A stretch of 64,000 bases of DNA from a virus, in the IMG/VR virus record IMGVR_UViG_3300008267_000005, positions 1 to 64,000 of that record; one strand, given 5' to 3'. The translations under genes and the position numbers were made by a program. The notes under the pieces are model-generated. The model did no database searches, was not told where the DNA came from, and was given only the letters and a program-made list of their open reading frames with translations. Shown piece by piece: positions 1 through 64,000 of this stretch (the stretch's first letter is position 1; every line of letters begins with the position of its first letter).

Positions 1-20
1 TAAGAATTTTGAATGCAGTT

Positions 21-50
21 GGATGTTGTGTTGGGGAACCCCACAACATC
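21..50. repeat. inverted repeat with GGnnCCyCA element, copy 1
   Basis: GATGTTGT (22-29) and ACAACATC (43-50) form an inverted repeat around GGGGAACCCC. The core 35-43 is the first of about twelve GGnnCCyCA elements found only in the first 6.1 kb. A related 24-bp stretch recurs at 448-471. Confidence 0.5.
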
Positions 51-107
51 TTCATTGCTTCGCCAAAAAAAATCCCCTAATTATTTTTTTCTTTATGTAG
101 AATTTTC

Positions 108-115
108 TACATTTG
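108..115 (+). promoter_or_regulatory. host-type promoter -7 element
   Basis: TACATTTG fits the Bacteroidota -7 consensus TAnnTTTG and lies about 30 nt before the gene at 144. The surrounding GTAGAATTTTCTACATTTGG is nearly repeated before the gene at 3216. Confidence 0.55.
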
Positions 116-143
116 GAACATAACTAATTAAAATCTCAACCAC

Positions 144-377
144 ATGGAAATGCATGAAAAATTAGAAAAATTGCAAGAGGATTTCAGAAAGGACCAAAAG
201 GCTCAAGATCTAATTACACAATTGAAAACTAGATTCAACGAGCTTCAAGAACAAGTATTCACCTCGGAAGATTTTGAATCTAATGAGTTTAATGAAATGA
301 ACGAAGAATACTATAGTGTAGTTAGGGAAGGTGATGTTGATGCCATGGAATTATTTGACTTCTTCTGGTTTAAATAA
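144..377 (+). CDS. small acidic hypothetical protein, 77 aa
   Basis: I do not recognise this protein. It is acidic, mostly helical (residues 1-35 look like one charged helix) and ends in an aromatic-rich tail. A host-type promoter lies just upstream and a strong terminator follows at 396-419, so it is a single-gene transcription unit. A second ATG two codons in (position 150) could be the true start. The window begins with TAA, which may be the stop of a gene further left. Confidence 0.75.
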   Translation: MEMHEKLEKLQEDFRKDQKAQDLITQLKTRFNELQEQVFTSEDFESNEFNEMNEEYYSVVREGDVDAMELFDFFWFK

Positions 378-395
378 ATTACACACAATTTTCTT

Positions 396-419
396 AAAGG
401 ACCTTCGGGTCCTTTTTTT
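396..419 (+). terminator. intrinsic terminator
   Basis: AAAGGACC TTCG GGTCC followed by seven T, directly after the gene ending at 377. Confidence 0.85.
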
Positions 420-447
420 ATGGTCTAAGGAATTCTTGATGTGGTTT

Positions 448-471
448 GGATGTTTTGATGGGGAGCCTCAG
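448..471. repeat. GGnnCCyCA element, copy 2
   Basis: Contains GGATGTTTTGATGGGGAGCC, similar over 24 bp to 21-44. The core is 462-470. Confidence 0.45.
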
Positions 472-482
472 TAACTGTTAGC

Positions 483-1136
483 TTAACTACCAAAACCAAA
501 TCTTCTGATAATGCTTGAACCATCAATTAAATCTGGGTCTTGCGCAATCAATTCTTTTCCTAAATCTTTTAATAAAGAAATCTCATCCAATGCCTTGACC
601 TTAAAAGCATATTCTATTGGGTCGGTTTTTTTCAACTCTACAAGCCATTTCCTAATTGCATCATACAAAGTCACATCTTCATTTCCAATAAACCAACTAA
701 TTATTGGGCTCATCAAAAAACCGGTAGAGGTTGAAGTAATTAAGATTTTTTTCTTGTACCCCAAAAAACTTTGAATCTCTGAAGCCACTTGGGAATCCAA
801 ATCATTCATAGTGTTAACTATAAATGGCTTTCCCCCACCTGACATTTCTTGATCCCTAGGACTAATTCCATTTTTAGGCAAAGCAATACTTAGCTTATCA
901 TGCCAACTAGTTTGAGGATCTTTATCCATGATTTGCTTTAGTAATGAATTCTTAGAAACAAAAATGTTAATGTAGTTTTTATTATGAATTAAAGTGTGGG
1001 ATTGCCCTAAAAAAGAAGTGGCTTTTCTGTAAGCGTTTGTTTTCAGAACCATTTCTAAATCAGAAATAGGCCTAGAGGCCTCATCATAAGGATCAATCAT
1101 ATCCTCAAATATATTATAGTCTTTTATCCACTTCAT
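483..1136 (-). CDS. hypothetical protein, possible tagged virion protein
   Basis: The predicted product is 217 aa and I recognise no known family. I chose the ATG at 1134-1136 rather than the one at 1151 because GATATATA (1142-1149, minus strand) then stands five nt before it, as at many other genes here. With that start the protein begins MKWIKDYNIFED, which resembles the MKxIKxFxxF tag of other proteins in the window, though less exactly. It is the only leftward gene in the first 3.9 kb and is isolated between rightward units. A GGGK stretch near residue 106 is not a P-loop. Confidence 0.8.
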   Translation of the reverse strand: MKWIKDYNIFEDMIDPYDEASRPISDLEMVLKTNAYRKATSFLGQSHTLIHNKNYINIFVSKNSLLKQIMDKDPQTSWHDKLSIALPKNGISPRDQEMSGGGKPFIVNTMNDLDSQVASEIQSFLGYKKKILITSTSTGFLMSPIISWFIGNEDVTLYDAIRKWLVELKKTDPIEYAFKVKALDEISLLKDLGKELIAQDPDLIDGSSIIRRFGFGS

Positions 1137-1141
1137 GATTG

Positions 1142-1149
1142 TATATATC
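1142..1149 (-). promoter_or_regulatory. GATATATA late-type motif
   Basis: GATATATA on the minus strand, 5 nt before the start at 1136. Confidence 0.5.
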
Positions 1150-1317
1150 AATTACTAGGTCCCTGGGAGGGGGAGACCCAATTCTCTAAAAAAAACTCTA
1201 CAAATCTCTACAATCTGGGTTACCCCCTCTGCATGCAACCGGAACATTTTTTTCTTCTCACCGTATAAAAAATGAGAAATAAACAGGGAATCATTTTTTT
1301 ATCCAAATAGATTATTC

Positions 1318-1325
1318 TACATTTA
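1318..1325 (+). promoter_or_regulatory. host-type promoter -7 element (one mismatch)
   Basis: TACATTTA, one base off TAnnTTTG, 23 nt before the ATG at 1349 and in a context similar to 108-115 and 3190-3197. Confidence 0.45.
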
Positions 1326-1348
1326 CATCACTATTAAACTACTCTCCC

Positions 1349-1528
1349 ATGAAACAATTTAAAAACATCTTCCTTAATTTAGGAAACACAATTGGAATCA
1401 ACTTCTCTCAGTTAGTTGAGGTTAGACGTGCAAAACTTATACAAGAAGGCTACAATGTTGATAATGTAAATTGGGAGCACTACGCAAAAGTGCTGGAGGC
1501 TAAAAACGAGGGTCGAATCCTGTCCTGA
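1349..1528 (+). CDS. small hypothetical protein, 59 aa
   Basis: The product begins MKQFKNIFLNLGN and is basic, with one helix-rich core and a WEHY motif near residue 42. It is not a recognised family. Upstream is a plausible host-type promoter. The last codons (1513-1528) are built from the same 20 bases that form the 3' end of the tRNA-like gene at 11558-11731, so this C-terminus may be a recombination scar. A 5-bp hairpin, GCACT/AGTGC, lies at about 1479-1495. Confidence 0.6.
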   Translation: MKQFKNIFLNLGNTIGINFSQLVEVRRAKLIQEGYNVDNVNWEHYAKVLEAKNEGRILS

Positions 1529-1532
1529 CTAC
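1511..1532 (+). repeat. 20-bp copy of a tRNA 3' end
   Basis: TCGAATCCTGTCCTGACTAC here is identical to the T-arm/acceptor 3' end of the tRNA-like gene ending at 11731. No matching 5' half of a tRNA is convincing upstream. Confidence 0.7.
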
Positions 1533-1599
1533 TAAAATTTAACAAATTACATTGGGGAATTAGATTGAAAGGGGAAAATCCAATCCTCAAGTTCTCACT

Positions 1600-1725
1600 T
1601 TGCTCAAGTTAGCAGCAGCGTTAAATGTACATTTAAGGGAAATTTTACCTCTACCAACAGACCCTACTTTCATCATTAAAGAACCTTCAATGTACACCCC
1701 TAGAAAACATCAGGTCAAGGTATAA
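1600..1725 (+). CDS. possible 41-aa ORF with TTG start
   Basis: An open frame from a TTG at 1600 to TAA at 1723-1725 would encode a peptide starting (M)LKLAAALNVHLREILP. There is no ATG except very near the end, so the start is doubtful. It lies in the otherwise empty 1529-1857 interval, ahead of a strong terminator, which means this interval is transcribed; it could equally be a small non-coding RNA. Confidence 0.25.
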   Translation: MLKLAAALNVHLREILPLPTDPTFIIKEPSMYTPRKHQVKV

Positions 1726-1762
1726 AAGTTGTAGTGCTATATTTTATGTTGGTTATAGAGAG

Positions 1763-1790
1763 GCCTGGGCGAAAGCTCAGGCTTTTCTTT
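1763..1790 (+). terminator. intrinsic terminator
   Basis: GCCTGGGC GAAA GCTCAGGC, an 8-bp stem with a GNRA tetraloop, followed by TTTTCTTTT. Confidence 0.8.
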
Positions 1791-1836
1791 TGTGCCCTGA
1801 AACAAAAAATTCTGGTGCTACTAAAAAATAATCTGG

Positions 1837-1845
1837 GGATCCTCA
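1837..1845 (+). repeat. GGnnCCyCA element, copy 3
   Basis: GGATCCTCA, 12 nt before the ATG at 1858. Confidence 0.4.
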
Positions 1846-1857
1846 ATAACTAATAGC

Positions 1858-2079
1858 ATGACACCAATACAACAACTTATTAGAGTTGCTCAAAGAAACA
1901 CAGAAAGAGAAACGGGTATGTGGATTTATGAAAATTTACAAACTCTATCAGAAAGAGAAAAGAACTCATATCTTAAATTATGGGAAATGTGCCTGAGAGG
2001 AAAAACTTTCACTGAAGCTTATGAAATTCTCATGAAAGAAGAATATGAAAACGAAGACAAGAAATCAATGGATGTCTAG
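1858..2079 (+). CDS. small hypothetical protein, 73 aa
   Basis: This small helical, charged protein has no recognisable motif. It is the first of a rightward series 1858-3182 in which each gene is preceded, 12-20 nt before its ATG, by a GGnnCCyCA element (1837, 2084, 2709). It lies 31 bp upstream of the thymidine kinase gene and is probably co-transcribed with it. No function can be inferred. Confidence 0.75.
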   Translation: MTPIQQLIRVAQRNTERETGMWIYENLQTLSEREKNSYLKLWEMCLRGKTFTEAYEILMKEEYENEDKKSMDV

Positions 2080-2083
2080 TTAA

Positions 2084-2092
2084 GGTTCCCCA
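2084..2092 (+). repeat. GGnnCCyCA element, copy 4
   Basis: GGTTCCCCA, 18 nt before the thymidine kinase ATG at 2111. Confidence 0.4.
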
Positions 2093-2110
2093 TCCAAAAT
2101 AAGCTCACAA

Positions 2111-2701
2111 ATGTTTTTAGAATCTACTCCATCCAATCTTCAAGGATCTATCGAAGTTATATGTGGTTCTATGTTTTCTGGAAAAACTGAAGAACTAATT
2201 CGAAGAATTCGTAGAGTACAATTTGCAAAACAAGAAGTCAAATGTTTCAAACCATCTATCGATACAAGATATCACAATAGTGATGTTGTGAGTCATGACA
2301 AAAACAGTATGTCTAGCACTGTCGTAGAACACTCCTCCGAAATCTTAATAGCATGTGGAAATGCAACTTGTGTTGCTATTGATGAAGCACAATTTTTCGA
2401 CGAAGAATTACCCAACGTGTGTAACACCTTAGCGAATAGAGGCATTAGGGTTATCGTAGCTGGACTTGATATGGATTTTCAAGGCAAACCATTTGGACCA
2501 ATTCCACACTTGTTAGCAATAGCAGAACATGTCACAAAGGTTCATGCAATTTGTGCAAAAACTGGAGAATTAGCCAACTTCTCTTTTCGCCAAACCCCCA
2601 ACGAATCTCTTGTACAACTTGGTGAAAAAGACGTTTATATTCCATTATCAAGAAGCGCTTTCAAAGAAGCTATGATTTGGAAAAAGAATCAAATCAACTA
2701 A
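2111..2701 (+). CDS. tdk: thymidine kinase (type II)
   Basis: Phosphorylates thymidine (and deoxyuridine) with ATP to feed dTMP into phage DNA synthesis; cytoplasmic. Visible features in 196 aa: P-loop GSMFSGKT at residues 19-26, the DEAQF motif at 91-95 with catalytic Glu92, the GLDMDF segment near 119, and the lasso-type C-terminal region. The zinc site is reduced: one Cys remains in HAICAKTG and the C-terminal Cys pair is replaced by PLSRSAF. This is the form I associate with Bacteroidota thymidine kinases, so it is probably functional and host-derived. It is adjacent to small genes of the putative early region. Confidence 0.95.
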
Positions 2702-2708
2702 CTAATCG

Positions 2709-2717
2709 GGAACCCCA
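2709..2717 (+). repeat. GGnnCCyCA element, copy 5
   Basis: GGAACCCCA, 18 nt before the ATG at 2736. Confidence 0.4.
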
Positions 2718-2735
2718 TCTAAACACATCTAAGCC

Positions 2736-3182
2736 ATGATCGGACCATTAACCAAAGAGCTATTAGAAAAAAATAGAACCCTCCAAGACAAAGAACATGA
2801 ACTTCTTATCGAAGAAATTGAGACCTACTATGTCGTTCCTGGAGTACCCCCTCCAGCTCTCATTCAACTCTCACATCCAGAACAAGTTATAGAAGCCTAC
2901 GAAAACCACAACTCCACTCCACCAAAATTAACTCTCAAAAAATCCCAATTCCTTTTTTGGCTGGAAACATTCAAAAGCATCACCTTCTTAACATGCTTTT
3001 TCTTTGTGTTTAAATGGGTCGTACAATCAAGCAATAGTTTACCATTCTTAGGAGCAATAATGTTCGCTACGGGTCTTATATTCGGTTCTTTGATCCTCAT
3101 CAGCATCATCTCCAAAGCCATAGAAAAATACTGGGACAAATCCCTCAAAAAAAAGTGGGCAACTATTTTTTATTCCAAGTAG
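2736..3182 (+). CDS. two-span membrane protein
   Basis: The product is 148 aa. Residues 1-68 are soluble and contain a PGVPPPA turn. Two hydrophobic segments follow at about 73-95 and 102-126, then a basic tail. It is not a recognised family. The arrangement (N-terminal cytoplasmic domain, helical hairpin in the membrane) is common among early phage proteins that alter the host inner membrane, but no specific role is visible. It follows tdk by 34 bp and is followed by a new host-type promoter. Confidence 0.8.
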   Translation: MIGPLTKELLEKNRTLQDKEHELLIEEIETYYVVPGVPPPALIQLSHPEQVIEAYENHNSTPPKLTLKKSQFLFWLETFKSITFLTCFFFVFKWVVQSSNSLPFLGAIMFATGLIFGSLILISIISKAIEKYWDKSLKKKWATIFYSK

Positions 3183-3189
3183 AATTTTC

Positions 3190-3197
3190 TATATTTG
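3190..3197 (+). promoter_or_regulatory. host-type promoter -7 element
   Basis: TATATTTG matches TAnnTTTG, 18 nt before the ATG at 3216, inside a stretch almost identical to that at 95-117. Confidence 0.55.
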
Positions 3198-3215
3198 GAG
3201 CCTAATACTTCTCCC

Positions 3216-3854
3216 ATGAAATCCTCAGCTTCTCGTAAACCCATTTCGCCAAATCAGTTTCGTAACTTCATCTTTGCTGGTCGTGCAGTTTTCACCCTTG
3301 AGAACAAGACCACTGATAACTACATCACCTTTAAGGTGAAGCAAATGAGGAAGGCCAATGAACCCGTTCCTCACATGTACGTGGTGGAGTGTAAAGCTCT
3401 TGGTGATAATAACTATGGTTACACCCTCCTAGGTTTTCTCAATCTACAAACCCGAACTTTTAGTTCTCGTGTGGAGCAAATGGGTCTTTCTAAAGACTAC
3501 ATTGGTTTCAAGACTTGGGTTTGGTTGCTTAGAAACTTAGAAACCCTTGAGCGTTTCGAAGCTCTTGCTATTTACCACGAGGGTAAGTGTTGTAAATGTG
3601 GTATGCCTTTAACTGTTCCTGAGAGTATCACCTCTGGTATTGGTCCAGAGTGCCTAAAACGCACTATTCACTTCTCAGTAGAGAAAATCAAGGCCGTGAA
3701 CCTTTGGGATGATGCTCTTGATTACGAAACAAATCTCAGAAATTGCATTCAAACCCACCCGGCCATGTGGAGTGAACTTTACATTCCAGAAGGGTTCAAG
3801 AGAGAAGAAGCTTTTGAAGTGCATCGCATGTTTGAAAGAATGAGTATCTTCTAA
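3216..3854 (+). CDS. zinc-finger protein with CxxC-PES-GIGPxC motif
   Basis: The predicted product is 212 aa. I chose the ATG at 3216, because an earlier TTG at 3195 overlaps the promoter. The centre holds CCKCGMPLTVPESITSGIGP followed by ECLKR, a compact zinc-binding motif also found in short phage and plasmid proteins (DUF6011-like, from memory). The N-terminal half is probably a beta-rich domain (TLENKTTDNYITFKV). Such proteins may bind nucleic acid, but this is inference. It has its own promoter and ends at a strong bidirectional terminator, so it is a separate unit. Confidence 0.85.
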   Translation: MKSSASRKPISPNQFRNFIFAGRAVFTLENKTTDNYITFKVKQMRKANEPVPHMYVVECKALGDNNYGYTLLGFLNLQTRTFSSRVEQMGLSKDYIGFKTWVWLLRNLETLERFEALAIYHEGKCCKCGMPLTVPESITSGIGPECLKRTIHFSVEKIKAVNLWDDALDYETNLRNCIQTHPAMWSELYIPEGFKREEAFEVHRMFERMSIF

Positions 3855-3875
3855 CACCAATCCCCTCACAATTGA

Positions 3876-3906
3876 AAAACCCCGTTCCAGAAGAGCGGGG
3901 TTTTTC
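3876..3906. terminator. bidirectional intrinsic terminator
   Basis: AAAAACCCCG (TTCCAGAAGAG) CGGGGTTTTT separates the rightward gene ending at 3854 from the leftward genes 3968-4434. Confidence 0.85.
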
Positions 3907-3967
3907 GTGATAAACAATAAAAACACAATTTAAAACAACACACATCTAACAGGGAACACACCCCCTA

Positions 3968-4162
3968 CTAGAATTTCTTATTTTTCTTCTCCCAATTTCT
4001 ATCAGGGATAGTTAATAACCATATCATGAGCGATGAAAATAATGTGATTGGCCAAAATATAGAAAATATGAGCAATAGTCCAAATCCAGAATTCTCCCCC
4101 GAGAATACATCCCAGGCAGTAACGAAAACTAAGACTAAAAATGCTATAAAGAGATAATCCAT
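3968..4162 (-). CDS. small two-span membrane protein, 64 aa
   Basis: The product is very hydrophobic: spans at about 3-18 and 27-50, then a basic tail NWEKKNKKF. It follows the leftward gene 4171-4434 by 8 bp and is probably co-transcribed with it from the promoter at 4463-4470. No family is recognised. Confidence 0.7.
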   Translation of the reverse strand: MDYLFIAFLVLVFVTAWDVFSGENSGFGLLLIFSIFWPITLFSSLMIWLLTIPDRNWEKKNKKF

Positions 4163-4170
4163 ATTATCTT

Positions 4171-4434
4171 TTACTCAAACTCAACATCATAAGTTTCATT
4201 CTTTATTCTCTCACTAGCAACATCCTCATTACAGCACATCTCAAAAATGGAAAGAGAAACCCCATGTCTTTCACTCTCCATCTCATGCCAGTTGGATTTT
4301 ATATAATTCTGCATCTCCTCAACTGTCATTCCATCAAGCTCAGAAAACTCTTTAGCATCAATTTCAAGACATTCCCTAACAACTATAGTTGTCCATGTCT
4401 CAATCATACGAATTTTAATCTTTTGCTCACTCAT
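4171..4434 (-). CDS. small acidic hypothetical protein, 87 aa
   Basis: The product begins MSEQKIKIRMIETWTTIVVREC and is acidic, with a beta-strand start and a helical middle (VEEMQNYIKSNWHEMESE). It is the first gene of a two-gene leftward unit with a host-type promoter upstream. I cannot assign a function. Confidence 0.75.
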   Translation of the reverse strand: MSEQKIKIRMIETWTTIVVRECLEIDAKEFSELDGMTVEEMQNYIKSNWHEMESERHGVSLSIFEMCCNEDVASERIKNETYDVEFE

Positions 4435-4462
4435 AGTTTTTACTATTTAAACCGTAACTCCA

Positions 4463-4470
4463 CAAATATA
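4463..4470 (-). promoter_or_regulatory. host-type promoter -7 element
   Basis: TATATTTG on the minus strand, 28 nt before the start at 4434. Confidence 0.5.
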
Positions 4471-4497
4471 GATTAAATATATAAGAAAAACATCATC

Positions 4498-4824
4498 ATG
4501 AAAACAGACTGGTATCTCCTCTTCACAGTTATCTTCAAAAATTACAAATACCACATGGGAATGTGTCTACTAATACTTGGAGGCTATCTCCATAACGAAT
4601 TCATCCCATCAGAAGACCACTACACTCTATGGTACACACACGGTCCAGTATCTCTAATTATCCCCTTCCTTGTGGTCACCCCACTAATTCTCATGCTTAG
4701 ACACTCTTGGAAGCACTACAAATCAATCGAAAAGTACTACCCAGAAGGTTACAAGAACAACAAAACTCCTCAAAGAGACCCAAAAAAGTGGAAAGGAGAA
4801 AACACAAGCACTTCTATTCAATAG
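4498..4824 (+). CDS. two-span membrane protein, 108 aa
   Basis: Hydrophobic segments at about 18-32 and 49-67 are joined by a polar loop, and the C-terminal tail of about 40 residues is basic and rich in Lys, Pro and Thr. It is divergently transcribed from the 4171-4434 unit. No family is recognised; it may be an early membrane-acting protein. Confidence 0.7.
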   Translation: MKTDWYLLFTVIFKNYKYHMGMCLLILGGYLHNEFIPSEDHYTLWYTHGPVSLIIPFLVVTPLILMLRHSWKHYKSIEKYYPEGYKNNKTPQRDPKKWKGENTSTSIQ

Positions 4825-4826
4825 CA

Positions 4827-4835
4827 GGCACCTCA
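4827..4835 (+). repeat. GGnnCCyCA element, copy 6
   Basis: GGCACCTCA followed by TCTGGGCAAACAATC, between two convergent genes. Confidence 0.4.
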
Positions 4836-4848
4836 TCTGGGCAAACAA

Positions 4849-5118
4849 TCATTTCATAATGTAAATAAACCTAGATATAGAAAAAATAAGTGTAGGTATA
4901 GACCAGTAGATATACCCAATGTTTCCAAAATAGTGAGTAAAAATCATTTGAGAGCCAACTAGTATCATTAGAATCAAGAGTTGAATAAGTGCGGGTAGAT
5001 TATCATAAGCTCTATTAATCTTTGCATTAATACCACGCTTGATTATGATAGTTTTAGCTCTAGGATCATTTTCTCTACCAATAGAGAATCCATCTTCTTT
5101 GATTTCTTTTATTATCAT
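4849..5118 (-). CDS. two-span membrane protein, 89 aa
   Basis: I take the start at MIIKEIKEDGFSIG (5118); a frame extends upstream to 5151. The N-terminal 40 residues are polar and basic, followed by two hydrophobic segments (about 44-60 and 66-85). It is not recognised, and resembles other small membrane proteins in this left arm only in general layout. Confidence 0.6.
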   Translation of the reverse strand: MIIKEIKEDGFSIGRENDPRAKTIIIKRGINAKINRAYDNLPALIQLLILMILVGSQMIFTHYFGNIGYIYWSIPTLIFSISRFIYIMK

Positions 5119-5418
5119 AATTTTTAAGAGTATAAAATGTCCACGATACAAAGGGTTAAAAGTAAAAAAGATGAGAGTTCTTTTGTTGAGGTTTTTTGGT
5201 TTCTTTCAACACTTGAAGAAGGCACCTCATCTAAGCATATGCTACTCTTGATTTCTTGATTTTCCCTTCTATAATAAAGATTGTCCAAAAAAGAAATACA
5301 TCTGTATCCAATATGAGGCTCCTCATCTAGGCATATGCTACACATGATTTCTTTAAAACCCAAGAGTTACACCATTTCTAAATCCGACTCGAAGGCACCT
5401 TCCCTTCTAATAGTTCAT
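5119..5418. repeat. intergenic stretch with two 38-bp direct repeats
   Basis: Two near-identical copies, 5221-5258 and 5317-5354, start with GGCACCTCATCTAAGCATAT or GGCTCCTCATCTAGGCATAT and run on to TGATTTCTT. They hold GGnnCCyCA copies 7 and 8. A frame on the minus strand across them merely translates the repeat twice, so I do not call a gene. A looser third copy (AAGGCACCTTCCC) is at about 5392. Confidence 0.55.
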
Positions 5419-5679
5419 CTACAAGTTGTTCTGGTAGTGAGCAAAGAGAAGTAGACAAAATAAACCCCCTCCCAACAATGTCGCTCCTATATCCTCAAGA
5501 CTAATACGCTTCTTACTAAACCAATATCCCCATAATTCCCTTCCCAAAGCAGCAACAACCACCGCTAACCAAGCCCACACCCATTTAAAATCAATAGAAA
5601 AAAGCACAAAAATCACCCCACCAGCCAATACATGCTGAAGCTTATCCTTCTCGTTAAACCATTTAAGCAATAATTCCAT
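5419..5679 (-). CDS. small membrane protein, YfiM/VanZ-like
   Basis: The product is 86 aa. It begins with an amphipathic helix, then DKLQHVLAGGVIFVL, a second hydrophobic pair around 30-45, a GRELWGYW segment, and the ending LEDIGATLLGGGLFCLLLF. The D-K-x-x-H start, the central R-E and the late D-I-x-A-x-x-x-G recall small YfiM (DUF2279)/VanZ-like membrane proteins found in bacteria and phages. The biochemical role is unknown. It is the gene closest to the putative origin on the left and points away from it. Confidence 0.7.
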   Translation of the reverse strand: MELLLKWFNEKDKLQHVLAGGVIFVLFSIDFKWVWAWLAVVVAALGRELWGYWFSKKRISLEDIGATLLGGGLFCLLLFAHYQNNL

Positions 5680-5780
5680 AAATCAAAATTTATTTAGTAC
5701 TACTATCTATTCCCAAACTCCCCTAAAAGAGACAAGACCCAAAAAAATCACATGATTTGGAAAAGAATCTGTCCACCTGC

Positions 5781-6031
5781 GGAACCCCCACAATATCATG
5801 TCACTCCAAATCTGGATATTATCCAAGGAAAGCACTTAAAATAAGCCTCTCTGAGGCACCCCACAAAGAAACAGATGTCAAGATGCTTTCCCAGCAATCT
5901 GCAGATTCCGAGAGTATTCGCGGAAAAACCAGAGACAGGATTACTTCTGAGGCACCCCATTCACATTGTCTCAGCACTATGGCCTTTTGTACATGCTGAT
6001 TATAGAAAGAATCCCTTCTGAGGCACCCCCA
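5781..6031 (+). repeat. four GGnnCCyCA elements at 70-95 bp spacing
   Basis: Cores at 5781-5790, 5855-5863, 5951-5959 and 6022-6031; the last three share CTGAGGCACCCC. The earlier copies at 5221 and 5317 have the T variant (CCTCA). Confidence 0.5.
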
Positions 6032-6224
6032 ATTCCAAAGACAATCCCTGACAAAACCCTTATCCTGCAAGAAACACCCAAAATAATGGCCCTATAGAGG
6101 ATACCCCCTTTTACCCCCCTCCTATGCAAAGTGGTCACATCCCCCTAAAAAAACCCTAAAAACACAAGTTTTACAGACCCAAGGGGCCGGTGGGCCTATA
6201 CGGCGATTTTCCCCAGGTCTAGGC

Positions 6225-6268
6225 CCCTAGAAAAATTAGCGAGCCTAGAAATTGGCCTTTTTCTAGGG
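6225..6268. repeat. 11-bp perfect inverted repeat at composition switch
   Basis: CCCTAGAAAAA (6225-6235) and TTTTTCTAGGG (6258-6268) are separated by 22 nt. It marks the point where the plus strand changes from C-rich to G-rich and abuts the first tandem repeat at 6267. Confidence 0.7.
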
Positions 6269-6416
6269 TTCGCCTCAAAGTTTCCATACCTGATGTCTTA
6301 GAGGTTCGCCTCAAAGTTTCCACACCCTATATGTCTTAGAGCTTCACTTCAAGGCTTTCCTTCTTGGTATATCTTAGATGGTTCGCCTTAAGGGTATGTC
6401 TGGGAGAGTCTTTAGA
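6267..6416 (+). repeat. four tandem 36-38 bp repeats (iteron-like)
   Basis: Units 6267-6302, 6303-6340, 6341-6379 and 6380-6416. The first, second and fourth start GGTTCGCCT, the third GCTTCACTT; all end in TCTTAGA or TCTTTAGA. Units 1 and 2 are nearly identical over the first 20 bases; 3 and 4 are more diverged. The same head recurs singly at 6552 and 6683. Confidence 0.7.
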
Positions 6417-6485
6417 CCTTATATCTCTTTGCCTTCTATGCTATGTAGGAGATATCCCCATTTGTATTATCTAGGGGTGGGCCTA

Positions 6486-6694
6486 GGCCCTAAAAAGTGG
6501 GTGTGTCCGTTTTTGAAATTTTTACGTGCGGGGTGGAATGGGGGTTTTTAGGGTTCGCCTCGAGTTTTCGGGTTTGTATTTATATACATTTACTATGTTG
6601 GGGGATGTTGGGCCCTAAAAAGTGGGTGTGTGCTGTTTTGAAATTTTTACGTGCGCGGTGGAATGGGTGTTCCTAGGGATGCGCCTCGGGTGAT
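6486..6694 (+). repeat. long direct repeat, two copies 125 bp apart
   Basis: Copies 6486-6570 and 6611-6694 both start GGCCCTAAAAAGTGGGTGTG, share TTTTGAAATTTTTACGTGCG and GGTGGAATGGG, and end in a CGCCTCG head. The second copy runs into the GATATATA before the gene at 6716. Confidence 0.75.
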
Positions 6695-6699
6695 ATATA
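6692..6699 (+). promoter_or_regulatory. GATATATA late-type motif
   Basis: GATATATA, 16 nt before the ATG at 6716. Confidence 0.5.
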
Positions 6700-6715
6700 G
6701 TAACAAATAGGATTT

Positions 6716-7204
6716 ATGCAGGAAGGGGGTTTTGCACTTATAAGTTTGTTTCATCATTTTCCTATTAGGTCGAAGAGAGATGAGACTGGTGAGGAGATGC
6801 GTGATGTCAATGGTAACCTCCTATTTGATTGGAGTGATGGCCCTTTTGGTATGGCTATTATTTCTTTGACTCATCCTCAGATTTATGTTGTGGTTGATGT
6901 CACACGTAATGAAATGTTACATAGCTATATAGATGATTCGATTGTTCCTATGTTGAAGTATTTTGGTGATGGACCTTATAGTCTTGCTGACTTGGGTTCT
7001 GAAGAGGTCCTTTCTGAGTTGTCTGAGCAATATGCAGAGTACTGTGGTCAGGAGAGTGCTTATGTGACTATGGAGGTGAAGTCTGTGGATTGGTCTAAGA
7101 GTTATGATCCTCTTTTTGTTTCTGAGGAGTTGTCCAGGATTATTCCTTCTCGTGTGAGTGTGTGGACTTTTTTGCAAAAGTTGGAAGTCTCTGGTTTAGT
7201 CTAG
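6716..7204 (+). CDS. hypothetical protein, 162 aa
   Basis: This acidic soluble protein is not recognised. It has an N-terminal FHHFPIRSKRD, a beta-rich centre (IISLTHPQIYVVVDV) and a Glu-rich second half. It is the first rightward gene after the candidate origin, with a GATATATA motif in front. The coding strand is markedly G/T-rich, unlike the C/A-rich genes of the left arm. Its ending, WTFLQKLEVSGLV, loosely recalls ELKVSGIDFSRI in the next gene, so the two may be distant relatives; this is weak. Confidence 0.8.
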   Translation: MQEGGFALISLFHHFPIRSKRDETGEEMRDVNGNLLFDWSDGPFGMAIISLTHPQIYVVVDVTRNEMLHSYIDDSIVPMLKYFGDGPYSLADLGSEEVLSELSEQYAEYCGQESAYVTMEVKSVDWSKSYDPLFVSEELSRIIPSRVSVWTFLQKLEVSGLV

Positions 7205-7339
7205 GGGACTTAGAAAAATCTACAAGCTGAAGAGGTCCCAGGGGGCCTAAAAAGCGCGAGCATTTTGGAGGTCTTGGATATATAAGTAAATGTAGAAAAA
7301 ACCCAGAAGAGAAAAAAATGTTTTTGTGATATTTTTGCC

Positions 7340-7347
7340 GATATATA
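7340..7347 (+). promoter_or_regulatory. GATATATA late-type motif
   Basis: GATATATA, 6 nt before the ATG at 7354; another copy at about 7279-7286 lies further up in the same 149-bp gap. Confidence 0.5.
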
Positions 7348-7353
7348 AAAGAC

Positions 7354-7890
7354 ATGTCTAATAGTGTTTATCTTGGATCTTTTGTAACGAAGAATGGTTC
7401 TCATCCTGCTATATTGAGCGAGGAGGCATGGATTGTTATTGGAAGTCATCCTCTTGAGTTTCCTATTTTTGAAACAGTAGATAAATTTGATACAGTTCCT
7501 TCGGCTATTGTTTGTATTTACGAATCTCATTATACACCAGGCTGGGATATCTTTCCAATTAGTCAGCAAACTGCTAATGATATCATTGAAAAGATTGAGG
7601 GAGACCACTTCACAACCGAACATAGTTATTTGGGTAAAGAGGTGATGAATGAGGTTTTTGATATGCTTGGGTATTCAACACATCCCTTGGCATTTGCCAG
7701 TGTTACTATTATTCAAAATCCTGAATTAGATACTGTTTATTTTAATTGGTCCTTTGGCCAATCATATTGGAGTCCTCCGTATGAGAAAAGATCAATTTGG
7801 AGTTTAATGGACATTGGGGAATTAAAAGTCTCTGGAATAGATTTTTCTAGAATTATCTCCAAGATGAGATCTAAAGGTATAAGTGGTTGA
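7354..7890 (+). CDS. hypothetical protein, 178 aa
   Basis: I do not recognise this soluble protein. It is rich in aromatic residues, with beta-strand-like stretches (AILSEEAWIVIG, AIVCIYESHYTPGWDIF) and FNWSFGQSYWSPPY near residue 135. The layout could fit an immunity- or toxin-immunity-like small globular domain, but no motif supports a function. It has two GATATATA motifs upstream and shares the G/T-rich strand of its neighbours. Confidence 0.8.
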   Translation: MSNSVYLGSFVTKNGSHPAILSEEAWIVIGSHPLEFPIFETVDKFDTVPSAIVCIYESHYTPGWDIFPISQQTANDIIEKIEGDHFTTEHSYLGKEVMNEVFDMLGYSTHPLAFASVTIIQNPELDTVYFNWSFGQSYWSPPYEKRSIWSLMDIGELKVSGIDFSRIISKMRSKGISG

Positions 7891-7939
7891 GTTCTTGAAA
7901 TTTTTCTGTGTTATTGGGTAAGATGTCAAACATCTATCT

Positions 7940-8572
7940 ATGAGTGAAAAATCTGATCCCGTTGTTAGTCTAAAAGATATTTATGGAGATCCTGGTAAAA
8001 GAACTGGTCATTTCGGAGTTTTTTACCGGGGTATTAACTATGTTAAATGTCCATTTGATTATGTCTTATATCAGATGGTTATAACTGAGTTGAATCCAGA
8101 TTTAGTAATTGAAATAGGAACTTTCAATGGTGGTGGTGCACTTTATATTGCTGATATTTTAGAGAAGTTAGGAGATGGTGTGGTACACACTATTGATTTG
8201 AAAGAAAGGGAGTATGACAATCAGGTAATGGAGAATCCCAGGATCAAGTGTTACTTTGGAGGTTACCAAAGTTATGATTTAAGTGAATGTGAGGGTTATG
8301 AAAATATCCTCGTGATCGATGACGGATCACATGTTTATGATGATGTTAGGGATGCTTTTATAAAGTTTAATCCCTTGGTCAAAAAAGGCGGCTATTATAT
8401 TATCGAGGACGGGATTGCTTCTAACCAGCCATCGTTAAAAGGTGGCCCTAATAAATTTGTTGCTGAACTAGACCAGTATTCAGACAGATTTAGAATCAAT
8501 ATTGGAATTTGTGATTTCTTTGGAAAGGGTGCCACTTTCAATCCTTATGGATATTTAGTCGCAGTGGAATAG
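7940..8572 (+). CDS. CmcI-family methyltransferase-like protein
   Basis: The product is 210 aa and resembles the cephalosporin hydroxylase / rhamnosyl O-methyltransferase family (CmcI, PF04989), which are class I SAM-dependent enzymes often found with polysaccharide genes. Visible: SAM-binding loop VIEIGTFNGGGALYIADIL at about 54-72, acidic LVIDDGSHVYDD near 119 as metal/SAM site, and GGYYIIEDG near 150. The full usual domain length is present. A surface-glycan or virion-glycan methylation role is inference, supported by other glycan-type enzymes in the window. Confidence 0.85.
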   Translation: MSEKSDPVVSLKDIYGDPGKRTGHFGVFYRGINYVKCPFDYVLYQMVITELNPDLVIEIGTFNGGGALYIADILEKLGDGVVHTIDLKEREYDNQVMENPRIKCYFGGYQSYDLSECEGYENILVIDDGSHVYDDVRDAFIKFNPLVKKGGYYIIEDGIASNQPSLKGGPNKFVAELDQYSDRFRINIGICDFFGKGATFNPYGYLVAVE

Positions 8573-8575
8573 TCC

Positions 8576-9721
8576 TTAATTATGCGATATAGGAGAAATG
8601 GTTGGACATGGATAAAATGTGACAGGATAAGTTCTTGAATCCCAGCATCCTAATTCAGTAGTGGCAGTTAGTGTGACATTATATGTTCCTGGTTGTGTAT
8701 AGATGTGTGTGGGAGATTGCTCTGTAGATGTTGTACCGTCTCCGAATTCCCAAAGCCAAGCAATTATTGGACTATGGATTGATGTTGATGAATTGATGAA
8801 TTCTGCTGAGGAGTCTTCACAGAAGCATGAATTTTCTGATGAAAAGTTCACTTGCGGGTCTGCTGGATTTATGAATGTGGTCAAGGTAGCAACACATCCG
8901 GAAAAAGAGGTTAGAGTACAAGTTATTTGATCGTAAATGTCTGGATCAACCGTGATTGATTGAGAGGTTTCTCCTGTGCTCCATTGGTAACTTGCAAACC
9001 CTGGTGGAGCGGTGAGATTTGCAACACTATCTTGAACACAATACAAGACCTCTAGTTCCATTGGCTGACATCCGATTGCATCTATATAAGCATATCCAAA
9101 ATGTGCACCAAGATCACAATCACCTGTTTTGAATTCCAATGTTACTGATTGGCCAATAAATGCACTAAGATCCACTCCTACTGTTGTCCAGTTTCTATAA
9201 ACAATATTAATAGGGTTTCCTTGCCAATCTATACCTGGACAGGTTTGAAATCCAGGAAGATTGGATGATGAGCTCACCATATATTGGGTACATGGAATGG
9301 GATTGCCTCCTGCAATAACTTGGGTTTCAAATCTTGGCTGTTCATCATCGATGTGTCCAGGATCTTCAAATACCACAGCATATTGGTAGGTAAAGAGACT
9401 TGAGTTTGCTGTCACTGTATAAGTGTAGCTTAGGCTTTCTGCTCTAGATCCTCTATTTGGATTTCCTAGTCTAGCTGAGAAATTTCCCCCCAGTGGTGAA
9501 ACTACTGGTACTTGGTTGCATGTTCTGGGATCTGTTCCTGATCCAGATGTGATAAGGTGTCTGGTCGCAACTAATCCTGCATTGGGCAAGTCTATTGGGC
9601 AGCAAAACCCAGTTCTTCCTGACCAACCTGAAAAATTTCCTAGTTCAAAATCTGCATTGTCACACTGAGAAAATGAAGAAAGACTTGCTATGAAAAACAC
9701 TATTGTTACCCAGTGTTTCAT
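8576..9721 (-). CDS. secreted protein with PKD domain
   Basis: The product is 381 aa. A Sec signal peptide covers residues 1-19 (ends SFSQ). A beta-rich, Cys-containing region (about 20-210, with NADFELGNFSGW at its start) follows, then an Ig-like part and a PKD domain (about 288-370) with the hallmark WLWEFGDGTTS and GTYNVTLTAT. Such domains occur in Bacteroidota surface adhesins. It ends in PTISPISHN, the same ending as the protein of 10295-10852 (PTISPISHD), encoded with different codons. It has no T9SS sorting domain of its own. Last gene of a three-gene leftward operon. Confidence 0.9.
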   Translation of the reverse strand: MKHWVTIVFFIASLSSFSQCDNADFELGNFSGWSGRTGFCCPIDLPNAGLVATRHLITSGSGTDPRTCNQVPVVSPLGGNFSARLGNPNRGSRAESLSYTYTVTANSSLFTYQYAVVFEDPGHIDDEQPRFETQVIAGGNPIPCTQYMVSSSSNLPGFQTCPGIDWQGNPINIVYRNWTTVGVDLSAFIGQSVTLEFKTGDCDLGAHFGYAYIDAIGCQPMELEVLYCVQDSVANLTAPPGFASYQWSTGETSQSITVDPDIYDQITCTLTSFSGCVATLTTFINPADPQVNFSSENSCFCEDSSAEFINSSTSIHSPIIAWLWEFGDGTTSTEQSPTHIYTQPGTYNVTLTATTELGCWDSRTYPVTFYPCPTISPISHN

Positions 9722-9731
9722 ATTTTTGTTT

Positions 9732-10295
9732 TTATCTTATTAGTACAACGTGTCCTATTTTACTTCCTGTTGCCCCGTCTTTTCCTGTCCATTCCGCTTT
9801 ATATATATAAACGTCATTTTGCACATAATAATCTCCTCCTCTGAAAGAGCCATCCCAAAGATCTTCTATTGAGTGGGATTCATAAATTTGTAATCCCCAT
9901 CTATCGAATATTTTCCATTCTATTTTCACAATACCCATTCCATTTGGACCCCACCTGTCGTTTATCCCATCAGCATTTGGTGTGAATGCGTTGGGAAAAT
10001 AGATTATTGATTCCATGCACTCAATAACATGGACCCAATAAGTTTTAGGGTTTATTGGACAGCCACTTTCAAAATTAGCTACTATTTCATAATTCCCAGG
10101 AGTGTCCCAAGTGATAGTGACTGTATTTGAATGTGAAAGAGTATCTGAGCCAACTGTCCAGAACCAACTCCCCACAACATTCGATGAAGAGTAATAAGTG
10201 AAAGTGTTTTTATAATCTTCGCAAAGTTCTATTGTTTGCTGTGTAAAGGAGAATTTGCTCAGCACCAATAGCACGAACAAAACTAAACGTTTCAT
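9732..10295 (-). CDS. secreted protein with T9SS type B sorting domain
   Basis: The product is 187 aa. Signal peptide at 1-18 (ends FTQ), a short Ig/PKD-like domain (about 20-90: WFWTVGSDTLSHSN), then a complete gliding-motility-associated C-terminal (CHU_C, type B) domain at about 95-187: IYFPNAFTPNADGINDRWGP, IFDRWGLQIYES, LWDGSFRGG, and GHVVLIR at the very end. In Bacteroidota this domain sends proteins through the type IX secretion system to the cell surface. Its start overlaps the stop of the upstream gene (TAATG), so translation is coupled. A phage gene with a host T9SS address is unusual. Confidence 0.92.
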   Translation of the reverse strand: MKRLVLFVLLVLSKFSFTQQTIELCEDYKNTFTYYSSSNVVGSWFWTVGSDTLSHSNTVTITWDTPGNYEIVANFESGCPINPKTYWVHVIECMESIIYFPNAFTPNADGINDRWGPNGMGIVKIEWKIFDRWGLQIYESHSIEDLWDGSFRGGDYYVQNDVYIYKAEWTGKDGATGSKIGHVVLIR

Positions 10296-10852
10296 TAGTC
10301 GTGACTAATGGGAGAAATAGTCGGTACTGGATAAACCGTCATTGTTCCTGTGGCAGTAAATACACATTCTCCTACTGTGTATGTGTATGTCACAACGTGA
10401 TCCCCAACACCTGCTGTGCTCGGGCAAAACTGAGCACCAACAACTCCTGGACCACTCCATGTTCCTCCAAGGGGTGTTCCTATTAGATTAGTGCATGGTT
10501 CATCAAAACAAAAAGTCATTGGGGTGACAACAGGTGTTTCGTTGTAAATAAAAACATCCATATTGACTGTTGGGCCCACACACCCGTATTGGTTTGTAGG
10601 AAAAACAGATACTGCAGTGCCTATTAATCCAGGAGCAGCTCCTGCCCAGTCAACATTAATAATGTTGGTGCCTTGACCTGAAAGTATAACACCAGGAGCT
10701 TGAACAGTCCAGGTGTAGGTGTTCCCAGCTTCATTATCAACTTGGTAAATTGATTCCGTTGATTGGAAGCAAACAGTGTCTGGGCTTAGTGTTGATTGGG
10801 AAAACAGAGCCACAGGAACAAGTGCTAAAAGGGTAATAAATAGTTTCCTCAT
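10295..10852 (-). CDS. secreted Ig/PKD-like protein
   Basis: The product is 185 aa. Signal peptide at 1-18 (ends LFSQ) followed by two Ig/PKD-like modules (about 20-105 and 108-175) with GNTYTWTVQ, GTWSGPGVVG and VVTYTYTVGECVFTATGTMT. It stops at VPTISPISHD, the same ending as the last gene of the operon. First gene of the operon 10852-8576 and translationally coupled to the T9SS type B protein. It probably forms a surface or adhesin complex with it, which is inference. Confidence 0.88.
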   Translation of the reverse strand: MRKLFITLLALVPVALFSQSTLSPDTVCFQSTESIYQVDNEAGNTYTWTVQAPGVILSGQGTNIINVDWAGAAPGLIGTAVSVFPTNQYGCVGPTVNMDVFIYNETPVVTPMTFCFDEPCTNLIGTPLGGTWSGPGVVGAQFCPSTAGVGDHVVTYTYTVGECVFTATGTMTVYPVPTISPISHD

Positions 10853-10900
10853 GATTAGTTTTTTGTTTAAGTTTAGGAAATTTTTTGAGAATATCCCTTT

Positions 10901-10929
10901 TATATATTTATGATGTTCTTTAATATATA
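10901..10929. promoter_or_regulatory. divergent late-type motifs
   Basis: Minus strand: TAAATATATA (10901-10910), 48 nt before the secreted-protein operon. Plus strand: TAATATATA (10921-10929), 12 nt before the ATG at 10942. Confidence 0.4.
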
Positions 10930-10941
10930 AGGAATACTGAC

Positions 10942-11256
10942 ATGAAAAAAAATCTAATAGTTGGAGATCTGGAAATTTTCTATAGGGATCTCCCAGATAG
11001 GGAATTTTTAAGTGGTAAGGCTTTATGTTCAGCTCTTAGGGGAGGTGATTGGAGAATTCCAACTCTTAAGGAGCTTGGCTATTTGTACGAACTTCACAAA
11101 CTTGGAATTCTTGGTTTTAATCCAACAGGATTATATTGGAGTGATCGATCAACTCAAGATGGTTACAATGCGGTTATAAATTTTAGTACAGGATCATACT
11201 CTTCAAAAAATACTAGATCTAACAAACTGGGTATTCGCCCGGTTAGAAATATTTAA
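10942..11256 (+). CDS. DUF1566/Lcl C-terminal-like domain protein
   Basis: The product is 104 aa. GGDWRIPTLKELGYLYELH, then GLYWSDRS, INFSTGSYSS and LGIRPVRNI form the signature of the DUF1566 (Lcl C-terminal) domain, a C-type-lectin-like fold seen in surface and fibre proteins. There is no signal peptide and no other domain. A diverged paralogue is encoded at 14546-14908. A role as small binding module of the virion is inference. Confidence 0.82.
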   Translation: MKKNLIVGDLEIFYRDLPDREFLSGKALCSALRGGDWRIPTLKELGYLYELHKLGILGFNPTGLYWSDRSTQDGYNAVINFSTGSYSSKNTRSNKLGIRPVRNI

Positions 11257-11261
11257 TCAAT

Positions 11262-11387
11262 ATGATACTAAATTACAAGGAATTTATAGCTGAGAAAAAA
11301 AATCCCTGCTGGAAGGGATACAAACAAATTGGGACAAAGGACAAAAACGGTAAGATCGTTCCCAATTGCGTTAAAGTCAAAAATTAG
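11262..11387 (+). CDS. 41-aa tagged NPCWKGY protein
   Basis: The product begins MILNYKEFIAEKKNPCWKGY and continues KQIGTKDKNGKIVPNCV. Two recognisable parts: an N-terminus like the T4 capsid-targeting peptide (YKEFIAE, with the IAE site that T4-type prohead protease would cut), and the NPCWKGYK...GKIVPNCV motif common in small proteins and domains of marine T4-like phages. The ATG is 5 bp after the preceding stop. It is probably a prohead-core or internal virion peptide; inference from family resemblance. Confidence 0.8.
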   Translation: MILNYKEFIAEKKNPCWKGYKQIGTKDKNGKIVPNCVKVKN

Positions 11388-11557
11388 CTTTCTTTCAATT
11401 TTTAATCTACACTTTGGAATTCTTTACTTTTTTGCCAGTATAAATTATGAGTTCTTTGAAATACTGGTTGGTTGGGAATTAGGGGCTAGCACTAGCAAGA
11501 AATGCCAATCGTAAAAACAGATGTCCACACCCCCATCTTCTGTTTTCCTTTGAATAT
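11388..11557. other. AT-rich intergenic region with hairpin
   Basis: No gene seen. AAAACAGA (11515-11522) and TCTGTTTT (11539-11546) form a hairpin followed by CCTTT, possibly a terminator or processing site before the tRNA-like gene. Confidence 0.4.
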
Positions 11558-11731
11558 AGTCAGGTGGCGGAATAAGGCGCTTTGGGCCTTGGTAGACGCT
11601 TATTGACACGCACGGCAACCGAAATGTAAAAGCGCTCAATGATTAGGCAATGCGAATGATGAAGAACACTACCTCACTGTGCGTAGGTAAATTTCAAAGT
11701 GTTCATACAGGTTCGAATCCTGTCCTGACTA
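11558..11731 (+). tRNA. tRNA-Leu-like gene with large insertions, 174 nt
   Basis: The acceptor arm pairs perfectly (AGTCAGG 11558-11564 with CCTGACT 11724-11730, discriminator A). The T-arm is canonical (ACAGG TTCGAAT CCTGT). The D-arm reads GCGGAAT then TTGGTAGACGC, the Leu pattern, but with about 16 extra nt (AAGGC...GCCTT hairpin) inside the D-loop. Between D-arm and T-arm there are about 100 nt, far more than the usual 32, and I cannot assign an anticodon. It could be a degenerate tRNA, a tRNA with an intron-like insertion, or a tRNA-mimicking RNA. The 3' 20 nt recur at 1513-1532. Confidence 0.6.
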
Positions 11732-12034
11732 CAATGAGTAAGAGATACTCAGAGTCTTCGAATCAAGACTTTAAGAATGATTCCGCAGAATGTCTACGGC
11801 GCGAGTGGGACATCATGGGAATAAAGGAGAGCGACACACCTCCTCCCAGTAGTGTTGGATGTTTTCAACGGGTAAGACCAACAGGTTTTTAAGAAATAGA
11901 AAACCGATATATCTACTCACCAGTAATCTCAAGGTGGGAAAAACACAGAGTGGCGCAGGTTGATACTACTTTGCTAGTAGATTGATACAGAGTAAAAAGA
12001 GGTGGGGGAAACCACTCATTAACCCACCCAATTT
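11732..12034. ncRNA. possible structured RNA between tRNA-like genes
   Basis: No convincing protein gene. GGTGGG at 11933-11938 and again at 12001-12006 can each pair with CCCACC at 12023-12028, giving two exclusive folds. CTACT/AGTAG forms a small hairpin near 11965-11980, and AGTGGCG precedes it as in the flanking tRNA-like genes. ATTC-CGCA-GAAT is another small hairpin near 11780. It may be part of one transcript with the tRNA-like genes. Confidence 0.3.
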
Positions 12035-12176
12035 GATCGAGTGGCGGAAGTGGGATGATTCTAGATAATTATCTCCTGGTAGACGTAACGAGGTTATAGC
12101 CTTGTGGTAAAAAAAGCATTGAAAAAATGCGGTCACTATAATGACAGCTGTGAAGGTTCGAATCCTTCCTCGATCA
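12035..12176 (+). tRNA. tRNA-Leu-like gene with D-loop insertion, 142 nt
   Basis: The acceptor GATCGAG (12035-12041) pairs with CTCGATC (12169-12175), discriminator A. The T-arm is GAAGG TTCGAAT CCTTC. The D-arm is GCG-GAAG...TGGTAGA-CGT; removing 26 nt (12051-12076), bounded by direct repeats TGG, restores a canonical Leu D-loop. The anticodon region ACGAG-GTTATAGC-CTTGT gives a loop of 8 or 6 nt rather than 7, and two extra hairpins (GCATT/AATGC, GTCA/TGAC) follow. The anticodon is uncertain. It shows the same kind of anomaly as the gene at 11558. Confidence 0.6.
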
Positions 12177-12281
12177 CTACAATATTAAACCCCTAAAAGT
12201 TCGAGGATTTTATTCTGTGGTAATATCAGAATAAAGAAATTGTTATTATTCCAATCCTTAGCATAAGGATCATTTTTTCTT

Positions 12282-12290
12282 GAATATATA
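12282..12290 (+). promoter_or_regulatory. GAATATATA late-type motif
   Basis: GAATATATA, 47 nt before the ATG at 12338, heading the glycosyltransferase operon. Confidence 0.35.
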
Positions 12291-12337
12291 AATCAAGAAA
12301 AACTAAAAAACGGAAATCCCATTTCCTCCGGATTTTT

Positions 12338-13042
12338 ATGGATTTAAAAGACCTTCTAACTATAGTGATCCCCTGCAAGAATGAATCTGGGATTATTGTT
12401 ACTGCTTTGAATTTATTAAATTCTCAAAAAAATATCGATGGCACAACCGTAATTGTAGCCGATGATTCTGATGATGGTACTAAAGAAATTCTAAAATCTT
12501 GTAACTCCTACAGATTTAACCTTTGTGTAATAAATGGGGGATTACCAGGAAAGGCTAGAAATGCCGGTGCAAGACTTGTTACAACACCCTATGTTTTGTT
12601 CATGGATGCCGATATTTTCATATTGGATATGAATTTGCTTTCTGAGTGTATCGATTCAATTAAAAACAATAATCTCGATCTTTTAACTACAAAGGTTAGA
12701 ACTTCCAATGGAAATTATAATTACGTGTTTAGATGTTTTGATTTAATTCAAAAATTAATAAAACCTTTTACCCCTTTTTGTCTTGGAGGGTTTATGATGT
12801 TTAGGACTCAAACTTTTCAGAATTTGGGAGGTTTTGATGAAGATGCTAAGGTAGCAGAAGACTATTTGTTATCGAAAAAAATTTCAAATGGTAAATTTGG
12901 GATTCTTAGAAAAAATATTTTTACTCCCGCTAGAAGATTTGAGAATAAGGGGATATGGTACATGCTTAAATTAATGTGTAAATCCTATCTTCACAGGAAT
13001 AATAAAGAATTTTTCTCCGGACACAAAACTTACTGGAAATGA
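12338..13042 (+). CDS. family 2 glycosyltransferase
   Basis: The product is 234 aa with a GT-A fold: TIVIPCKNESGIIVTAL at 8-24, nucleotide-binding VADDSDDGT near 43, FMDADIF (DxD motif, metal and UDP-sugar binding) near 89, GGFMMFR and GGFDEDAKVAEDYLLSKK near 150-190 (the ED acceptor motif). It lacks obvious membrane spans. First gene of a three-gene operon coupled by 4-nt overlaps with a membrane protein and an LpxH-like phosphoesterase, which suggests action on a lipid or lipopolysaccharide at the inner membrane. Confidence 0.9.
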   Translation: MDLKDLLTIVIPCKNESGIIVTALNLLNSQKNIDGTTVIVADDSDDGTKEILKSCNSYRFNLCVINGGLPGKARNAGARLVTTPYVLFMDADIFILDMNLLSECIDSIKNNNLDLLTTKVRTSNGNYNYVFRCFDLIQKLIKPFTPFCLGGFMMFRTQTFQNLGGFDEDAKVAEDYLLSKKISNGKFGILRKNIFTPARRFENKGIWYMLKLMCKSYLHRNNKEFFSGHKTYWK

Positions 13043-13362
13043 AAAGTGCAAAGAAAGATAATCCCCTAACTCAATCCATTGATATTTTTGGAGCCATCAC
13101 TACCCCTTTAGAATTGATTAAAGAAACTTTTATAAATTTTTCTTGGGGATTTATGGGTAATTCAATTGTTGTTTTCATGTCGAAAGAAGTTGATTCTTTG
13201 GTTTTTTTAAATTTTTTACTCTATTACATGCTCATTTCTTATATAGTTAATAGGGAAAAATATAAAACAAAACTGGGAAGATTTATTATTTTACCTGGGT
13301 CTGCATCACTTGGAGCTTTCACTGGATATAAGGTAGCCCAAATAGTCTCTAATCTCATATGA
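13039..13362 (+). CDS. small membrane protein, 107 aa
   Basis: Starts by ATGA overlap with the glycosyltransferase stop. Hydrophobic stretches lie at about 35-47, 53-70 and 84-104. No family is recognised. Its place between a GT2 and an LpxH-like enzyme suggests an accessory membrane protein of the same pathway (anchor or carrier); inference only. Confidence 0.8.
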   Translation: MKSAKKDNPLTQSIDIFGAITTPLELIKETFINFSWGFMGNSIVVFMSKEVDSLVFLNFLLYYMLISYIVNREKYKTKLGRFIILPGSASLGAFTGYKVAQIVSNLI

Positions 13363-14072
13363 GAGAATGGAAAACTATTATAATGAGTGATTTGCATTTG
13401 GGATCTAGACAATCTCAAACGGACAAGATAATACAGTTTTTGAGAACCAATAAATCTGAAAAATTAATACTAAACGGGGATATAATTGATGGCTGGGCTT
13501 TAAAAAATGGTAGTAAATGGAAAAAGGATTGCACTAAGATATTTAGAAAATTTATGAAATTTTCCGAGACTGGAACTGAAGTTATTTATATCAGGGGAAA
13601 CCATGACGATTTTTTAAAACCATTTATACCTTTCACTTTAAACAATATAAAAATTACAAGGAAATACGTTCATTATGGGATAGATGGGAGAAAATATTTT
13701 TGCTTTCATGGAGATGTTCTTGATTTTGTAATTATGAAAGCCAGATGGCTTGCAGTCATTGGTGGGTGGTCTTATGACTTAGTTATTCGACTAAATACAA
13801 TCTATAATTATACAAGGAAAAAATTCAATCTTCCGTATCATTCTTTGGCTAATTCTGTTAAGCAGTCGGTTAAGGGAGCTATAAATTTTGTTTCTGATTT
13901 TGAAGAAAATGCTAAAGCATTAACGAAACAAAAAGGATATGATGTAGCTGTTTGTGGTCACATACATTATCCTAAAATGGAAAGTGACTATATGAATTCA
14001 GGGGACTTTTGTGAAAATTCAAGCTGTTTAGTGGAAGACTTTGATGGAGCTTGGTATTTGATTCACGTTTAG
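13359..14072 (+). CDS. LpxH-like calcineurin-type phosphoesterase
   Basis: The product is 237 aa, a dinuclear metallophosphoesterase with all core motifs: SDLHLGS near 9 (D-x-H), NGDIIDGW near 38 (GDxxD), RGNHDDF near 79 (GNHD), FHGD near 118, CGHIHYP near 198 (GHTH type). The length and the W/Y-rich middle insert with RLNTIYNYTRKK recall UDP-2,3-diacylglucosamine hydrolases (LpxH) and their Bacteroidota homologues. It overlaps the preceding gene by 4 nt. It could trim a nucleotide-lipid or sugar phosphate in the host outer-membrane lipid pathway; substrate unproven. Confidence 0.88.
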   Translation: MREWKTIIMSDLHLGSRQSQTDKIIQFLRTNKSEKLILNGDIIDGWALKNGSKWKKDCTKIFRKFMKFSETGTEVIYIRGNHDDFLKPFIPFTLNNIKITRKYVHYGIDGRKYFCFHGDVLDFVIMKARWLAVIGGWSYDLVIRLNTIYNYTRKKFNLPYHSLANSVKQSVKGAINFVSDFEENAKALTKQKGYDVAVCGHIHYPKMESDYMNSGDFCENSSCLVEDFDGAWYLIHV

Positions 14073-14081
14073 GGATAAATA
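14073..14081 (+). promoter_or_regulatory. GGATAAATA late-type motif
   Basis: GGATAAATA, 6 nt before the ATG at 14088; the variant closest to the T4 late consensus TATAAATA. Confidence 0.5.
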
Positions 14082-14087
14082 ATAAAA

Positions 14088-14549
14088 ATGTTAACAGATT
14101 CCACAAATTTACAAAAATCTTTATATGAATGGATTTTGAGGATATCATCATTAGATTCAGGACCTGCTTGTCCCTTTGCTATGAAAGCTTGGTTAAATGA
14201 TGAGGTTAAACTTGTAGAGAATAGGCCAACAATTTCTGAGTTAGTTCCATTCACTGAAGAAATTTCTATTTGTATTGTTCCTTATTTAGATATAAGTTAT
14301 GAAGATCTTGCTGATATTTGTGACTGTTACAATCTTGAATATCCCGAATATATTTTTTTGAATTCACATCCAGACGAAACACTAACTTTACTGGGAAAGA
14401 AAACGGTTTGGGAACATCCTGCTATGTTGATTCAAAAAAAATCCGAGCTAAATGTTGCAAGGTCATTACTTGTAAAAATTGGATTTTATAAAAATTGGGA
14501 TAAAGACATGTTAGAAAGCTTGGGTATAACACATTTAGTTTCCGAATGA
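14088..14549 (+). CDS. hypothetical protein, 153 aa
   Basis: I do not recognise this protein. It is acidic and soluble, with an N-terminal helix, a DSGPACPFAMKAW segment near 23-35, a repeated DIxYEDLxDICDCY helix near 77 and a Trp-Asp-Lys C-terminal helix. It overlaps the next gene by 4 nt (ATGA), so the pair is translationally coupled. A Cys-x-Phe motif near 30 and the Cys pair near 86 have no recognised metal-site pattern. Confidence 0.78.
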   Translation: MLTDSTNLQKSLYEWILRISSLDSGPACPFAMKAWLNDEVKLVENRPTISELVPFTEEISICIVPYLDISYEDLADICDCYNLEYPEYIFLNSHPDETLTLLGKKTVWEHPAMLIQKKSELNVARSLLVKIGFYKNWDKDMLESLGITHLVSE

Positions 14550-14908
14550 AATACAAATCACATAAGGTTGGGAATATTGAAATCATGGATAATGATTTGT
14601 CTTATTATGATCTTGAAATTAGATTCGATCATTATGGAAGAGGTCAGAGTATTTTTTCGTTTGATTCTGTTGTTCATCTCTGCCAGGAAATGGGAGATGG
14701 CTGGAAAATTCCAAACTTTGACCAATTCAGATTTTTCAAACAATTTTATGACCTTAGAATCCTAAATTTTGACAGAGGATCAGGATATTGGATTTCCGAT
14801 GTAAATTCAGGATTTCCCACCAAACAAGTAGCTTACCTTTGGGACATGAGTGTAGGTTCTGCTTACAAGGGGGACAAATTTAGTGTAAGATTAATCCGAG
14901 AAATTTAA
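14546..14908 (+). CDS. DUF1566/Lcl C-terminal-like domain protein
   Basis: The product is 120 aa. MGDGWKIPNFDQFRFFKQFY, then GSGYWISDVNSG and FSVRLIREI are the same three blocks as in the protein of 10942-11256, more diverged. It lacks a signal peptide. It is likely a small C-type-lectin-like binding module. Coupled to the unknown gene upstream. Confidence 0.75.
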   Translation: MKYKSHKVGNIEIMDNDLSYYDLEIRFDHYGRGQSIFSFDSVVHLCQEMGDGWKIPNFDQFRFFKQFYDLRILNFDRGSGYWISDVNSGFPTKQVAYLWDMSVGSAYKGDKFSVRLIREI

Positions 14909-14921
14909 ACTCATTACATTT

Positions 14922-15305
14922 CTAATCTACGTACAAGATTCCGTAGATAATACAAACGTCGTCGTACTCGATCATAATAATATCTGCTCCGTCGTTGTAC
15001 ATATAAAATTTGCATTTCTTCATTTCTGAATCAAATGCAAACCAATAAAAACCTTTTCCATCTTTCGTCTCATATTCAGGCATTAGTGTCTGATAATACT
15101 GAACTTTTTCTGTTAGGATAGTAATGTCTTTGTTGTCTATATAAATTGGAATAATTTCTTCTATTGCCTTAGTTTCACCCCAATAGAATTCATCATATTG
15201 GTTATTTCTTATTCCAACAGTGAGATTTACAGCATAAGCTTTCAGCTGACAAAACAGACTAAGATTAACAAAAAAGAAAAGTAGAGTTACAAATAGTTTT
15301 TTCAT
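14922..15305 (-). CDS. exported hypothetical protein, 127 aa
   Basis: A Sec signal peptide at 1-20 (ends LFCQ) is followed by an acidic beta-rich domain with FYWGETKAIEEIIPIYID and AFDSEMKKCKFYMYN. It is not recognised. It is the second leftward gene after a terminator and probably has its own promoter. Predicted periplasmic or outer-membrane located. Confidence 0.8.
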   Translation of the reverse strand: MKKLFVTLLFFFVNLSLFCQLKAYAVNLTVGIRNNQYDEFYWGETKAIEEIIPIYIDNKDITILTEKVQYYQTLMPEYETKDGKGFYWFAFDSEMKKCKFYMYNDGADIIMIEYDDVCIIYGILYVD

Positions 15306-15355
15306 ATCCTATGTATCTTTTTAAAATAATCCTTTACACCTCTAGCAATGCCCAC

Positions 15356-15387
15356 AAAAAAAGCAGAAATTTAAATTTCTGCTTTTT
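15356..15387. terminator. bidirectional intrinsic terminator
   Basis: A near-perfect palindrome, AAAAAGCAGAAATTT followed by AAATTTCTGCTTTTT, after the leftward gene 15393-15743. Confidence 0.85.
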
Positions 15388-15392
15388 CTAAT

Positions 15393-15743
15393 TTATTTGT
15401 TTTCTGTTGCGTTTGAGAGTGAAGTACCATCTTCCTCATCAACCTTTTGGATAAGCATTTTATCACGATCTTCAGAATTGAACCAGTAGTCAACAACTTT
15501 ATTCAAGTTACCTACAAATGCGCCAAAAAGGATAAGGAGCATTTCTTTCCAATCTTCTTCAATGTTTACGTTGCAGAAAACTGCGATGTTGATTCCAAAA
15601 ATGATAAAGAAGAAAAGGAAGAGCACAATGCCAGTGATTTTCCATCTGTTGCCCTGCATTTGTTGGAGCATGTAATAGAAACGGTTTTTGTCTTCAACTT
15701 TGACATAAGTCGTTTCTCCGATTAAGAGTTTTTTAAGAGACAT
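15393..15743 (-). CDS. holin-like two-span membrane protein
   Basis: The product is 116 aa. The N-terminal 35 residues are basic and cytoplasmic, followed by spans at about 36-56 and 68-83. The second span runs into GAFVGNLNKVVDYWFNSEDRD, a pattern (GAF-x-K-x-x-DYWFNSS) typical of small phage membrane proteins thought to act as holins. The C-terminal tail is acidic. A GATATATA motif is present 19 nt upstream. Holin function is an inference from motif and topology. Confidence 0.75.
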   Translation of the reverse strand: MSLKKLLIGETTYVKVEDKNRFYYMLQQMQGNRWKITGIVLFLFFFIIFGINIAVFCNVNIEEDWKEMLLILFGAFVGNLNKVVDYWFNSEDRDKMLIQKVDEEDGTSLSNATENK

Positions 15744-15762
15744 AAGTTTTTTCAGTTTCTGT

Positions 15763-15770
15763 TATATATC
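15763..15770 (-). promoter_or_regulatory. GATATATA late-type motif
   Basis: GATATATA on the minus strand, 19 nt before the start at 15743. Confidence 0.45.
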
Positions 15771-15828
15771 TGTTATTATCGGATTTGTAGTAGAAAATTT
15801 TATTAGATTTGAGATATATTATGTTAAC

Positions 15829-16320
15829 ATGAAGTTACTAAACCTGTTTTGTTTATGCCTGTTTGCCCCTACTTTTATTCTTTGCCAAAATTATAAGGAC
15901 AAGAACAACTTTGATGCGGATCTTTACAAGATCATTTATATCGAAGAGGCTGTTAGGCCACAAGAAAACCCAATTGATTTCACATGGGTTAAAAGGCAGG
16001 TCAAATCAAGCAAAAGCACTATTTACATCGAGTGCACAAAAAACAACACGCTTATTGGTTTGAAATTTCCTGAAAAGATGACCTTGAAATCCGAGGGTCT
16101 ACCAAACAATGGTTTCCTTGGTGAAAAGTTTTTTGATGAATACAAAATGTACAGGCAATCATATGCTAAAGATGAAAACGGAAACACGTGGATTGTTACA
16201 GTAGGAAAAGATAGTGCGTGGGAATTAGAGGCCAAGAGAGAAGATGGTAGAATTTTCATATCTATACAGGACAGCCTAAACATCCAATCAGGCTGGTACT
16301 TTCTCTTAAAACCGATGTAG
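15829..16320 (+). CDS. exported hypothetical protein, 163 aa
   Basis: A signal peptide at 1-19 (ends ILCQ) is followed by a soluble mixed domain with IDFTWVKRQVKSSKSTIYIE and NTWIVTVGKDSAWELEAKREDG. Not recognised. It is followed 9 bp later by a small membrane protein gene, likely the same unit. ATATATTATG lies just before the start. Confidence 0.8.
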   Translation: MKLLNLFCLCLFAPTFILCQNYKDKNNFDADLYKIIYIEEAVRPQENPIDFTWVKRQVKSSKSTIYIECTKNNTLIGLKFPEKMTLKSEGLPNNGFLGEKFFDEYKMYRQSYAKDENGNTWIVTVGKDSAWELEAKREDGRIFISIQDSLNIQSGWYFLLKPM

Positions 16321-16329
16321 ACTTAATAA

Positions 16330-16560
16330 ATGGAATTCAAAAAAATATTCAGGAAATATTACTATGAAATTTCGTCACTTGTTATTTCTTTTTTTCTGAT
16401 ACTGTTTAAAATCCTAGGATTGATAAATTGGAATTGGATTGCAGTTACAGTATTACTATGGTTTCCCTTAGTTTTTACATTAGGTCTTTGTGCTTTGCTT
16501 TTCGTCCCTGGACTTTTATTTCTCATATTCAGAGATGAAAAATGGAATAATAGAGAGTAA
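16330..16560 (+). CDS. small two-span membrane protein, 76 aa
   Basis: Basic N-terminus (KKIFRKYYY), then two long hydrophobic spans at about 14-33 and 38-68, and a charged tail RDEKWNNRE. Small two-span proteins of this kind are common in T4-like phages; the role is unknown. It follows the exported protein gene at 15829. Confidence 0.75.
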   Translation: MEFKKIFRKYYYEISSLVISFFLILFKILGLINWNWIAVTVLLWFPLVFTLGLCALLFVPGLLFLIFRDEKWNNRE

Positions 16561-16562
16561 GA

Positions 16563-16679
16563 CTATTTAGCTTCAGAAAGAGCTTTTAAGACCTTGTCGT
16601 TGTTTTGGATTCTCTTAATGTTCTTAAGCAGATTTTTTCTATTCTTTCTTTTCTTACCTTCTTTTTTAGCTCTGGCCAT
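16563..16679 (-). CDS. 38-aa very basic peptide
   Basis: The product begins MARAKKEGKKRKNRKNLLKN and continues as a helix (IKRIQNNDKVLKALSEAK). About a third of the residues are Lys or Arg. An ATATATA motif stands 14 nt upstream on the same strand, as at other late genes, which supports a real gene. It could bind nucleic acid or be an internal head peptide; inference. Confidence 0.6.
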   Translation of the reverse strand: MARAKKEGKKRKNRKNLLKNIKRIQNNDKVLKALSEAK

Positions 16680-16763
16680 TTTGGATATTTTCCATATATA
16701 TTTCTTGAAAAATTTTTTTTGCTTTTGCACTTGATTTAATTTAGCTACGTAAAAACAAAGAAA

Positions 16764-17084
16764 ATGTCTAAAGATTCAACTATCACCTCTGGGTTAGGCT
16801 TGGATGAGGAATATTTTGACTCACTACTAGAAACAGTCCACAAAAATTGGTCAAGTAGCGAGACTCTTTCTGATCTAATGATTGTTTCTGCTTCTGATAT
16901 AAAGTTTGAGGAGTTTGAGGTTAGAGACTCAAAATTGTCTGCCTATGAAAAGAAGCTTGTCCTTCTAGGGATGGTTATAGGATTAGAGAAAATCTCTAGA
17001 GAGGTTAGATCAAAGCAAATGGGAGCTTACAAAGCTCTATTTAATGATATTTTTAATTCTGATAATGATGAGGAGACTATTTGA
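16764..17084 (+). CDS. hypothetical protein, 106 aa
   Basis: Acidic, helical and soluble, with a Ser/Thr-rich start and the helix KKLVLLGMVIGLEKISREVRSKQMGAYKALF in the second half (longer than a motif, described by its position at about 67-97). Not recognised. It overlaps the convergent gene 17077-17346 by 8 bp. Confidence 0.75.
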   Translation: MSKDSTITSGLGLDEEYFDSLLETVHKNWSSSETLSDLMIVSASDIKFEEFEVRDSKLSAYEKKLVLLGMVIGLEKISREVRSKQMGAYKALFNDIFNSDNDEETI

Positions 17085-17346
17085 TCCATTCCAGTTTTTT
17101 CTTTATTATTTCTTCATCGTCTAAAATTAATTTAACTTCAGTGAGATCGAGTTCGTAGTATTCTTTGTGTGTTCTAGTGACATATGTCTGTAAGACAGAG
17201 TTTTTCTGATCTCCTAAAATTACGTCTAAATTGGAAAGAATTTTAGTAGGTATCGATGTTTGATATGCTTTCTTTTTGCTTCTGATCACATAGGTAATTT
17301 TAAAATTGTTACCTACCACTGATATGTTGATGATCTCCGTAATCAT
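17077..17346 (-). CDS. small hypothetical protein, 89 aa
   Basis: Beta-rich N-terminal half (ITEIINISVVGNNFKITYVI) and a Leu/Glu/Lys-rich C-terminal half. It has a good host-type promoter element at 17360-17367. No family or function is recognised. Confidence 0.72.
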   Translation of the reverse strand: MITEIINISVVGNNFKITYVIRSKKKAYQTSIPTKILSNLDVILGDQKNSVLQTYVTRTHKEYYELDLTEVKLILDDEEIIKKKLEWIK

Positions 17347-17359
17347 ATTTTCTTTTTTC

Positions 17360-17367
17360 CAAATGTA
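17360..17367 (-). promoter_or_regulatory. host-type promoter -7 element
   Basis: TACATTTG on the minus strand, 13 nt before the start at 17346. Confidence 0.5.
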
Positions 17368-17415
17368 TTTTTATTTATGAAAACAGATATGCCTTGTTAA
17401 TAAATCACACTTTCG

Positions 17416-17423
17416 GATATATA
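17416..17423 (+). promoter_or_regulatory. GATATATA late-type motif
   Basis: GATATATA, 15 nt before the ATG at 17439; it argues against the upstream in-frame start at 17394. Confidence 0.5.
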
Positions 17424-17438
17424 GAAGAAAACCAAAAC

Positions 17439-17603
17439 ATGCAAAAAGAACAAATTTTAGGATTCGTTAGACATGCCCTTACTTTCATGGGCGGTATTTT
17501 AGTTGCTAAAGGTTTGGCTTCAGATGGTCAAATTGCTGAAATGATAGGATCTGCTATGACATTAGTAGGTGTGGTATGGTCTGTTGTAGCTAAAAAGGCT
17601 TAA
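17439..17603 (+). CDS. Pam3-gp28-like putative holin, 54 aa
   Basis: The product begins MQKEQILGFVRHALTFMGGI. The FVRHxLTxxGGxLVAKG segment followed by a second small-residue-rich span (IGSAMTLVGVVWSVVAKK) matches the Pam3-gp28-type holin family. Spans are at about 9-25 and 34-50. I take ATG 17439, after the GATATATA motif, rather than the longer frame from 17394. It would form inner-membrane lesions that release the endolysin. Followed by a strong terminator. The protein of 15393-15743 is a second holin candidate. Confidence 0.82.
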   Translation: MQKEQILGFVRHALTFMGGILVAKGLASDGQIAEMIGSAMTLVGVVWSVVAKKA

Positions 17604-17620
17604 ACTGAAATGCTTTTATA

Positions 17621-17646
17621 AAAAGGGTCTTAGGACCCTTTTTTTG
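17621..17646 (+). terminator. intrinsic terminator
   Basis: AAAAGGGTC TTAG GACCC followed by seven or more T, after the holin-like gene. Confidence 0.85.
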
Positions 17647-17702
17647 TGGTTTTCAATTTTGAAACCATTTTTGATACATCGATAAAATCAGAAAAGCAAA
17701 AA

Positions 17703-18134
17703 ATGAAAGGAATAATTAAAACCTCAAAAGGTGATATGGTCGTAGAATTCTACGAGGCTGATGCACCTGGAACTGTTAAAAACTTTGTTGATCTTTCTAA
17801 AAAGGGATTTTACAATGGACTGAATTTTCATCGAGTGATCCCCAATTTCGTAATTCAAGGTGGGTGCCCACAAGGAACTGGAGCCGGTGGTCCTGGCTAC
17901 TCAATTCCTTGCGAACTTGATGGAGGAAATCAATATCATGATAAAGGCGTTTTGTCCATGGCACACGCAGGTAGAAATACCGGAGGGTCCCAATTTTTTA
18001 TTTGTCACAATAGACAAAACACTCAACACTTAGATAGAAACCACACATGTTTTGGTAAAGTGATTGAGGGATTGAATGTTATTGATCAAGTTCAGCAGGG
18101 AGACAAAATCGTTTCGATTGATATCCTTGATTAA
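17703..18134 (+). CDS. cyclophilin-type peptidyl-prolyl isomerase
   Basis: The product is 143 aa, start ATG 17703 (the frame extends to a GTG at 17646 inside the terminator T-run). Catalyses cis-trans isomerisation of X-Pro bonds. Hallmarks: FHRVIPNFVIQGG near 40-52 with the catalytic Arg, GPGYSIPCE near 60, MAHAGRNTGGSQFFI near 82, and HTCFGKVIEGLNVID near 112. It has the short form typical of bacterial cytoplasmic cyclophilins, without a signal peptide. It probably assists folding of a phage protein; uncommon in phages and likely of host origin. Confidence 0.93.
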   Translation: MKGIIKTSKGDMVVEFYEADAPGTVKNFVDLSKKGFYNGLNFHRVIPNFVIQGGCPQGTGAGGPGYSIPCELDGGNQYHDKGVLSMAHAGRNTGGSQFFICHNRQNTQHLDRNHTCFGKVIEGLNVIDQVQQGDKIVSIDILD

Positions 18135-18151
18135 TCTTAATTTATCATATG

Positions 18152-18174
18152 AAGCGGCTAAGGCCGCTTTTTTT
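18152..18174 (+). terminator. intrinsic terminator
   Basis: AAGCGGC TAAG GCCGCTT and a run of T, after the cyclophilin gene. Confidence 0.85.
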
Positions 18175-18176
18175 GT

Positions 18177-18184
18177 GATATATA
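18177..18184 (+). promoter_or_regulatory. GATATATA late-type motif
   Basis: GATATATA, 19 nt before the ATG at 18204 and directly after the terminator. Confidence 0.5.
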
Positions 18185-18203
18185 GAATATCAAATTTTCT
18201 TCC

Positions 18204-18515
18204 ATGAATATACTGAGAGCTAAATTGAAACCTGTTAAGGGTGGTTCAAGTGATTATGTTTCTATAAAGGGTAAAATCAAGTCATTGATCAAACAACACC
18301 AAGGAATTGAGCAACTACAATTTGTTGTAGATTTAGATGGAGTAAAAAGTGTAAAAGAGTTTGGTCCTGAATTTATGGACAGGGAGTTAATCGGACAAGA
18401 TGCAAAGATATTAGGGTCTGATGGGGTTAGATTCAATGAGGATGGGTCCATCAAAATATTAGGGGAAGATTTTAATGAAGGGTTAACTCATTTGAAAGGA
18501 TTTTCATCTTTCTAA
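18204..18515 (+). CDS. hypothetical protein, 103 aa
   Basis: Basic N-terminal third, then an acidic soluble part with VDLDGVKSVKEFGPEFMD and a repeated I-L-G pattern (AKILGSDG, IKILGEDF). Not recognised. It stands alone between a terminator and the next unit, with a clear late-type motif. Confidence 0.75.
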   Translation: MNILRAKLKPVKGGSSDYVSIKGKIKSLIKQHQGIEQLQFVVDLDGVKSVKEFGPEFMDRELIGQDAKILGSDGVRFNEDGSIKILGEDFNEGLTHLKGFSSF

Positions 18516-18582
18516 AAATAATAGATTTTTGCGAATCCTTTTTCTGACTACTTCTATAACTTAGGGTATAAAATTGAAAAAT

Positions 18583-18876
18583 ATGTCTAAAGTTTATGTT
18601 GCTATTCTACGAGCAAACAAAGGGAATAAGAGTAAGCCTCTTGCAGTTTCCCAATCTTTAGATCTGATCAAAAAAGAGGTTGATGAGTTTTATGATGTAA
18701 CAAGGGGTTATAAAATTCCTGACAATCCAATGGGCGAGAGAATAAGTTTTACTCCTGCTGATCCCAAGAAATCAACTGACTACGAAGGCTATTTGACATA
18801 CAATTGTCATTATTTGAATCTAAAAAAAGAAGGACTTGACTATGTTGATTTATATTGCGTTGAATTTACAAAGTAA
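18583..18876 (+). CDS. hypothetical protein, 97 aa
   Basis: Start ATG 18583 (MSKVYVAILRANKG); a TTG three codons upstream is less likely. The central part is soluble (DVTRGYKIPDNPMGERISF) and the end, LDYVDLYCVEFTK, looks like an edge beta strand. Not recognised. First of three small rightward genes 18583-19489 with 2-5 bp gaps, likely one operon. Confidence 0.72.
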   Translation: MSKVYVAILRANKGNKSKPLAVSQSLDLIKKEVDEFYDVTRGYKIPDNPMGERISFTPADPKKSTDYEGYLTYNCHYLNLKKEGLDYVDLYCVEFTK

Positions 18877-18881
18877 AAATT

Positions 18882-19154
18882 ATGACTGTAGATCCTAAAA
18901 TCAAGGCGGAAGAAATTATGTCTTCATTTAAGATCATCTTGATGAGCGAGGACACTGAATGTGGGAATGAAATACTTTGTACATCAATTGCCAAGGAATG
19001 CTCTATGCTTTTGATCAGCAAAATCAAAGAAAGTAGGGAGGACGACCCATCATTTAATGATTCTCCATTCCCAAATGGCACTGGATATACAAAATTACAT
19101 CCCATGTTCCTTTCGTATTGGAACAAAGTTGAAGAATACATTAAAATTGCATAA
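18882..19154 (+). CDS. small phage protein of the AKECxxLLIxxI type, 90 aa
   Basis: KAEEIMSSFKIIL, then SIAKECSMLLISKIKE and an ending YWNKVEEYIKIA. This order (K-A-x-E-x-x-x-x-F, A-x-x-x-C-x-L-x-x-x-x-I, Y-W-x-x-V) is that of a very widespread family of small phage proteins of unknown function. The match is by memory of the pattern. In the middle of a three-gene operon. Confidence 0.75.
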   Translation: MTVDPKIKAEEIMSSFKIILMSEDTECGNEILCTSIAKECSMLLISKIKESREDDPSFNDSPFPNGTGYTKLHPMFLSYWNKVEEYIKIA

Positions 19155-19156
19155 AT

Positions 19157-19489
19157 ATGAGTGGTGGTCATTTTAATTACGATCAATACAAAATAAGGGT
19201 TATTGCTGACAGTATCGATCAGATAATAAGAAAAAACAACGTCAAAAGGGAGAAGCAAAATTCCTGGGACCCCGATTATCATTATCAATATTCGGATGAA
19301 GTCATTGCTCATTTCAAGGAGGCCTGGTACCAAATTAGAAAAGCTGAAATTTTCGCACAAAGGGTAGATTGGTTAGTCTCAGGCGATGATGGAGAAAAAT
19401 CTTTCCTGAAAAGGTTGTATGAGGATATTGAAAGACTTGAAGAAGAAAAACTGAGCAATACTTTCGAATTCATACCTGATGAGGATTAA
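19157..19489 (+). CDS. MSGGHFNY-type phage protein, 110 aa
   Basis: Begins MSGGHFNYDQYKIRVIADSI and later has EKAWYQIRKAEIFAQRVDW-like text (positions 55-73) and LVSGDDGEKSFLKRL. This family, with the invariant SGGHFxY start and the DWLxSGDDGExSFxxRL motif, is widespread in phages and some bacteria; its function is unknown. Complete length. Last gene of the operon. Confidence 0.82.
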   Translation: MSGGHFNYDQYKIRVIADSIDQIIRKNNVKREKQNSWDPDYHYQYSDEVIAHFKEAWYQIRKAEIFAQRVDWLVSGDDGEKSFLKRLYEDIERLEEEKLSNTFEFIPDED

Positions 19490-19550
19490 TACTTTAGATT
19501 TTTCTGTTTTTTTTTTTTAGAAAACATTTTTTATTTACTAAACCTATGTA

Positions 19551-19558
19551 TAAGTTTG
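19551..19558 (+). promoter_or_regulatory. host-type promoter -7 element
   Basis: TAAGTTTG fits TAnnTTTG, 28 nt before the ATG at 19587. Confidence 0.4.
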
Positions 19559-19586
19559 GGTGTTTATAAATTTAAAATTTAAAAAA

Positions 19587-20048
19587 ATGAAAAATTTAGT
19601 TCTGGTTTTAATTGTTACTTGTTTCTCTAATCTTTCCTATTCGCAATGGGTTTTTAAAAAAGTTGACAACAAAATTGATCCTTCTTACAAAATTGCCTAT
19701 TGTTCCTCGAAAGATAAATCGGCATTTCTGAAAATGGAAAATGTAGAGGGAGAAATTGCTTTTTATGTTACTGGAAGTTACTTTTGTGACGATTATCCCA
19801 CTGTAGACATGGCTTTGAAGTGTGGGACCGAAAGTCTAAAATACACTTTCAATTGTGCAAAGTCAAGTGACTCATCAACTATTTTTATGCTGGATGATCT
19901 CAGTGCAGAAGAAAACCAAATATTCCTAGACCACTTTAAAAAATGCTCAACTTTGGTGCTTCGTGTAAATGAGTCTCACTGCCAAGATGAATATCATGAA
20001 TTTGTTATGACAAGCTCAACTGCAGCTTTTGACTTCATGAAAAAATAA
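19587..20048 (+). CDS. exported hypothetical protein, 153 aa
   Basis: I chose ATG 19587 because it places a clean signal peptide at the N-terminus (MKNLVLVLIVTCFSNLSYSQ). The mature part has six Cys (CSSKD, YFCDD, LKCGTE, FNCAKS, KKCST, HCQDE), which could form disulfides in the periplasm. Not recognised. It is followed by the unusual hairpin at 20061-20136. Confidence 0.8.
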   Translation: MKNLVLVLIVTCFSNLSYSQWVFKKVDNKIDPSYKIAYCSSKDKSAFLKMENVEGEIAFYVTGSYFCDDYPTVDMALKCGTESLKYTFNCAKSSDSSTIFMLDDLSAEENQIFLDHFKKCSTLVLRVNESHCQDEYHEFVMTSSTAAFDFMKK

Positions 20049-20060
20049 AATATTTTTTAA

Positions 20061-20136
20061 AAAAATCCCGAAGAAGCTTTTTGAATTTATGAAGATGGTA
20101 AATTACACTTTGAAAAAAGCTTCTTCGGGGATTTTT
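20061..20136 (+). promoter_or_regulatory. long hairpin enclosing a start codon
   Basis: AAAAATCCCGAAGAAGCTTT (from 20061) is complementary to the stretch 20114-20136 (AAAAAGCTTCTTCGGGG, then ATTTTT) over about 22 bp with one bulged base. The 31-nt loop contains the ATG of the gene at 20089. The stem followed by TTTTT looks like a terminator of the gene ending at 20048, yet its 3' arm is coding sequence. Confidence 0.7.
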
Positions 20137-20754
20137 GTTGTTGTCGTAGAAGATTCTTATGAAAGGGCAATGCTTTTTCTTAGGTGCCAGGAATTTTATG
20201 AATCACCCTTTCCAGATTTTAGAGGAAAGCATTTCGATATCTTTCAGTATATGAATCATTACAGAAAAGAAAATGATTCCAGCTTTTTTACCTACCCTGG
20301 TGATTGGGGGGGTTTCAATGTTCCTGGAGACATAGTTGAGCAATGTATAAATCATGTGTTAGATGACAATAGCGACACTTTAGCCACGCCTTACGACTAT
20401 GTTATGAAAGAGATAATTGACGCTGTTAAAGCACAGTTAGAACAAGAAACTAGATGGTATCTTATTGGTGTTAATAGTGAAGATGGTAGGATCATGGATC
20501 ATGAAATTTCTCATGGCCTTTTTTATGTGAATCCTGAATACAAAGAAAAAGCAACGGCTTTAGTGAATTCCCTACCACAGGAGGTTGTCAATAATATGTC
20601 CTATCTAATTACTTCAATGGGCTATTGTGAAGAAGTAGTAATGGATGAAATACAGGCTTACCTTTCTACCGGGCTTACTCCCACAATGTCTCAAATTCCC
20701 AAAATAGAGGAGTTTACCTCCGTATTTGAATCCAATCTAAAAGTTTTTTTGTAA
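20089..20754 (+). CDS. phage protein with HExxH motif
   Basis: The product is 221 aa. Pattern: MLFLRCQEFYESPFPDFRGK near 28-47, FTYPGDWGGFNVP near 71, WYLIGV near 123, and MDHEISHGLFYVNPEYKEKA near 136-155. This matches a family seen in viruses of bacteria and in some bacterial genomes that is annotated without known function. HEISH has the form of a zinc metallopeptidase site (HExxH), but a third ligand is not evident. The first codons form the 3' arm of the hairpin at 20061-20136, so expression may be controlled by RNA structure. Confidence 0.82.
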   Translation: MKMVNYTLKKASSGIFVVVVEDSYERAMLFLRCQEFYESPFPDFRGKHFDIFQYMNHYRKENDSSFFTYPGDWGGFNVPGDIVEQCINHVLDDNSDTLATPYDYVMKEIIDAVKAQLEQETRWYLIGVNSEDGRIMDHEISHGLFYVNPEYKEKATALVNSLPQEVVNNMSYLITSMGYCEEVVMDEIQAYLSTGLTPTMSQIPKIEEFTSVFESNLKVFL

Positions 20755-20810
20755 GTCTTCTGTAATCTTTTTTGGAAACGGTGTATAATTTTTCAAACCA
20801 TTTCCAAAAT

Positions 20811-22475
20811 ATGAAATATTCACTTCTATTATTTTTTACACTTTTTTATTTGCAGATCTTTTCTCAGTCTTGTGCAGGTGATACTATTAATCCCTGGTAT
20901 GTTAACTTTAATCCCAATGTGACTTTAGGTTGCAATGATGATTTATCTTCTGCTATTCCTGATGTCTTTGACAACTGTGATACTCTAGTTGAGCTTGTAT
21001 TCTACGAAGAGGTTTTTTCTGGAGACTGTGCAGGATCTATCAATATATTCAGGGTTTATAGAGCTTTTGATGATCAAGGCAACCAAGCAGTTGAGTCACA
21101 AAACATCTATATTGTTGATGAATCATCCCCTTCTTTTGTTAATCTACAAAGTCAAATTGTAGTGGGATGTGGATCTGATGATACTCTCGCATATCCTCAA
21201 GTCATTGATAATTGCTCATCGGACATTGTTCTTACTTATCAAGATACTGAAGTTCAGTATTTTGGATGTGATTCTTCTTTCTATAGAATTTGGACCGCAA
21301 CAGATGAATGCGGTAACTCTTCTTATTTCAGTCAAAATATTTCTTTTCAGGACTTATCTGAACCCACTATAAGTAATTGTCCGCCAGATCTTGTTTTAAG
21401 TACGGGAGAAACATTACCAGAGGGTTACGAGATCTTAGTCTCTGATAATTGTGACCAGAACCTTACAGTTAATTATGAAGAATTCTATTTAGGTGATAGT
21501 ACACCCAATTGTTCGATATTTACTCCACCTGCATCAAGTGGTGGTAATTGCGACGTTATCGTAAATGGTGGGTTAGTTGATTGGGGAATGCAATTGATGA
21601 ACTTACCTGTTCTCCATAGGTTTTATAGTGTTGAATCTGGACAGATAACTCAAATTGATAGTAACACAATCAGAATATCTGCAATGCTGACAAACGTATT
21701 CAACAACCAAAATGGATTTCTTGTTGATGTTACTTTTACTGGAGCATATACTTGGGAAGAATGGACTTCTTTATCTTATCCCACAAGCTTCAAAGCAGAC
21801 TGCAACGGCAGTGAGTCAAATCACGATTCGTGGATCTACTATCTATTAAACAATGGCGATGGTGCAGAGTTAACTGGATTCGGCGATTATACAGGATCTG
21901 CAATAAGTCTAACTCACGCTCCTGCAAATCAATATTTTGGTTTTCAGTACGGGAACGGAGCCAATAACTATAATTCCTCAGCTAATGGATTTGGTGGTTG
22001 GTTCAATTACTCTGGAGTATTTCCGAGTCAACCAGGACAGTTCGCTCCAATTTCTGGAGCGGGTGATTTTGCTTTTGATACCGATTGCTCAAATGAATAC
22101 ACTTTGATTAGACAATGGACAGTTACAGATTGCTCAGGAAATTCATCTGTTTGCTCACAGACGATTAGATTTTTAAACACCGGAGAGAACGCTAATAGTG
22201 AATTGGATGCAGAAGATTTACCAAGCAAGGAAATAGGAAGGAAAGAATCGTTACAAATCCAATCATCTCCAAACCAGGTGTTCTTTAAAAATCTATCGGA
22301 TAGTCAAGGAACAATTGAAGTATATGACATGAATGGCAAGAAATGTTTAGAGACAAACATTCAACCTGAAAACATAATGTCGATTGATTACGATAATCAC
22401 CCCTGCGGGTTATACATGTATGTGTTCACTACCCCTGAAGTTATAGAAGTTAAAAATTTCTTAGTTGGCAATTAG
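20811..22475 (+). CDS. large secreted protein with T9SS type A sorting domain
   Basis: The product is 554 aa from ATG 20811 (signal peptide at 1-19, ends IFSQ; an upstream frame start at 20772 would bury it). Two or three HYR/Ig-like repeats at about 25-220 share SDNCD/VDNCS and DECGNSS/DCSGNSS motifs. A unique beta-rich domain follows at about 235-420 (WIYYLLNNGDGAELTGFGDY). The C-terminal 70 residues (IQSSPNQVFFKNLSDSQGTI, VYDMNGKKC, GLYMYVF, KNFLVGN) form a T9SS type A sorting domain. Predicted cell-surface adhesin or modifying protein of the infected host. Confidence 0.9.
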   Translation: MKYSLLLFFTLFYLQIFSQSCAGDTINPWYVNFNPNVTLGCNDDLSSAIPDVFDNCDTLVELVFYEEVFSGDCAGSINIFRVYRAFDDQGNQAVESQNIYIVDESSPSFVNLQSQIVVGCGSDDTLAYPQVIDNCSSDIVLTYQDTEVQYFGCDSSFYRIWTATDECGNSSYFSQNISFQDLSEPTISNCPPDLVLSTGETLPEGYEILVSDNCDQNLTVNYEEFYLGDSTPNCSIFTPPASSGGNCDVIVNGGLVDWGMQLMNLPVLHRFYSVESGQITQIDSNTIRISAMLTNVFNNQNGFLVDVTFTGAYTWEEWTSLSYPTSFKADCNGSESNHDSWIYYLLNNGDGAELTGFGDYTGSAISLTHAPANQYFGFQYGNGANNYNSSANGFGGWFNYSGVFPSQPGQFAPISGAGDFAFDTDCSNEYTLIRQWTVTDCSGNSSVCSQTIRFLNTGENANSELDAEDLPSKEIGRKESLQIQSSPNQVFFKNLSDSQGTIEVYDMNGKKCLETNIQPENIMSIDYDNHPCGLYMYVFTTPEVIEVKNFLVGN

Positions 22476-22492
22476 GCAATTTTTACCCCCAC

Positions 22493-22522
22493 AAAAAAAG
22501 CTCCCGCAGGAGCTTTTTTTTT
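22493..22522. terminator. bidirectional intrinsic terminator
   Basis: AAAAAAAGCTCC CGCA GGAGCTTTTTTTTT lies between convergent genes. Confidence 0.88.
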
Positions 22523-23667
22523 TAATTTACGTATCCTGATGGGACCTCGAAACTACACATTAGAGTTAACTGGTGAAGTTCTAAATTTGCCCAGACAGAT
22601 TTTTGTTCTTTTTCGCTTAGAGTTACAAAAATAGAAGATTCTGTTAATTTTTCTAGAGCCATTAGACCTTCTGAAATGTATCCATTTTGATAACAAAGGG
22701 TTGCATATTGGTTAATGAATTTCCATTCATAAATCGATTTGTCAACACACAATGAGTCAGCTAACGGAGGCTGATTTAAAGAATCCTTAGATATTAGAAA
22801 TGCTAACCTTTTTTTACCAACTGATGAAAGGAAATTGATAAGGTCGTAAGTTGCTTCTTTTCTTTGTGGTCTATATTCCCAAGCTTTGACAAAAGATTCT
22901 AATATTTGGGAATTTGAGCTTGAATTTAGATATTTTGATTTAGCAGCCATCCAAAGCGAAACATAAACTTCTTCCGGCCAACCCCCAGCTTTACCTCTTT
23001 TTTGAAAGTACTCAATTGCTTTTTTATAGTCTTTGCCATCAAAATAACTTTGAGCTATGTAAAACATGTATCTGTTCCTAAGATTGGCACTTAAATCTTT
23101 TCTCTTAAGTTCCTTCTCTAAGATTTGTGCATCTTCTAGATATTTTGGATCACCTTGACAAGCACTAGAAGATGCTATCATTGTTACACCATCCAAGATA
23201 CCCTCTTGATATTTTTCTATTTTTGGGATTTTTAAATACTCATGTAAAATTCCTTCATACTCCCAGTCTAGATTGGATTTAAATATTTGGATTCTATGGT
23301 ATGTTTTATCCCCAAGCTTTATTTCCACCTTATAGGCATGATCTGATAAGGTTCTAAAAATGCTGGGGTTTGGTGCAATCAAAAAATCATCCGCATCGAT
23401 TACCAAAGTATATTCAGCCTTCCCTTTTGCTAAATCTAAACTTTGGTTTCTGTTAACTTCAAAATTAACCCATTCCTTTTCATGAAGTTCTCCAGGAATT
23501 TCGTAGGCTTCCATTGTCTTTGTAATTAGATCCTGTGTTCCGTCAGTTGATCCAGTATCAACAATAACCCAATAGTCAATGATATTTTTAACAGACGACA
23601 GACATCTTTCGATAACTTGTGCTTCGTTTTTGACTATCATTGCCAAACATATTTTTCTGTTTTGCAT
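22522..23667 (-). CDS. family 2 glycosyltransferase with TPR-like tail
   Basis: The product is 381 aa. GT-A domain at about 1-190: ICLAMIVKNEAQVIERCLSS, WVIVDTGSTDGTQDL (nucleotide binding), YTLVIDADDFL (DxD motif), and WEYEGILHEYL (acceptor site region). Then helical repeats at about 195-375 (YIAQSYFDGKDYKKAIEYFQ) of TPR type. This layout is that of glycosyltransferases with TPRs used for surface glycans or for protein O-/S-glycosylation. Monocistronic, leftward, ending at a shared terminator. Confidence 0.9.
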   Translation of the reverse strand: MQNRKICLAMIVKNEAQVIERCLSSVKNIIDYWVIVDTGSTDGTQDLITKTMEAYEIPGELHEKEWVNFEVNRNQSLDLAKGKAEYTLVIDADDFLIAPNPSIFRTLSDHAYKVEIKLGDKTYHRIQIFKSNLDWEYEGILHEYLKIPKIEKYQEGILDGVTMIASSSACQGDPKYLEDAQILEKELKRKDLSANLRNRYMFYIAQSYFDGKDYKKAIEYFQKRGKAGGWPEEVYVSLWMAAKSKYLNSSSNSQILESFVKAWEYRPQRKEATYDLINFLSSVGKKRLAFLISKDSLNQPPLADSLCVDKSIYEWKFINQYATLCYQNGYISEGLMALEKLTESSIFVTLSEKEQKSVWANLELHQLTLMCSFEVPSGYVN

Positions 23668-23745
23668 GTGAAATTTTGTAAAGTAAAGATTATATAAGAA
23701 GTCTAAGGGTTGTTTCGTAATTACCCATCAAACAAAAATAAAAAA

Positions 23746-24075
23746 ATGAATCAAGAACTTAAAAAAGAAATTTCTGAATCCTTTATTTTAAAGCTGTATG
23801 TACAAGTTCAGAAGTTAGCCAAATACATTCCCGCTTTCAAATGGATTGCAGGAATAACTTTTATTGTTGCTTTTATTGATGTAGTTATTAATGGAGAAAT
23901 GCACAACTTCATTGGATACACTTTAATGGTAATTTGGTTCCCTGGAATCCTTTTTGCTTTTTTCGCAGGCTTTATCCACTTCCTGGTCGGGTTAAAGTTC
24001 AAGAATCTTTCCAATAAGTATAAGGTGGATTTGGAGGAGTTAAAGCTCACCTCCGGGGAAGTTTTTGAAAAATAG
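23746..24075 (+). CDS. two-span membrane protein, 109 aa
   Basis: Start ATG 23746 (MNQELKKEISESF). Spans at about 29-45 and 55-79, then a polar tail (KFKNLSNKYKVDLEELKL). Not recognised. Confidence 0.72.
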   Translation: MNQELKKEISESFILKLYVQVQKLAKYIPAFKWIAGITFIVAFIDVVINGEMHNFIGYTLMVIWFPGILFAFFAGFIHFLVGLKFKNLSNKYKVDLEELKLTSGEVFEK

Positions 24076-24077
24076 AT

Positions 24078-24602
24078 TTAAATCCTTCCTTGAAAATAAG
24101 GATCGAAATCTTCTAACTCAATAACCATATTATGAGGAGCTGTTTGATTTCCCCCGAAATATGGCCACAAATTATATCCCCAGTAAAATCTCCGGTTTGT
24201 ACCAACAAAGTACGAGAATAAAGATTTTTCTTGATCCTCTACCTCAAATAAATAAGCTCCTGGTCTAATTGAGATTGAAAGTTTATACCATTGACCTAAT
24301 CTTAAATCGATTAGGTCTTTCGATTTTCTTTCTCCGTTGATGTAGCAATACGATGACAGTTTAATAATATTCCCATCAGCTCTCCATCCAAATCTTGCAG
24401 AATTGTTATGATGAAACCCTGAGGATATCCCAAATAGTTTGTTTATATCACTTTGATCTTCAGAACCTAAATCATAAAGACAAGATTCATCAAACTTTGT
24501 CCAAAAACCTTTGTATCCTTGTAGATTTATAAAATCAAAAATCTTTTTCGTTATCCTCTCAGGACTTGAAAAGTGCTCTCCTTTTTTGATGATGAATTTC
24601 AT
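24078..24602 (-). CDS. hypothetical beta-sandwich-like protein, 174 aa
   Basis: SGFHHNNSARFGWRADGNII, then LSSYCYINGERKSKDL and AYLFEVEDQE recall an unnamed family of Bacteroidota proteins with a lectin- or jelly-roll-like sandwich. No catalytic motif. The start overlaps the stop of the outer-membrane-type gene upstream by 4 nt, so the two are translationally coupled and may act together at the envelope, although this one lacks a signal peptide. Confidence 0.75.
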   Translation of the reverse strand: MKFIIKKGEHFSSPERITKKIFDFINLQGYKGFWTKFDESCLYDLGSEDQSDINKLFGISSGFHHNNSARFGWRADGNIIKLSSYCYINGERKSKDLIDLRLGQWYKLSISIRPGAYLFEVEDQEKSLFSYFVGTNRRFYWGYNLWPYFGGNQTAPHNMVIELEDFDPYFQGRI

Positions 24603-25270
24603 TCGTTTTGATTTTTTCTTGCCTCTCTCTTAAATGTTTTAGCTTTGAGCGAGTTTTTATTATAGTCCATCAACTTGTAAAAGATTCCAATAGAAAAATC
24701 TATGTAATTTGTTCCGTGGTGTGGAAACATCTTATGAAGACCAAACTTTCCCAATGTTTGAAAATTGAAAGCAATTTTGCTTGACAAGAAATTAAAAGTG
24801 AGATTAAACCCTGCGTTGAGTGTATATGCGGAAGTAAACTCAATTGGATAAAGAGTTTTGTAAGTGTATCCTAAACCAGTTAAAGCTGCTCCATAGATTG
24901 AATATGAACTGAAAAAGTTTTTCTTTCTATCGAATCTTGGTGACTCTTTTTTAAGTCTTAACCTGTACCCTATTGAACCATCAAAAGAAAACATGTCACC
25001 TGGATTTCTGTATCTTTCACCATAAAGCTGCTCATTTAATTTCAAATATCCTCCATCTACTCTGAAAAATAAATCGTTGGAGTAAATTCTAATTAGGCTT
25101 AATTTCGTTGGTATGGGTAGGTAGCTAATGTTGTCTTTATTCAATACCACAGAAGACTTTGCATTGTCATCTATTGCTACTGAAGATAGACCAATGTATA
25201 AGTTTCCTGTTTGCGAGCTCATTGAAAATGAAATAATTAGAAACAGGATTATAGCGAATATTCTTTTCAT
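24599..25270 (-). CDS. exported beta-barrel-like outer-membrane protein
   Basis: The product is 223 aa from ATG 25270 (MKRIFAIILFLIISFSMSSQ signal peptide); the longer frame starting at 25306 is less likely, as AAATATATAA sits between. The mature part alternates polar and aromatic residues in about eight strands (SFDGSIGYRLRLKK, YGAALTGLGYTYK, YTLNAGFNLTFNF, YIDFSIGIFYKLM), typical of small outer-membrane barrels. The C-terminal tail is basic. It may alter receptor accessibility; inference. Confidence 0.8.
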   Translation of the reverse strand: MKRIFAIILFLIISFSMSSQTGNLYIGLSSVAIDDNAKSSVVLNKDNISYLPIPTKLSLIRIYSNDLFFRVDGGYLKLNEQLYGERYRNPGDMFSFDGSIGYRLRLKKESPRFDRKKNFFSSYSIYGAALTGLGYTYKTLYPIEFTSAYTLNAGFNLTFNFLSSKIAFNFQTLGKFGLHKMFPHHGTNYIDFSIGIFYKLMDYNKNSLKAKTFKREARKNQNE

Positions 25271-25285
25271 ATACCTCTTTATCCT

Positions 25286-25294
25286 TATATATTT
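25286..25294 (-). promoter_or_regulatory. late-type AT motif
   Basis: GAAATATATAA on the minus strand, about 16 nt before the start at 25270. Confidence 0.4.
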
Positions 25295-25416
25295 CAAAGA
25301 TTTCAACCATTAATCATGAAAATTTCACAATCCATATTTTATTGGATTTTTCTAAGAAGATCTAAAAAAAACTCAAAAAAACCATTAAAAAGTTTTTTTC
25401 GTAGTAATTCCCATTA

Positions 25417-25424
25417 TACATTTG
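25417..25424 (+). promoter_or_regulatory. host-type promoter -7 element
   Basis: TACATTTG, 45 nt before the ATG at 25469, with a T-rich stretch about 20 nt upstream. Confidence 0.6.
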
Positions 25425-25468
25425 CGTTGTTAACAAATAAATGTTAACATAACAAAACTTCTAAACAC

Positions 25469-25837
25469 ATGTCTAAAAAAGTTTCAACAAGCGGTACTAT
25501 CCGCAAACCGATGTCAACAGTACGAGTAGGTCGCACAGTTGGTTCTGATTCAGCAGTAAAACCTGTTTCTGTTAAACCTAAGAGTATTAAGCCAGTTGTT
25601 GCTTCTAAACCAGTAGTTACTGAAGAAGCAGTGGTTGAGTCTTTCACTCAAGCTTTTGGATTTCCAGTAAGACTTTATTGGAATTTGCGCCTTGAATCTG
25701 AAAATTCATCTTGCGCAAAAGCAGGAACTGAACTTTCTTTCGAGACAATTTCTATGAAAGGAAAACAAACGATCTACCGAGTTAGACGTGGTAAGCGTAA
25801 CTTCTTTACAACAACTAAAGAGCTTACTTCTAAATAA
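25469..25837 (+). CDS. basic protein with Pro/Val/Lys linker, 122 aa
   Basis: Residues 1-55 form a disordered, basic, repeat-like linker (KPVSVKPKSIKPVVASKPVV). Residues 60-122 are a small folded domain ending in TIYRVRRGKRNFFTTTKEL. Charge and layout suggest a nucleic-acid-binding protein, perhaps histone-like, but no known family is recognised. It has its own host-type promoter and terminator, so it is probably expressed early and strongly. Confidence 0.78.
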   Translation: MSKKVSTSGTIRKPMSTVRVGRTVGSDSAVKPVSVKPKSIKPVVASKPVVTEEAVVESFTQAFGFPVRLYWNLRLESENSSCAKAGTELSFETISMKGKQTIYRVRRGKRNFFTTTKELTSK

Positions 25838-25854
25838 TAAGATCTTTCAGATCT

Positions 25855-25884
25855 AAAAAGCCTGGTCAATCCAGGCTTTTTTTG
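25855..25884 (+). terminator. intrinsic terminator
   Basis: AAAAAGCCTGG TCAAT CCAGGCTTTTTTT, after the gene ending at 25837. Confidence 0.88.
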
Positions 25885-25892
25885 TGTGGTTC

Positions 25893-25900
25893 GATATATA
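25893..25900 (+). promoter_or_regulatory. GATATATA late-type motif
   Basis: GATATATA, 6 nt before the ATG at 25907. Confidence 0.55.
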
Positions 25901-25906
25901 AGAGAA

Positions 25907-26005
25907 ATGAAACAAAGAGTAAAATCTGTTTTATTTATATTAGCTTCATGTGCAATTGGAGCTTTAATAACCGTTTTAGCTAGCGAAATAATTTTTGACA
26001 AATGA
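25907..26005 (+). CDS. 32-aa single-span membrane peptide
   Basis: The product begins MKQRVKSVLFILASCAIGAL, with one hydrophobic span at about 6-25 and an acidic end. It is supported by a GATATATA motif 6 nt upstream and by an ATGA overlap with the next gene, both recurrent features here. Role unknown. Confidence 0.65.
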   Translation: MKQRVKSVLFILASCAIGALITVLASEIIFDK

Positions 26006-26406
26006 AGTATTTAAAACTTTTCGAGGAGTTCAGTTTACCCTCAGATATTGTAATCGAAGATTTTACCTTTGATTGGTTTCCTTATGATGCTGAAATCGAA
26101 AATCCTATCAATTCATCTATGCCTGAATCTTTGTCTTACTCTGATTTAAAGAACATGACCCCTGAGTTTGAATCTATGGGAGCTTCTAAAGCTGGTCTTT
26201 TCATTGCCCACAAGAAGAGCAAAGACGGAGGATTTATTAGACTTCTAACATCTTCAATGAATCCATTGAAGTTCGATTATTCTCAGTTCAATAAAAACTT
26301 TGAATCTGTAGGAGAATTCAAAGGTCTAAACACTTCAGATCTAGAGGGAGAAGGAATAGCTAATATCAAGGCTGGAGCCAGTATCATTTCTAGATTCAAC
26401 AAGTAG
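26002..26406 (+). CDS. tagged hypothetical protein, putative virion component
   Basis: The product is 134 aa and begins MKYLKLFEEFSLPSD, a clear member of the MKxIKxFxxF tag family of this window (LFE is a possible prohead-protease site). The rest is acidic at first (DFTFDWFPYDAEIE), then a Gly/Ser-rich fold of unknown type (SKAGLFIAHKKSKDGGFIRL). It is coupled by ATGA to the 32-aa membrane peptide. I infer packaging into the head from the tag only. Confidence 0.78.
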   Translation: MKYLKLFEEFSLPSDIVIEDFTFDWFPYDAEIENPINSSMPESLSYSDLKNMTPEFESMGASKAGLFIAHKKSKDGGFIRLLTSSMNPLKFDYSQFNKNFESVGEFKGLNTSDLEGEGIANIKAGASIISRFNK

Positions 26407-26551
26407 TATTTATTTAAATGCTTGATTTTTATAGGGGTTTTGTGTTTTTTCTTTCCAAGTAGAAAAATTTTCAATTTTTTTCACCAAAAACCATAAACTA
26501 ATCATATGCCCCTGCATATAAGACCTATAACAAATCAAAAAATAAATAAAT

Positions 26552-27025
26552 ATGGAAAAAAATCAGATTACCAGTAGTTTAAATTACGCTTTGAAAAACG
26601 ACCCAGGAGTGAAAGCATGGATTGCACCAAACTGTCCTTTGTTTCCTCAAAGTTCAGAACATTCGGACATGTTTTTAACAACTTATAGGATTAGGAATGC
26701 TTACGAGTTACTTCTTAATAAATTAGCGGAAGGAGAAGAGGTTACAGAAGAGAAAGACTTAATCTTAATTCAAAGATATTTCGAAATGGGATTTCACCCA
26801 CCTATGAGTCTTAGCTTAACAGCATGGAAAGAGGGAAGAGACCCTTCGGTAAGAATAGTTAAAGCATTCAAAGATCGTAGATGGAAAGGTAACAGAAGAA
26901 GATCTCATGAGATAACTTTAAAACTTAATAACGGGAAAAAGATTCAGATTAACCCAGGCAAGGTGATATCTCAATATCTTTATATAACCAGGTTAATGCC
27001 TGGATTGGCAGCTTCGTCGCTTTAA
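26552..27025 (+). CDS. hypothetical protein, 157 aa
   Basis: The N-terminal part is helical (RIRNAYELLLNKLAEGEEV), the middle basic (FKDRRWKGNRRRSHEITLKL) and the end Gly/Ala-rich. The basic stretch might bind nucleic acid. Not recognised. It overlaps the convergent gene at 27022 by 4 nt and its 3' end forms part of the terminator region. Confidence 0.75.
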   Translation: MEKNQITSSLNYALKNDPGVKAWIAPNCPLFPQSSEHSDMFLTTYRIRNAYELLLNKLAEGEEVTEEKDLILIQRYFEMGFHPPMSLSLTAWKEGRDPSVRIVKAFKDRRWKGNRRRSHEITLKLNNGKKIQINPGKVISQYLYITRLMPGLAASSL

Positions 27026-27513
27026 TTAGGTAAGGGCTCAGACAAATTCTGGGCCCTTATTTTTTTCTCAAATTTCTCTATTTTCTTCACCATTGGTAAA
27101 GTATTAATTTGAGGTGAAGGCCTAACCAGAATAATAGAGTCTTTGTCAGGATTTCCTTTTTCTAAATTTTCAAAAACAAGGTTGTTCCTACCTGTTTTTA
27201 AGGCATCGTCTTTAAGCTCATCAAGCATTTCTAGAAATTCTTCTTCTCTTTTAAGTATTTCATTTGTGCAGTTCTTTTGGTTTGTTCTAACCAAAGAATC
27301 TAACTCAAATATAGAACCCTTCAAATTTTCAATTTCTGTTTGCTTGCTGTCTATTTTCTGTTCCAAGTCTTTTCTGTCCATTGTTATTGCTGATATCAAT
27401 GAAGGGGAAATAGTAATTATTACAATTGTGAACAACAATAGAATCAAAGCCCACAATTTCTGAGCTTTAGAAAACTCTGAGAGTATTTGAGGGATTTCTT
27501 TAAAGAAAGACAT
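27022..27513 (-). CDS. single-span membrane protein with coiled coil, i-spanin candidate
   Basis: The product is 163 aa. A short cytoplasmic start, one membrane span at about 19-41, then a coiled coil from about 45 to 115 (DLEQKIDSKQTEIENLKGSI) and a charged tail with EKFEKKIRAQ. This N-in, C-out type II topology with a periplasmic coiled coil is that of Rz-like i-spanins, but length and topology alone are weak evidence and no o-spanin lipoprotein is adjacent. GAATATATA stands 4 nt upstream. Confidence 0.7.
   Translation of the reverse strand: MSFFKEIPQILSEFSKAQKLWALILLLFTIVIITISPSLISAITMDRKDLEQKIDSKQTEIENLKGSIFELDSLVRTNQKNCTNEILKREEEFLEMLDELKDDALKTGRNNLVFENLEKGNPDKDSIILVRPSPQINTLPMVKKIEKFEKKIRAQNLSEPLPN
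27030..27065 (+). terminator. intrinsic terminator
   Basis: AAGGGCTCAGA CAAAT TCTGGGCCCTT then seven T. It lies within the 3' end of the convergent gene 27022-27513. Confidence 0.7.
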
Positions 27514-27517
27514 GAAT

Positions 27518-27526
27518 TATATATTC
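27518..27526 (-). promoter_or_regulatory. GAATATATA late-type motif
   Basis: GAATATATA on the minus strand, 4 nt before the start at 27513. Confidence 0.5.
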
Positions 27527-27530
27527 ACAA

Positions 27531-27556
27531 AAAAAAAGCCCTAAGGGCTTTTTTAA
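27531..27556. terminator. intrinsic terminator (leftward)
   Basis: AAAAAAAGCCCTAAGGGCTTTTTT, after the ferritin-like gene read leftward. Confidence 0.8.
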
Positions 27557-27573
27557 AAAGTCTTTGAAGTTCC

Positions 27574-28164
27574 TCAGAAATAGTTTTTCTCGAAGAACAA
27601 GACATCAAGTTTGCTGTTGATATCAATCAATTCAAGGGCATTCAAAAGATCTGCATATTCTGCTACCTCACCATTTTGAATATCAACGTATTTTTGAATA
27701 AAGTTATAGGTTGCCGGGTGAACACTATGGAAGTTTTTCTGATCCTCCGAATATTTCATCAAAAGGTTATATTCCAACTCGTAAGCTTTGTTGATGATGT
27801 CAACTAAACTAGCAAATTCTTGTTTTGTTGCTACACCTGGTATTGCAGGAATAGTGTTCCATTGAACTAAATATTCTTGTAATCCTTTGCCATGCTCTAA
27901 TTCACCTTCTGCTTCTTTATCGAAAAAAGCACCCGCTTTGTTGTAGTTTTTTTCGTTACACCAGTTAGCTGCATTTCTGTAGAAATAATAAGCAATGTAT
28001 TCATCACCAATTCTAGAATTCAAAGTTTCTTGAACTTCTTCTGGAAGGCAGTTTGGCTTAACGATTCCATTCATTCCCATTGGGACTTCTTGGTGCTGAT
28101 CTGTAAGATCTTTAATAGCTCCAAAATCTAGTTTATCCATTTTTTTAATTGTGAATTTGTCCAT
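27574..28164 (-). CDS. ferritin-like iron-storage protein
   Basis: The product is 196 aa. The four-helix ferritin layout and the diiron ligands can all be seen: Glu55 in RIGDEYIAYYFY, Glu88 and His91 in EGELEHG (ExxH), Glu129 or Glu131 in AYELEY, and Gln163/Glu166 in QNGE (QxxE, as in FtnA-type ferritins). Residues 1-40 are an extra N-terminal arm. It would oxidise Fe(II) and store Fe(III) in a 24-subunit shell. An iron-storage enzyme is unusual in a phage; it may protect DNA or the cell from Fenton chemistry during infection. GATATATA lies 18 nt upstream. Confidence 0.88.
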   Translation of the reverse strand: MDKFTIKKMDKLDFGAIKDLTDQHQEVPMGMNGIVKPNCLPEEVQETLNSRIGDEYIAYYFYRNAANWCNEKNYNKAGAFFDKEAEGELEHGKGLQEYLVQWNTIPAIPGVATKQEFASLVDIINKAYELEYNLLMKYSEDQKNFHSVHPATYNFIQKYVDIQNGEVAEYADLLNALELIDINSKLDVLFFEKNYF

Positions 28165-28182
28165 TTTTGAACATATATTAAT

Positions 28183-28190
28183 TATATATC
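28183..28190 (-). promoter_or_regulatory. GATATATA late-type motif
   Basis: GATATATA on the minus strand, 18 nt before the ferritin-like gene start. Confidence 0.5.
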
Positions 28191-28406
28191 CTAATTCATT
28201 TCAAGCATTCTCTTGATGTGTTTTGAGATTGATTTCTCTAAATCCTCCATTGCTACCATAATTTCAACATCATGTATTCTTGAGATAGAGGTAGCGACTT
28301 TGTACCTTTCAAGATAGGGAGTGAATTTAGGATCTCTCATTTTCTGAACGACCTCATCTGCAATCTCTTTTCCAAATTCTTCAATTTGCTTTTCGTAATT
28401 TTTCAT
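28191..28406 (-). CDS. small helical protein, 71 aa
   Basis: All-helical and charged (MKNYEKQIEEFGKEIADEVV, then KHIKRMLEMN). Not recognised. It lies directly upstream of the ferritin-like gene on the same strand but is separated from it by the GATATATA motif. Confidence 0.72.
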   Translation of the reverse strand: MKNYEKQIEEFGKEIADEVVQKMRDPKFTPYLERYKVATSISRIHDVEIMVAMEDLEKSISKHIKRMLEMN

Positions 28407-28461
28407 AGCTGTTATACTAGAATCTTTCTGATAATTTCTAGTTCTATCGATTTATTTATGC

Positions 28462-28469
28462 GATATATA
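28462..28469 (+). promoter_or_regulatory. GATATATA late-type motif
   Basis: GATATATA, 6 nt before the ATG at 28476. Confidence 0.55.
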
Positions 28470-28475
28470 TAATCT

Positions 28476-29225
28476 ATGAAGCATTTGAAGCATATAAATC
28501 AATTTTTGAAAATTGACGAACAGCTATTTGGAGCGGATGTGAGAAAATTTGGAGAGACCTTATTTGGAAAGGGTGACCAAAAATCATCCTCTTCTTCAGA
28601 TGCAACTCCCGTTAAAAAATCTGGAACTTCACAAGGTGAACCAATTGTAACTCAAAAAACAGAGAAAGCACCTGAATCAGCAAAGGATCTTGGATCATTC
28701 GGTAAATTTACTCAAGGAGAAAAACCAACTAGCCCTTTGGTTGTAGTATATGGAGGAACTGATGTCGGGGGAAGAAAGAGCGGAGTTTATATGTACGATT
28801 ACTTTGCAGGATTTAATAACAGATATAATCTCTTCGTAGCAAATGATCACAACGTAGATGGTACTGGGGCTTACACAGCAATTCAAAATAAGGTTGGAAA
28901 CTACCCATCAAAAAAGATACTTTATCTTTTCTCTGGAGGATATAGACCTGGAAAAAAACTTCTTAAAGAGGTTGGAGCTGGTGAATTTGATAAGATTTAT
29001 CTTGTAGATATTTGGATGGGCAATCAAGACGTAGGAAGTTTTTATACAAATCTTGCTAAAGAAAATCCGGATAAGGTTGAATATTACTACACTTCCTTTG
29101 GCGGAAATAATTCTTCCGCTACTTCGTCTATATCAAGTTCAGTAAAGACGAAATTATCCCAGAAAGAAAACAGTCACATGAAGACCAATGAGGATGCAGT
29201 AAAATCTTTATCTAGTTACGCATAA
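28476..29225 (+). CDS. tagged alpha/beta hydrolase-like virion protein
   Basis: The product is 249 aa and begins MKHLKHINQFLKIDEQLFGA, the best form of the window's N-terminal tag, with the protease-like site IDE|Q. A Ser/Lys/Thr-rich linker follows (about 30-80), then a possible alpha/beta domain (85-215): SPLVVVYGGTDVGGRKSGVY, KKILYLFSGGY, DKIYLVDIWMGN. The order of strands suggests a hydrolase, yet no catalytic triad is certain. It is followed 10 bp later by a tagged peptidoglycan hydrolase, so both are probably packaged. Confidence 0.78.
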   Translation: MKHLKHINQFLKIDEQLFGADVRKFGETLFGKGDQKSSSSSDATPVKKSGTSQGEPIVTQKTEKAPESAKDLGSFGKFTQGEKPTSPLVVVYGGTDVGGRKSGVYMYDYFAGFNNRYNLFVANDHNVDGTGAYTAIQNKVGNYPSKKILYLFSGGYRPGKKLLKEVGAGEFDKIYLVDIWMGNQDVGSFYTNLAKENPDKVEYYYTSFGGNNSSATSSISSSVKTKLSQKENSHMKTNEDAVKSLSSYA

Positions 29226-29235
29226 ATTACCAATA

Positions 29236-30009
29236 ATGAAGCATATTAAATCATTAGACCAATTCACTATAAACGAACAACTATTCGGATCTGATATTCT
29301 GAAATTTGCAAAGTTGCTTAATTTTTCTTTTGAGGAAGAGGGTGAGAAAGAACCAAATCTTTTGAATGCAGACAATCCTTCAGGTCAAGGAAGTCCAAGA
29401 GTACAAATACAAAAGATCCAAGCTAGTGAAATGGATGGATATGGAGCGACTGTTGGAATAACTGATAAAAGTGAGAATGGAAATATAAAGCAACCAACTT
29501 CGGGTCCAATTGGTAACATAGTTAATTCTGCTTATGCTAATTTGAATGTTCCCACCAGAAAAATTCCAGGAACTGATGGAGGAAATTTAGGTTGTGCTGC
29601 TGCAGTATCTATGATTTTTTACAGAGCAACAGGTTATGCAATAGCAGGAAGTGGAGCTATCACTTTAGGAACTTCGAGCATGTGGGAACACTTTTCTAAA
29701 GAATCCGAAAAACCTGGATCAGTATGGAAGAAAATTACTAACTGGAAAACAGAATCCCAACCAGGTGATATCATCCTAACATCCAGAGGAACAAGACCGG
29801 GTCACGTTGGTGTTGTGGTTGACGGAGGCAATATAATTTCAAACTCATCAGGAGGATTCCAAGGAGATAAGAAAGGTCAAATTGAGCTTAATTACAACCT
29901 CAATTCTTGGGACAACGTGGCCCAAAGAAATCCTTCAAAGACTGCTTCATTTAGATATGTAGGACCATATAAAGCCACTTGGGACTCACAACAAGGTGTT
30001 ATTGCTTAA
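29236..30009 (+). CDS. tagged CHAP/NlpC-type cysteine hydrolase
   Basis: The product is 257 aa. The tag MKHIKSLDQFTINEQLFGSD (site INE|Q) is almost the same as that of the preceding protein. Linker at about 35-90. Catalytic domain at about 92-250: GGNLGCAAAVSMIF with nucleophile Cys120, and RPGHVGVVVDGG with His190, as in CHAP or NlpC/P60 amidases that cut peptidoglycan peptides. It lacks a signal peptide. The tag implies packaging in the virion, so it may help cell-wall penetration at the start of infection rather than lysis. Confidence 0.85.
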   Translation: MKHIKSLDQFTINEQLFGSDILKFAKLLNFSFEEEGEKEPNLLNADNPSGQGSPRVQIQKIQASEMDGYGATVGITDKSENGNIKQPTSGPIGNIVNSAYANLNVPTRKIPGTDGGNLGCAAAVSMIFYRATGYAIAGSGAITLGTSSMWEHFSKESEKPGSVWKKITNWKTESQPGDIILTSRGTRPGHVGVVVDGGNIISNSSGGFQGDKKGQIELNYNLNSWDNVAQRNPSKTASFRYVGPYKATWDSQQGVIA

Positions 30010-30079
30010 AACTTTCATTGAGTAAATTTTTTTAATTTGTCCGAAACTTCTAGATTTGCTTTGATTTAATACTTAAAAA

Positions 30080-30292
30080 ATGGAAAAATCTATTCAAGTT
30101 AAAGACAATTTTAGGAAGAATCCAGATAGCCTTATACCTGGAGGATCAACTGTAGAAACCATCTCTTCTGAAGGATTAAGACTGGTTTACGACAAAATAA
30201 AAAATCCATCAGCTTACATCCAAAGAATAATCAAGGATGAAAAGATAGTCAAAATCTTTGTTGATGAAGAACTAGTTTGGGAAAAAGAATAA
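30080..30292 (+). CDS. small hypothetical protein, 70 aa
   Basis: MEKSIQVKDNFRKNPDSLIP, then IKNPSAYIQRIIKDEKIVKI and an ending VDEELVWEKE. The N-P-x-A-Y-I-x-x-I pattern is reminiscent of small phage proteins of unknown role. First of four closely spaced rightward genes 30080-31440. Confidence 0.72.
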   Translation: MEKSIQVKDNFRKNPDSLIPGGSTVETISSEGLRLVYDKIKNPSAYIQRIIKDEKIVKIFVDEELVWEKE

Positions 30293-30303
30293 TTTAAAGC
30301 TTT

Positions 30304-30636
30304 ATGAAATTTTTCAGTGCTTTCAGGACTTTCGTAGTTGCTATGCTTGTACTTGCAACTTCATCGGTTCTAATCAGTTTTTTCTTTCCCTCTGGAAAAA
30401 ACGAAGCTCAAGAATCTAAAAAGAGGAATGACATAGAACAAACTATAGAAAACGCTTGGTTCCCTATTCCTGTCACCGAAGTTGAGATGCAGGATAGGGG
30501 TTCCGAATATAAATATTGGGTTGTTTTGGAGAACGGACTTGGGTTTTACACAGACGAAAAAATAGAAATTGGAGAACCAGGAGCTTGGATAAATGGAGAA
30601 GATTCCATTATTTTTAGCAAATCACAGAAAAATTAA
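30304..30636 (+). CDS. single-span membrane protein, 110 aa
   Basis: One N-terminal span at about 9-28, then a soluble domain with WFPIPVTEVEMQDRGSEYKY and a beta-rich end, probably facing the periplasm. Not recognised. It overlaps the next gene by 44 nt in a different frame. Confidence 0.72.
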   Translation: MKFFSAFRTFVVAMLVLATSSVLISFFFPSGKNEAQESKKRNDIEQTIENAWFPIPVTEVEMQDRGSEYKYWVVLENGLGFYTDEKIEIGEPGAWINGEDSIIFSKSQKN

Positions 30637-30919
30637 ATTGATTCCCCTCGATAATTTACCCAAAGCAGAAGATTGGAATGCGTCAGGAAAAGATGGATGC
30701 GTTCATGTGGTCATCAGTGAAAAAATAAATATAGAGGGTAGTAAATTAAAATTCTTAGGTAAAGATCGTGAACCTCTAATTGAAATGAAACTGAATTATA
30801 GAGAAGTTCATATCTGTATGCAGATAGGAAATCCGTTATTTGTCGAATTACACACGAAAGGTGGTGTTTCAGTTAGGTATGTCACTGGTTCAGGTCAAGA
30901 CTTCTATAAAAAGATTTAA
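30593..30919 (+). CDS. hypothetical protein, 108 aa
   Basis: Soluble, with a beta-rich central region (GCVHVVISEKINIEGSKLKF, REVHICMQIG). The start lies 44 nt inside the upstream gene; an internal ATG further down is possible, so the N-terminus is uncertain. Not recognised. Confidence 0.65.
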   Translation: MEKIPLFLANHRKIKLIPLDNLPKAEDWNASGKDGCVHVVISEKINIEGSKLKFLGKDREPLIEMKLNYREVHICMQIGNPLFVELHTKGGVSVRYVTGSGQDFYKKI

Positions 30920-30927
30920 ATTTATTT

Positions 30928-31440
30928 ATGAAATATTTTGCAGGAATAGGTTCTAGAGAAACCCCAAATGGAGTCAAGCCAATGATTGAGGAGGTTTGCT
31001 CGATGCTCCATAAAAATAATTTTACACTAAGATCTGGAGGTGCCCCTGGGGCTGATCTAATGTTTGAATCATTATTTAAAGGGGAGAAAGAAATTTATCT
31101 ACCCTGGAAAGGATTCAATCAAAATATTTCAGATCTTTTCTTAGATATCTTTGAACCAAAAATAGTTTTAGAAGCTAGAGAGTTGGCAAAAAAACACCAC
31201 CCGAATTGGACAGGACTATCAGGATCTGCTAAGGATTTAATGACAAGGAATAGCTTTCAAGTATTAGGTCAAGATCTCTCTACCCCAGTAGATTTTATAG
31301 TTTGCTGGACACAAGGGGGATTAATAAAAGGCGGCACTGGACAAGCCATGAGGATAGCCAAAAATTTAGGAATACCTATTTTCAATTTATATGATAAGGA
31401 ATGCTTACATAAATTGAGAATTTTTCTCAGTTCTATTTAA
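30928..31440 (+). CDS. SLOG/DprA-like Rossmann-fold protein
   Basis: The product is 170 aa. MKYFAGIGSRETP at the start and LRSGGAPGADLMFESLF near 34-50 give the nucleotide-binding SLOG signature (DprA/LOG/YspA-like), with the later block FIVCWTQGGLIKGGTGQAMR closing the site. Such small proteins are common in phages and are thought to bind nucleotide ligands or DNA; the role is not established. There is no DNA-binding extension as in true DprA. Confidence 0.82.
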   Translation: MKYFAGIGSRETPNGVKPMIEEVCSMLHKNNFTLRSGGAPGADLMFESLFKGEKEIYLPWKGFNQNISDLFLDIFEPKIVLEARELAKKHHPNWTGLSGSAKDLMTRNSFQVLGQDLSTPVDFIVCWTQGGLIKGGTGQAMRIAKNLGIPIFNLYDKECLHKLRIFLSSI

Positions 31441-31474
31441 TTGTCAAGAAACTATGTTCCCAGTTTTCTTCTAT

Positions 31475-31482
31475 GATATATA
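31475..31482 (+). promoter_or_regulatory. GATATATA late-type motif
   Basis: GATATATA, 15 nt before the ATG at 31498. Confidence 0.5.
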
Positions 31483-31497
31483 GAAGAAAAAGTCTTA

Positions 31498-34400
31498 ATG
31501 TCGGATAGAAAATTTATCTCCGTATGTTCAAGCTCAACTGGTGCAACAGGACAAATTCCTATTTACGATCCAGTTAATGATATCTTCACCTACGGAAGTG
31601 CTTCTGGCGGATCAGGGGCATCGCCTGGAGGGGTCACTGGATCTTTTCAGATTAATGATGGAAGTGGGGGATTAAGCGGAATAGGGGTTTACAATCAAGC
31701 GTGCGGTAACATATTTATCCCCGACCAAACCGGGACTGGAGCAAGAAATATTGTAATAGGAGAAGGGGCAGGAACAGGATTATGTGGATCTAGTTGCAAT
31801 AATATCTTTGTTGGAGCATCAGCTGGTGCTCTCACGACTACTGGATGTAGCAACGTTTATATTGGTAATCTTTCCGGATGCGTTACTACAACAGGAACTT
31901 CCAATGTGTTTATTGGTGAATGTAGTGGCGCGCTAAACACTCAGGGAAGAAACGTGTTTATAGGGGCAGAAGCTGGAAAATCAGCATGCAACATTACAGG
32001 AGGAGTTCTTATAGGATATCAGGCAGGAGCTAATTTAACCGGAGCAGACTCCTGTGGTAATATCATGATAGGATATGAAGCTGGATCTGGAGCAACTTCT
32101 GGTTGTCAAAACGTTTTTATAGGATATCAAGCAGGAAATAAAAACCGATGTCACAATAATATTTTTATAGGACCCTGTTCTGGATTTTCAAGCTCTTCAG
32201 GATGCGGTAATATTTTTCTAGGAAGTTGTTCAGGGCTAAACGTCAGTACTGGGCAAAAAAATATATTCATCGGCGAATGTAGTGGAGCTGGTCACACTAC
32301 TCTGTCGGGCAATATCTTTATTGGAGTTTGTGCAGGACTTGAAAGTACTGTAGGCGCTGATACAATAGCAATTGGTAGGCTTGCTGGATGTGTAAATTGC
32401 GGGACTGATAACATTTTTTTAGGAAATTTTGCTGGGTCCAAAAACACAACTGGAAGCTGTAATATAGCAATAGGCGTATCGTCTCAACTGTGCGGCACTA
32501 GAGGAACCGATAATATCTCAATTGGACTATGTAACTCTGCCCGAAACCAAACAGGGACAAATAATATTTCATTAGGACAATGTGGCTCCTTTTGCAATTT
32601 AGGCTCAGATAATATTTCAATTGGCCAATGCTCGTTATTAACAAACAGGCTAGCTTCTTGTAACATTGCAATTGGAGCCTGCGGGCTTCTAAACAATACA
32701 ACAGGGGCTTGTAACATTTCAATTGGAACCTGCACGCTCCTAACCAATACATTTGGGTCTAATAACCTAGCAATAGGCATTTTAGCTGGTAGATGTAATG
32801 CCACTGGTTCTTTTAACCTTTTTATCGGTAATTGTTCGGCTTTTTCAGCCACAGGATCAACAGGATCTATTATAATAGGACATCTTGCTGCTACTGCTAT
32901 GACGACAGGATCCAACAATCTCATTATAGGAAATTGTGCTGCTACTGGTATGACGACAGGATCCAAAAATATTATTTTAGGAGCTTCTGGAGGAGTAGCT
33001 GGAAATTTCACAGGAGGAACTTGTAATATCATCATCAGTAATTCAACAAGAGTTCCTTCTGGTTGTGGAAATGTTTTGCTCAACCCACAGTTTAGCGATG
33101 TTGTTTTAGCTTTTGCTGATCAGATAAACAGTACAATAGCAATTGGAGAGGTTGGTATATGTGCAACAGGATGTGGTATAACAATCGGAAAAACAAATGG
33201 AAAAAATACTCCTAGTACATGCGAATACATTTCGATTGGATATAATGTTGGAGTCGGTGGCTCTGGAACTAGTCCCATAAATATAGGAAGTTTGATTCAG
33301 GGGGGAGGAGGTTCCTACGATTCTTCTTCGACAATTGCGATAGGAAGATGTATTGTAATGCACAATTGTTTCGTATGTAACACTGGCAATATATTTTTAG
33401 GTACTTGTATTGCAGCAACCTCTCCAGGTGGTTCTAGCTGTCAAAGTTATGTTGCTTGTAATGTGGTTTTAGGAAATTTGGCAGGGCAAAGGCTTGATTG
33501 TAGCTGCGATATGGTACTTATAGGAAGAAATTCAGGTAATTGTACACTTTGTTCCAATGGAAGCGTAATGATTGGTGCATATGCTGGATCTCTAAATACA
33601 ACAGGTGCATGTAATACATTCGTTGGAGCAAGTGGTGGTGGTAAAAACACTACTGGTGGATCCAATACATTCATAGGTTTCAACAGCGGAGCATGTAATA
33701 CAACTGGCTCATCTAATACATTTTTGGGAATATGCTCGGGATTCACGAATACTTTTGGAGGAAATAATACTTTTTTAGGCACATTAGCAGGTAGATTCAG
33801 TACAACTGGATCACAAAATACCTTTGTTGGTTACTTGTCCGGTATGTGTAATACTACTGGTGGTTGTTCAACTTTCATAGGAACCTGTGCAGGACATCTT
33901 AACACAACTGGTGATTCAAACGTCTTTGTAGGTTTTGAATCTGGTTATTGTAACACTACAGGAGCTCGTAATACATATGTAGGATACCAGGCGGGTTGTT
34001 TGGGTTCAGAATCTGCATTACAAACTGCAATAGGTTACCAAGCCGGAAAAAATTCAACGGGAACAAGATGTAGTGTTTTTGTTGGAGCTTGTGCAGGGAC
34101 TAACGAAACAACTCCAGCATGTTCAAATGTTTATATTGGAACATGTTCAGGTGGTTTAAATACGACAGGAGGTGGAAATACTTTTTTAGGAAATGGTGCG
34201 GGGTATAATAACACATGTGGAAACGATAATATTTTTCTTGGAAACAAAGCAGCACAAGCCAATACTACAGGATCAAATAATATTGCAATTGGATCTTGTT
34301 CTTATTTTTGCGGCACTATTGGAACAAATAATACTATTCTAGGATTCTGTAGTGGATTTTCAAACACAACAGGATCTTGTAACGTTTACTTAGGAACATG

Positions 34401-35163
34401 TGCAGGAGACGCAAATACGATTGGTTGTAAAAACGTGTTTGTAGGAGCAGATTCTGGAGGGGCAAATACTACTGGTTATCACAACACATATGTTGGATTC
34501 CAAAGTGGATACTGCAACTCTACTGGTTCTGAAAACACCTACATTGGTTACCAAGCAGGTTACAATACAATTCCTGCGATAGGTAAACCTTCACATTATA
34601 ATACATTTGTTGGTTCGCAAGCTGGATTTTGTAACACTTGTGGAGACGAAAACATATTTTTAGGTTACAGAGCTGGATATTTGAATACAACCGGTTCTAA
34701 TAATATTTTTATAGGCAATTGTAATGCTTGTAGTAACACCATAGGAGTTAATAATACTTTTGTAGGTGACCAAGCTGGATTACGAAATACAACAGGAGGC
34801 TTCAATTCGTTTTATGGTAGTAATGCAGGTTCGTGCAACACCTTGGGTGAATATAATACTTTTCTTGGAAGGTCAGCAGGTTGTTCTGTTACTACAGGTT
34901 GCAACAACGTAGCTATTGGAGCACTATCTGTCGATGGAACTTTAACAACTGGGTGTAATAATATTATTATAGGATATGGCGCTGATTCTACTACAAATAA
35001 CGTTTGTAACAGTATCATAATAGGAGTTGGTGCAACAGGAGTTAGCTCTACACTTTCCTTGGGATCTTCTTCTTCGCCTCTCCTTCTTACAACTTCGTCA
35101 GCTGCAACCTGTGCATTATGTGCTTATATAAATGGAACAGCTTACAAAATATTATTGGCCTAA
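31498..35163 (+). CDS. giant Cys-rich 17-residue-repeat protein, fibre candidate
   Basis: The product is 1221 aa. Residues 1-65 form a short non-repeat head (TGATGQIPIYDPVNDIFTYG). From about 85 to 1190 the chain is built of repeats of about 17 residues with the core NTTGxxNTFxGxxAGxC, interrupted near 520-660 by a degenerate stretch. A short C-terminal cap (AATCALCAYINGTAYKILLA) ends it. Repeats of this kind form left-handed beta-rolls or solenoids in trimeric adhesin heads and phage tail fibres. Unusually it has about 77 Cys, often before or after Gly in the same repeat slot. It has no signal peptide, so it is probably a virion fibre. A GT9-like gene follows. Confidence 0.88.
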   Translation: MSDRKFISVCSSSTGATGQIPIYDPVNDIFTYGSASGGSGASPGGVTGSFQINDGSGGLSGIGVYNQACGNIFIPDQTGTGARNIVIGEGAGTGLCGSSCNNIFVGASAGALTTTGCSNVYIGNLSGCVTTTGTSNVFIGECSGALNTQGRNVFIGAEAGKSACNITGGVLIGYQAGANLTGADSCGNIMIGYEAGSGATSGCQNVFIGYQAGNKNRCHNNIFIGPCSGFSSSSGCGNIFLGSCSGLNVSTGQKNIFIGECSGAGHTTLSGNIFIGVCAGLESTVGADTIAIGRLAGCVNCGTDNIFLGNFAGSKNTTGSCNIAIGVSSQLCGTRGTDNISIGLCNSARNQTGTNNISLGQCGSFCNLGSDNISIGQCSLLTNRLASCNIAIGACGLLNNTTGACNISIGTCTLLTNTFGSNNLAIGILAGRCNATGSFNLFIGNCSAFSATGSTGSIIIGHLAATAMTTGSNNLIIGNCAATGMTTGSKNIILGASGGVAGNFTGGTCNIIISNSTRVPSGCGNVLLNPQFSDVVLAFADQINSTIAIGEVGICATGCGITIGKTNGKNTPSTCEYISIGYNVGVGGSGTSPINIGSLIQGGGGSYDSSSTIAIGRCIVMHNCFVCNTGNIFLGTCIAATSPGGSSCQSYVACNVVLGNLAGQRLDCSCDMVLIGRNSGNCTLCSNGSVMIGAYAGSLNTTGACNTFVGASGGGKNTTGGSNTFIGFNSGACNTTGSSNTFLGICSGFTNTFGGNNTFLGTLAGRFSTTGSQNTFVGYLSGMCNTTGGCSTFIGTCAGHLNTTGDSNVFVGFESGYCNTTGARNTYVGYQAGCLGSESALQTAIGYQAGKNSTGTRCSVFVGACAGTNETTPACSNVYIGTCSGGLNTTGGGNTFLGNGAGYNNTCGNDNIFLGNKAAQANTTGSNNIAIGSCSYFCGTIGTNNTILGFCSGFSNTTGSCNVYLGTCAGDANTIGCKNVFVGADSGGANTTGYHNTYVGFQSGYCNSTGSENTYIGYQAGYNTIPAIGKPSHYNTFVGSQAGFCNTCGDENIFLGYRAGYLNTTGSNNIFIGNCNACSNTIGVNNTFVGDQAGLRNTTGGFNSFYGSNAGSCNTLGEYNTFLGRSAGCSVTTGCNNVAIGALSVDGTLTTGCNNIIIGYGADSTTNNVCNSIIIGVGATGVSSTLSLGSSSSPLLLTTSSAATCALCAYINGTAYKILLA
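31780..35050 (+). repeat. coding repeats of about 51 bp
   Basis: About sixty imperfect 51-bp units encoding NTTG..NTF.G..AG. Third positions vary widely between units, so the repeat is kept at protein level rather than by recent duplication. Confidence 0.75.
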
Positions 35164-35210
35164 TCTTAGAAACAATGTCATTTTATCTTCTATAATTTAG
35201 AAAGATAAAA

Positions 35211-36269
35211 ATGAAATACGTTGTTTTTCAAATCTCAGGAGGAATAGGTAAAAATGTCATAGCAACAGCAGTTGTTCGTGCTATGAACTTTAAATATCCT
35301 GATAGAAAAATTGTAATACTTACAGCTCATCCAGATATTTGGATTAACAATCCAAGGGTTCATAGAGTTATTCAATTTGGACAAACTGCTTATTTTTACG
35401 ATGATTATGTCAAAGATAAAGACACATTGATCTTCACACATGATCCTTACGGAAGTACTGAAGCAATTTATAGAAAAAAACATCTAGTTGATGTCTGGTG
35501 CGATTTATATGGAATCGATTCTCTAGGTACAACCCCCGAACTTTACTTTACCCATCTCGAAAGAGATCAAGTAGAAGTGCTGCTCAATAAAACAAAACCA
35601 ATTTTACTCATCCAACCATTTGGTGGTGCACAAACCAACAACAAATATTCCTGGGCAAGGGATATTCCTCCATACTTAGCTCAAAGAATAGCTGATGAAT
35701 TCAAGAATGATTATAGAGTTATTCAGATTAAGAGAGAGGATCAAATGGGATTAAATGGTGTAGATTATCTTTCACATGGCCCAAGAGTGTTAGCTTTAGC
35801 TCTTATGTTCAGCGATAAAAGAATTTTCATAGATTCATATATGCAACACGCTGCAGCTGCTTTAGGCTTGCCATCGTACGTTTTTTGGATAGGTAATTCA
35901 CCAACAGTGTTTGGCTATGATATTCACAAAAACATCACATCACAATTTGAAATCGGAAGCACCAGAAATAGTCTCTACGATCCATTCGACATAACTGGCG
36001 ATGCAATTCAAGTTGCAACACCTCCTGGTAATTTGTTTGACCACACGTATGTCTTGAATATCTTAAAAGGAGATGATTTAAGTAATCCAATATTTTCACC
36101 AAGAGAAACTATAACTAAGGTGGAATCTGTTGTTCCAAAAGCTCCTTCCATTTCTATCCCTGATATCTCTGATATAATCCCTGGTATTCAACTTGGAGAA
36201 TTTGTAGATGTTACCAACTCGCCAAAAGAAGAAAAAGTAGAAAAGACTGACAAGAAGTCTAAGAAGTAA
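35211..36269 (+). CDS. GT9/heptosyltransferase-like glycosyltransferase
   Basis: The product is 352 aa. GT-B type start ISGGIGKNVIATAVVRAM at about 8-25, then KIVILTAHPDIW, and in the C-terminal half LIQPFGGAQTNNKYSWARDI and FIDSYMQHAAAALGLPSYVF, where the H-A-A-A-A-LG block is the sugar-nucleotide site of GT9 (ADP-heptose:LPS heptosyltransferase) enzymes. The last 45 residues are a charged, Lys/Glu-rich tail absent from the family. It follows the fibre-like gene by 47 bp, which suggests glycosylation of that protein or of the host surface; inference. Confidence 0.82.
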   Translation: MKYVVFQISGGIGKNVIATAVVRAMNFKYPDRKIVILTAHPDIWINNPRVHRVIQFGQTAYFYDDYVKDKDTLIFTHDPYGSTEAIYRKKHLVDVWCDLYGIDSLGTTPELYFTHLERDQVEVLLNKTKPILLIQPFGGAQTNNKYSWARDIPPYLAQRIADEFKNDYRVIQIKREDQMGLNGVDYLSHGPRVLALALMFSDKRIFIDSYMQHAAAALGLPSYVFWIGNSPTVFGYDIHKNITSQFEIGSTRNSLYDPFDITGDAIQVATPPGNLFDHTYVLNILKGDDLSNPIFSPRETITKVESVVPKAPSISIPDISDIIPGIQLGEFVDVTNSPKEEKVEKTDKKSKK

Positions 36270-36275
36270 GTTTCT

Positions 36276-36283
36276 GATATATA
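36276..36283 (+). promoter_or_regulatory. GATATATA late-type motif with SD-like GGAGG
   Basis: GATATATA, then GGAGG directly before the ATG at 36289; one of the few genes here with a Shine-Dalgarno-like sequence. Confidence 0.5.
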
Positions 36284-36288
36284 GGAGG

Positions 36289-36927
36289 ATGAAAATTATC
36301 AAAAATTTCGTCCTCTTTGAACAAGGGACAAAAACTTTCAGTTTTGAAGAGCTTTCCGATCCTGCGAAGAAAAATGCCATTTCTAAAATACAAAAGGGAA
36401 TGGAAATGGGAGAATATGGAGCGGAGGATATTCCTTATTGGGTAGTGGATGATGATTATCTTTTTGAACCCACACACGAGGATTTATTTAGAATATTCGG
36501 CCCAAACTATGATAAAGATCTTGATGGATCTCCAATGATCGGTAATGAAAGGACTGGAATAAGTTTTGAGGTGGGAAGATACATTCACTGTGCAAAAGCT
36601 TTGGAAATCAACCACAATGAAATGTTTCTTGGATGGCTTGGAATTTCTCCTTTTTATTGGGAAGATCTTTATTACACTTTTAAAGATTCCGGTTCATATA
36701 CACAAATAGAATTTGAGATCGAAAACGAGGACGAGATGACCAAAGAAAGGGTTTCTAGAATAGACCACTATATAGGGGAAGCGGAAAAGAAATTCAAATC
36801 TCATATGATTTTCGTTTTAGATAGAATTTCAAGATCAATAGATTCTCAATACGAGACAGAAGAGGTTGAACAAAGAATTGAGTCAAACAACTACAAATTC
36901 GACGAAATGGGAAATCCAGTAGAATAA
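36289..36927 (+). CDS. tagged FEELSDxAKxxA-type phage protein
   Basis: The product is 212 aa. It begins MKIIKNFVLFEQGTKTFSFE: the tag MKxIKxFxxF merges with an LFE|Q site, followed by FEELSDPAKKNAISKIQ, the start of a widespread phage family (F-x-E-L-S-D-x-A-K-x-x-A) of unknown function. The centre carries GISFEVGRYIHCAKA in place of the family's sQGDGasF block. The C-terminus is acidic and helical. The combination of a head tag with this family is notable. Confidence 0.78.
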   Translation: MKIIKNFVLFEQGTKTFSFEELSDPAKKNAISKIQKGMEMGEYGAEDIPYWVVDDDYLFEPTHEDLFRIFGPNYDKDLDGSPMIGNERTGISFEVGRYIHCAKALEINHNEMFLGWLGISPFYWEDLYYTFKDSGSYTQIEFEIENEDEMTKERVSRIDHYIGEAEKKFKSHMIFVLDRISRSIDSQYETEEVEQRIESNNYKFDEMGNPVE

Positions 36928-36985
36928 ATTTCGAACCCAAACCACTCTTTTTCACTATAATTCTTACATTTATCCAAAAAAGAAA

Positions 36986-38401
36986 GTGGGCAAAAAAGAA
37001 ATTAGGCTATTTGATTCTTCAATGTTGAATGAGGATCAACAGCTAGCATTTGATCAATTGAAGGACTTTGTTGCAGGTTCTTCCAATGATATTTATGTAC
37101 TCAAGGGTTGGGCAGGAACTGGCAAAACATTTTGTGTGAGTCTTTTAGTCAAGTATGTTCTTGAAGCTCTTTATCCAAATAAAGCTTGGTATAAAATAGC
37201 AGTAACTGGTCCCACTAATAAATCTGTTAGGGTTATTAAGAAACAAACTGGTATCATTAACAACAGGATAGTGTTCACTACCGTCCACAAAATGCTTGGA
37301 CTGAAAGAGAGAATTACTTCAGATGGTAAGCAAGAGTTTGTAAACGACGGAGAATTCAGACCTCCAATTGCTTCAACAAAACTCTTAGTGATTGACGAGG
37401 TTTCAATGTTGAGCGACGATCTATTCCATGAGATCATAAAATATAGGGATAAAATCAAAATTATTTGTATGGGAGATCCTGCACAAATTCCTCCTGTGGG
37501 AAGACCTGATTGCATACCCTTCCGACCAGAACTTGCCCAGCTTTATGGAATTTGTACTGTTGAGCTTAAAAAAATAATGAGACAGAAAGAGGGTAATCCA
37601 ATTATCGATACCTCAATATTAATCAGGAGTGATCTTGAAAATCCAAGTATTGACACAGGGACACAAACCAAAATATCCGAAAGGGGAGAGGGCATCGAGT
37701 ACTTAAATCTAAACTCACCAGAAATAAAATCTAAGTTCCCTTCAATTCTGGATTCATACTTCAATTCCGACAGGTTTAAAGAAGATCCTGAATATGCAAA
37801 GATAATCGCTTGGAGGAACAAAACTGTTTCTACCATGAATAACCTAGCAAGGAAAGTTATTTATGGTGATAAATCATTAGAAGCAAAAATCTTGATTGGT
37901 GAAAAATTAATTGCTAATAATCCTGTTATAGAGAACAATGAAATCCTATTTAATACTAATGACGAATTCTCAGTTGTCAATTTCAAAGTTAAGGATTCTA
38001 AATTTAGCATAGAAGATCAATCAATTGTTCTTCAGTATTATGAAACAGGAGTTAGCTTTCTAAACGATGATGGAAAGGAACTAGTATTTTATATAGATAT
38101 CCTTCACGAATCAAGCGAAAGTGGGTTTCAGGTGATAGCAAACCATTTGAAAAAAACAGCAATAGAGAAAAAAGGGAAAGATAAATCGTGGATAAAGTAT
38201 TATGAATTTCTCAGAAGATTCGCAGACGTAAGTTACGCTTATGCAATCACTGCTCATAAATCCCAGGGAAGCACCTATCAAGCAGCTTTTGTTCTGGAAG
38301 ATGATATAGACGTCAACATCAATGTTGTTGAACGAAATCGGATAAAATACACAGCCTACACAAGGTCAAGTAACAAACTTTATGTTCTAAAAAGATTCTA
38401 G
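36986..38401 (+). CDS. Dda/RecD-like SF1B DNA helicase
   Basis: The product is 471 aa from GTG 36986 (ATG 37022 is an alternative that would keep all motifs). ATP-driven 5'-3' helicase of the Dda/RecD2 type. Visible: Q-motif LNEDQQLAF at 14-22, Walker A GWAGTGKTF at 41-49, TGPTNKSVR (motif Ia), LLVIDEVSML (Walker B, near 132), GDPAQIPPVG (motif III), and the UvrD_C_2 block YAITAHKSQGSTYQ near 417-430 (motif V), ending YTAYTRSSNKLYVL (motif VI). In T4, Dda helps start replication and strand exchange. Confidence 0.94.
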   Translation: MGKKEIRLFDSSMLNEDQQLAFDQLKDFVAGSSNDIYVLKGWAGTGKTFCVSLLVKYVLEALYPNKAWYKIAVTGPTNKSVRVIKKQTGIINNRIVFTTVHKMLGLKERITSDGKQEFVNDGEFRPPIASTKLLVIDEVSMLSDDLFHEIIKYRDKIKIICMGDPAQIPPVGRPDCIPFRPELAQLYGICTVELKKIMRQKEGNPIIDTSILIRSDLENPSIDTGTQTKISERGEGIEYLNLNSPEIKSKFPSILDSYFNSDRFKEDPEYAKIIAWRNKTVSTMNNLARKVIYGDKSLEAKILIGEKLIANNPVIENNEILFNTNDEFSVVNFKVKDSKFSIEDQSIVLQYYETGVSFLNDDGKELVFYIDILHESSESGFQVIANHLKKTAIEKKGKDKSWIKYYEFLRRFADVSYAYAITAHKSQGSTYQAAFVLEDDIDVNINVVERNRIKYTAYTRSSNKLYVLKRF

Positions 38402-38404
38402 CCT

Positions 38405-38740
38405 ATGTCAAAATTAGCATACACGATATTTTTAGCTATAGCAACAGCAAAGGATGTTGGTATCATATTGGGACTTGATGAAAATATTATAATCAGTTTC
38501 ATTTATCTTGTCCTCTTTTTTACTGTGGTGATAAAGCTAATTACAAACACTTTGCAGCCTTGGGTATGGACTCACGGTTTAACCATAGTGGGAATATCTG
38601 GATTGATTTTCCTTTTGCTTACACTTTGTGGTTTGAAAGATCCAATACTACAAAAATTAAACGCTGTTGTGTGCCTTTATGCCTGGATTAAATCGATGAA
38701 TTATCTTATCAACTATAGGGATGGATTTTCAGATATATAA
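38405..38740 (+). CDS. three-span membrane protein, 111 aa
   Basis: Spans at about 3-22, 28-46 and 54-73, then a short amphipathic end YAWIKSMNYLINYRDGFSDI. Not recognised. It is 3 bp behind the helicase gene and probably co-transcribed with it. Confidence 0.75.
   Translation: MSKLAYTIFLAIATAKDVGIILGLDENIIISFIYLVLFFTVVIKLITNTLQPWVWTHGLTIVGISGLIFLLLTLCGLKDPILQKLNAVVCLYAWIKSMNYLINYRDGFSDI
38732..38739 (+). promoter_or_regulatory. GATATATA late-type motif
   Basis: GATATATA, 4 nt before the ATG at 38744 and inside the last codons of the preceding gene. Confidence 0.5.
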
Positions 38741-38743
38741 GTT

Positions 38744-38947
38744 ATGACTACCTTTTCAGATTTTGGACGTTATGGAACAAGGATACAGACATATAAGTCT
38801 TTTACCCTAGAACCTGTTTCAAATAGTCCAAAAAATGAGCGTGTTGATTTTTATCTGGAATATTTTAAAAATCTCTCTCCAGAAGGCTTCGAATTATCTT
38901 CAAATGGTGACTCTATAACAATAAAGGTTCCACCAAAGACCACTTAA
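38744..38947 (+). CDS. small hypothetical protein, 67 aa
   Basis: Soluble, with a Phe/Tyr-rich start and an ending that looks like a beta hairpin (LSSNGDSITIKVPPKTT). Not recognised. A GATATATA motif immediately precedes it. Lies between the membrane protein and smpB. Confidence 0.7.
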   Translation: MTTFSDFGRYGTRIQTYKSFTLEPVSNSPKNERVDFYLEYFKNLSPEGFELSSNGDSITIKVPPKTT

Positions 38948-38971
38948 CATTTAGCAATTGGATCTATACGT

Positions 38972-39400
38972 ATGAAGAATAGTATTTACATTAAAAACAG
39001 GAAAGCATCTTTCGATTATTTTTTTCTTGAGGAGTATACAGCAGGAATTCAATTGTTAGGCTCAGAGGTAAAGTCTATAATATCAGGTAAGGTGTCTATG
39101 GTAGATGCTTTTTGCTATATTGACAAAAATGAAATTTTTCTTAAAGGCTTAAATGTTTCTCCTTTAGGTGATTTTTCTCATGATTCTTTACGGGTTAAAA
39201 AATTACTCCTTAAAAAAAGTGAGATTGCAAAATTGCAAAGAGGATTAAGTACAGGAATTACAATCGTTCCTTTCTTGATATTTACCAATGAAAGAGGTAA
39301 GATCAAAATAAAAATTGCTCTTTCTAGGGGTAAGAAAAACTATGACAAAAGAGCTTCTATTAAGGAAAAAGAATTATCTAGGGAATTAAGAAAATCATAG
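38972..39400 (+). CDS. smpB: SsrA-binding protein SmpB
   Basis: The product is 142 aa, close to the usual length. SmpB binds tmRNA and delivers it to stalled ribosomes in trans-translation. Conserved blocks are all present: KNRKASFDYFFLEEYTAGIQ at about 9-28, LGSEVKSIISGKVSMVDAF, a central NVSPLGDFSHDSLRVKKLLL (H-D-x-x-R-x-x-KLLL), then ITIVPFLIFTNERGKIKIKI and the basic C-terminal tail GKKNYDKRASIKEKE that reads the mRNA channel. It appears intact. No tmRNA gene is recognisable in the window, so it may act with the host tmRNA. Very unusual in a phage. Confidence 0.93.
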   Translation: MKNSIYIKNRKASFDYFFLEEYTAGIQLLGSEVKSIISGKVSMVDAFCYIDKNEIFLKGLNVSPLGDFSHDSLRVKKLLLKKSEIAKLQRGLSTGITIVPFLIFTNERGKIKIKIALSRGKKNYDKRASIKEKELSRELRKS

Positions 39401-39420
39401 GTTCCTTTGTCTACTTAGGG

Positions 39421-39428
39421 GATATATA
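39421..39428 (+). promoter_or_regulatory. GATATATA late-type motif
   Basis: GATATATA, 13 nt before the ATG of the sensor kinase operon at 39442. Confidence 0.5.
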
Positions 39429-39441
39429 GCAAGTAAACTAA

Positions 39442-41565
39442 ATGCTTAAATCCTCTAAAATATCTTTACTGGTTTGTATTGTTTTAATGACAATATTCTT
39501 TTCGGTAAAAACATTAGTTCTTTTCGAGACCGTACAAAGTTCTAGGTTAACTAGGATAACCGAATATATTTGTTTCCTTTCTTTCGCTCCCTTCTTTTTT
39601 ATGCTCATTAGGGATCTCAAAATCAAAACGAAAGACACAATATTTCTGAATGATTATTCTAAGAAAATTAATTCTTCCCTGATTAAACAGGCATATAATG
39701 AAATTTACTATTTTGGTGATATCGATCAAGCAGCAAGGTCTGTAACTAAAGAAATAACGGAAACGATTGATGCAGATAGAGCTTCTATTTGGTTGTATAA
39801 CAAAGATAGATCTGGGATTGTTTGTCAGCAATTGTATTCAAAATTAGAAGATTCATTCCAAGACGGAATAGAGTTATTCGAAAAAGATTTTTCAGAGTAT
39901 TTTGAAGCTTTGAGAAATGAACCAATAATAGTTGCAAATGATGCTGAAAACCATCCCTCCACAAGATGTTTTACTGATCCATATCTAAAACCTTTAGGGA
40001 TAAAATCGATGCTGGATGTTCCTATTTGGTACAAGGGATCAAATATTGGTGTGATTTGTATAGAGAATCTCACCTCTAGGAAATGGAGAAAAATAGAAGT
40101 TAATTTTGCACAGATCCTTTCTTCGCTATATTCGTTTGGATTCTCGATGCACGAAACCAATGATTTGCTTAGGAGAATCAAAGAAACTGAAAATTTTATC
40201 GACAAATCATCTCTGGTTTCAATAGCTGATAAAAACGGAAAAATAACTTATGTCAACGAAAAATTTTCTGAAGTTTCTGGTTGGAGTCTAGAAGAAGCTT
40301 GTGGTCAAGATCACTCTATTGTAAACTCCGGTCTACAACCTGATGGATACTGGGGGAAAATGTATGAGAAAGTTTTGAATGGACAAATATGGAATGACAT
40401 TGTAGTTAACAGATCGAAGAATGGACATTTATATTATGTTGATACTTATATCAAGGCAATTTTTGATTCTGGGGGTAAACTAGAGGGATTCCATTCCATT
40501 CGACAAGATGTAACTGAAGTTATAAGAAAAGAAACTGAGATTAGAAATAGGATGAATGCTATCAATCAATCCAATGCTGTTATAGAATTTGATTTAGACG
40601 GGAATATAATGTTTGCTAATAATCTTTTTTTGGAAACTATGGGTTACGATTCTTTTGATGAAATAAAAGGAAAGAATCATAGTTTGTTTGTTTCAGAAGA
40701 GGAGAAAAATAGTAGGGAATATTCCAACATGTGGAAAAATCTATGCATGGGAATTTATTTTTCAAACGATGTAGTTAGGATCAGAAAAAATGGGGAACAG
40801 GTTTTTCTTCAATCCACCTATAATCCAATTTTAACTACTGATGGGAAACCATATAGAATAATGAAAATTGCTACTAATGTTACTGAATCTGTTAAACAAA
40901 AAAATGAAATAGAAAAAAAGAACACTTATTTGGAACATGCTGCTAAAATTTTAAGACACGATATGCACTCTGGGATTAATACGTATATTCCTAGAGGACT
41001 AGGATCTTTAGAAAGAAGGCTCAAACAGGAAGATATAGATTCGCTTAAAATTGAAGCTCCAATCAAAATGATCAAAGAAGGTCTTAGACATGCCCAGAAG
41101 GTTTACAAGGGTGTTTATGAATTTACAAATTTAGTAAAGAAGGATGTAGTTCTAAATAGAACAGATTGTAATTTAAAAATAATCCTACAGGACTATCTTT
41201 CTGCAACTGCTTATCATAGTCAAGTTATCATTTCAGATCTTCCAACAATCAGCGTGAATGAACCACTATTTTGTACTGCTGTAGACAACCTAATAAGGAA
41301 TGGACTTAAGTACAATGACTCGGAAACAAAATTTGTCAAGATTTATTTTGAAGAAGATACTCTTTATATACAGGATAATGGAAGAGGTATAACACAGGAA
41401 GACTTTGAACATTTATCTAAACCCTATACTAGGAAAGAGGGGCAAAAGGAATCTGGAACCGGATTAGGTTTAAACATATGTGTAGCAATTCTTCACGAGC
41501 ATGGATTTTCTATAACTTGTGAGAAAAACCAAATAGGGACCAAGATGAAAATAAAGATGCTATAA
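39442..41565 (+). CDS. membrane sensor histidine kinase (GAF-PAS-PAS-HK)
   Basis: The product is 707 aa. Two spans at about 7-28 and 42-56, a GAF domain (about 75-250), PAS domain 1 (about 255-370: ADKNGKITYVNEKFSEVSGW) and PAS domain 2 (about 375-490: IMFANNLFLETMGY), then the kinase core. The H-box is LRHDMHSGINTY with predicted phospho-His506, unlike the common HDLRNPL/HELRTPL. ATP site: N-box DNLIRNGLKYN, G1 DNGRGIT, G2 GTGLGLNI. All ATP-binding motifs look intact. First gene of an operon with a second kinase and a receiver protein; its stop overlaps the next start (TAATG). Confidence 0.93.
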   Translation: MLKSSKISLLVCIVLMTIFFSVKTLVLFETVQSSRLTRITEYICFLSFAPFFFMLIRDLKIKTKDTIFLNDYSKKINSSLIKQAYNEIYYFGDIDQAARSVTKEITETIDADRASIWLYNKDRSGIVCQQLYSKLEDSFQDGIELFEKDFSEYFEALRNEPIIVANDAENHPSTRCFTDPYLKPLGIKSMLDVPIWYKGSNIGVICIENLTSRKWRKIEVNFAQILSSLYSFGFSMHETNDLLRRIKETENFIDKSSLVSIADKNGKITYVNEKFSEVSGWSLEEACGQDHSIVNSGLQPDGYWGKMYEKVLNGQIWNDIVVNRSKNGHLYYVDTYIKAIFDSGGKLEGFHSIRQDVTEVIRKETEIRNRMNAINQSNAVIEFDLDGNIMFANNLFLETMGYDSFDEIKGKNHSLFVSEEEKNSREYSNMWKNLCMGIYFSNDVVRIRKNGEQVFLQSTYNPILTTDGKPYRIMKIATNVTESVKQKNEIEKKNTYLEHAAKILRHDMHSGINTYIPRGLGSLERRLKQEDIDSLKIEAPIKMIKEGLRHAQKVYKGVYEFTNLVKKDVVLNRTDCNLKIILQDYLSATAYHSQVIISDLPTISVNEPLFCTAVDNLIRNGLKYNDSETKFVKIYFEEDTLYIQDNGRGITQEDFEHLSKPYTRKEGQKESGTGLGLNICVAILHEHGFSITCEKNQIGTKMKIKML

Positions 41566-42152
41566 TGAAAACGCTATTATTAGTTTTCCTCCTAATTTCT
41601 TCTTTGGTTTATTCACAAAACCAATATCCCATTCAAACTATTTTTCGTGGGGACTCTGTAGTTATTCTGACAATCGCACAAAGTGAAGAGATTAACAGAA
41701 CTATCGATGAACAAAATCTGTTGATGCTAAATAAATTTAAAGCTTTTAAAAACACAACGGATAGTCTTAATCGTTTTATTTCATTACAAAATAAAGAAAT
41801 TGATAGTCTCAAAAATTCATTAGATTCCTCTTTAGCATGGAATAACGCTCTTTTAGATAGCATATGGAAATGGTCACTTTCACCTTCGATTATTTTCACC
41901 TCAAGTCCTTTAGATACTGAGCTTTATGTTTTAGACCTTTCAAGATATTTTCTTACAACTGACGACTATGGAATTTTTTTACCAAGGATGAAAGACAGTG
42001 AATATAGAAGATTCTTAGAATATTCTGAAAACGGACAAGGTCCAGGATCAAGAGAAAGGGGATTTGGGGGACTAGGTGATTTGGAACTTGTTGGTCAAGA
42101 AAGAATCAGACAAAGAAAAGTTTGGAAACACAAATCACAATGGAAAAAATGA
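41565..42152 (+). CDS. exported coiled-coil protein of the signalling operon
   Basis: The product is 195 aa. Signal peptide at 1-17 (ends VYSQ), then a coiled coil at about 48-95 (EEINRTIDEQ...SLKNSLDSSL), and a globular, Gly/Arg-rich C-terminal part. Predicted periplasmic. Located between the two kinase genes with TAATG and ATGA overlaps, so it is made with them and could be the partner or ligand-binding subunit of the kinase periplasmic parts; inference. Confidence 0.82.
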   Translation: MKTLLLVFLLISSLVYSQNQYPIQTIFRGDSVVILTIAQSEEINRTIDEQNLLMLNKFKAFKNTTDSLNRFISLQNKEIDSLKNSLDSSLAWNNALLDSIWKWSLSPSIIFTSSPLDTELYVLDLSRYFLTTDDYGIFLPRMKDSEYRRFLEYSENGQGPGSRERGFGGLGDLELVGQERIRQRKVWKHKSQWKK

Positions 42153-43405
42153 AAAATGCCCTTATCCTTTTAATTCTATTCTTACCTTTATTTTCTTTAT
42201 CGCAAGATACAGTAGTGGACAGAAGAATACGCCCTGTATGGGTTGAACCAGAAAAGGTGTTTGAACCTAAGGAGGAAAAAGTCATAACCGCAACAATCTT
42301 GGAAGATGAACTATTTGTAGTTGAAAGCGTTAAAAAAGATTTACAGTTCTTAGAGACGTTACCAAAAACTTACGAAGAACTTCCCAAGCAGGATTTAAAG
42401 AATATTCTTCAAGAGATTGATAATAAAATAAATAAGCTTATTCAAGAGAGAGATTCGTTACTCCAAGCAAAAGTTGTTAATCAAAAATTAGTCGAAACTA
42501 AAGAGGGAACAATTAAAACTCTTAAAAAGGAAAAGAACATTGTTACCTTAACTCTTGAATCTGGAGATTTAAAAGACGAAAATGGAAATCTTATAGTTGA
42601 CAAGGAAATTTTAAAGACTGAAAAAGAAACATATAAGAAATATCTTTATACTGCAATTATTGGATTAGTTCTTTCAATACTTGGAGTTATGGTTCTTTTA
42701 CAGAGAAAAACAATCAGGGTCAAAGACGGAGAGATAGAAAGCCAGTTAGACGATATAAACAAAAAGAACACTTATTTAGAGCACGCAGCCAGAATTATCA
42801 GGCACGATATGCACTCGGGAATTAACACATACATTCCTAGGGGACTGACTTCTTTAGAAAAGAGGATATCTCCAGAAGAAGTACAAAATCTTAAGATAGA
42901 GACCTCTTTAAAAATGATTAAGGATGGATTGGCTCACACTCAAAGGGTTTACAAGAGTGTGTACGAGTTTACTAATTTGGTAAAGCAAAATGTTGTTTTA
43001 GATAAAAAGTTGATTAGTATTTCCGAGATATTGCAAAACTATATGAGCAACACCTCTTATTCAAACCAGGTTAAACTTGAGTCGCTTCCTGACTTAGAGG
43101 TTAATGCAGTATTATTTTGTAATGCACTCGATAATCTTATAAAGAATGGACTTAAATATAATGACAACGAGGATAAATATGTTAGAATTTACATGGAAGA
43201 AGAAAATCTCGTAGTTCAAGACAACGGGAGAGGACTAACAAGAAAACAGTTTGAAAAAATCATCAAACGCAAAAGGGAAGAACAAGAGGAAGGGGAAATG
43301 GGACTGGGTTTGAGTATTTCTAATGTAATTTTTAAGGAGCACGGATTTGAGATGTTGTGTGATAAAAATGACATCGGAACCAAAATAATAATTAAACTGA
43401 AATAA
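42149..43405 (+). CDS. second sensor histidine kinase with periplasmic coiled coil
   Basis: The product is 418 aa from ATG 42149 (ATGA overlap; an in-frame ATG lies 9 nt earlier). Signal peptide MKNALILLILFLPLFSLSQD, a periplasmic region with a coiled coil (about 85-160), one span at about 165-185, a short linker helix, then a kinase core. The stretch KKNTYLEHAARIIRHDMHSG (phospho-His219) through PRGL is nearly identical to that of the first kinase, as are the N-box DNLIKNGLKYN and G1 DNGRGLT; G2 is MGLGLSI. The two kinase cores are paralogues with different sensors, so they probably share one response regulator. Confidence 0.92.
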   Translation: MKNALILLILFLPLFSLSQDTVVDRRIRPVWVEPEKVFEPKEEKVITATILEDELFVVESVKKDLQFLETLPKTYEELPKQDLKNILQEIDNKINKLIQERDSLLQAKVVNQKLVETKEGTIKTLKKEKNIVTLTLESGDLKDENGNLIVDKEILKTEKETYKKYLYTAIIGLVLSILGVMVLLQRKTIRVKDGEIESQLDDINKKNTYLEHAARIIRHDMHSGINTYIPRGLTSLEKRISPEEVQNLKIETSLKMIKDGLAHTQRVYKSVYEFTNLVKQNVVLDKKLISISEILQNYMSNTSYSNQVKLESLPDLEVNAVLFCNALDNLIKNGLKYNDNEDKYVRIYMEEENLVVQDNGRGLTRKQFEKIIKRKREEQEEGEMGLGLSISNVIFKEHGFEMLCDKNDIGTKIIIKLK

Positions 43406-43409
43406 AATT

Positions 43410-43841
43410 ATGATTGATTCAATTTTGTTAGTAGACGATGAGGACTTATTCCACTTAGTTTTTGAGGATTCCTGTTCATTGTTAGATATAACTCTTTCTT
43501 TAAAGACCTTGAACAGCTCAGATGAAGCTGCTAAACTTTTCCAGCAGTGGCAGAAAAACCCAGCAGAAAAACCAGAATGTGTTTTTGTTGACTTGAATAT
43601 CATAGGTTCTTCCTTTGATGGTATCGAGCTTATTAGAAAAATCAACTTTGAATACGGAAATCACGTTGTGATAGGTATAATTTCATCATCTAATGAACCC
43701 GATGAACAGGCTAAAGCAATACAAGCGGGAGCTCAATTTTGGATTATAAAATCTGATGATATTGAACCAAGACTTGAAGAATTTAAAAAGGATTACGACG
43801 GATACAAAAAAAGAACTGCACCTTTCAAAGTTTATAAGTGA
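43410..43841 (+). CDS. single-domain response regulator (receiver)
   Basis: The product is 143 aa and is a bare receiver domain. Acidic pair Asp9/Asp10 in ILLVDDED, phospho-acceptor Asp61 in CVFVDLN, Ser in IGIISSSNEP, and the conserved Lys in FWIIKSDD are all present. The last about 20 residues are basic. No DNA-binding output domain is attached, so it may act by protein contact, as CheY or as a phosphorelay intermediate. It is 4 bp after the second kinase gene and overlaps the next gene by 4 nt (GTGA). Confidence 0.92.
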   Translation: MIDSILLVDDEDLFHLVFEDSCSLLDITLSLKTLNSSDEAAKLFQQWQKNPAEKPECVFVDLNIIGSSFDGIELIRKINFEYGNHVVIGIISSSNEPDEQAKAIQAGAQFWIIKSDDIEPRLEEFKKDYDGYKKRTAPFKVYK

Positions 43842-44527
43842 TTAAACTAACCAGTGAAATAAAGAAGGAATTAATTTCCATCTCTGAATCTAAAAATCTT
43901 TTTTTAGAAGGTAACATCATTAAAGTAATAGATTCTGGTGGGGACGAGGAATTTAGCGAGTATTTAAAAAAGTGTTCAGAGAAAGATATTGCCACTAGGA
44001 AGAAAAGGCTCGAAATCACCAAACAGATCCAGACAAAAAATAAGGAGTTATTGGATCTTAATGATGAGAACAAAAGAATAATGGAGGAGCTTCAGGAAGC
44101 CCTTACTCAAACAGAAACTTCTAAAGAACAAATCGAAAGTCAAAATAAAGAACTGCTACTCTGGAAAGATGACAACGAAAGGATGAGTCAAGAACTCAGG
44201 GAAGAAATGCTTAAATCTGAGAGAGCAAGGGAAGAAGCAGAAAAGGCTAAACAAAATGCTGAAAATGATTTAGATGTTCTACAGAAAAGAACACAATTCG
44301 AATTAATTAGCACCATAGTAAGGGTTGCTCTTTATATAATTCTAGGAGTAGGTTTGGTCACAACCGGGCTTTATTTAACTGCAATGTTCACAGATAAGGA
44401 CACACAAATAATTAGTTCTACCTGGAGCAATATGTTTGGTATTCTATTAACAAATGCCTTTAGTATTATCGGTACTATAATGGGTGTTAAATATGCTTCG
44501 CAAGGATCAGGAAAATCTGGAGAATAA
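43838..44527 (+). CDS. coiled-coil membrane protein of the signalling operon
   Basis: The product is 229 aa from GTG 43838, which overlaps the receiver stop. Residues 1-50 are soluble, 50-150 a long coiled coil (LLDLNDENKRIMEELQEALT), then two spans at about 155-182 and 198-222 with GTIMGVKYASQGSGKSGE at the end. The soluble part could bind the receiver and pass the signal to the membrane pair, which recalls small two-span lysis-type proteins. This output role is a hypothesis. Confidence 0.82.
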   Translation: MIKLTSEIKKELISISESKNLFLEGNIIKVIDSGGDEEFSEYLKKCSEKDIATRKKRLEITKQIQTKNKELLDLNDENKRIMEELQEALTQTETSKEQIESQNKELLLWKDDNERMSQELREEMLKSERAREEAEKAKQNAENDLDVLQKRTQFELISTIVRVALYIILGVGLVTTGLYLTAMFTDKDTQIISSTWSNMFGILLTNAFSIIGTIMGVKYASQGSGKSGE

Positions 44528-44611
44528 TTTTTTTTATTTAGAAAATTCCCATAGATTCGCAGGTGAATAACAATTGGACGAATTATTTCCGACTTCACGA
44601 CTAAAATATTC

Positions 44612-44797
44612 ATGGGAAGAAAAACACTAAATTACCCTGACATTGAAGGTATTGAATTGGAAGGAAGCAGAAAGGAGCTTTTTGAAGTTATGAATGATAA
44701 ATTTCCTGGAGGAAATAAACTCACACAAAAAAGTTTCTGTTTTTCTATTCCTGAAGAAAGGGTCCATGTTTATTTAAGAGATTTTAAACGATACTAA
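44612..44797 (+). CDS. small hypothetical protein, 61 aa
   Basis: MGRKTLNYPDIEGIELEGSR, then GGNKLTQKSFCFSIPEERVH. Soluble, not recognised. The 84 bp before it contain no clear promoter. Followed closely by a lipoprotein gene. Confidence 0.65.
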   Translation: MGRKTLNYPDIEGIELEGSRKELFEVMNDKFPGGNKLTQKSFCFSIPEERVHVYLRDFKRY

Positions 44798-44803
44798 AAG
44801 ACT

Positions 44804-45052
44804 ATGAAAAAAATAATTTATTTAATCATTCCAGTTTTCATTATCGGCTGTTTCGATAAACAAAAGGAAGTCAAGAAAGTCAAATGTGAAGTTGTTTCTT
44901 CTGAAAAAATTCCAATAGTTTCTGTTATGGATGAAATCAACAGGAAAAATCAATGGAGGGTTAAAACTGATTGTTGGGACAACACGTTCGTGGTAGATAA
45001 ACAATATTGTCCAGGAGATTCTATTGAGATCGAAGTGATTTCATTTAAGTAA
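44804..45052 (+). CDS. small lipoprotein, 82 aa
   Basis: The signal peptide KKIIYLIIPVFIIGC ends in a lipobox with Cys16; the mature part is short, with Cys27, Cys57 and Cys68. Predicted anchored to the inner or outer membrane. It could be an o-spanin partner for the coiled-coil protein of 27022-27513 because it lies just before the endolysin gene; this is speculation. Confidence 0.75.
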   Translation: MKKIIYLIIPVFIIGCFDKQKEVKKVKCEVVSSEKIPIVSVMDEINRKNQWRVKTDCWDNTFVVDKQYCPGDSIEIEVISFK

Positions 45053-45069
45053 ATTAAGGACTTTTTGGG

Positions 45070-45077
45070 GATATATA
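45070..45077 (+). promoter_or_regulatory. GATATATA late-type motif
   Basis: GATATATA, 16 nt before the endolysin ATG at 45094. Confidence 0.5.
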
Positions 45078-45093
45078 GTAAAAAATATATCTC

Positions 45094-45927
45094 ATGATTC
45101 TTAAACTCGGCTCTAAAGGTCCTGATGTGGAAAGATTACAGAAAGCTCTAGGAATTGGAGCAGACGGAAATTTCGGTCCAGGCACAGAACAATCGCTAAA
45201 ACAATGGCAAGAAAAACACGGTCTCACTGCTGACGGAATAGCAGGCCCAGCAACATTGGATCGGATGGGAGTTACTGCTTCTTTTCCTGATGCCCCTTCA
45301 GCATCACCAGTTACCATTCCATCAAGCTCTTTCAAGCTGGATAAACTAAAAGGTCATATTCCGGATGCAGTGATTGCACAGATTCCAGACACTGCTGCAA
45401 AATTTGGAATTACAAACACTTTAAGACTTGCACACTTCTTAGCTCAGTGTGGTCATGAATCAGGAGGTTTCAAAGCTGTCTCTGAGAATCTAAACTATTC
45501 AGCTGATGGCCTTAAAAAGATTTTTCCTAAATACTTTCCTGGAAACTTAAACGAATCATATTCTAGACAACCCGAAAAAATTGCCAACAAGGTTTATTCT
45601 TCTAGAATGGGAAATGGAGATGAAGCTTCTGGTGATGGCTATAAATTCAGAGGTAGAGGTTATATCCAACTAACAGGAAAATCTAATTACTCAGCTTTCG
45701 ATAAAATGGTTGATGAAGATATCTTAGCCAATCCAGATTTAGTTGCAACTAAATATCCATTGATGTCTGCTGCATTTTTCTTCAACAATAACGGACTTTG
45801 GAGCATATGTGATAAAGGTGCAGATGATGCAACTGTCACAGCAGTAACAAAGAGAGTAAACGGAGGAACTATTGGATTACCTGATCGTATCAAACATTTC
45901 AAAGAATACTATAGCCTCTTGGCCTAA
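45094..45927 (+). CDS. endolysin: peptidoglycan-binding domain plus GH19
   Basis: The product is 277 aa. Residues 1-58 are a PG_binding_1 domain (LKLGSKGPDVERLQKALG, DGNFGPGTEQSLKQWQ, DGIAGPATLDRMG). Linker at 60-80. Residues 85-275 are a GH19 (chitinase-like lysozyme) domain with catalytic Glu122 in QCGHESGGF, and FRGRGYIQLTGKSNYS near 188-203. It would hydrolyse peptidoglycan glycan strands during lysis. No signal peptide or tag, so release depends on a holin (candidates at 17439 and 15393). Terminator follows. Confidence 0.93.
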   Translation: MILKLGSKGPDVERLQKALGIGADGNFGPGTEQSLKQWQEKHGLTADGIAGPATLDRMGVTASFPDAPSASPVTIPSSSFKLDKLKGHIPDAVIAQIPDTAAKFGITNTLRLAHFLAQCGHESGGFKAVSENLNYSADGLKKIFPKYFPGNLNESYSRQPEKIANKVYSSRMGNGDEASGDGYKFRGRGYIQLTGKSNYSAFDKMVDEDILANPDLVATKYPLMSAAFFFNNNGLWSICDKGADDATVTAVTKRVNGGTIGLPDRIKHFKEYYSLLA

Positions 45928-45945
45928 ACACTATTTTAATTTTAT

Positions 45946-45975
45946 AGGGTCAGACATCCAAAGTCTGACCCTTTT
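45946..45975 (+). terminator. intrinsic terminator
   Basis: AGGGTCAGAC ATCCAAA GTCTGACCCTTTTA after the endolysin gene. Confidence 0.88.
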
Positions 45976-45981
45976 ATTTTA

Positions 45982-45989
45982 GATATATA
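45982..45989 (+). promoter_or_regulatory. GATATATA late-type motif
   Basis: GATATATA, 5 nt before the ATG at 45995. Confidence 0.55.
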
Positions 45990-45994
45990 CTGCT

Positions 45995-47014
45995 ATGAAA
46001 CACATCAAACTTTTTGAAAATTTCCAAAAATCTAACATTGAAAAAATGGTTAATGACTTTTTCAAAAAGGTACAAATCTATTGTTCCCTAAACTTTCAGG
46101 ATGCTGAGGAAGAGATAGGTGATGATATGAAAAACTATTGGGTGGATTTCTATGAAAGAAATAAATTCAATAAAATAGACAAAGAATTGCCATTGCTTTT
46201 CTGGAGAAATCCGAAAAGATCAAAAGATCTTTTGAAGAATGGTGATTTACCTAAGAAGTCTTTAATTTATAATCATCCGTCAGACTTCGATCCAGGCAAG
46301 AAAGATCTTGCTAAAAAAGCTTTAGATAAAAAAGTAGATTGGTTCCCAAAGACAGTGTTCAATAAGCAGGATTTAAAAACATTAAGATTTCCTATCATTG
46401 CCAAAAAAGATGATTCCTATCAATCCAAGGGTGTAGAAAAAATAGATTCTATTGAGCAATTAGGAAATAAGAAGTTTGATGTTTACCAAGAATGTATTCC
46501 TATTCAAGACGAGTATAGAATAATGTTATTTAAGGGTAACAATGATCAAAGAATAAAGGCTTTTGGCGTTTGGTGCAGAACTCCAAATAATAAAAAATCA
46601 AAATCTTTGAGAGTAAATGAGGCAAAGGAAAAAGAGATCAAATCCAAGTTTATTTGGGAACCTATAGATATCAATTTATTTCCATATTGGAGTCAAATAA
46701 AGCCTATAGCTCAATCTATTTTTGACTTCTATCCTAATCTCAACTTTGTTGGTTTAGATGTTGCTATTGACAATGAAAACAAGGCTTGGTGTATAGAACA
46801 TAACGAAACTCCAGGACTGGTAGGCAACGCATCGATTAGAATTTACAAATATATTTTTGAAGATTGCTTTGGGACTAAAATGCCTTCAGATATAGTTCAA
46901 ATTCTAAAAGACAAGGCTAAAAGTTATGCTAAGACTTATAAGAAGTATGACTATGTTGAGATACCAGACGGAGATCACAACCTTATAGATCTTGATAGTG
47001 AAATTATTCTTTAG
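45995..47014 (+). CDS. tagged ATP-grasp ligase-like protein
   Basis: The product is 339 aa. The N-terminal MKHIKLFENFQKSNIEKM is a clear tag. The body resembles ATP-grasp enzymes (RimK/glutathione synthase-like): RFPIIAKKDDSYQSKGVEKI (ATP-binding Lys and loop) near 132-150, KFDVYQECIPIQDEYRIMLF near 160-180, and NFVGLDVAIDNENKAWCIEH followed by NETPGL near 250-275 (metal ligands E and N). Substrate unknown. A ligase packaged into a phage head would act on host molecules right after DNA injection; this follows only if the tag is a packaging signal. Confidence 0.82.
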   Translation: MKHIKLFENFQKSNIEKMVNDFFKKVQIYCSLNFQDAEEEIGDDMKNYWVDFYERNKFNKIDKELPLLFWRNPKRSKDLLKNGDLPKKSLIYNHPSDFDPGKKDLAKKALDKKVDWFPKTVFNKQDLKTLRFPIIAKKDDSYQSKGVEKIDSIEQLGNKKFDVYQECIPIQDEYRIMLFKGNNDQRIKAFGVWCRTPNNKKSKSLRVNEAKEKEIKSKFIWEPIDINLFPYWSQIKPIAQSIFDFYPNLNFVGLDVAIDNENKAWCIEHNETPGLVGNASIRIYKYIFEDCFGTKMPSDIVQILKDKAKSYAKTYKKYDYVEIPDGDHNLIDLDSEIIL

Positions 47015-47184
47015 AGAGAATGCTCTAAATTTTTTTCTTTGACAACTTCACGGAAAGCCTTTAAGAAAGCATCAGTTCTTTCCCTGTCTTGAACGTTCTC
47101 TGGAACCCTAGAGATTATCTCTGAAACCACACCTAATCTGTGTGCTTCGTGTAAAATTTCTTCTAAATATTCTTCGTTGCTCAT
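47011..47184 (-). CDS. small helical protein, 57 aa
   Basis: The product begins MSNEEYLEEILHEAHRLGVV and is all-helical and charged. Supported by GATAAATA (minus strand, 47189-47197) 4 nt upstream of the start and by tight packing: its stop overlaps that of the convergent ATP-grasp gene. Role unknown. Confidence 0.68.
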   Translation of the reverse strand: MSNEEYLEEILHEAHRLGVVSEIISRVPENVQDRERTDAFLKAFREVVKEKNLEHSL

Positions 47185-47188
47185 GAAG

Positions 47189-47197
47189 TATTTATCG
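47189..47197 (-). promoter_or_regulatory. CGATAAATA late-type motif
   Basis: CGATAAATA on the minus strand, 4 nt before the start at 47184. Confidence 0.45.
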
Positions 47198-47212
47198 CGA
47201 GTTTAAAAAAAA

Positions 47213-47482
47213 TTACAATCTTGTTATTTTGATACTCAACTCAGAAGAACCCCTGATTAATCTGTGCCATTCTCCTTTCTTGATTAGAATCTTACCAAGT
47301 ATTGGCTGTGGTAATTTATTATCAAATTGGAATTGCCAATCTGTGTTTTCTTCTGTTTCAATTACCCGATCCTCTTCATCAAAATGCCATTTTAGTTCCT
47401 CTGAATTTGTATCTGATGCAAATCTTCTTATAGAGATTTTATCTGAAATCCATTCCTCCTCAAATGGTAGTGGGTTCTCCAT
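47213..47482 (-). CDS. small hypothetical protein, 89 aa
   Basis: Acidic and Trp-rich (five Trp: EEWISDK, ELKWHFD, NTDWQFQF, EWHRLI), probably a small beta-rich fold. Not recognised. TATATAAA stands 4-12 nt upstream on the minus strand. It is followed leftward by the 57-aa gene. Confidence 0.72.
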   Translation of the reverse strand: MENPLPFEEEWISDKISIRRFASDTNSEELKWHFDEEDRVIETEENTDWQFQFDNKLPQPILGKILIKKGEWHRLIRGSSELSIKITRL

Positions 47483-47564
47483 ATTTTATATACTTTAGGA
47501 AACTAATAGATTTCGAATGCTAAAATAAATAGCCAATCAAAAGGCACTAAATAATTAATTACTA

Positions 47565-48209
47565 ATGGAAAAAAATTTACAAGAAACAGAAATTGTAGTA
47601 GTTCTAGATAGATCAGGATCTATGAGAGAAATCGGAGAATCCACAGTTAATGGGTTTAATAAATTCTTGGATGAGCAAAAGAATTCCGAGGGAAAGGCTT
47701 ACATAACCTTAGTTCAATTTGACGATCGATATGAGATTAACTATAAGAGTATTCCAGTTACCGAAGCTGAGAATTTAATTCTAGGTGAAAATTTTAAACC
47801 TCGCGGTAGAACTGCTCTTTTGGATGCAATAGGAAAAACCATAGAGGAATTAAAAACTGACAGAGACGTTGTTTTTGTAATTATTACGGATGGTGAAGAA
47901 AATGCAAGTAGAGAGTATAAGAGAGAAGCCATCATGAAGATGATAGAAACCACAACAGAAGAGGGTTGGAACTTCTTATTCCTTGCTGCAAATCAAGATG
48001 CTATTAAAACTGGGGGATCTATTGGAATCAAAGGTGGTAATTCTATAACTTATGCTTCTACAGATTCCGGTGTTGATAATGTGTTTACTTCCTTCTCTAA
48101 TAATGTTTCCCAGTATAGAAAATCTAAGCTCGATTATAAAGGGGAAGATTTTTCTAAAATATCAAAGGACCTTGATTTCAAAGATGACCAAAGAAAGAAA
48201 TCTAATTAA
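47565..48209 (+). CDS. von Willebrand factor A domain protein
   Basis: The product is 214 aa. A complete MIDAS metal site is visible: VVVLDRSGSMRE with Asp15, Ser17 and Ser19, the Thr in PRGRTALLDAIG near 87, and the Asp in FVIITDGEENAS near 110. The last about 45 residues are a charged helical tail. VWA domains mediate protein binding and often pair with MoxR-type AAA+ ATPases, but none is encoded nearby. It stands alone and overlaps the convergent mgsA by 4 nt. Confidence 0.9.
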   Translation: MEKNLQETEIVVVLDRSGSMREIGESTVNGFNKFLDEQKNSEGKAYITLVQFDDRYEINYKSIPVTEAENLILGENFKPRGRTALLDAIGKTIEELKTDRDVVFVIITDGEENASREYKREAIMKMIETTTEEGWNFLFLAANQDAIKTGGSIGIKGGNSITYASTDSGVDNVFTSFSNNVSQYRKSKLDYKGEDFSKISKDLDFKDDQRKKSN

Positions 48210-48598
48210 GTGTTTGTAGTAAACCAGTCAATTACATATTTAGCTGTCATATAATTTGTAGCTAATGGAACTGAATGAACATCACAGATCCTCATAAGCA
48301 TCTGTATATCCGGTTCGTGTGGATGTGAGTTTAACGGATCCCGGAAGAAAATAACAGCTTTTACCTTTCCCTCAGCCACCATAGATCCTATTTGTGCGTC
48401 TCCTCCATTAGGTCCGCTTAGCATGGAGTGTACTTTCTGTATTCCTGCAAATTTTAAAAATTTACCGGTTGTACCTGTAGCATATATTTCCACATCGTTC
48501 CGATTAAAAAAATCTAAACGCTTGGTTACAAAGCTTACCATATCTGCTTTTTTACCATCATGTGCTATTAAAGCTATATTTAAAACTTCCTTATTCAT
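48206..48598 (-). CDS. mgsA: methylglyoxal synthase
   Basis: Converts dihydroxyacetone phosphate to methylglyoxal and phosphate, a bypass of lower glycolysis. The product is 130 aa, slightly shorter than the E. coli enzyme. Conserved residues are present: IALIAHDGKK with His13, SGPNGGDAQIG with catalytic Asp67, FFRDPLNSHPHEPD with Asp87, His94 and Asp97, and the ATGTTGKFL loop near 40-48. It appears functional. It overlaps the upstream gene by 8 nt on the same strand. A metabolic gene of this kind in a phage is unusual: it would release phosphate and make a toxic aldehyde. Confidence 0.93.
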   Translation of the reverse strand: MNKEVLNIALIAHDGKKADMVSFVTKRLDFFNRNDVEIYATGTTGKFLKFAGIQKVHSMLSGPNGGDAQIGSMVAEGKVKAVIFFRDPLNSHPHEPDIQMLMRICDVHSVPLATNYMTAKYVIDWFTTNT

Positions 48599-49136
48599 GT
48601 CTTTTCTTGCTCGCTACGAGCTCTAAATATTCATTTAAGGTCATTTCATTGTCTTCATGCCTAACGATGAAATTATGTACACCATTGTCAATATTTTCAA
48701 ATGTTGTTAGGTCTATTATCTCTACCCCACCTAAAATATACTTAAGCTTCTCTATAATTACTTTTCTGACCTCTTCTGTATTAAATTCAAATCCATATTC
48801 ACTTATCATATTTGTAATCCTTTCTCTTATAAGCATTGCTTCTTTAGAAGACGGAAGCAAAGAATTAAAAGTATTGGAAGGATATAGGTGCATCGCTAAT
48901 GATTCAACCAGATACATTTTCATCATTAGTATAGGACGGAAAGTCTCCTCGTCGATCCATGATTCAAAAGAGAAATCTACTATTTTATCCTTGTGCTTTT
49001 CTAGATAATCCTCTATTTCTTTTAGGCACTCTTCTGGATTATCCTGAAGATCCTCTAAATTAAAAGAGAAAAACTTCTTAAGTGTAGGTGTGTTAGTCTG
49101 GAGATTCCAGATTTTTTCAAAAATTAGATCTTTCAT
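48591..49136 (-). CDS. hypothetical protein, 181 aa
   Basis: Acidic and largely helical (EDLQDNPEECLKEIEDYLEK, SKEAMLIRERITNMISEYGF). Not recognised. It is translationally coupled to mgsA (8-nt overlap) and 8 bp downstream of the large glycosyl/methyltransferase gene, so the three leftward genes 52774-48206 may form one unit. Confidence 0.75.
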   Translation of the reverse strand: MKDLIFEKIWNLQTNTPTLKKFFSFNLEDLQDNPEECLKEIEDYLEKHKDKIVDFSFESWIDEETFRPILMMKMYLVESLAMHLYPSNTFNSLLPSSKEAMLIRERITNMISEYGFEFNTEEVRKVIIEKLKYILGGVEIIDLTTFENIDNGVHNFIVRHEDNEMTLNEYLELVASKKRHE

Positions 49137-49144
49137 TTATTTTG

Positions 49145-52100
49145 TTATGTAGTTGGAATTTCTCTTCCCCATTTTTTATTTAACTTCTCCTTGTATTCTT
49201 TATATCTTCCCCACTGAGAACCCAATTGAAAATATGTAGATCCTCCATGTAGAATCCATTTTTTCTTATTTTCTTTCTCATCTGGGTAATTATAGGGTTC
49301 CGTGTAATCACACAATATAGTCTTTCCATTTTCTCCTAATTGTACACAAAAATCTTCAACGTATAAATGAAAATCGTCAAATGTATTTTCGTCGAAATTG
49401 AGATCTAAGTTTTCTGTATCAATAACTATAAAACATGAATCCGCTGTTAAAATATCTCTCGACTCTTTTGAATCTGAAGAAATTATTTGATTGCCATTAG
49501 ATCCTGCCATCCCGAAAAATTTAGAATCTGGGTTTAATTTTACGGTTTCTTTTATTTGATCTAAAAGATCATTAGAAAATGCTACATCCTCGTGGCACAA
49601 AATAAGCCATTTTGTTTTACATTCACTTATTATTTTATTGTAATTATATGCTGGATTTTTTGAGTCGTCCGTGGATATAGATTGATATTTTCCATCTATT
49701 TTTTCTAGAGAAGGACCTAGGTATTTTTCAAAAGCCTCTTTATTGTGAGAAATCCATCCAAATGTAAAATCCAAATTGGAGGATTTATATTTTTTATCTC
49801 CAATATGTACTATAAACATTATATCATCGTACCTATTTTTTTGATTTCTAAGATCTATAATCTCTATAGATTCCCTGTATTCCTCAGGTAAGCATTCTTT
49901 TAATATTGCAGTATGATTTATATCTTGAATATCCTCGATAATCATAACACTATTTTCTTTTGCTAGTGATATGTAATTTTTGATAAAAAACTTTTGACTC
50001 TCTAATGTATGAGGTCCATCATCTATCAAAATATCAAATCCTTCGGGATTTTCTTCTTTGATTTTTTCTAGTGATTCCTTAGTGTAAGCATCAAAAATGT
50101 GGAATTTATATCTTTCCTGATTTAATCTGTCCAATATATTTTTTCCTATCTGATCTTTAATGTCTGCCATTACTAGATTTGAATCCTCCAAATACTCGTG
50201 CCATAAAAGGGATGATCCCCCGTATTGAACTCCAACCTCCAGTATTGATGATTTTTTTCCAATGTATTTAGATAGGATCCTTTCGTAAGTTTCTATGTAG
50301 CTATGAAGTGTTCCTTTGTCTGTTCCGCCCTCGCTATCAAATCCGTTTATTCTATTAAAGTCTAGTATTCCAGATAAACTTTTTTTTGATTTCAGAAATT
50401 TCTTTCTTACTCCATTAGCATAACTGTTACTTATGTTGTTGTTTTCAGTGAGTGGATCTATATTATTTTTTTTCTCAAATTCATCCGCTTTTTCTAAAGG
50501 AACACAGATATGATCTGACGGATAAGAATGTTCCATCAGATAGATTTCGTAATTCAGGCCTCTTATTTTTTCAAATATGTTAGCTGAAGAAAAACCAAAT
50601 TTAGAAAGCTGGAATTCTTCTATCTCTATTATTATGATAGGCCGATTTTTTTCTATAGTTTTCGTAGCTCCCTCTATGACAAAATTTTCGTACCCCTGAA
50701 CATCAATCTTAATTAAATCTACTTTCTCTATGTTTATAGAATCAAGAGTTATAATTTCTATATTTTCCCCGTTTAATCCCACACCCAGGTCACCTATATT
50801 TAGTCCATTTTCGTGATAATTTATAGGAGAAAGATTGGATTGTGTTATTATGCTACCTAATCCTTTTTTATATTGAATTATGTTTTCAAATTTATTTTTC
50901 CTGATACTTTCTTTCTGGAGAGAATAAATTAAAGATTGAGGCTCAAAACTGTGGACTGTTTTACATAAGCTAGATGCTATCAATGAATGCCATCCGTAGT
51001 TACTTCCTATGTCGACAAAAACGGATTCTTTATCTAGGTAATTTCTTAGAAAAGAAACTATATGAGGCTCCCAGGACTCGCCCTTATTTATTCCTCTTCC
51101 GATAGCATCATTGCTTAATGTTAGAATAGAAAACCCCTCTATTTTAGTTTCAAGAACTTTATCTCCGATTCCTTCCAACTGTAATAGTGTCTTAATAGAA
51201 TCTGTAATTTCACGGGATCTATTATATTGGTGGATTACCGATGGTATTTTTTTATTGACGTGGATCTTTAATTCATTCACCTCTATTGATTCAGGTGCTA
51301 CTCCACAGGTAATACCTATTGTTGCGAAAAAATCCCCGTTTTTCTTGATGCTCGGATTTACAAAATCCTCTATAGAATTATAGCAGATATAGTTGTGTAT
51401 TCCTTGATCCATCATGTCATAAAAGAAGTCTTTCCTCTCATTATACATTCTGATCATTTCTGAGGAGCTTTTTTTACAATACTTAAGAATATTCCCATAT
51501 GATCCTACAATAGTTCCACAGCAAACTATTTTCTCATTTTTAATTTTTTCTAAGTATTCTTCACCGAAGCATTGTATTATCCATCTAGAATTGAATTTGT
51601 TCGAACCTATTGATTCTGATTCATCCTCCTCCGCAAAAAATATGAATTCACCATCTAATCCATCAAATGGGTCGGATTGAAAATATACATCAGAAACATC
51701 CGATAGAAGAACATTTTTATATGTATTTTTCTCTTTTAAAAAATCTAAGAATTTGATGAACCTGTAATTATTAGGTTGCGTTTCAAGTATTTGCCCTGAT
51801 TCAAATGAGAGTATTTCTACTGAATTCTTTTTTAAGTAATCCAATTTATCCTGCGATGCTGATTCTTCAATAATCAGATATACATCGTCATTAAGATTTT
51901 TACTTCTAAATGAATCTACAAAAATTCTTATATCTTCTAATGAAAGATTTATGGCGGCTCCTAATACTAGGTTATTTTTGTTTTTTATTTTATTCCCATA
52001 TTTTTCCTCGTTTTTTGAAAGAATTCCCCAGTTTTTAGGAAGATATGTATTTTCTAAAGGATCTATTTTTTGGAATGTTCTCCATTCGTCAAAAAGATCT

Positions 52101-52774
52101 AATCCCTCTTTCACCTTTCTTATTACCTCATCCTTTATCTTAAATCTTTCCTGGTTTAATTCCTGGTGAGCAGTACTATTGATTTTGTTAATTATAATTT
52201 CAGGACCTCCAAAATAAGATAAATGCCATCCTCCTCTTTCCCACCATTGACAATTAAAATCTAGCCTGCACTCATCTGGGGTTCTTCCTTTTAAAGTCTC
52301 CCAGTCTACTATTTTTGCATGATACCATTTTTCTGGATATACTAATTTGTTGTAAATAGAAGCCCAATAATGATCCATCTCTAGCTTAAATAATCCTTTC
52401 ATTGGATAACTAGTTTTTATGTAGTTTAGTGTGCTCGAATCTGGGATTTCGTCGAGATCACTAATTACAACTATATCATCATTTGATAATCCTAACGAGT
52501 ATAAAGTAGGCATAATTGAATTCCTTTGATATTTTTCTCTTCCCCAAGTATCTAAGTGCAAAGGAAAATTTACTTTAAGATGGATAATTTTATCAATCCA
52601 TTTTTCGTATCTCCACTTATTCTCTTCAAAGAAAAATATTTTATTTTTTCCTGGGTGTGTTGTGTTTGCCTCTACCAATATAAATTGATCCACAACATCA
52701 TAAATTTCAGCAAGTCTAAGCTCCAGAAGTTCGAATTCATTATTAAATGTAAAACAGTCTATTATTTTTTTCAT
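49145..52774 (-). CDS. 1209-aa multidomain glycosyltransferase/methyltransferase
   Basis: Five modules can be traced. (1) About 1-265: GT17-like (MKKIIDCFTFNNEFELLELR, VISDLDEIPD, GGWHLSYFGG). (2) About 268-545: a second GT-A-like domain (VLLSDVSDVYFQSDPFDG, CCGTIVGS). (3) About 555-790: FkbM-type SAM methyltransferase (VFVDIGSNYGWHSL, VDLIKIDVQGYENFVIEGA). (4) About 810-1000: second class I methyltransferase (ILEVGVQYGGSSLLW, DILIDDGPHTLES, VMIIEDIQD). (5) About 1010-1209: GT2/DUF4422-like domain (KTKWLILCHEDVAFS). It is probably a polymerising or capping enzyme for a surface or virion glycan. Codons are A/T-rich even for this genome. Confidence 0.88.
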   Translation of the reverse strand: MKKIIDCFTFNNEFELLELRLAEIYDVVDQFILVEANTTHPGKNKIFFFEENKWRYEKWIDKIIHLKVNFPLHLDTWGREKYQRNSIMPTLYSLGLSNDDIVVISDLDEIPDSSTLNYIKTSYPMKGLFKLEMDHYWASIYNKLVYPEKWYHAKIVDWETLKGRTPDECRLDFNCQWWERGGWHLSYFGGPEIIINKINSTAHQELNQERFKIKDEVIRKVKEGLDLFDEWRTFQKIDPLENTYLPKNWGILSKNEEKYGNKIKNKNNLVLGAAINLSLEDIRIFVDSFRSKNLNDDVYLIIEESASQDKLDYLKKNSVEILSFESGQILETQPNNYRFIKFLDFLKEKNTYKNVLLSDVSDVYFQSDPFDGLDGEFIFFAEEDESESIGSNKFNSRWIIQCFGEEYLEKIKNEKIVCCGTIVGSYGNILKYCKKSSSEMIRMYNERKDFFYDMMDQGIHNYICYNSIEDFVNPSIKKNGDFFATIGITCGVAPESIEVNELKIHVNKKIPSVIHQYNRSREITDSIKTLLQLEGIGDKVLETKIEGFSILTLSNDAIGRGINKGESWEPHIVSFLRNYLDKESVFVDIGSNYGWHSLIASSLCKTVHSFEPQSLIYSLQKESIRKNKFENIIQYKKGLGSIITQSNLSPINYHENGLNIGDLGVGLNGENIEIITLDSINIEKVDLIKIDVQGYENFVIEGATKTIEKNRPIIIIEIEEFQLSKFGFSSANIFEKIRGLNYEIYLMEHSYPSDHICVPLEKADEFEKKNNIDPLTENNNISNSYANGVRKKFLKSKKSLSGILDFNRINGFDSEGGTDKGTLHSYIETYERILSKYIGKKSSILEVGVQYGGSSLLWHEYLEDSNLVMADIKDQIGKNILDRLNQERYKFHIFDAYTKESLEKIKEENPEGFDILIDDGPHTLESQKFFIKNYISLAKENSVMIIEDIQDINHTAILKECLPEEYRESIEIIDLRNQKNRYDDIMFIVHIGDKKYKSSNLDFTFGWISHNKEAFEKYLGPSLEKIDGKYQSISTDDSKNPAYNYNKIISECKTKWLILCHEDVAFSNDLLDQIKETVKLNPDSKFFGMAGSNGNQIISSDSKESRDILTADSCFIVIDTENLDLNFDENTFDDFHLYVEDFCVQLGENGKTILCDYTEPYNYPDEKENKKKWILHGGSTYFQLGSQWGRYKEYKEKLNKKWGREIPTT

Positions 52775-52851
52775 ATCTTCAAAAGTTAGTTTCCAAATTG
52801 CTCAGAACCTACTCTTTTAATTTAGTTTTGGTTGTTGTATTTGTTTCTTAA

Positions 52852-52859
52852 GATATATA
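52852..52859 (+). promoter_or_regulatory. GATATATA late-type motif
   Basis: GATATATA, 15 nt before the GTG at 52875. Confidence 0.5.
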
Positions 52860-52874
52860 AAGAAACCTACTTGC

Positions 52875-53459
52875 GTGAAACTTCCTAAGAAATATCTAAC
52901 AAAAAATCCTAACGTAATGCGAAGGGAAATAAAAAAACACGCTAAAAAGCGTGATGATGATTCTTCTGCTTATGGTCCTTGGGATGCAGATTATAAATCT
53001 AGAAAAGCGGGAAAGGGAGAAAAGGTAGAAACAAAGCAAAGTCAATACACAAAGAAATACAAACAAATGTTTGGTGAAAATATTATAACTGATCCTTTCG
53101 AGTTCATGCAAGTTCTGGAAGATTTAGAACAGGAATTCATAGAAGAACTTAACCAAATGGATGAAAATTCAATCTTAGAAATTGAAGGATTCCTTTTCGA
53201 AGGTGTCAGCTCTCCATCAAGTCCAGTAAGGAAGGCACTAAAAAACAAATCAGAAAAAACTGGATTCCCACAAGGTATATTAACACAGGTTTGGAAAAAA
53301 GGGTATGTCGCATGGAAGACCGGCCATGTGCCGGGCACGACACCTCAGCAATGGGCAATGGCAAGAGTAAATTCTTTTATAACTGGTGGCAAAACAACAA
53401 AGATGCACGATAAAAAACTCTATCAAAGAGCTAAGAAAGAAAGAAAACCTAGGAAGTAA
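52875..53459 (+). CDS. DUF5824-like T4-type phage protein
   Basis: The product is 194 aa with a GTG start. Residues 1-60 are very basic (KNPNVMRREIKKHAKKRDDD). The middle is acidic and helical, and about 115-190 matches a domain frequent in marine T4-like phages (VRKALKNKSEKTGFPQGILT, VWKKGYVAWKTGHVPGTTPQ, then WAMARVNSFITGGKT and DKKLYQRAK). I associate it with DUF5824; its function is unknown, possibly structural. This gene is one of the stronger links to the T4-like group. Confidence 0.82.
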   Translation: MKLPKKYLTKNPNVMRREIKKHAKKRDDDSSAYGPWDADYKSRKAGKGEKVETKQSQYTKKYKQMFGENIITDPFEFMQVLEDLEQEFIEELNQMDENSILEIEGFLFEGVSSPSSPVRKALKNKSEKTGFPQGILTQVWKKGYVAWKTGHVPGTTPQQWAMARVNSFITGGKTTKMHDKKLYQRAKKERKPRK

Positions 53460-53792
53460 TTAATTAAAGTAGGGATTTTCCTTCTTTAATATCGAAATAG
53501 TAGAATCTATCTCCACACAATCGTTGATGAAATTTATAACTTCAACATCTGAAAGGTCGAAGAATTCGTTTTTAGCTATGGTTTTCTTAGAGGCATATTT
53601 CATGTGAAACCATTTTTCAATCCTCTTGTAGTTTTCACTTTCATAAAATTTAAGAAGCTCAAGCTCATTTGAGTTCCCCGTTTTTAGCTTGTTTAATCTT
53701 TGCCTAGGGTGATTTTTAGTAATTCCTATTTTAAACCTTTCGCGACCATCCTCGTTTGCTTCTACGATTAAATAAACAAACCCCTTAGACAT
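53460..53792 (-). CDS. T5orf172/MUG113-type GIY-YIG-like nuclease
   Basis: The product is 110 aa. FVYLIVEANEDGRERFKIGI replaces the usual YVY...KIG strand pair, followed by THPRQRLNKLKTGNSNELEL-like text (27-45: HPRQRLNKLKTGN) and EKWFHMKYASK...GEFF-like NEFFDLS. This is the short T5orf172 (MUG113) branch of the GIY-YIG superfamily, common in phages. It may be a free-standing nuclease, although no homing context is evident. GGATAAATA lies 4 nt upstream. Confidence 0.82.
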   Translation of the reverse strand: MSKGFVYLIVEANEDGRERFKIGITKNHPRQRLNKLKTGNSNELELLKFYESENYKRIEKWFHMKYASKKTIAKNEFFDLSDVEVINFINDCVEIDSTISILKKENPYFN

Positions 53793-53796
53793 GGTT

Positions 53797-53805
53797 TATT
53801 TATCC
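53797..53805 (-). promoter_or_regulatory. GGATAAATA late-type motif
   Basis: GGATAAATA on the minus strand, 4 nt before the start at 53792. Confidence 0.55.
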
Positions 53806-53873
53806 TTTTTTTCTAAAAACTTGAATCTTTTCAGTTTTGCTTCGTATAAATTTAAATTTTAAAATCTTTGAAA

Positions 53874-54389
53874 ATGGACAAATTAGAGGGAAAAGTAAAA
53901 CTAGTCAGATTAGACCTATTAAGAAACTTGGATAAAAATATTGGAAATTTCGTAGTATCAAATCTTGACAAATCTGTTTATCAAATTCATGGATTGAATA
54001 ACGGTTATTACGAAATATCGGATACTCAAAACCAACAATCTTTGAAAGCAGAAGGGGATTTAATCAACAATTTTTCTTCGATATTTATAACTTGTAAAGA
54101 TTTCTTCGATCCCGAATGTCAAGTACTATTTCTTATAAATGGACAGTACATTATTTCGTCCCCTCTAGATTTCATGGGTAACCAAATAGAAGAAGCAGAT
54201 CCGATATTTGCTTTTCCTTATGAACTAGGTAAAGATTTTGATGGTAATGATTTAGACATTGCAGCGATTCAAAATTTAGTTTTTTCTGAAGCAATCGAAG
54301 TCTGTGTGAGCCAAGAATCTTATAGTGATGGATTGGTTATACAGACACAGGTTAGCGTTGATGGAAAGATTTTAATAGGTTCTAAATAA
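53874..54389 (+). CDS. hypothetical protein, 171 aa
   Basis: Start ATG 53874 (a TTG two codons upstream is less likely). Soluble and acidic, with beta-strand-like stretches (GNFVVSNLDKSVYQIHG, CQVLFLINGQYIIS) and an ending VSVDGKILIGSK. Not recognised. First of five small rightward genes 53874-56151 with short gaps or overlaps. Confidence 0.75.
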   Translation: MDKLEGKVKLVRLDLLRNLDKNIGNFVVSNLDKSVYQIHGLNNGYYEISDTQNQQSLKAEGDLINNFSSIFITCKDFFDPECQVLFLINGQYIISSPLDFMGNQIEEADPIFAFPYELGKDFDGNDLDIAAIQNLVFSEAIEVCVSQESYSDGLVIQTQVSVDGKILIGSK

Positions 54390-54397
54390 TCAAAAAT

Positions 54398-54661
54398 ATG
54401 AGTGAAATTATAGAAGCATTGTCTTATAGATTTAGTCAATTAGATTCCGACTCAATAGAGAAAGAATGGAAATCTATTGAGCAAGAAGGAGAAGGCGTAG
54501 ATCCAAATCGTGTTGAGGTCTTACTTAAAAGTACACCCGGTTTTTCCATGATTGACATGATAAACTTTGGAGAATATTGCAGAAATGGTTTTACCCAATA
54601 CGAATGGGAAGACAAAGAAATAGCAGACCATTTCGTAAATTGGCTAAAAAAAATTAGATGA
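54398..54661 (+). CDS. small acidic hypothetical protein, 87 aa
   Basis: Helical and acidic (SEIIEALSYRFSQLDSDSIE, then EWEDKEIADHFVNWLKKIR). It overlaps the next gene by 4 nt (ATGA). No function is visible. Confidence 0.72.
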   Translation: MSEIIEALSYRFSQLDSDSIEKEWKSIEQEGEGVDPNRVEVLLKSTPGFSMIDMINFGEYCRNGFTQYEWEDKEIADHFVNWLKKIR

Positions 54662-54879
54662 GTTTTTTAGGATTTTGTAGAAGTGGGGTCTTGTCAACAA
54701 AAAGAAAATTGTATTGGGAGATCCAGATTTTTTCGAAAGTTAGAGATTTTTCTGATGGAATCAGTCTATTCAATTTTAAAATTAACTGGGACAGATATGA
54801 GGATTCTCATTCTCCAAAATTTGAAATTGAACTTGATTTTCTGAACATCCATAACCACTTATGGATTTATAAATTTTGA
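54658..54879 (+). CDS. small hypothetical protein, 73 aa
   Basis: Starts by ATGA overlap. Aromatic-rich (LYWEIQIFSKVRDFSDGISL, HNHLWIYKF), beta-strand-like. Not recognised. Confidence 0.65.
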   Translation: MSFLGFCRSGVLSTKRKLYWEIQIFSKVRDFSDGISLFNFKINWDRYEDSHSPKFEIELDFLNIHNHLWIYKF

Positions 54880-54889
54880 AAAATAAAAC

Positions 54890-55690
54890 ATGAATACTAA
54901 AATGGGGAAAAAGGGATTAACTTATCATGAAGCTTGTGAGAAATTCGGTAAAGATGAATTTGGAAGATCTAATGTTAGAAAAATTTTCGAAATCAGGATT
55001 GGTGATAAAAACTACCAGGTTTACTCTATAGAAGGTTATAGTCATCTTTTAGGAAAATACAACGGCCAACCTGAAACATGGTGGTTAGATTGGTCTGATT
55101 ATGAAGAAACTACAAATCAGTTTGGAGAAGTTGAAGCCCCGATTATTCGTGAGCTTATCCCTTACATTGACAATGGTGTTCATCGAGTTTGCTGGGGTAT
55201 ACATTATTCACAATTTAACTCTACTAAGTACAAGTGGGACGAATGGGATATAAGAAGTGGTGGAAAATGCACTATTAGTGCCAATGGTAAAGAAGTTTAT
55301 AAATTCTTTTATAGAGAGATGAAAGGTGCCTTAGCCCATGCCCAAGTTAAGATTGATGAAATGCTGGATCATCCATATAACTTTTTAAATCCAGAGGAAG
55401 AGGAGGGAAGAAAAATTTGGTACTATGGACTTCCTGCAAAAATATTACTTGGATATGAGACTGGGGAAATTAGGATACAGCCAGATTTCGAATATATGAC
55501 ACAAAATGACTGGTGGGATGAGTTGAAGAAAAGACGCACGAATGTTTATCCCAAAAAAAGAGTCTTTGTTGACGATGAAGAAAGCATGGAAGAATTAGAT
55601 AAGGAACACTTTGCTGAACACAGGGATTATGGATCTATAAATCATGGTTCTGCTTTTTACGATGGAATGATAAATTGGTTTAGAAAATGA
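54890..55690 (+). CDS. hypothetical protein, 266 aa
   Basis: Begins MNTKMGKKGLTYHEACEKFG; a second ATG at 54902 is equally possible. Trp/Tyr-rich soluble protein (PETWWLDWSDYEETTNQFGE, WDEWDIRSGGKCTISANGKE). Not recognised, although W-W-L-D-W and the charged tail suggest a large-phage-specific family. It overlaps the next gene by 4 nt. Confidence 0.75.
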   Translation: MNTKMGKKGLTYHEACEKFGKDEFGRSNVRKIFEIRIGDKNYQVYSIEGYSHLLGKYNGQPETWWLDWSDYEETTNQFGEVEAPIIRELIPYIDNGVHRVCWGIHYSQFNSTKYKWDEWDIRSGGKCTISANGKEVYKFFYREMKGALAHAQVKIDEMLDHPYNFLNPEEEEGRKIWYYGLPAKILLGYETGEIRIQPDFEYMTQNDWWDELKKRRTNVYPKKRVFVDDEESMEELDKEHFAEHRDYGSINHGSAFYDGMINWFRK

Positions 55691-56151
55691 GAAAGTTAGA
55701 TAAAAAAGACCTTTTCAAGTACGCCAGTAATGGATTTATGACTGTAGGTGATTTGAAAAAATTTATTGAGGAAAATAATATTCCAGACGAAGCTCCTGTA
55801 ATAGTTGAGAGAATAGAAGATAGTTATTATGATGGACAAGATATTTCTGGAATGTCAGGATGTGAAAGCTGCCCGGATGGTATTTACCCTCCAGGATCAA
55901 AATCTGAAGGATGGGGAGTTTATTTGAAGGAGGGAGATTCTTACCATTGGACAAAGACCATGAATATCCGAATGAAGGAAGAAGTAACAAGAAGGAAGAA
56001 TGGTGAACCTGGTAAATTTCCCAAAGTTGAAAATCCTCTAGACCACATTGTAGAATTAGATGACACCTTAAAAAATCAATACCATCCAGTTTGGAGTCCA
56101 GTATTTTATAAGGACGATCCAGATATTCTATTTTTAGATTTACACTATTAG
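55687..56151 (+). CDS. hypothetical protein, 154 aa
   Basis: Starts by ATGA overlap. TVGDLKKFIEENNIPDEAPV near 18-37 resembles small phage proteins with a DLxxFLxxxxxxxPVxV motif. CESCPDG near 58 has a C-x-x-C pair. Ends in an aromatic, acidic tail. Function unknown. Confidence 0.75.
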   Translation: MRKLDKKDLFKYASNGFMTVGDLKKFIEENNIPDEAPVIVERIEDSYYDGQDISGMSGCESCPDGIYPPGSKSEGWGVYLKEGDSYHWTKTMNIRMKEEVTRRKNGEPGKFPKVENPLDHIVELDDTLKNQYHPVWSPVFYKDDPDILFLDLHY

Positions 56152-56177
56152 CATTTTTTTGTATGGAACACTTTTTC

Positions 56178-56185
56178 TACTTTTG
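56178..56185 (+). promoter_or_regulatory. host-type promoter -7 element
   Basis: TACTTTTG fits TAnnTTTG with TTTG about 16 nt upstream, 25 nt before the ATG at 56211. Confidence 0.5.
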
Positions 56186-56210
56186 AGAAGAAAATTAAAA
56201 ATTTCTCATC

Positions 56211-57395
56211 ATGATGAAAGAGTTTACCAACTTAGTCAATTCTAAAATTTCAGGAGCTGAGCTATTACTGGTTGTGAAACGTGGGTCGCAAGTTTACGGA
56301 ACAGCTCTTCCAACTTCTGATGTTGACTATGCTGGAATTTATATTCAAAGCCTTGATGATATACTTGGGTATGGGTATAAAGACCAAATTAACGATGACA
56401 AGAATGACACTGTCTTTTATGAGATTAAGAGATTTTTAGAACTTGCATCTACTAACAATCCAACTATTTTAGAGCTTCTAAACACGCCCGAAGACTGTAT
56501 TCTATACAAACATCCAGCAATGGATGAAATACTCCGTTATAAGGACAAATTTGTGACTAAGAAATGTTCTAATTCTTTTGCTGGTTATGCAATTCAGCAA
56601 ATCAAGAAGGCTAAGGGACAGGACAAGAAACAAAACTGGGACAAAGACAAAGTCTCACGCAAGGACGTTTTAGATTTTTGTTATGTAATTGAAGATGAAA
56701 AGTCTATACCATGGAAGCAATGGAACAATGGAAGATATGACGAGAAATTCATTGGTGCAGTAAACGTACCAAATGCAAGAGACATATATGCTCTTTACTA
56801 TGACACCGACGCTCATTTATGTTTTTCAGAACAAGTTCCGACTAAAACTCGTGAAATATATTTAGAAACCAGAAAAGAATCTGGTCTACCATTGGGATTC
56901 AGCTACAAAGGTCTTGTAAAAACTGGACATGGGGCAAGTGTTGCAGAATCAAATCAATTACGTCTTTCCTCGATACCAAATGGACAAACCCCTATTTGTA
57001 ACATCATTTACAACAAGGACGGTTACATTATGCACTGTAAGGATTTCAATGAATATCAAGTGTGGCTTGAAAAAAGGAATTTGCAAAGATGGGTAGATGT
57101 TGAATCTCATGGCCAAAAAATTGATGGTAAAAACATGATGCACTGTCGCAGACTTCTTGAAATGGCTAAAGAGATTGCAGAGGGAAAAGGAGTTTTAGTT
57201 AGAAGAAAAAATGCACATGATTTATTAGCGATAAGAAGAGGAGAAATTGATCTTGAGAGTTTGATAAGCTTTGCAGAAAAAGACATTATTGAAATTGATA
57301 GATTATTTAAAGAATCGTCTTTACCAGAAAGTGTTGCGCCCGATTTCGTGAAAGATCTACTCTTACAAGTTAGAAAAAGATTCTATTTTGGATAA
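56211..57395 (+). CDS. RlaP-type nucleotidyltransferase
   Basis: The product is 394 aa. KRGSQVYGTALPTSDVDYAG near 23-42 is the G-S-x-x-Y-G...D-x-D active site of the polymerase-beta superfamily branch RlaP (PF10127), proteins linked to RNA repair gene sets. EIKRFLELASTNNPTILELL near 72 and the His/Arg-rich segments MMHCRRLLEMAKEIAEG and RRKNAHDLLAIRRGEID belong to the same family. Length is complete. No RNA ligase or Pnkp is adjacent. In a phage it might counter host tRNA cleavage; inference. It has its own host-type promoter. Confidence 0.88.
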   Translation: MMKEFTNLVNSKISGAELLLVVKRGSQVYGTALPTSDVDYAGIYIQSLDDILGYGYKDQINDDKNDTVFYEIKRFLELASTNNPTILELLNTPEDCILYKHPAMDEILRYKDKFVTKKCSNSFAGYAIQQIKKAKGQDKKQNWDKDKVSRKDVLDFCYVIEDEKSIPWKQWNNGRYDEKFIGAVNVPNARDIYALYYDTDAHLCFSEQVPTKTREIYLETRKESGLPLGFSYKGLVKTGHGASVAESNQLRLSSIPNGQTPICNIIYNKDGYIMHCKDFNEYQVWLEKRNLQRWVDVESHGQKIDGKNMMHCRRLLEMAKEIAEGKGVLVRRKNAHDLLAIRRGEIDLESLISFAEKDIIEIDRLFKESSLPESVAPDFVKDLLLQVRKRFYFG

Positions 57396-57405
57396 CCAGA
57401 AATAG

Positions 57406-57413
57406 GATATATA
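57406..57413 (+). promoter_or_regulatory. GGATATATA late-type motif
   Basis: GATATATA, 7 nt before the ATG at 57421. Confidence 0.55.
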
Positions 57414-57420
57414 AACCTGT

Positions 57421-57984
57421 ATGAATCATTTACAGGACTTCGAAAATTTTAAAATCTCCGAAAATATGCAATACCATTTTGAAAATGGACTTAGCATTTT
57501 AGAGAGTGTATTTAGAGTTGAATCCGATGCTTGGCTTTCAATTGTTAATGAAGCAAGAACTCTTTATAACACGGGAAAAATTGCTCTTAATGAGGATGAG
57601 GTTTGGTTAATTTCTACTGATGCTGGCACCAAAGCAATCTACGAGGGTCAAGAGATTTACTTAGATGTTCCATTTGAAGACTATGAAGATATTGATGAAG
57701 CAGAATACAGAGGAAGAAAGGTTAATCTTAATAAACCATACAGAACCCCTGGAGGTCCCAGAAAATTTTCAGTTTACACTAAAAACGAGAAAGGAAATGT
57801 TGTAAAAGTCGGTTTTGGAGAACCTGGTATGAGAGTGAATAACGCAGATCCAAAAAAAGCTAGGTCTTTCCAAAAAAGAATGGGATGTGATAATCCTGGT
57901 CCTAAATGGAAAGCTAAGTATTGGAGTTGCAATGTGGCACGATACAGAAAGTTATTAGGTATCAAATCAAGTAACCCGTGGTAA
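57421..57984 (+). CDS. tagged DUF6321-like prohead/virion protein
   Basis: The product is 187 aa. The tag MNHLQDFENFKISENMQYHF (site ISE) leads into a helical part. The C-terminal about 75 residues match a domain common in marine T4-like phages: NKPYRTPGGPRKFSVYTKNE, GNVVKVGFGEPGMRV, and CDNPGPKWKAKYWSCNVA near 156-173. I recall this as a virion-associated domain (DUF6321/DUF5872 type). Its stop overlaps the next start (TAATG), so the next tagged protein is coupled to it. Confidence 0.82.
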   Translation: MNHLQDFENFKISENMQYHFENGLSILESVFRVESDAWLSIVNEARTLYNTGKIALNEDEVWLISTDAGTKAIYEGQEIYLDVPFEDYEDIDEAEYRGRKVNLNKPYRTPGGPRKFSVYTKNEKGNVVKVGFGEPGMRVNNADPKKARSFQKRMGCDNPGPKWKAKYWSCNVARYRKLLGIKSSNPW

Positions 57985-58322
57985 TGAAAAATTTGAAATT
58001 ATACGAAAACTTCAATCAAAGAAGTATGATCCTCAGACATAAAATGTCAGGGGAAATAACTGTTAATCTCCAAGGTAGTGAAATAGCTGAAGTTGTTAAT
58101 AACACAAATATTAGATTTCCTTTTCTTGTTGGATCATATTGGAACAGATCTATAGAAACTTGGGCTTGTACAAACAATTTTAAAACAATTGAAACCTGGA
58201 TTAATGGTAGGTTACAAAATTCGATAGATCCTTGTCCAGAAGAAAAGATATTTGGAATACGTAAAAAAGATATTCCACAAGGACACGAACTTAGACTTCT
58301 CTATCCCAATAAATTTAGATGA
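57984..58322 (+). CDS. tagged hypothetical virion protein, 112 aa
   Basis: Start ATG 57984 by TAATG overlap gives MKNLKLYENFNQRSMILRHK, a clear tag. The rest is a small soluble domain with FPFLVGSYWNRSIETWACTN and a basic end. Not recognised apart from the tag. It overlaps the following nuclease gene by 4 nt. Confidence 0.78.
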   Translation: MKNLKLYENFNQRSMILRHKMSGEITVNLQGSEIAEVVNNTNIRFPFLVGSYWNRSIETWACTNNFKTIETWINGRLQNSIDPCPEEKIFGIRKKDIPQGHELRLLYPNKFR

Positions 58323-58906
58323 TGAAAGCTAGAATTATTTACGTTTTATTATTTGCATTCTTAACTTCTTTTTGTTTTTATCCTCCAAGGGTTATTAAAG
58401 TCAAATCTGACATTTTCACTATTTTGTACTCTGAAGAATTTGAACAACCTCTAGAAATTTGGTATAGTGTGAAATGCCCAAATGGCAAGGCTTCTAGAGC
58501 TGGTATGGATTTTTACAAATGTGATTCAATCCACACATCTTCACATGAAGATTATGAAAACAACGTTTGGGATAAAGGCCATTTGGCACCTGCTGCTGAC
58601 TTTTCTTGCGACAAAGCTACTTTACATAAAACCTTTACATATTTGAATTGTGCTTTACAGCACCAAGACTTGAATAGAGGTGTTTGGAGAATGTTGGAGT
58701 TAAGAGAAAGAGAAATAGCTAAGTCTCAGGATGTCTACGTGCATATTAAACTAGACTTTTCTAAAAATACAATTAAGCAGCCAACAGGATCAACCGTTCC
58801 TGGAGGCTTTTGGAAGGAAATACAATATGGACAGATCGTAGAGATGTATTATTTTCCAAATGTCAAACCAACACTAGGATCTTACCCAAATTATAGGGTT
58901 AATTAA
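58319..58906 (+). CDS. exported DNA/RNA non-specific endonuclease (NUC1 family)
   Basis: The product is 195 aa. A hydrophobic N-terminus (IIYVLLFAFLTSFCF) acts as signal peptide or anchor. Beta-beta-alpha-metal nuclease core: VWDKGHLAPAADF near 84-96 with catalytic His88 (D-K-G-H for the family's DRGH), then YLNCALQHQDLNRGVWRMLE with metal-binding Asn119. Truncated relative to long members but with the key residues. Such enzymes cut DNA and RNA without sequence preference; export would place it in the periplasm, where it could cut incoming DNA of other phages. That role is inference. Confidence 0.88.
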   Translation: MMKARIIYVLLFAFLTSFCFYPPRVIKVKSDIFTILYSEEFEQPLEIWYSVKCPNGKASRAGMDFYKCDSIHTSSHEDYENNVWDKGHLAPAADFSCDKATLHKTFTYLNCALQHQDLNRGVWRMLELREREIAKSQDVYVHIKLDFSKNTIKQPTGSTVPGGFWKEIQYGQIVEMYYFPNVKPTLGSYPNYRVN

Positions 58907-59256
58907 TCTTCAGGTTTTAAAAATCTTTTAGCTGAGTAATAATTACCATTCGTGTAATTTATTACTTCTATATACAAGTCAAATAAAATGTATTTTCTAG
59001 ATTCTTTAACGAAGATTTTTCCTTTTATTTCTGTACCACTTTTAAGCAACAAAAAGAAATCTCCATCTGAATCAATCTGATTTTTCTTTATCCTTGTAAC
59101 TAAAGTGTCTCCGATAGGAATTCTCTCAGGTACTGATGAATTGTATAAACTCACTATAGTGTCTTTTCTTCCATTTTGATTGAAGTAATACAATCCGTCT
59201 TGAGAAAATGCGGAGTAACCAAACAACACAAGTAAGATAGTGATTAGATTTTTCAT
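58903..59256 (-). CDS. exported hypothetical protein, 117 aa
   Basis: Signal peptide at 1-18 (ends AFSQ), then a soluble beta-rich domain (GDTLVTRIKKNQIDSDGDFF, KIFVKESRKYILFDLYIEVI). Not recognised. It is convergent with the nuclease gene (4-nt overlap). Confidence 0.78.
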   Translation of the reverse strand: MKNLITILLVLFGYSAFSQDGLYYFNQNGRKDTIVSLYNSSVPERIPIGDTLVTRIKKNQIDSDGDFFLLLKSGTEIKGKIFVKESRKYILFDLYIEVINYTNGNYYSAKRFLKPED

Positions 59257-59276
59257 AGTTACAAGTTATTTAGTTT

Positions 59277-59310
59277 AAAAAAAAGGCCTGGCGGGATGCC
59301 AAGCCTCTTT
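59277..59310 (-). terminator. intrinsic terminator (leftward)
   Basis: Read leftward: GAGGCTTGGC ATCCC GCCAGGCC and nine T, after the subtilase gene. Confidence 0.85.
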
Positions 59311-59331
59311 CTTATATATTTCGTCTTGGGT

Positions 59332-61614
59332 TTATTTAGCCCATTTGAAAGTTTCTGTTCTATCCATATATTGAGCTTTGATAATGTAAATACCACTTGG
59401 TAATTCACTATATCTGTTAATGTCCAATAAAGCTCCAGTAATTGTGTAGATCTCTACAGCAATTGGATAATCGTCTTCAATATAAACACCTTCAGGATCG
59501 TCAAGAAGAGGATAATTACCGATGATATCTTCTCCACTTGTTGCAAGGCGATTGAAAACAAGATCAACCCTATTGTTAGTTGGATCAGTGTCCCCCATTG
59601 TTCCGTTCACACTTATCACATCCAATCTGAAAGTGTTCGAAGTTCCTACTGGAACTGCACATCTTGTTGGGTGACAAAGATTCACACTTATATAAGTGTT
59701 GTTTGCAGGAAGCAAAGTTGATTGTCCAGGAAGCAAAGTGCCTGTCCAAGTTGAATTTGTTACACATCCATAAGCTGCTGTGCAATCAATCCATCTTCTT
59801 GTGTAATTGATCTGGTTGATTGTTGTAGTTCCTGTGTTAACCGCTCTCCATTGTGTGTTTACTATCTGGAGAGAAGTCGTCCAGGGATTTGCTACTGGTT
59901 GAACAAGTTCCACACGAAGGTCTGTTCCCGTCATAGATGGATTTGCAACATTGAAAGCTTTGAAACTTGTGTTATCCGAAGTTATAGTTTCTTCTGCTGC
60001 ATTGTCATAGTTTATGGTTACGAATATGTAACGTGTACCTGCCATCCCATCAACTGTATAGGAGAAAGATCTAGTTACAGAATTATTTCCTCCACCTAAG
60101 CTCACACTATCGACACCAATTATAATGTCATCTGCATCACCCAATGTAGAGTTTGCTGAATATCTATATTGTACGCCAACAAATGTGGCAAAGGTAGTTG
60201 ATACATTTACTTCTTCAGTAACTATAGCGTTGTAGTTTACTAAAATTGTCTCTCCTAAGTTTACACTAGCTGGAGTTACTATTACATTGTTAACAGTGTA
60301 GTTAGAAACTATTGTTGGTGGAGGTGGAGGTGGACCACCAGGTGTGGGTGTTGCAATAACTGCATTTTTAAGATTAATCCTTCCATAACCTAATTCGTTA
60401 CTTCTAGTACTGTAAGGCCAAGTTGGATTATTAGTGTAAGTGTAACCACCAACCTTTTCACAAGTTGAAGATAGAATTTGCAAAATCTCATCATCAGTTA
60501 ACTCCCAGTTTTTATAAGCGATAACTGCTGAAGCTGCAGCTGTTATTGGACAACTGAAAGATGTCCCGCTAACGCTCTTGTAGTCAGTTGGATCATATCC
60601 TTCGGCACCAAGTCTGTCAGTGGTTCTAATTGCTGAACCGGGTCCAGAAATGTCACAGATTTGACCATAATTCGAAAAACTAGCTCTTGTATCTGATGAG
60701 GTTGTTGCACCAACCCCCCAAACTCCATTGTAGTTAGCTGGATATTGAGCTGCAGTTCCTGAATAACCATTACCGGAAGAAGCAAATACCATCATTCCTT
60801 TGCCTCCTCTTCCGTTTGCCCTTGCATTCAAAAAAGCATTTTCAAGAGTTGCAGAGTATGTGCTACCACCATAAGACATCGCAATAGCAACACAATTGGG
60901 ATTTGCCATTGCTGCATTAACTGCTGCAACTTGAATTCCGGTAGAAGTTCCAAAAGTTCCTCCTGCATAAACCTGCGACATAATGTTGACAGGCATAACC
61001 TTAACAAAGTTGTTACCAACACTGCTAACACCAATTCCGTTATTGGTTCTTGCTGCTATTGTACCAGAGCAAGCAGTACCATGTTTATCTTCTGAGTTAA
61101 CATAGGGAACTGAGTTAGTACCATTCACAGCATTAAACGGGCTGTCGACATTTCCAACAAATTCGGGAATTGTCATATCAAGTCCACCATCAAACATAGC
61201 AACAGAAACCCATTGGTTGTCTGTTGGAAGTAAATCCCAAGCTTCATCTGCATCAATGTCTTTGTCATTTGCTTGTCTCAAATGCCAACAAGAGGCAAAT
61301 TCAGTATCATTGGGAATATAATCGAATTTGATTTCTTCCATTCTATCTCTTTCGATTATACCAAATAAACCACTATCCTCACAGAGTGCTGTGAGAAGAT
61401 CAAAATCATTTGTTCTTACAACATAGATGTCAAGCTGATCTAAATAGCTCACAATCTCTACATTGTAAAAATCCAAAAATTCGTCCACCTGATGCTTCCT
61501 TGCATCAAGCTTCGGTGTAAGTAACACTTGTCTACCTATATCATCTATCAAACTTTGTCCGAGTGACAGAAAAGAAAGTAGTACAAATGAAACAACTGCT
61601 AATACATTTTTCAT
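59332..61614 (-). CDS. secreted subtilisin-like protease with T9SS type A sorting domain
   Basis: The product is 760 aa. Signal peptide at 1-20 (ends LSLGQ), a propeptide at about 21-105, then an S8 peptidase domain (about 130-425) with a complete triad: Asp142 (SVAMFDGG), His178 (DKHGTACSGT) and Ser352 (SGTSFSCP), plus oxyanion Asn282 (SSGNG). A Pro-rich linker (about 437-448) leads to two CARDB/Ig-like domains (about 455-700). The last 60 residues (IAVEIYTITGALLDINRYSE, LPSGIYIIKA, ETFKWAK) form a T9SS type A sorting domain. Predicted surface-attached or released protease made by the infected cell. Confidence 0.93.
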   Translation of the reverse strand: MKNVLAVVSFVLLSFLSLGQSLIDDIGRQVLLTPKLDARKHQVDEFLDFYNVEIVSYLDQLDIYVVRTNDFDLLTALCEDSGLFGIIERDRMEEIKFDYIPNDTEFASCWHLRQANDKDIDADEAWDLLPTDNQWVSVAMFDGGLDMTIPEFVGNVDSPFNAVNGTNSVPYVNSEDKHGTACSGTIAARTNNGIGVSSVGNNFVKVMPVNIMSQVYAGGTFGTSTGIQVAAVNAAMANPNCVAIAMSYGGSTYSATLENAFLNARANGRGGKGMMVFASSGNGYSGTAAQYPANYNGVWGVGATTSSDTRASFSNYGQICDISGPGSAIRTTDRLGAEGYDPTDYKSVSGTSFSCPITAAASAVIAYKNWELTDDEILQILSSTCEKVGGYTYTNNPTWPYSTRSNELGYGRINLKNAVIATPTPGGPPPPPPTIVSNYTVNNVIVTPASVNLGETILVNYNAIVTEEVNVSTTFATFVGVQYRYSANSTLGDADDIIIGVDSVSLGGGNNSVTRSFSYTVDGMAGTRYIFVTINYDNAAEETITSDNTSFKAFNVANPSMTGTDLRVELVQPVANPWTTSLQIVNTQWRAVNTGTTTINQINYTRRWIDCTAAYGCVTNSTWTGTLLPGQSTLLPANNTYISVNLCHPTRCAVPVGTSNTFRLDVISVNGTMGDTDPTNNRVDLVFNRLATSGEDIIGNYPLLDDPEGVYIEDDYPIAVEIYTITGALLDINRYSELPSGIYIIKAQYMDRTETFKWAK

Positions 61615-61643
61615 TTATAATTTATTAATTTATTTATTAGCAC

Positions 61644-62099
61644 CTACTTTATGTAGTTGCTAAGTTTTTCGCCTGAGGCTTCTCTTCTAATTATTTTTAA
61701 TTGTTTAATGTTCAATCTGTATTTTCCTTCAACTAAAAGAAAAATTTCAACTAATCCAACTGCCATTGCTGCAGGGATCCATGCTCCAGTTAAAACCCCA
61801 ACAACTGCTCCCGCGATTAAAGCTGTTTCTCCTATTGCAACTTTCACCCAAGCTTTTTTCCTTAGGTGCTCTTTCAACATAACAACTTTAGTTCTTTGTA
61901 GCTTCCATTCAAGGGTGTGCATACTATCCCTTTGAAGCTGTACCATTCTTTCTAAAACACCATTGTAGTATTCTAGATCGACGACATATTGGTTAGTCTG
62001 TGCTTTCGCAGAATTGGAAAGAAAGCATATTAATATTACTTTAAAGAAATTATTTAGAGTAAAATTTTTGTTGAATAAAAAAATTCCTATTTGATTCAT
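61644..62099 (-). CDS. exported/membrane hypothetical protein, 151 aa
   Basis: I prefer the ATG at 62099; the frame extends to 62144. Hydrophobic signal-like segment at about 16-32 (FFKVILICFLSNSAKAQ), a helical part with MVQLQRDSMHTLEWKLQRTK, then a Gly/Ala-rich hydrophobic stretch (GETALIAGAVVGVLTGAWIP) and a basic tail. The second stretch may insert in a membrane. Not recognised. A GATATATA motif lies far upstream at 62258-62265 on the minus strand. Confidence 0.75.
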   Translation of the reverse strand: MNQIGIFLFNKNFTLNNFFKVILICFLSNSAKAQTNQYVVDLEYYNGVLERMVQLQRDSMHTLEWKLQRTKVVMLKEHLRKKAWVKVAIGETALIAGAVVGVLTGAWIPAAMAVGLVEIFLLVEGKYRLNIKQLKIIRREASGEKLSNYIK

Positions 62100-62257
62100 G
62101 AAATCAAAAATCACAAGGGGTTTATGAATAAAATTAAATGACAAGTTTCGCCTATTTTGTGGAAATTTTAAGAGGAGAAAAACCTAAAGGATTTCAAAAT
62201 TTTCCTAATTTCCGAAGGACTTACTGTAGTATACAACAGTACGCTTTTTCAATACCT

Positions 62258-62265
62258 TATATATC
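62258..62265 (-). promoter_or_regulatory. GATATATA late-type motif
   Basis: GATATATA on the minus strand at the stop of the gene 62264-63118, about 160 nt before the next leftward start; it would give a long leader. Confidence 0.35.
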
Positions 62266-63118
62266 AAGCCATCGTTGCGGTTCCTGAAGATAGATCAACT
62301 GAAAAATTAGCTGCAAATTGTTGGGCACGTACGAATCCTTCGTCATTGGTAACATCGTTACCCCAACCAGCATTTGCATTAGTCATTGCTTTGGTAGCAG
62401 TGAATTGATCTTTAAAACCGTTTATATCTGCAACACCAAATTTTTGAGCCATTTGCGGACTTGATGCTCTAGATAGGAAATAAAGAACCGCAAATTCTGC
62501 TGCAACTTCCGGATCATCAAGTAAATCTGGATTTGTTACAATGTTTACTTGTCTGTTTAGCTTTCCTTTTGAATCATATAACTTTTGCATTTTTTCATAT
62601 GATCCTTTGAAGGTTAATTGGTTGAAACCTCTTCCTCTAAATTTCCAACCGTCTCCTGGAGCTGAATTTCCATATTTCTGAGACTTCCCTGTTTTATCAC
62701 CTGGTCCATAAACGAGATCAAAGAATTTCTCATCATTTGTCTTGATTTGATCGATTTGAGCATCTGTCAGATCGTTTACTCTTGCTCCAAATATTTTTCT
62801 AATTCTTTCCGGTGAGGTATTTCCGTATCCTTTTTCTATTTTTGGAATGTAACCACTTTCTTTTCCTACTACTCCAAGAATTGCTATTTGTGTGAAAGGA
62901 TTTGTGATCCCGTGCTTTTTCATTGCGTCAATAAGAAGCTGAATATTTTTACCCTTATCACCTGAACCTGAAAATCTCACACTACCACCAACTATAGAAG
63001 GTTTAGGGTCTTTAACTTCTTCTGGTCCACCCAATCCTAATAGGTCTAGAAACTTTCCATAGGCATTTCTAAAAAGTTGTTCGTTTATAAACTCTTCTAT
63101 TGGTTTGAGGTGTTTCAT
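62264..63118 (-). CDS. tagged GH19-like peptidoglycan hydrolase
   Basis: The product is 284 aa. The tag MKHLKPIEEFINEQLFRNAY (site INE|Q) resembles those at 28476 and 29236. Gly-rich linker at about 30-55. GH19/lysozyme-like domain at about 58-270 with catalytic Glu87 in GVVGKESGY, and FRGRGFNQLTFKGSYEKM near 160-177. It is related to the endolysin at 45094 only in this domain. The tag suggests that it is packaged and used for entry, while the untagged enzyme serves lysis. GGATAAATA lies 20 nt upstream. Confidence 0.85.
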   Translation of the reverse strand: MKHLKPIEEFINEQLFRNAYGKFLDLLGLGGPEEVKDPKPSIVGGSVRFSGSGDKGKNIQLLIDAMKKHGITNPFTQIAILGVVGKESGYIPKIEKGYGNTSPERIRKIFGARVNDLTDAQIDQIKTNDEKFFDLVYGPGDKTGKSQKYGNSAPGDGWKFRGRGFNQLTFKGSYEKMQKLYDSKGKLNRQVNIVTNPDLLDDPEVAAEFAVLYFLSRASSPQMAQKFGVADINGFKDQFTATKAMTNANAGWGNDVTNDEGFVRAQQFAANFSVDLSSGTATMA

Positions 63119-63138
63119 TTATTCTTATATTTGTAATG

Positions 63139-63147
63139 TATTTATCC
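63139..63147 (-). promoter_or_regulatory. GGATAAATA late-type motif
   Basis: GGATAAATA on the minus strand, 20 nt before the start at 63118. Confidence 0.5.
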
Positions 63148-63168
63148 CACCTACGTTTTAAACCCAGT

Positions 63169-63176
63169 CATATATA
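63169..63176 (+). promoter_or_regulatory. CATATATA late-type motif
   Basis: CATATATA, 4 nt before the ATG at 63181; divergent from 63139-63147. Confidence 0.45.
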
Positions 63177-63180
63177 AACT

Positions 63181-63783
63181 ATGGAACTCAAATTCACAAA
63201 CACCTTCATGAAAAACCTGATGAAGATTTCTTCAAGGAGAATGGCACATTGGAAGATTTACGATTTATTTAGATATGACCTGCCTAGATTTTTTAGAAAT
63301 CTCTGGGTTTTTAGAAAGGATCTTTGGAATTACAATAACTACAATGGAGCTCATTCTATTCTTCCTTTGGTAAAAACATCCTTAGATGATATAGCAAAGT
63401 ATATCGACAAATATTCGTTTGAAGAAACTGTAAGTAAAAATAAAAAGGTTGAGAAAATGAAAAGACTCTCTTACCTTTTAGATATTTTCTTGAAAGATGA
63501 CTACATGGGATTGGCAGAGAAAGAATTAGGACCGATCATTAATACAGAAATAGTCTGGGAACCTTCTGGTGATGGTATGACGTACAGGATGATTGATACG
63601 GGACTTCCTGAAGAGAAAAGTCACAATTTAAAAGTGATGAGAAGATCAAAAGAAATTGCTCAAGATCACTGGGAAGAAATCATTGCTATTATCAAAGGTC
63701 CTGATTACAAGGCAATTTTTGATAACTCAGATGACTTCGATAGTCAATATGATGGAAGTGATATGAGGGCCTGGTGGCATTAG
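63181..63783 (+). CDS. large-phage conserved protein of unknown function
   Basis: The product is 200 aa. Pattern FRNLWVFRKDLWNYNNYNGA near 38-57, then a Lys-rich helical centre KKVEKMKRLSYLLDIF, AEKELGP near 113, HWEEIIAIIKG near 164, and the ending YDGSDMRAWWH. I recall the order RKxLWxxxxWxxxxxL, KMKR, AExELGxL, GxDGSGLRGWWD from many large-phage genomes. Function unknown; intact length. Confidence 0.8.
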   Translation: MELKFTNTFMKNLMKISSRRMAHWKIYDLFRYDLPRFFRNLWVFRKDLWNYNNYNGAHSILPLVKTSLDDIAKYIDKYSFEETVSKNKKVEKMKRLSYLLDIFLKDDYMGLAEKELGPIINTEIVWEPSGDGMTYRMIDTGLPEEKSHNLKVMRRSKEIAQDHWEEIIAIIKGPDYKAIFDNSDDFDSQYDGSDMRAWWH

Positions 63784-63941
63784 TCTTTTCTTTGGAAAAA
63801 TCTCCAAAGAAGTACCACACTCCAGAAATTTATAAAAAATACTGACCCTACAGGATCATATGGTCTCTTTTCAAGATCAATCAATAGAAACCCAATCAGT
63901 TGATTTACAATAAGAAAAATTATAGTAAAAACTAAGATCAT
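63780..63941 (-). CDS. small two-span membrane protein, 53 aa
   Basis: The product begins MILVFTIIFLIVNQLIGFLL, continues IDLEKRPYDPVGSVFFINFW and ends in a basic RRFFQRKD-like tail (WRFFQRKD). Spans at about 2-21 and 34-47. Its stop overlaps that of the convergent gene. Small but with good codon structure; role unknown. Confidence 0.6.
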   Translation of the reverse strand: MILVFTIIFLIVNQLIGFLLIDLEKRPYDPVGSVFFINFWSVVLLWRFFQRKD

Positions 63942-64000
63942 CTATGATTTAACAGTAAAGTGCTAAAAAGTTTCTTTTTCTACTGAGCGATAGTTGATTA
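63942..64000. other. end of window, no feature seen
   Basis: The last 59 bases hold no gene or motif that I can support. Confidence 0.4.

Follow-up and report, generated by a model that had tools for sequence, protein, structure and literature searches.

A predicted methylglyoxal synthase encoded by a large T4-like phage that probably infects Bacteroidota

We analyzed a stretch of 64,000 nucleotides (hereafter the window), the opening part of a virus record 174,942 bases long. We observed that it encodes a protein of 130 aa which, by family, fold and residues, is a genuine methylglyoxal synthase (MgsA) with predicted activity. Enzymes of this family convert the sugar phosphate dihydroxyacetone phosphate (DHAP) to methylglyoxal, a toxic aldehyde, and phosphate. 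Our preferred explanation, which we hold tentatively and would place a little below an even chance, is that large T4-like phages acquired mgsA from Bacteroidota and have kept it as an auxiliary metabolic gene (AMG) that drains DHAP, frees phosphate and bypasses lower glycolysis. If the enzyme is active, a direct branch point of glycolysis, from DHAP to methylglyoxal and phosphate, joins the steps controlled by phages, in uncultured phages of Bacteroidota. Infection would then be tied to the phosphate economy and to the release of a reactive aldehyde, both of which are measurable.

The gene and its surroundings in the window are as follows.

45094..45927, plus strand: endolysin with peptidoglycan-binding and GH19-like domains, phrog_181 (5e-69), part of the phage context
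47565..48209, plus strand: convergent gene for a VWA-domain protein assigned to phage family phrog_7371 (4.5e-64), overlapping mgsA by 4 bases at its 3' end
48206..48598, minus strand: mgsA, methylglyoxal synthase, 130 aa, ATG start, the end of a three-gene minus-strand unit
48591..49136, minus strand: middle gene of the unit, directly upstream of mgsA, encoding 181 aa without a known family and overlapping mgsA by 8 bases
49145..52774, minus strand: first gene of the unit, 1209 aa, with GT family 17, FkbM methyltransferase, Methyltransf_24 and, at the C-terminus, a region resembling glycosyltransferases

Identity of the gene product

The protein was matched by the Pfam MGS family (PF02142, 3.5e-17) and scored above the cut-offs of two equivalog models, NCBIfam NF003559 (160.9 bits, cut-off 84) and TIGR00160 (153.9 bits, cut-off 146.9). 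Methylglyoxal synthases of the PDB matched it as well (best 2.8e-37). Since Pfam, NCBIfam and PDB all returned matches, a chance resemblance of this ORF to MgsA is excluded. No family in PHROGs matched the protein. Its AlphaFold2 model (mean pLDDT 90.1) agreed with Thermus thermophilus MgsA 1wo8 at TM 0.92 and rmsd 1.1 Å. When the model was compared with the PDB by Foldseek, ranks 1-26 were all MgsA chains; carbamoyl-phosphate synthetase (CPS) came next at TM about 0.66, and both CPS and PurH domains scored well below the MgsA structures.

The initial annotation had claimed that the ORF encodes an MgsA whose active site appears intact, naming Asp67, Asp87, His94 and Asp97 as conserved. In our alignment all four were there, opposite E. 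coli Asp71, Asp91, His98 and Asp101, and His19, Asp20, Lys23, Thr45, Thr47, Thr48, Ser65 and Gly66 (E. coli numbering) were kept too. Together with the equivalog scores and fold matches, this bears the claim out. All 12 catalytic or phosphate-binding residues that we checked were invariant in 52 of 52 distinct viral sequences. For this comparison we used an E. coli MgsA sequence and a list of active-site positions which we take to be correct; the matches to solved structures support both.

The bacterial enzymes of Thermus (1wo8/2xw6), Bacillus subtilis (6f2c) and E. coli (1b93) share the fold, the catalytic residues and the equivalog-level match with the window copy, whereas the latter is phage-encoded and carries Arg27, Phe31 and Tyr116. 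The C-terminal tail of E. coli MgsA is missing from the window protein and from Bacteroidota MgsA alike. We therefore rejected a shortened C-terminus as a phage escape from phosphate control, as chromosomal copies of Bacteroidota are equally short.

Purifying selection

We compared the window mgsA with that of L001, a viral contig of 190 kb, and observed 70 differences at 80 synonymous sites, which is saturation, at a dN of 0.05. For other viral mgsA pairs dN/dS was 0.01-0.10 (correctly framed pairs with measurable dS; the misframed pair L038/L035 was left out). These values indicate that mgsA is kept as a functional protein in viruses. Between the window and L001 the two neighbouring genes reached dN of 0.26 and 0.21, which leaves mgsA as the most conserved gene of the unit.

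These data also bear on whether the protein has lost its synthase activity and taken another role, for example that of a ligand-sensing MGS-fold domain as in CPS. Such a loss would fit with the virus-typical substitutions Arg27, Phe31 and Tyr116 and with the occurrence of the MGS fold as a domain of CPS, though CPS matches the model far more weakly than MgsA does. With all catalytic residues invariant and the sequence under strong purifying selection, we regard it as very improbable.

The carrying phage

The same record encodes a T4-type Gp23 major capsid protein, a portal protein, a large terminase, UvsX and an SbcC-like nuclease, as well as a replicative helicase, a sigma factor and thymidylate synthase. 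Therefore we assign it to a T4-like phage. Its capsid protein is nearest to those of an uncultured phage and of Lak phages of Prevotella, and further matches include phages of Tenacibaculum, Chryseobacterium and Flavobacterium. Because of these matches the host is probably a member of Bacteroidota. The capsid proteins of these T4-like phages are up to 43% identical to that of the window record; tblastn against the annotated phage collection returned no mgsA from any of them.

That the gene is encoded by a phage, as the initial annotation had proposed, is thus well supported by the hallmark genes of the record and by the adjoining endolysin and phage VWA family. Bacterial genes flanking mgsA, which it had named as part of the evidence that would speak against its proposal, were not found; the flanks consist of phage genes.

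Gene order around mgsA

In L001 a GT17 gene, a 181-aa gene and mgsA lie in matching order and the 8-base overlap is kept. The 181-aa protein is 65% identical to its L001 counterpart. The L001 GT17 counterpart of the 1209-aa gene encodes 534 aa at the equivalent place, and shorter separate ORFs of L001 match parts of the 1209-aa protein. One scan of viral sequences found no relative of the 181-aa protein beyond L001, so it was rejected as a general partner of mgsA. A conserved neighbourhood as a clue to function was rejected as well, because the neighbours of mgsA differ between phage lineages. In eight mgsA clusters belonging to one phage group, thymidylate synthase lies within 2.5 kb of mgsA; glycosyltransferase or FkbM genes lie near mgsA in the lineages of the window and of L021-L023.

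Distribution among viruses

The initial annotation had asked for a survey of MgsA in viral contigs and did not regard the enzyme as typical of phages. A single scan of IMG/VR returned 150 viral stretches that encode MgsA relatives; the best 80 of the 150 were retained and 52 distinct viral sequences were examined. Such relatives turn out to be common among contigs of uncultured viruses, and earlier AMG listings exist, so the window copy is not an isolated case. Among records with a capsid protein related to that of the window phage, MgsA was present in 5 of 45, including 4 of the 5 records longer than 200 kb (two of those with MgsA, G090 and G091, score equal and may be near copies). Therefore mgsA is, judging by these records, an accessory gene, its frequency being blurred by fragments.

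The annotated phage collection gave 22 mgsA matches by tblastn, all below 60% identity. We inspected four of them (OR848172, MT835478, MT835608 and MT835555, our L256-L259). They are unverified scaffolds with flanks that resemble bacterial chromosome, namely the clusters dapB-mgsA-cca-birA or min-rodA-mgsA by ORF reading. No verified phage isolate with mgsA was found in this collection, with 4 of the 22 matches inspected.

Scaffolds of this kind favour the view that bacterial DNA entered the viral record through misassembly or travels in it as passive cargo. For the window this is already contradicted and scarcely credible: mgsA is flanked by phage genes, with Gp23, portal and terminase in the same record, the three-gene unit recurs in the independent contig L001, and Gp23 exceeded the cut-off in 26 of 46 mgsA virus records, many of which are fragments. 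On the hallmark genes and on the recurrence of the unit we rejected contamination of the record. For AMG surveys these results are a caution, as the four inspected scaffolds of the phage collection look chromosomal while the mgsA genes of large T4-like metagenomic viruses look real.

The idea of a phage mgsA is not new, since at least two AMG surveys have reported it. In the excerpted text of a study of Lake Baikal viromes, mgsA is named as an AMG on viral scaffolds, one of them of 120 kb, of the Caulobacter phage Cr30 virotype and recruiting as much as 8.8% of the reads of one sample (PMC8066274). An excerpt on a deep-sea brine pool lists it as a viral AMG (PMC11252502). In these excerpts mgsA is one item of an AMG list. 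What our analysis newly adds is the virus-rich clade and the residues diagnostic of it, the constraint by purifying selection, the gene order shared as a three-gene unit, and the lack of the clearing genes searched for. We found no description of the virus-rich clade, the constraint or the absence of clearing enzymes from phages in the literature searched, the scope of which excluded most subscription papers and all preprints.

Phylogeny and signature residues

The tree was built from 52 viral and 70 genome MgsA sequences (127 columns). All 52 viral sequences fell, along with six genome rows, into one group (SH-aLRT 93) nested within Bacteroidota MgsA, and the mgsA of T4-like phages would accordingly have its source in this phylum under our preferred explanation. 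One of the six rows, L095, encodes a protein identical to that of viral L073 on an equally long contig, and for this reason we treated the two as one contig. For the remaining five rows, the flanking ORFs read like bacterial genes (RidA-, NAD kinase-, BamA- and UppS-like, or YqgF- and deformylase-like). These flanks suggest that the gene either returned from phages to bacteria or came from a donor lineage near these copies. In the free tree the five chromosomal copies from Bacteroidota fall within the viral clade; constraining the tree to strict viral monophyly was not rejected (p-AU 0.134). Sequences were sampled by similarity to that of the window, and mgsA may have been acquired independently elsewhere.

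Arg27, Phe31 and Tyr116 were present in 49 of 49 viral sequences compared. Among 64 bacterial sequences Phe31 occurred in 13 and Tyr116 in one, and Arg27 was outside the common residues listed; the three are rare or absent in most Bacteroidota copies sampled. A bolder proposal is that these residues mark a phage-adapted MgsA subfamily shared by large T4-like phages of Bacteroidota, that these phages produce methylglyoxal to steer host metabolism deliberately while carrying none of the clearing enzymes that we looked for, and that the phage version later returned to the chromosome of one or more Bacteroidota lineages. Taken as a whole we consider it rather unlikely.

Possible role during infection

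As is expected of an AMG, mgsA lies between viral genes, is homologous to a host metabolic gene and is under selection in viruses. E. coli directs carbon into methylglyoxal once phosphate is depleted and GAP dehydrogenase becomes limited, or when carbon uptake is excessive. The methylglyoxal bypass can stand in for glycolysis, and in a tpi mutant grown on glycerol it can carry nearly all carbon flux (PMC10521649). According to our preferred explanation, during infection the phage MgsA would turn DHAP into methylglyoxal and inorganic phosphate in a single irreversible step. Phosphate trapped in triose phosphates would be released, carbon would skirt the phosphate-dependent lower glycolysis, and host enzymes would convert methylglyoxal to lactate and pyruvate. 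The gain would be an improved phosphate supply during bulk DNA synthesis. Here we infer the activity of MgsA in the infected cell, the direction of the benefit and the link to phosphate. The explanation is supported by the equivalog and structure matches, the invariant residues, the constraint, the single clade, the proximity of thymidylate synthase in one phage group and the use of the bypass by E. coli.

Several observations speak against it. In the window unit mgsA is accompanied by a glycosyltransferase/methyltransferase gene and a gene of unknown product rather than by phosphate or nucleotide genes. PstS-type phosphate-binding protein (PF12849) was found in 0 of 50 mgsA virus records, therefore there is no independent sign of phosphate specialism in these phages; as many of the records are fragments, gene absences here and below are only indicative. 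In addition, MgsA was present in 98 of 198 Bacteroidota genomes. With about half of Bacteroidota having their own enzyme, the gain over it is not obvious, and in many hosts the phage copy would raise the dosage or evade control by the host instead of bringing a new reaction.

The lack of a PstS-type phosphate-uptake gene alongside mgsA would suit a re-routing of carbon with no role of phosphate. DHAP would then be drained to halt synthesis of phospholipid and glycerol-3-phosphate and to avert sugar-phosphate stress when host growth stops, with pyruvate as a by-product. It draws on the same enzyme evidence (equivalog match, residues and fold) and on the ability of the bypass to carry glycolytic flux in E. 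coli (PMC10521649). We consider this possible but on balance unlikely.

We found no protein of the glyoxalase superfamily (PF00903) in the window's own record or in 46 viral records, and no DJ-1 protein (PF01965) in 50 mgsA virus records; glyoxalase and DJ-1 controls were positive in most bacteria. Clearing of methylglyoxal would therefore fall to the host. The initial annotation had suggested that the freed phosphate could help nucleotide synthesis and that the aldehyde might harm the host or trigger stress; the absence of the two families bears on these ideas indirectly. The same absence is consistent with methylglyoxal as a weapon that harms host proteins, DNA or ion balance, and so aids takeover or, after lysis, hurts neighbouring cells or competing phages. 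However, the DNA and proteins of the phage would be attacked too, infected hosts probably retain their own glyoxalases, and the search covered two families of methylglyoxal-clearing enzymes, others being aldo-keto reductases and GloB-type hydrolases. A weapon therefore seems to us distinctly improbable.

Other genes of the phage

The window also encodes SmpB, the partner of tmRNA (PF01668, 1.4e-44; 38972-39400, plus strand). ARAGORN detected no tmRNA, only four tRNAs, in the window and the rest of the record. In L062 a relative of SmpB is encoded no more than 1 kb from mgsA. The same contig has, near mgsA, a relative (53% identity) of a ferritin-like protein of the window (PF00210, 2.8e-19; 27574-28164, minus strand). 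The window further encodes an RlaP-type RNA-repair nucleotidyltransferase (PF10127, 2.4e-17; 56211-57395, plus strand), a cyclophilin-type peptidyl-prolyl isomerase (PF00160, 1.6e-41; 17646-18134, plus strand) and a subtilase-family protease of 760 aa with a signal-like N-terminus (PF00082, 2.7e-28; 59332-61614, minus strand).

Follow-up and report, generated by a model that had tools for sequence, protein, structure and literature searches.

The window analyzed here covers the opening 64 kb of a virus record of 174,942 bp (G000). On its minus strand, the window carries a complete 760-aa open reading frame with an ATG start (59332..61614) that encodes a phage subtilase of the S8 family. The product matches PF00082 over the whole domain (profile positions 4-288 of 288; 99.5 bits, E 2.7e-28), and its D142, H178 and S352 triad, found exactly at the positions given in the first-pass annotation, is accompanied by the oxyanion residue N282. 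The domain match and these motifs together identify it, at the level of sequence, as a member of peptidase S8. All four residues were invariant in an alignment of 19 phage homologues, and a profile search of solved structures with the subtilase returned mirolase, AprV2, thermitase and subtilisins. The description of the gene as phage-encoded also held, since the record contains T4-like virion genes for the portal, prohead protease, major head protein, tail sheath and tail tube, and on the replication side UvsX, a DnaB-like helicase, SbcC/D and the clamp loader, a gene set by which we classify the window phage as T4-like. We place the presumed host among the Bacteroidota because signal peptides end in xxSQ or xxAQ and type IX secretion system (T9SS) domains are present.

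The layout of the protein agrees with the earlier description of an intact subtilase with a signal peptide and propeptide. Residues 1-20 (61555..61614, minus strand, as for all segments of the gene) read from the sequence as a Sec signal peptide with cleavage near SLG|Q, and the N-terminus (MKNVLAVVSFVLLSFLSLGQ) is, judged by eye, of Bacteroidota type. Its hydrophobic core and terminal Q are conserved among homologues, and every phage subtilase with a complete N-terminus carries a signal peptide. The signal is followed by a pro-region of ~97 aa (residues 21-117; 61264..61554) with an alpha/beta I9-like pattern, assigned from an AlphaFold2 (AF2) model and the alignment, in which residues 29-88 form strands and helices in blocks at pLDDT 56-77; this segment evolves fast, with 23-50% identity among homologues. 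The S8 catalytic domain, with D142, H178, N282 and S352, spans residues 118-420 (60355..61263) according to PF00082 and the alignment, and is separated by a proline linker from the C-terminal half, where residues 435-690 (59545..60312) comprise the end of the linker and two predicted Ig-like beta-sandwich domains. These two sandwiches come from an AF2 model built on 19 phage sequences (mean pLDDT 74); a first AlphaFold job on the full subtilase with 7 sequences reached a mean pLDDT of 41, and the catalytic domain was not interpreted from it. When the Ig-like half was searched with Foldseek, the top match in the PDB was the biofilm protein RbmA at low TM-scores, a likeness that we read from the model as fold resemblance only, and the best viral match was another annotated phage S8 peptidase.

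The last segment, residues 691-760 (59335..59544), was annotated in the first pass as a T9SS type A tail. The tail appears to be of the right kind and scores weakly: it reached 21.8 bits (E 1.4e-4) against TIGR04183 when cut out and 18.9 bits in place, short of the cut-off of 23, and its match to Pfam PF18962 was insignificant. All six close full-length relatives compared (6/6) gave the same sub-threshold TIGR04183 match in the same place, and the tail of one relative (L041) clears the cut-off at 24.3 bits. We regard the tail as a real but borderline T9SS type A-like domain. The T9SS tail has diverged beyond recognition in most jumbo-phage subtilases, so T9SS routing is proposed for the window's sub-clade only. 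Of the original picture of a secreted, surface-addressed enzyme, secretion is thus supported and the T9SS step moderately so.

Two clear T9SS cargo proteins are encoded elsewhere in the window, a PKD-like protein with a type B sorting domain (9732..10295, minus strand; TIGR04131 48.8-50.9 bits, cut-off 35) and an HYR-domain protein with a type A sorting domain (20772..22475, plus strand; TIGR04183 24.9-28.2 bits, cut-off 23). The former is the middle one of three neighboring secreted PKD-type proteins (8576-10852), the first of which (8576..9721, minus strand; PF18911 66 bits) has homologues that adjoin the subtilase in L024, L041 and L042. Related loci also place cargo near the protease: L021-L023 have a gene for a full type A T9SS cargo protein two positions after the subtilase, and a protein close beside the subtilase in L022 (family F38) matches PF18962 with 46.4 bits.

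Directly around the window subtilase lie a secreted Serratia-type DNA/RNA non-specific endonuclease with a DKGH motif (family F1; 58319..58906, plus strand; PF01223 70.4 bits), a small signal-peptide protein whose family (F13; 58903..59256, minus strand) is the downstream neighbor in 5 relatives, a second small signal-peptide protein with a hydrophobic C-terminus (F2; 61644..62144, minus strand) located 29 bp upstream of the subtilase, and an endolysin (62264..63118, minus strand; phrog_181 94.6 bits). The F2 family occurs within 10 kb of the subtilase in 12 loci. In L022, L023 and L045, genes for an SLT transglycosylase, a small membrane protein and an endolysin-like protein, along with a second F2 gene, are found 2-6 kb downstream of the subtilase.

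Of 23 loci left after deduplication, 14 have the nuclease as the gene immediately before the subtilase, in the same orientation; because several of these belong to the same phage species, they amount to about ten lineages. Twelve of these 14 pairs come after gp20-21-22-23 (the portal, gp21, a scaffold-like gene and the gp23 capsid gene), and those in L034 and L042 sit elsewhere, showing that the pair is kept together in different surroundings. In the window phage the nuclease, which is free of a T9SS tail, is two genes from the subtilase and on the opposite strand. The nuclease was rejected as a constant partner of the subtilase, as the relatives of 163 kb and 202 kb lack it. Seven jumbo-phage loci carry a further signal-peptide protein between gp23 and the nuclease-subtilase pair (F12; L029 8430-9224), possibly a beta-barrel, for which a family search returned no match.

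Several other features of the window phage were recorded. Many of its proteins share N-termini of the type MKHLKxFExF...(F/I)NE that resemble T4 capsid-targeting sequences, with the prohead-protease site after xNE; such starts lie at window positions 26002, 28476, 29236, 45995, 57421, 57978 and 62264 and at record (G000) positions 69446, 93861, 99242, 101104, 106764 and 109522. Since the endolysin (62264-63118) and a CHAP-like protein (29236-30009) both carry this N-terminus, the sequences suggest that lytic enzymes are packaged in the phage head. Two histidine kinases are encoded in an operon at 39442-44527 together with a response-regulator-like protein (43410-43841). The latter shares 91% identity with its counterpart in a 322-kb phage, against only ~24-30% for the virion genes of the two phages; the operon is apparently an exchanged phage signaling system. 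A 1209-aa fusion (49145-52774) joins a GT17-type glycosyltransferase, an FkbM methyltransferase, a second methyltransferase and a GT2-like domain.

In IMG/VR, an alignment-based scan recovered 31 subtilase loci with 44-78% identity on contigs of up to 322 kb, and the same approach applied to 84,980 bacterial and archaeal species returned nothing close. Among 395 Bacteroidota genomes, the best match had 45% identity and lay inside a very large protein, and the INPHARED collection of cultivated phages gave only weak matches (25-35% identity). In a maximum-likelihood tree of 19 phage sequences and 31 bacterial rows, the phage subtilases formed one clade with support of 100/100, and all bacterial subtilases in the sample fell outside it. 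On the basis of this phage-only clade and the 45% ceiling in the 395 Bacteroidota genomes, we rejected a recent host origin. The first-pass annotation had raised the possibility of the same gene at the same locus in the host; a search for it found a member of the phage clade in none of the bacterial genomes sampled.

Catalytic domains of the phage homologues are 60-88% identical to that of the window, compared with ~24-30% over the aligned parts of the portal, prohead protease and major head protein between the window phage and jumbo phages. Together with catalytic-domain dN/dS values of mostly 0.04-0.14, which denote purifying selection, this difference points to strong constraint and indicates that the gene has probably moved between distant phages. 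Apparent frameshifts split the ORF in L039 (~11788) and L046 (~5240-5660); both sequences otherwise match intact copies, and the frameshifts are probably assembly errors.

Promoter-like motifs gave information on timing. The motif GATATATA occurs 42 times in the window phage against 7 expected (for example at G000 31475, 147427 and 167110), and 30 of the 42 copies precede an ORF start by 8-35 bp, a spacing that covers 1.8% of positions. Starts preceded in this way include those of the tail sheath, portal, gp21 and tail-fiber genes and do not include those of UvsX, the helicase, SbcC/D or the clamp loader, and thus GATATATA behaves as a late promoter. The only such motif upstream of the unit formed by F2, its first gene, and the subtilase (62258..62265, minus strand) lies 121 bp from the listed F2 start, an unusually long gap compared to the customary 12-30 bp that makes it weak evidence, so we infer late timing of the window copy from its relatives. 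A sigma-70 consensus scan found promoter matches no more often than in shuffled sequence. Following the subtilase, a hairpin with a T-run (59277..59306, minus strand), whose stem includes one G-T pair, was seen in the sequence as a possible terminator; a consensus terminator scan of the window did not call it.

In related jumbo phages the role of GATATATA is taken by TATTTATA, which is found 22-28 bp before the nuclease-subtilase unit as well as before head genes, and directly before the subtilase in L021-L023 and L042. Within the sampled part of the 322-kb phage, TATTTATA precedes gp22, the endolysin homologue, PKD and HYR T9SS-type proteins, the nuclease-subtilase unit and very large ORFs that are likely structural, and it was not found before thymidylate synthase. 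The jumbo phage G010 bears TATTTATA at its homologue of the window endolysin; its homologue of the first protein in the window's PKD trio carries the motif as well. In the one jumbo phage checked (L029), strong terminators flank the nuclease-subtilase pair on both sides, making it a unit, which has the TATTTATA motif of head, tail and endolysin genes. From these arrangements, the subtilase is apparently switched on together with shell and lysis genes.

We tentatively propose, as the leading reading and one that could well prove wrong, that the subtilase is a late secreted protease that, as infection ends, works beyond the inner membrane and clips a host surface or matrix protein, thereby freeing progeny. 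The enzyme, predicted to be an active serine protease of a phage-specific lineage, would be expressed late, exported via the host Sec pathway and, in the window's sub-clade, carried across the outer membrane by the host T9SS. Removal of the pro-region would mature it outside the cell, where it would cleave a host surface or extracellular matrix protein around lysis and may so help progeny detach from receptors, debris of the cell and biofilm. In related phages, the co-transcribed secreted nuclease and other T9SS cargo would act with the protease. The egress reading is backed by the conserved active site, purifying selection, the phage-only clade, the pairing with a nuclease, and motifs and neighborhoods shared with virion and lysis genes. 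Incorporation of the subtilase into the virion was judged unlikely because of its signal peptide.

Among the uses offered in the first-pass annotation (exclusion of competing phages, release of progeny, or breakdown of neighbors), release or spread of progeny is favored over exclusion, since the motifs, operons and neighborhoods of the relatives group the gene with capsid, tail and endolysin genes and not with early genes. Superinfection exclusion, in which the protease strips phage receptors and the nuclease destroys incoming DNA so that competitors are kept out, is nevertheless the strongest competitor, although an unlikely one: two enzymes outside the inner membrane fit such a two-step barrier, whereas in relatives the promoter-like motif and the neighbors are of the virion and lysis type. 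T4 Spackle, which is known to act in exclusion, is an early product (PMC7677548). We therefore consider exclusion less likely than a role in egress.

It is somewhat more doubtful that the protease is a lysis factor proper, attacking an outer-membrane or envelope protein from the periplasm in place of spanins. The position of the window subtilase beside an endolysin and a small protein with a signal peptide and hydrophobic tail would suit this role, as would the SLT and endolysin-like genes near it in relatives, but the T9SS-like tail and Ig domains point outwards and the subtilase of the jumbo phages belongs to the head cluster, a long way from the endolysin homologue. A purely digestive enzyme pair that degrades extracellular or released polymer, for nutrients or a thinner lysate and with no specific target, appears improbable. 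Pairing of a protease with a nuclease is typical of extracellular digestion, and the bacterial proteins closest to the subtilase are secreted, multidomain and very large, yet 60-88% catalytic identity across very distant phages is tighter than an unspecific enzyme would predict. Least probable of all is that the subtilase matures secreted proteins encoded with it, of phage or host origin, such as the PKD/HYR T9SS cargo: PKD proteins do accompany it in the window phage and in L024, L041 and L042, but most members lack them nearby.

Compared with known systems, the phage subtilase shares its fold family, D-H-S triad, pro-region and secretion with mirolase (PDB 8ehe), thermitase and the S8 family in general. 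It differs from mirolase and thermitase in forming a separate phage-only clade, in adding two Ig-like domains and a T9SS-like tail, and in its location in phage genomes, where it adjoins virion and lysis genes. The sister group in the tree consists of very large secreted Bacteroidota S8 proteins (e.g. L103, 2173 aa), which are very long, multidomain and chromosomal and are only 45% identical in the catalytic domain. Phage-encoded subtilisin-like proteases are also present in the Bacillus phages SP-15 and vB_BcoS-136, though these infect Gram-positive hosts and share 25-30% identity with the window protein in the catalytic part only. T9SS cargo has been noted in crAss-like phages (PMC6949934), and Bellas et al. 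2020 (PMC7468147) described a cryophage of Bacteroidota that encodes proteins with T9SS type A sorting domains. The cryophage cargo comprises an endoglucanase, GH39 and PA14 proteins that differ from one phage variant to the next, with no protease and no conserved head-gene link reported (PMC7468147), unlike the subtilase lineage of the window. A search of the open-access literature found no report of this protease lineage, of a phage subtilase-nuclease operon or of its place in the head operon. The lineage and its operon look undescribed, while T9SS cargo in phages and phage subtilases as such were already known.

That very different phages keep the catalytic domain so strongly conserved suggests a target that is specific and shared among them. 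At a broader level, and as a speculative extension that we hold with less confidence than the egress role itself, large Bacteroidota phages may possess a late secretome of protease, nuclease and PKD/HYR cargo that is co-regulated with capsid and lysis genes and exported by the T9SS, through which the dying cell would process its surroundings for the virions as a counterpart of a receptor-destroying enzyme. How phages exit from gliding, biofilm-forming Bacteroidota and their debris is poorly known, and a defined enzyme pair is supplied here. If the proposal is correct, tailed phages would not only break the host open but also modify the cell exterior through the host's own surface-secretion machine, both before release and during it.
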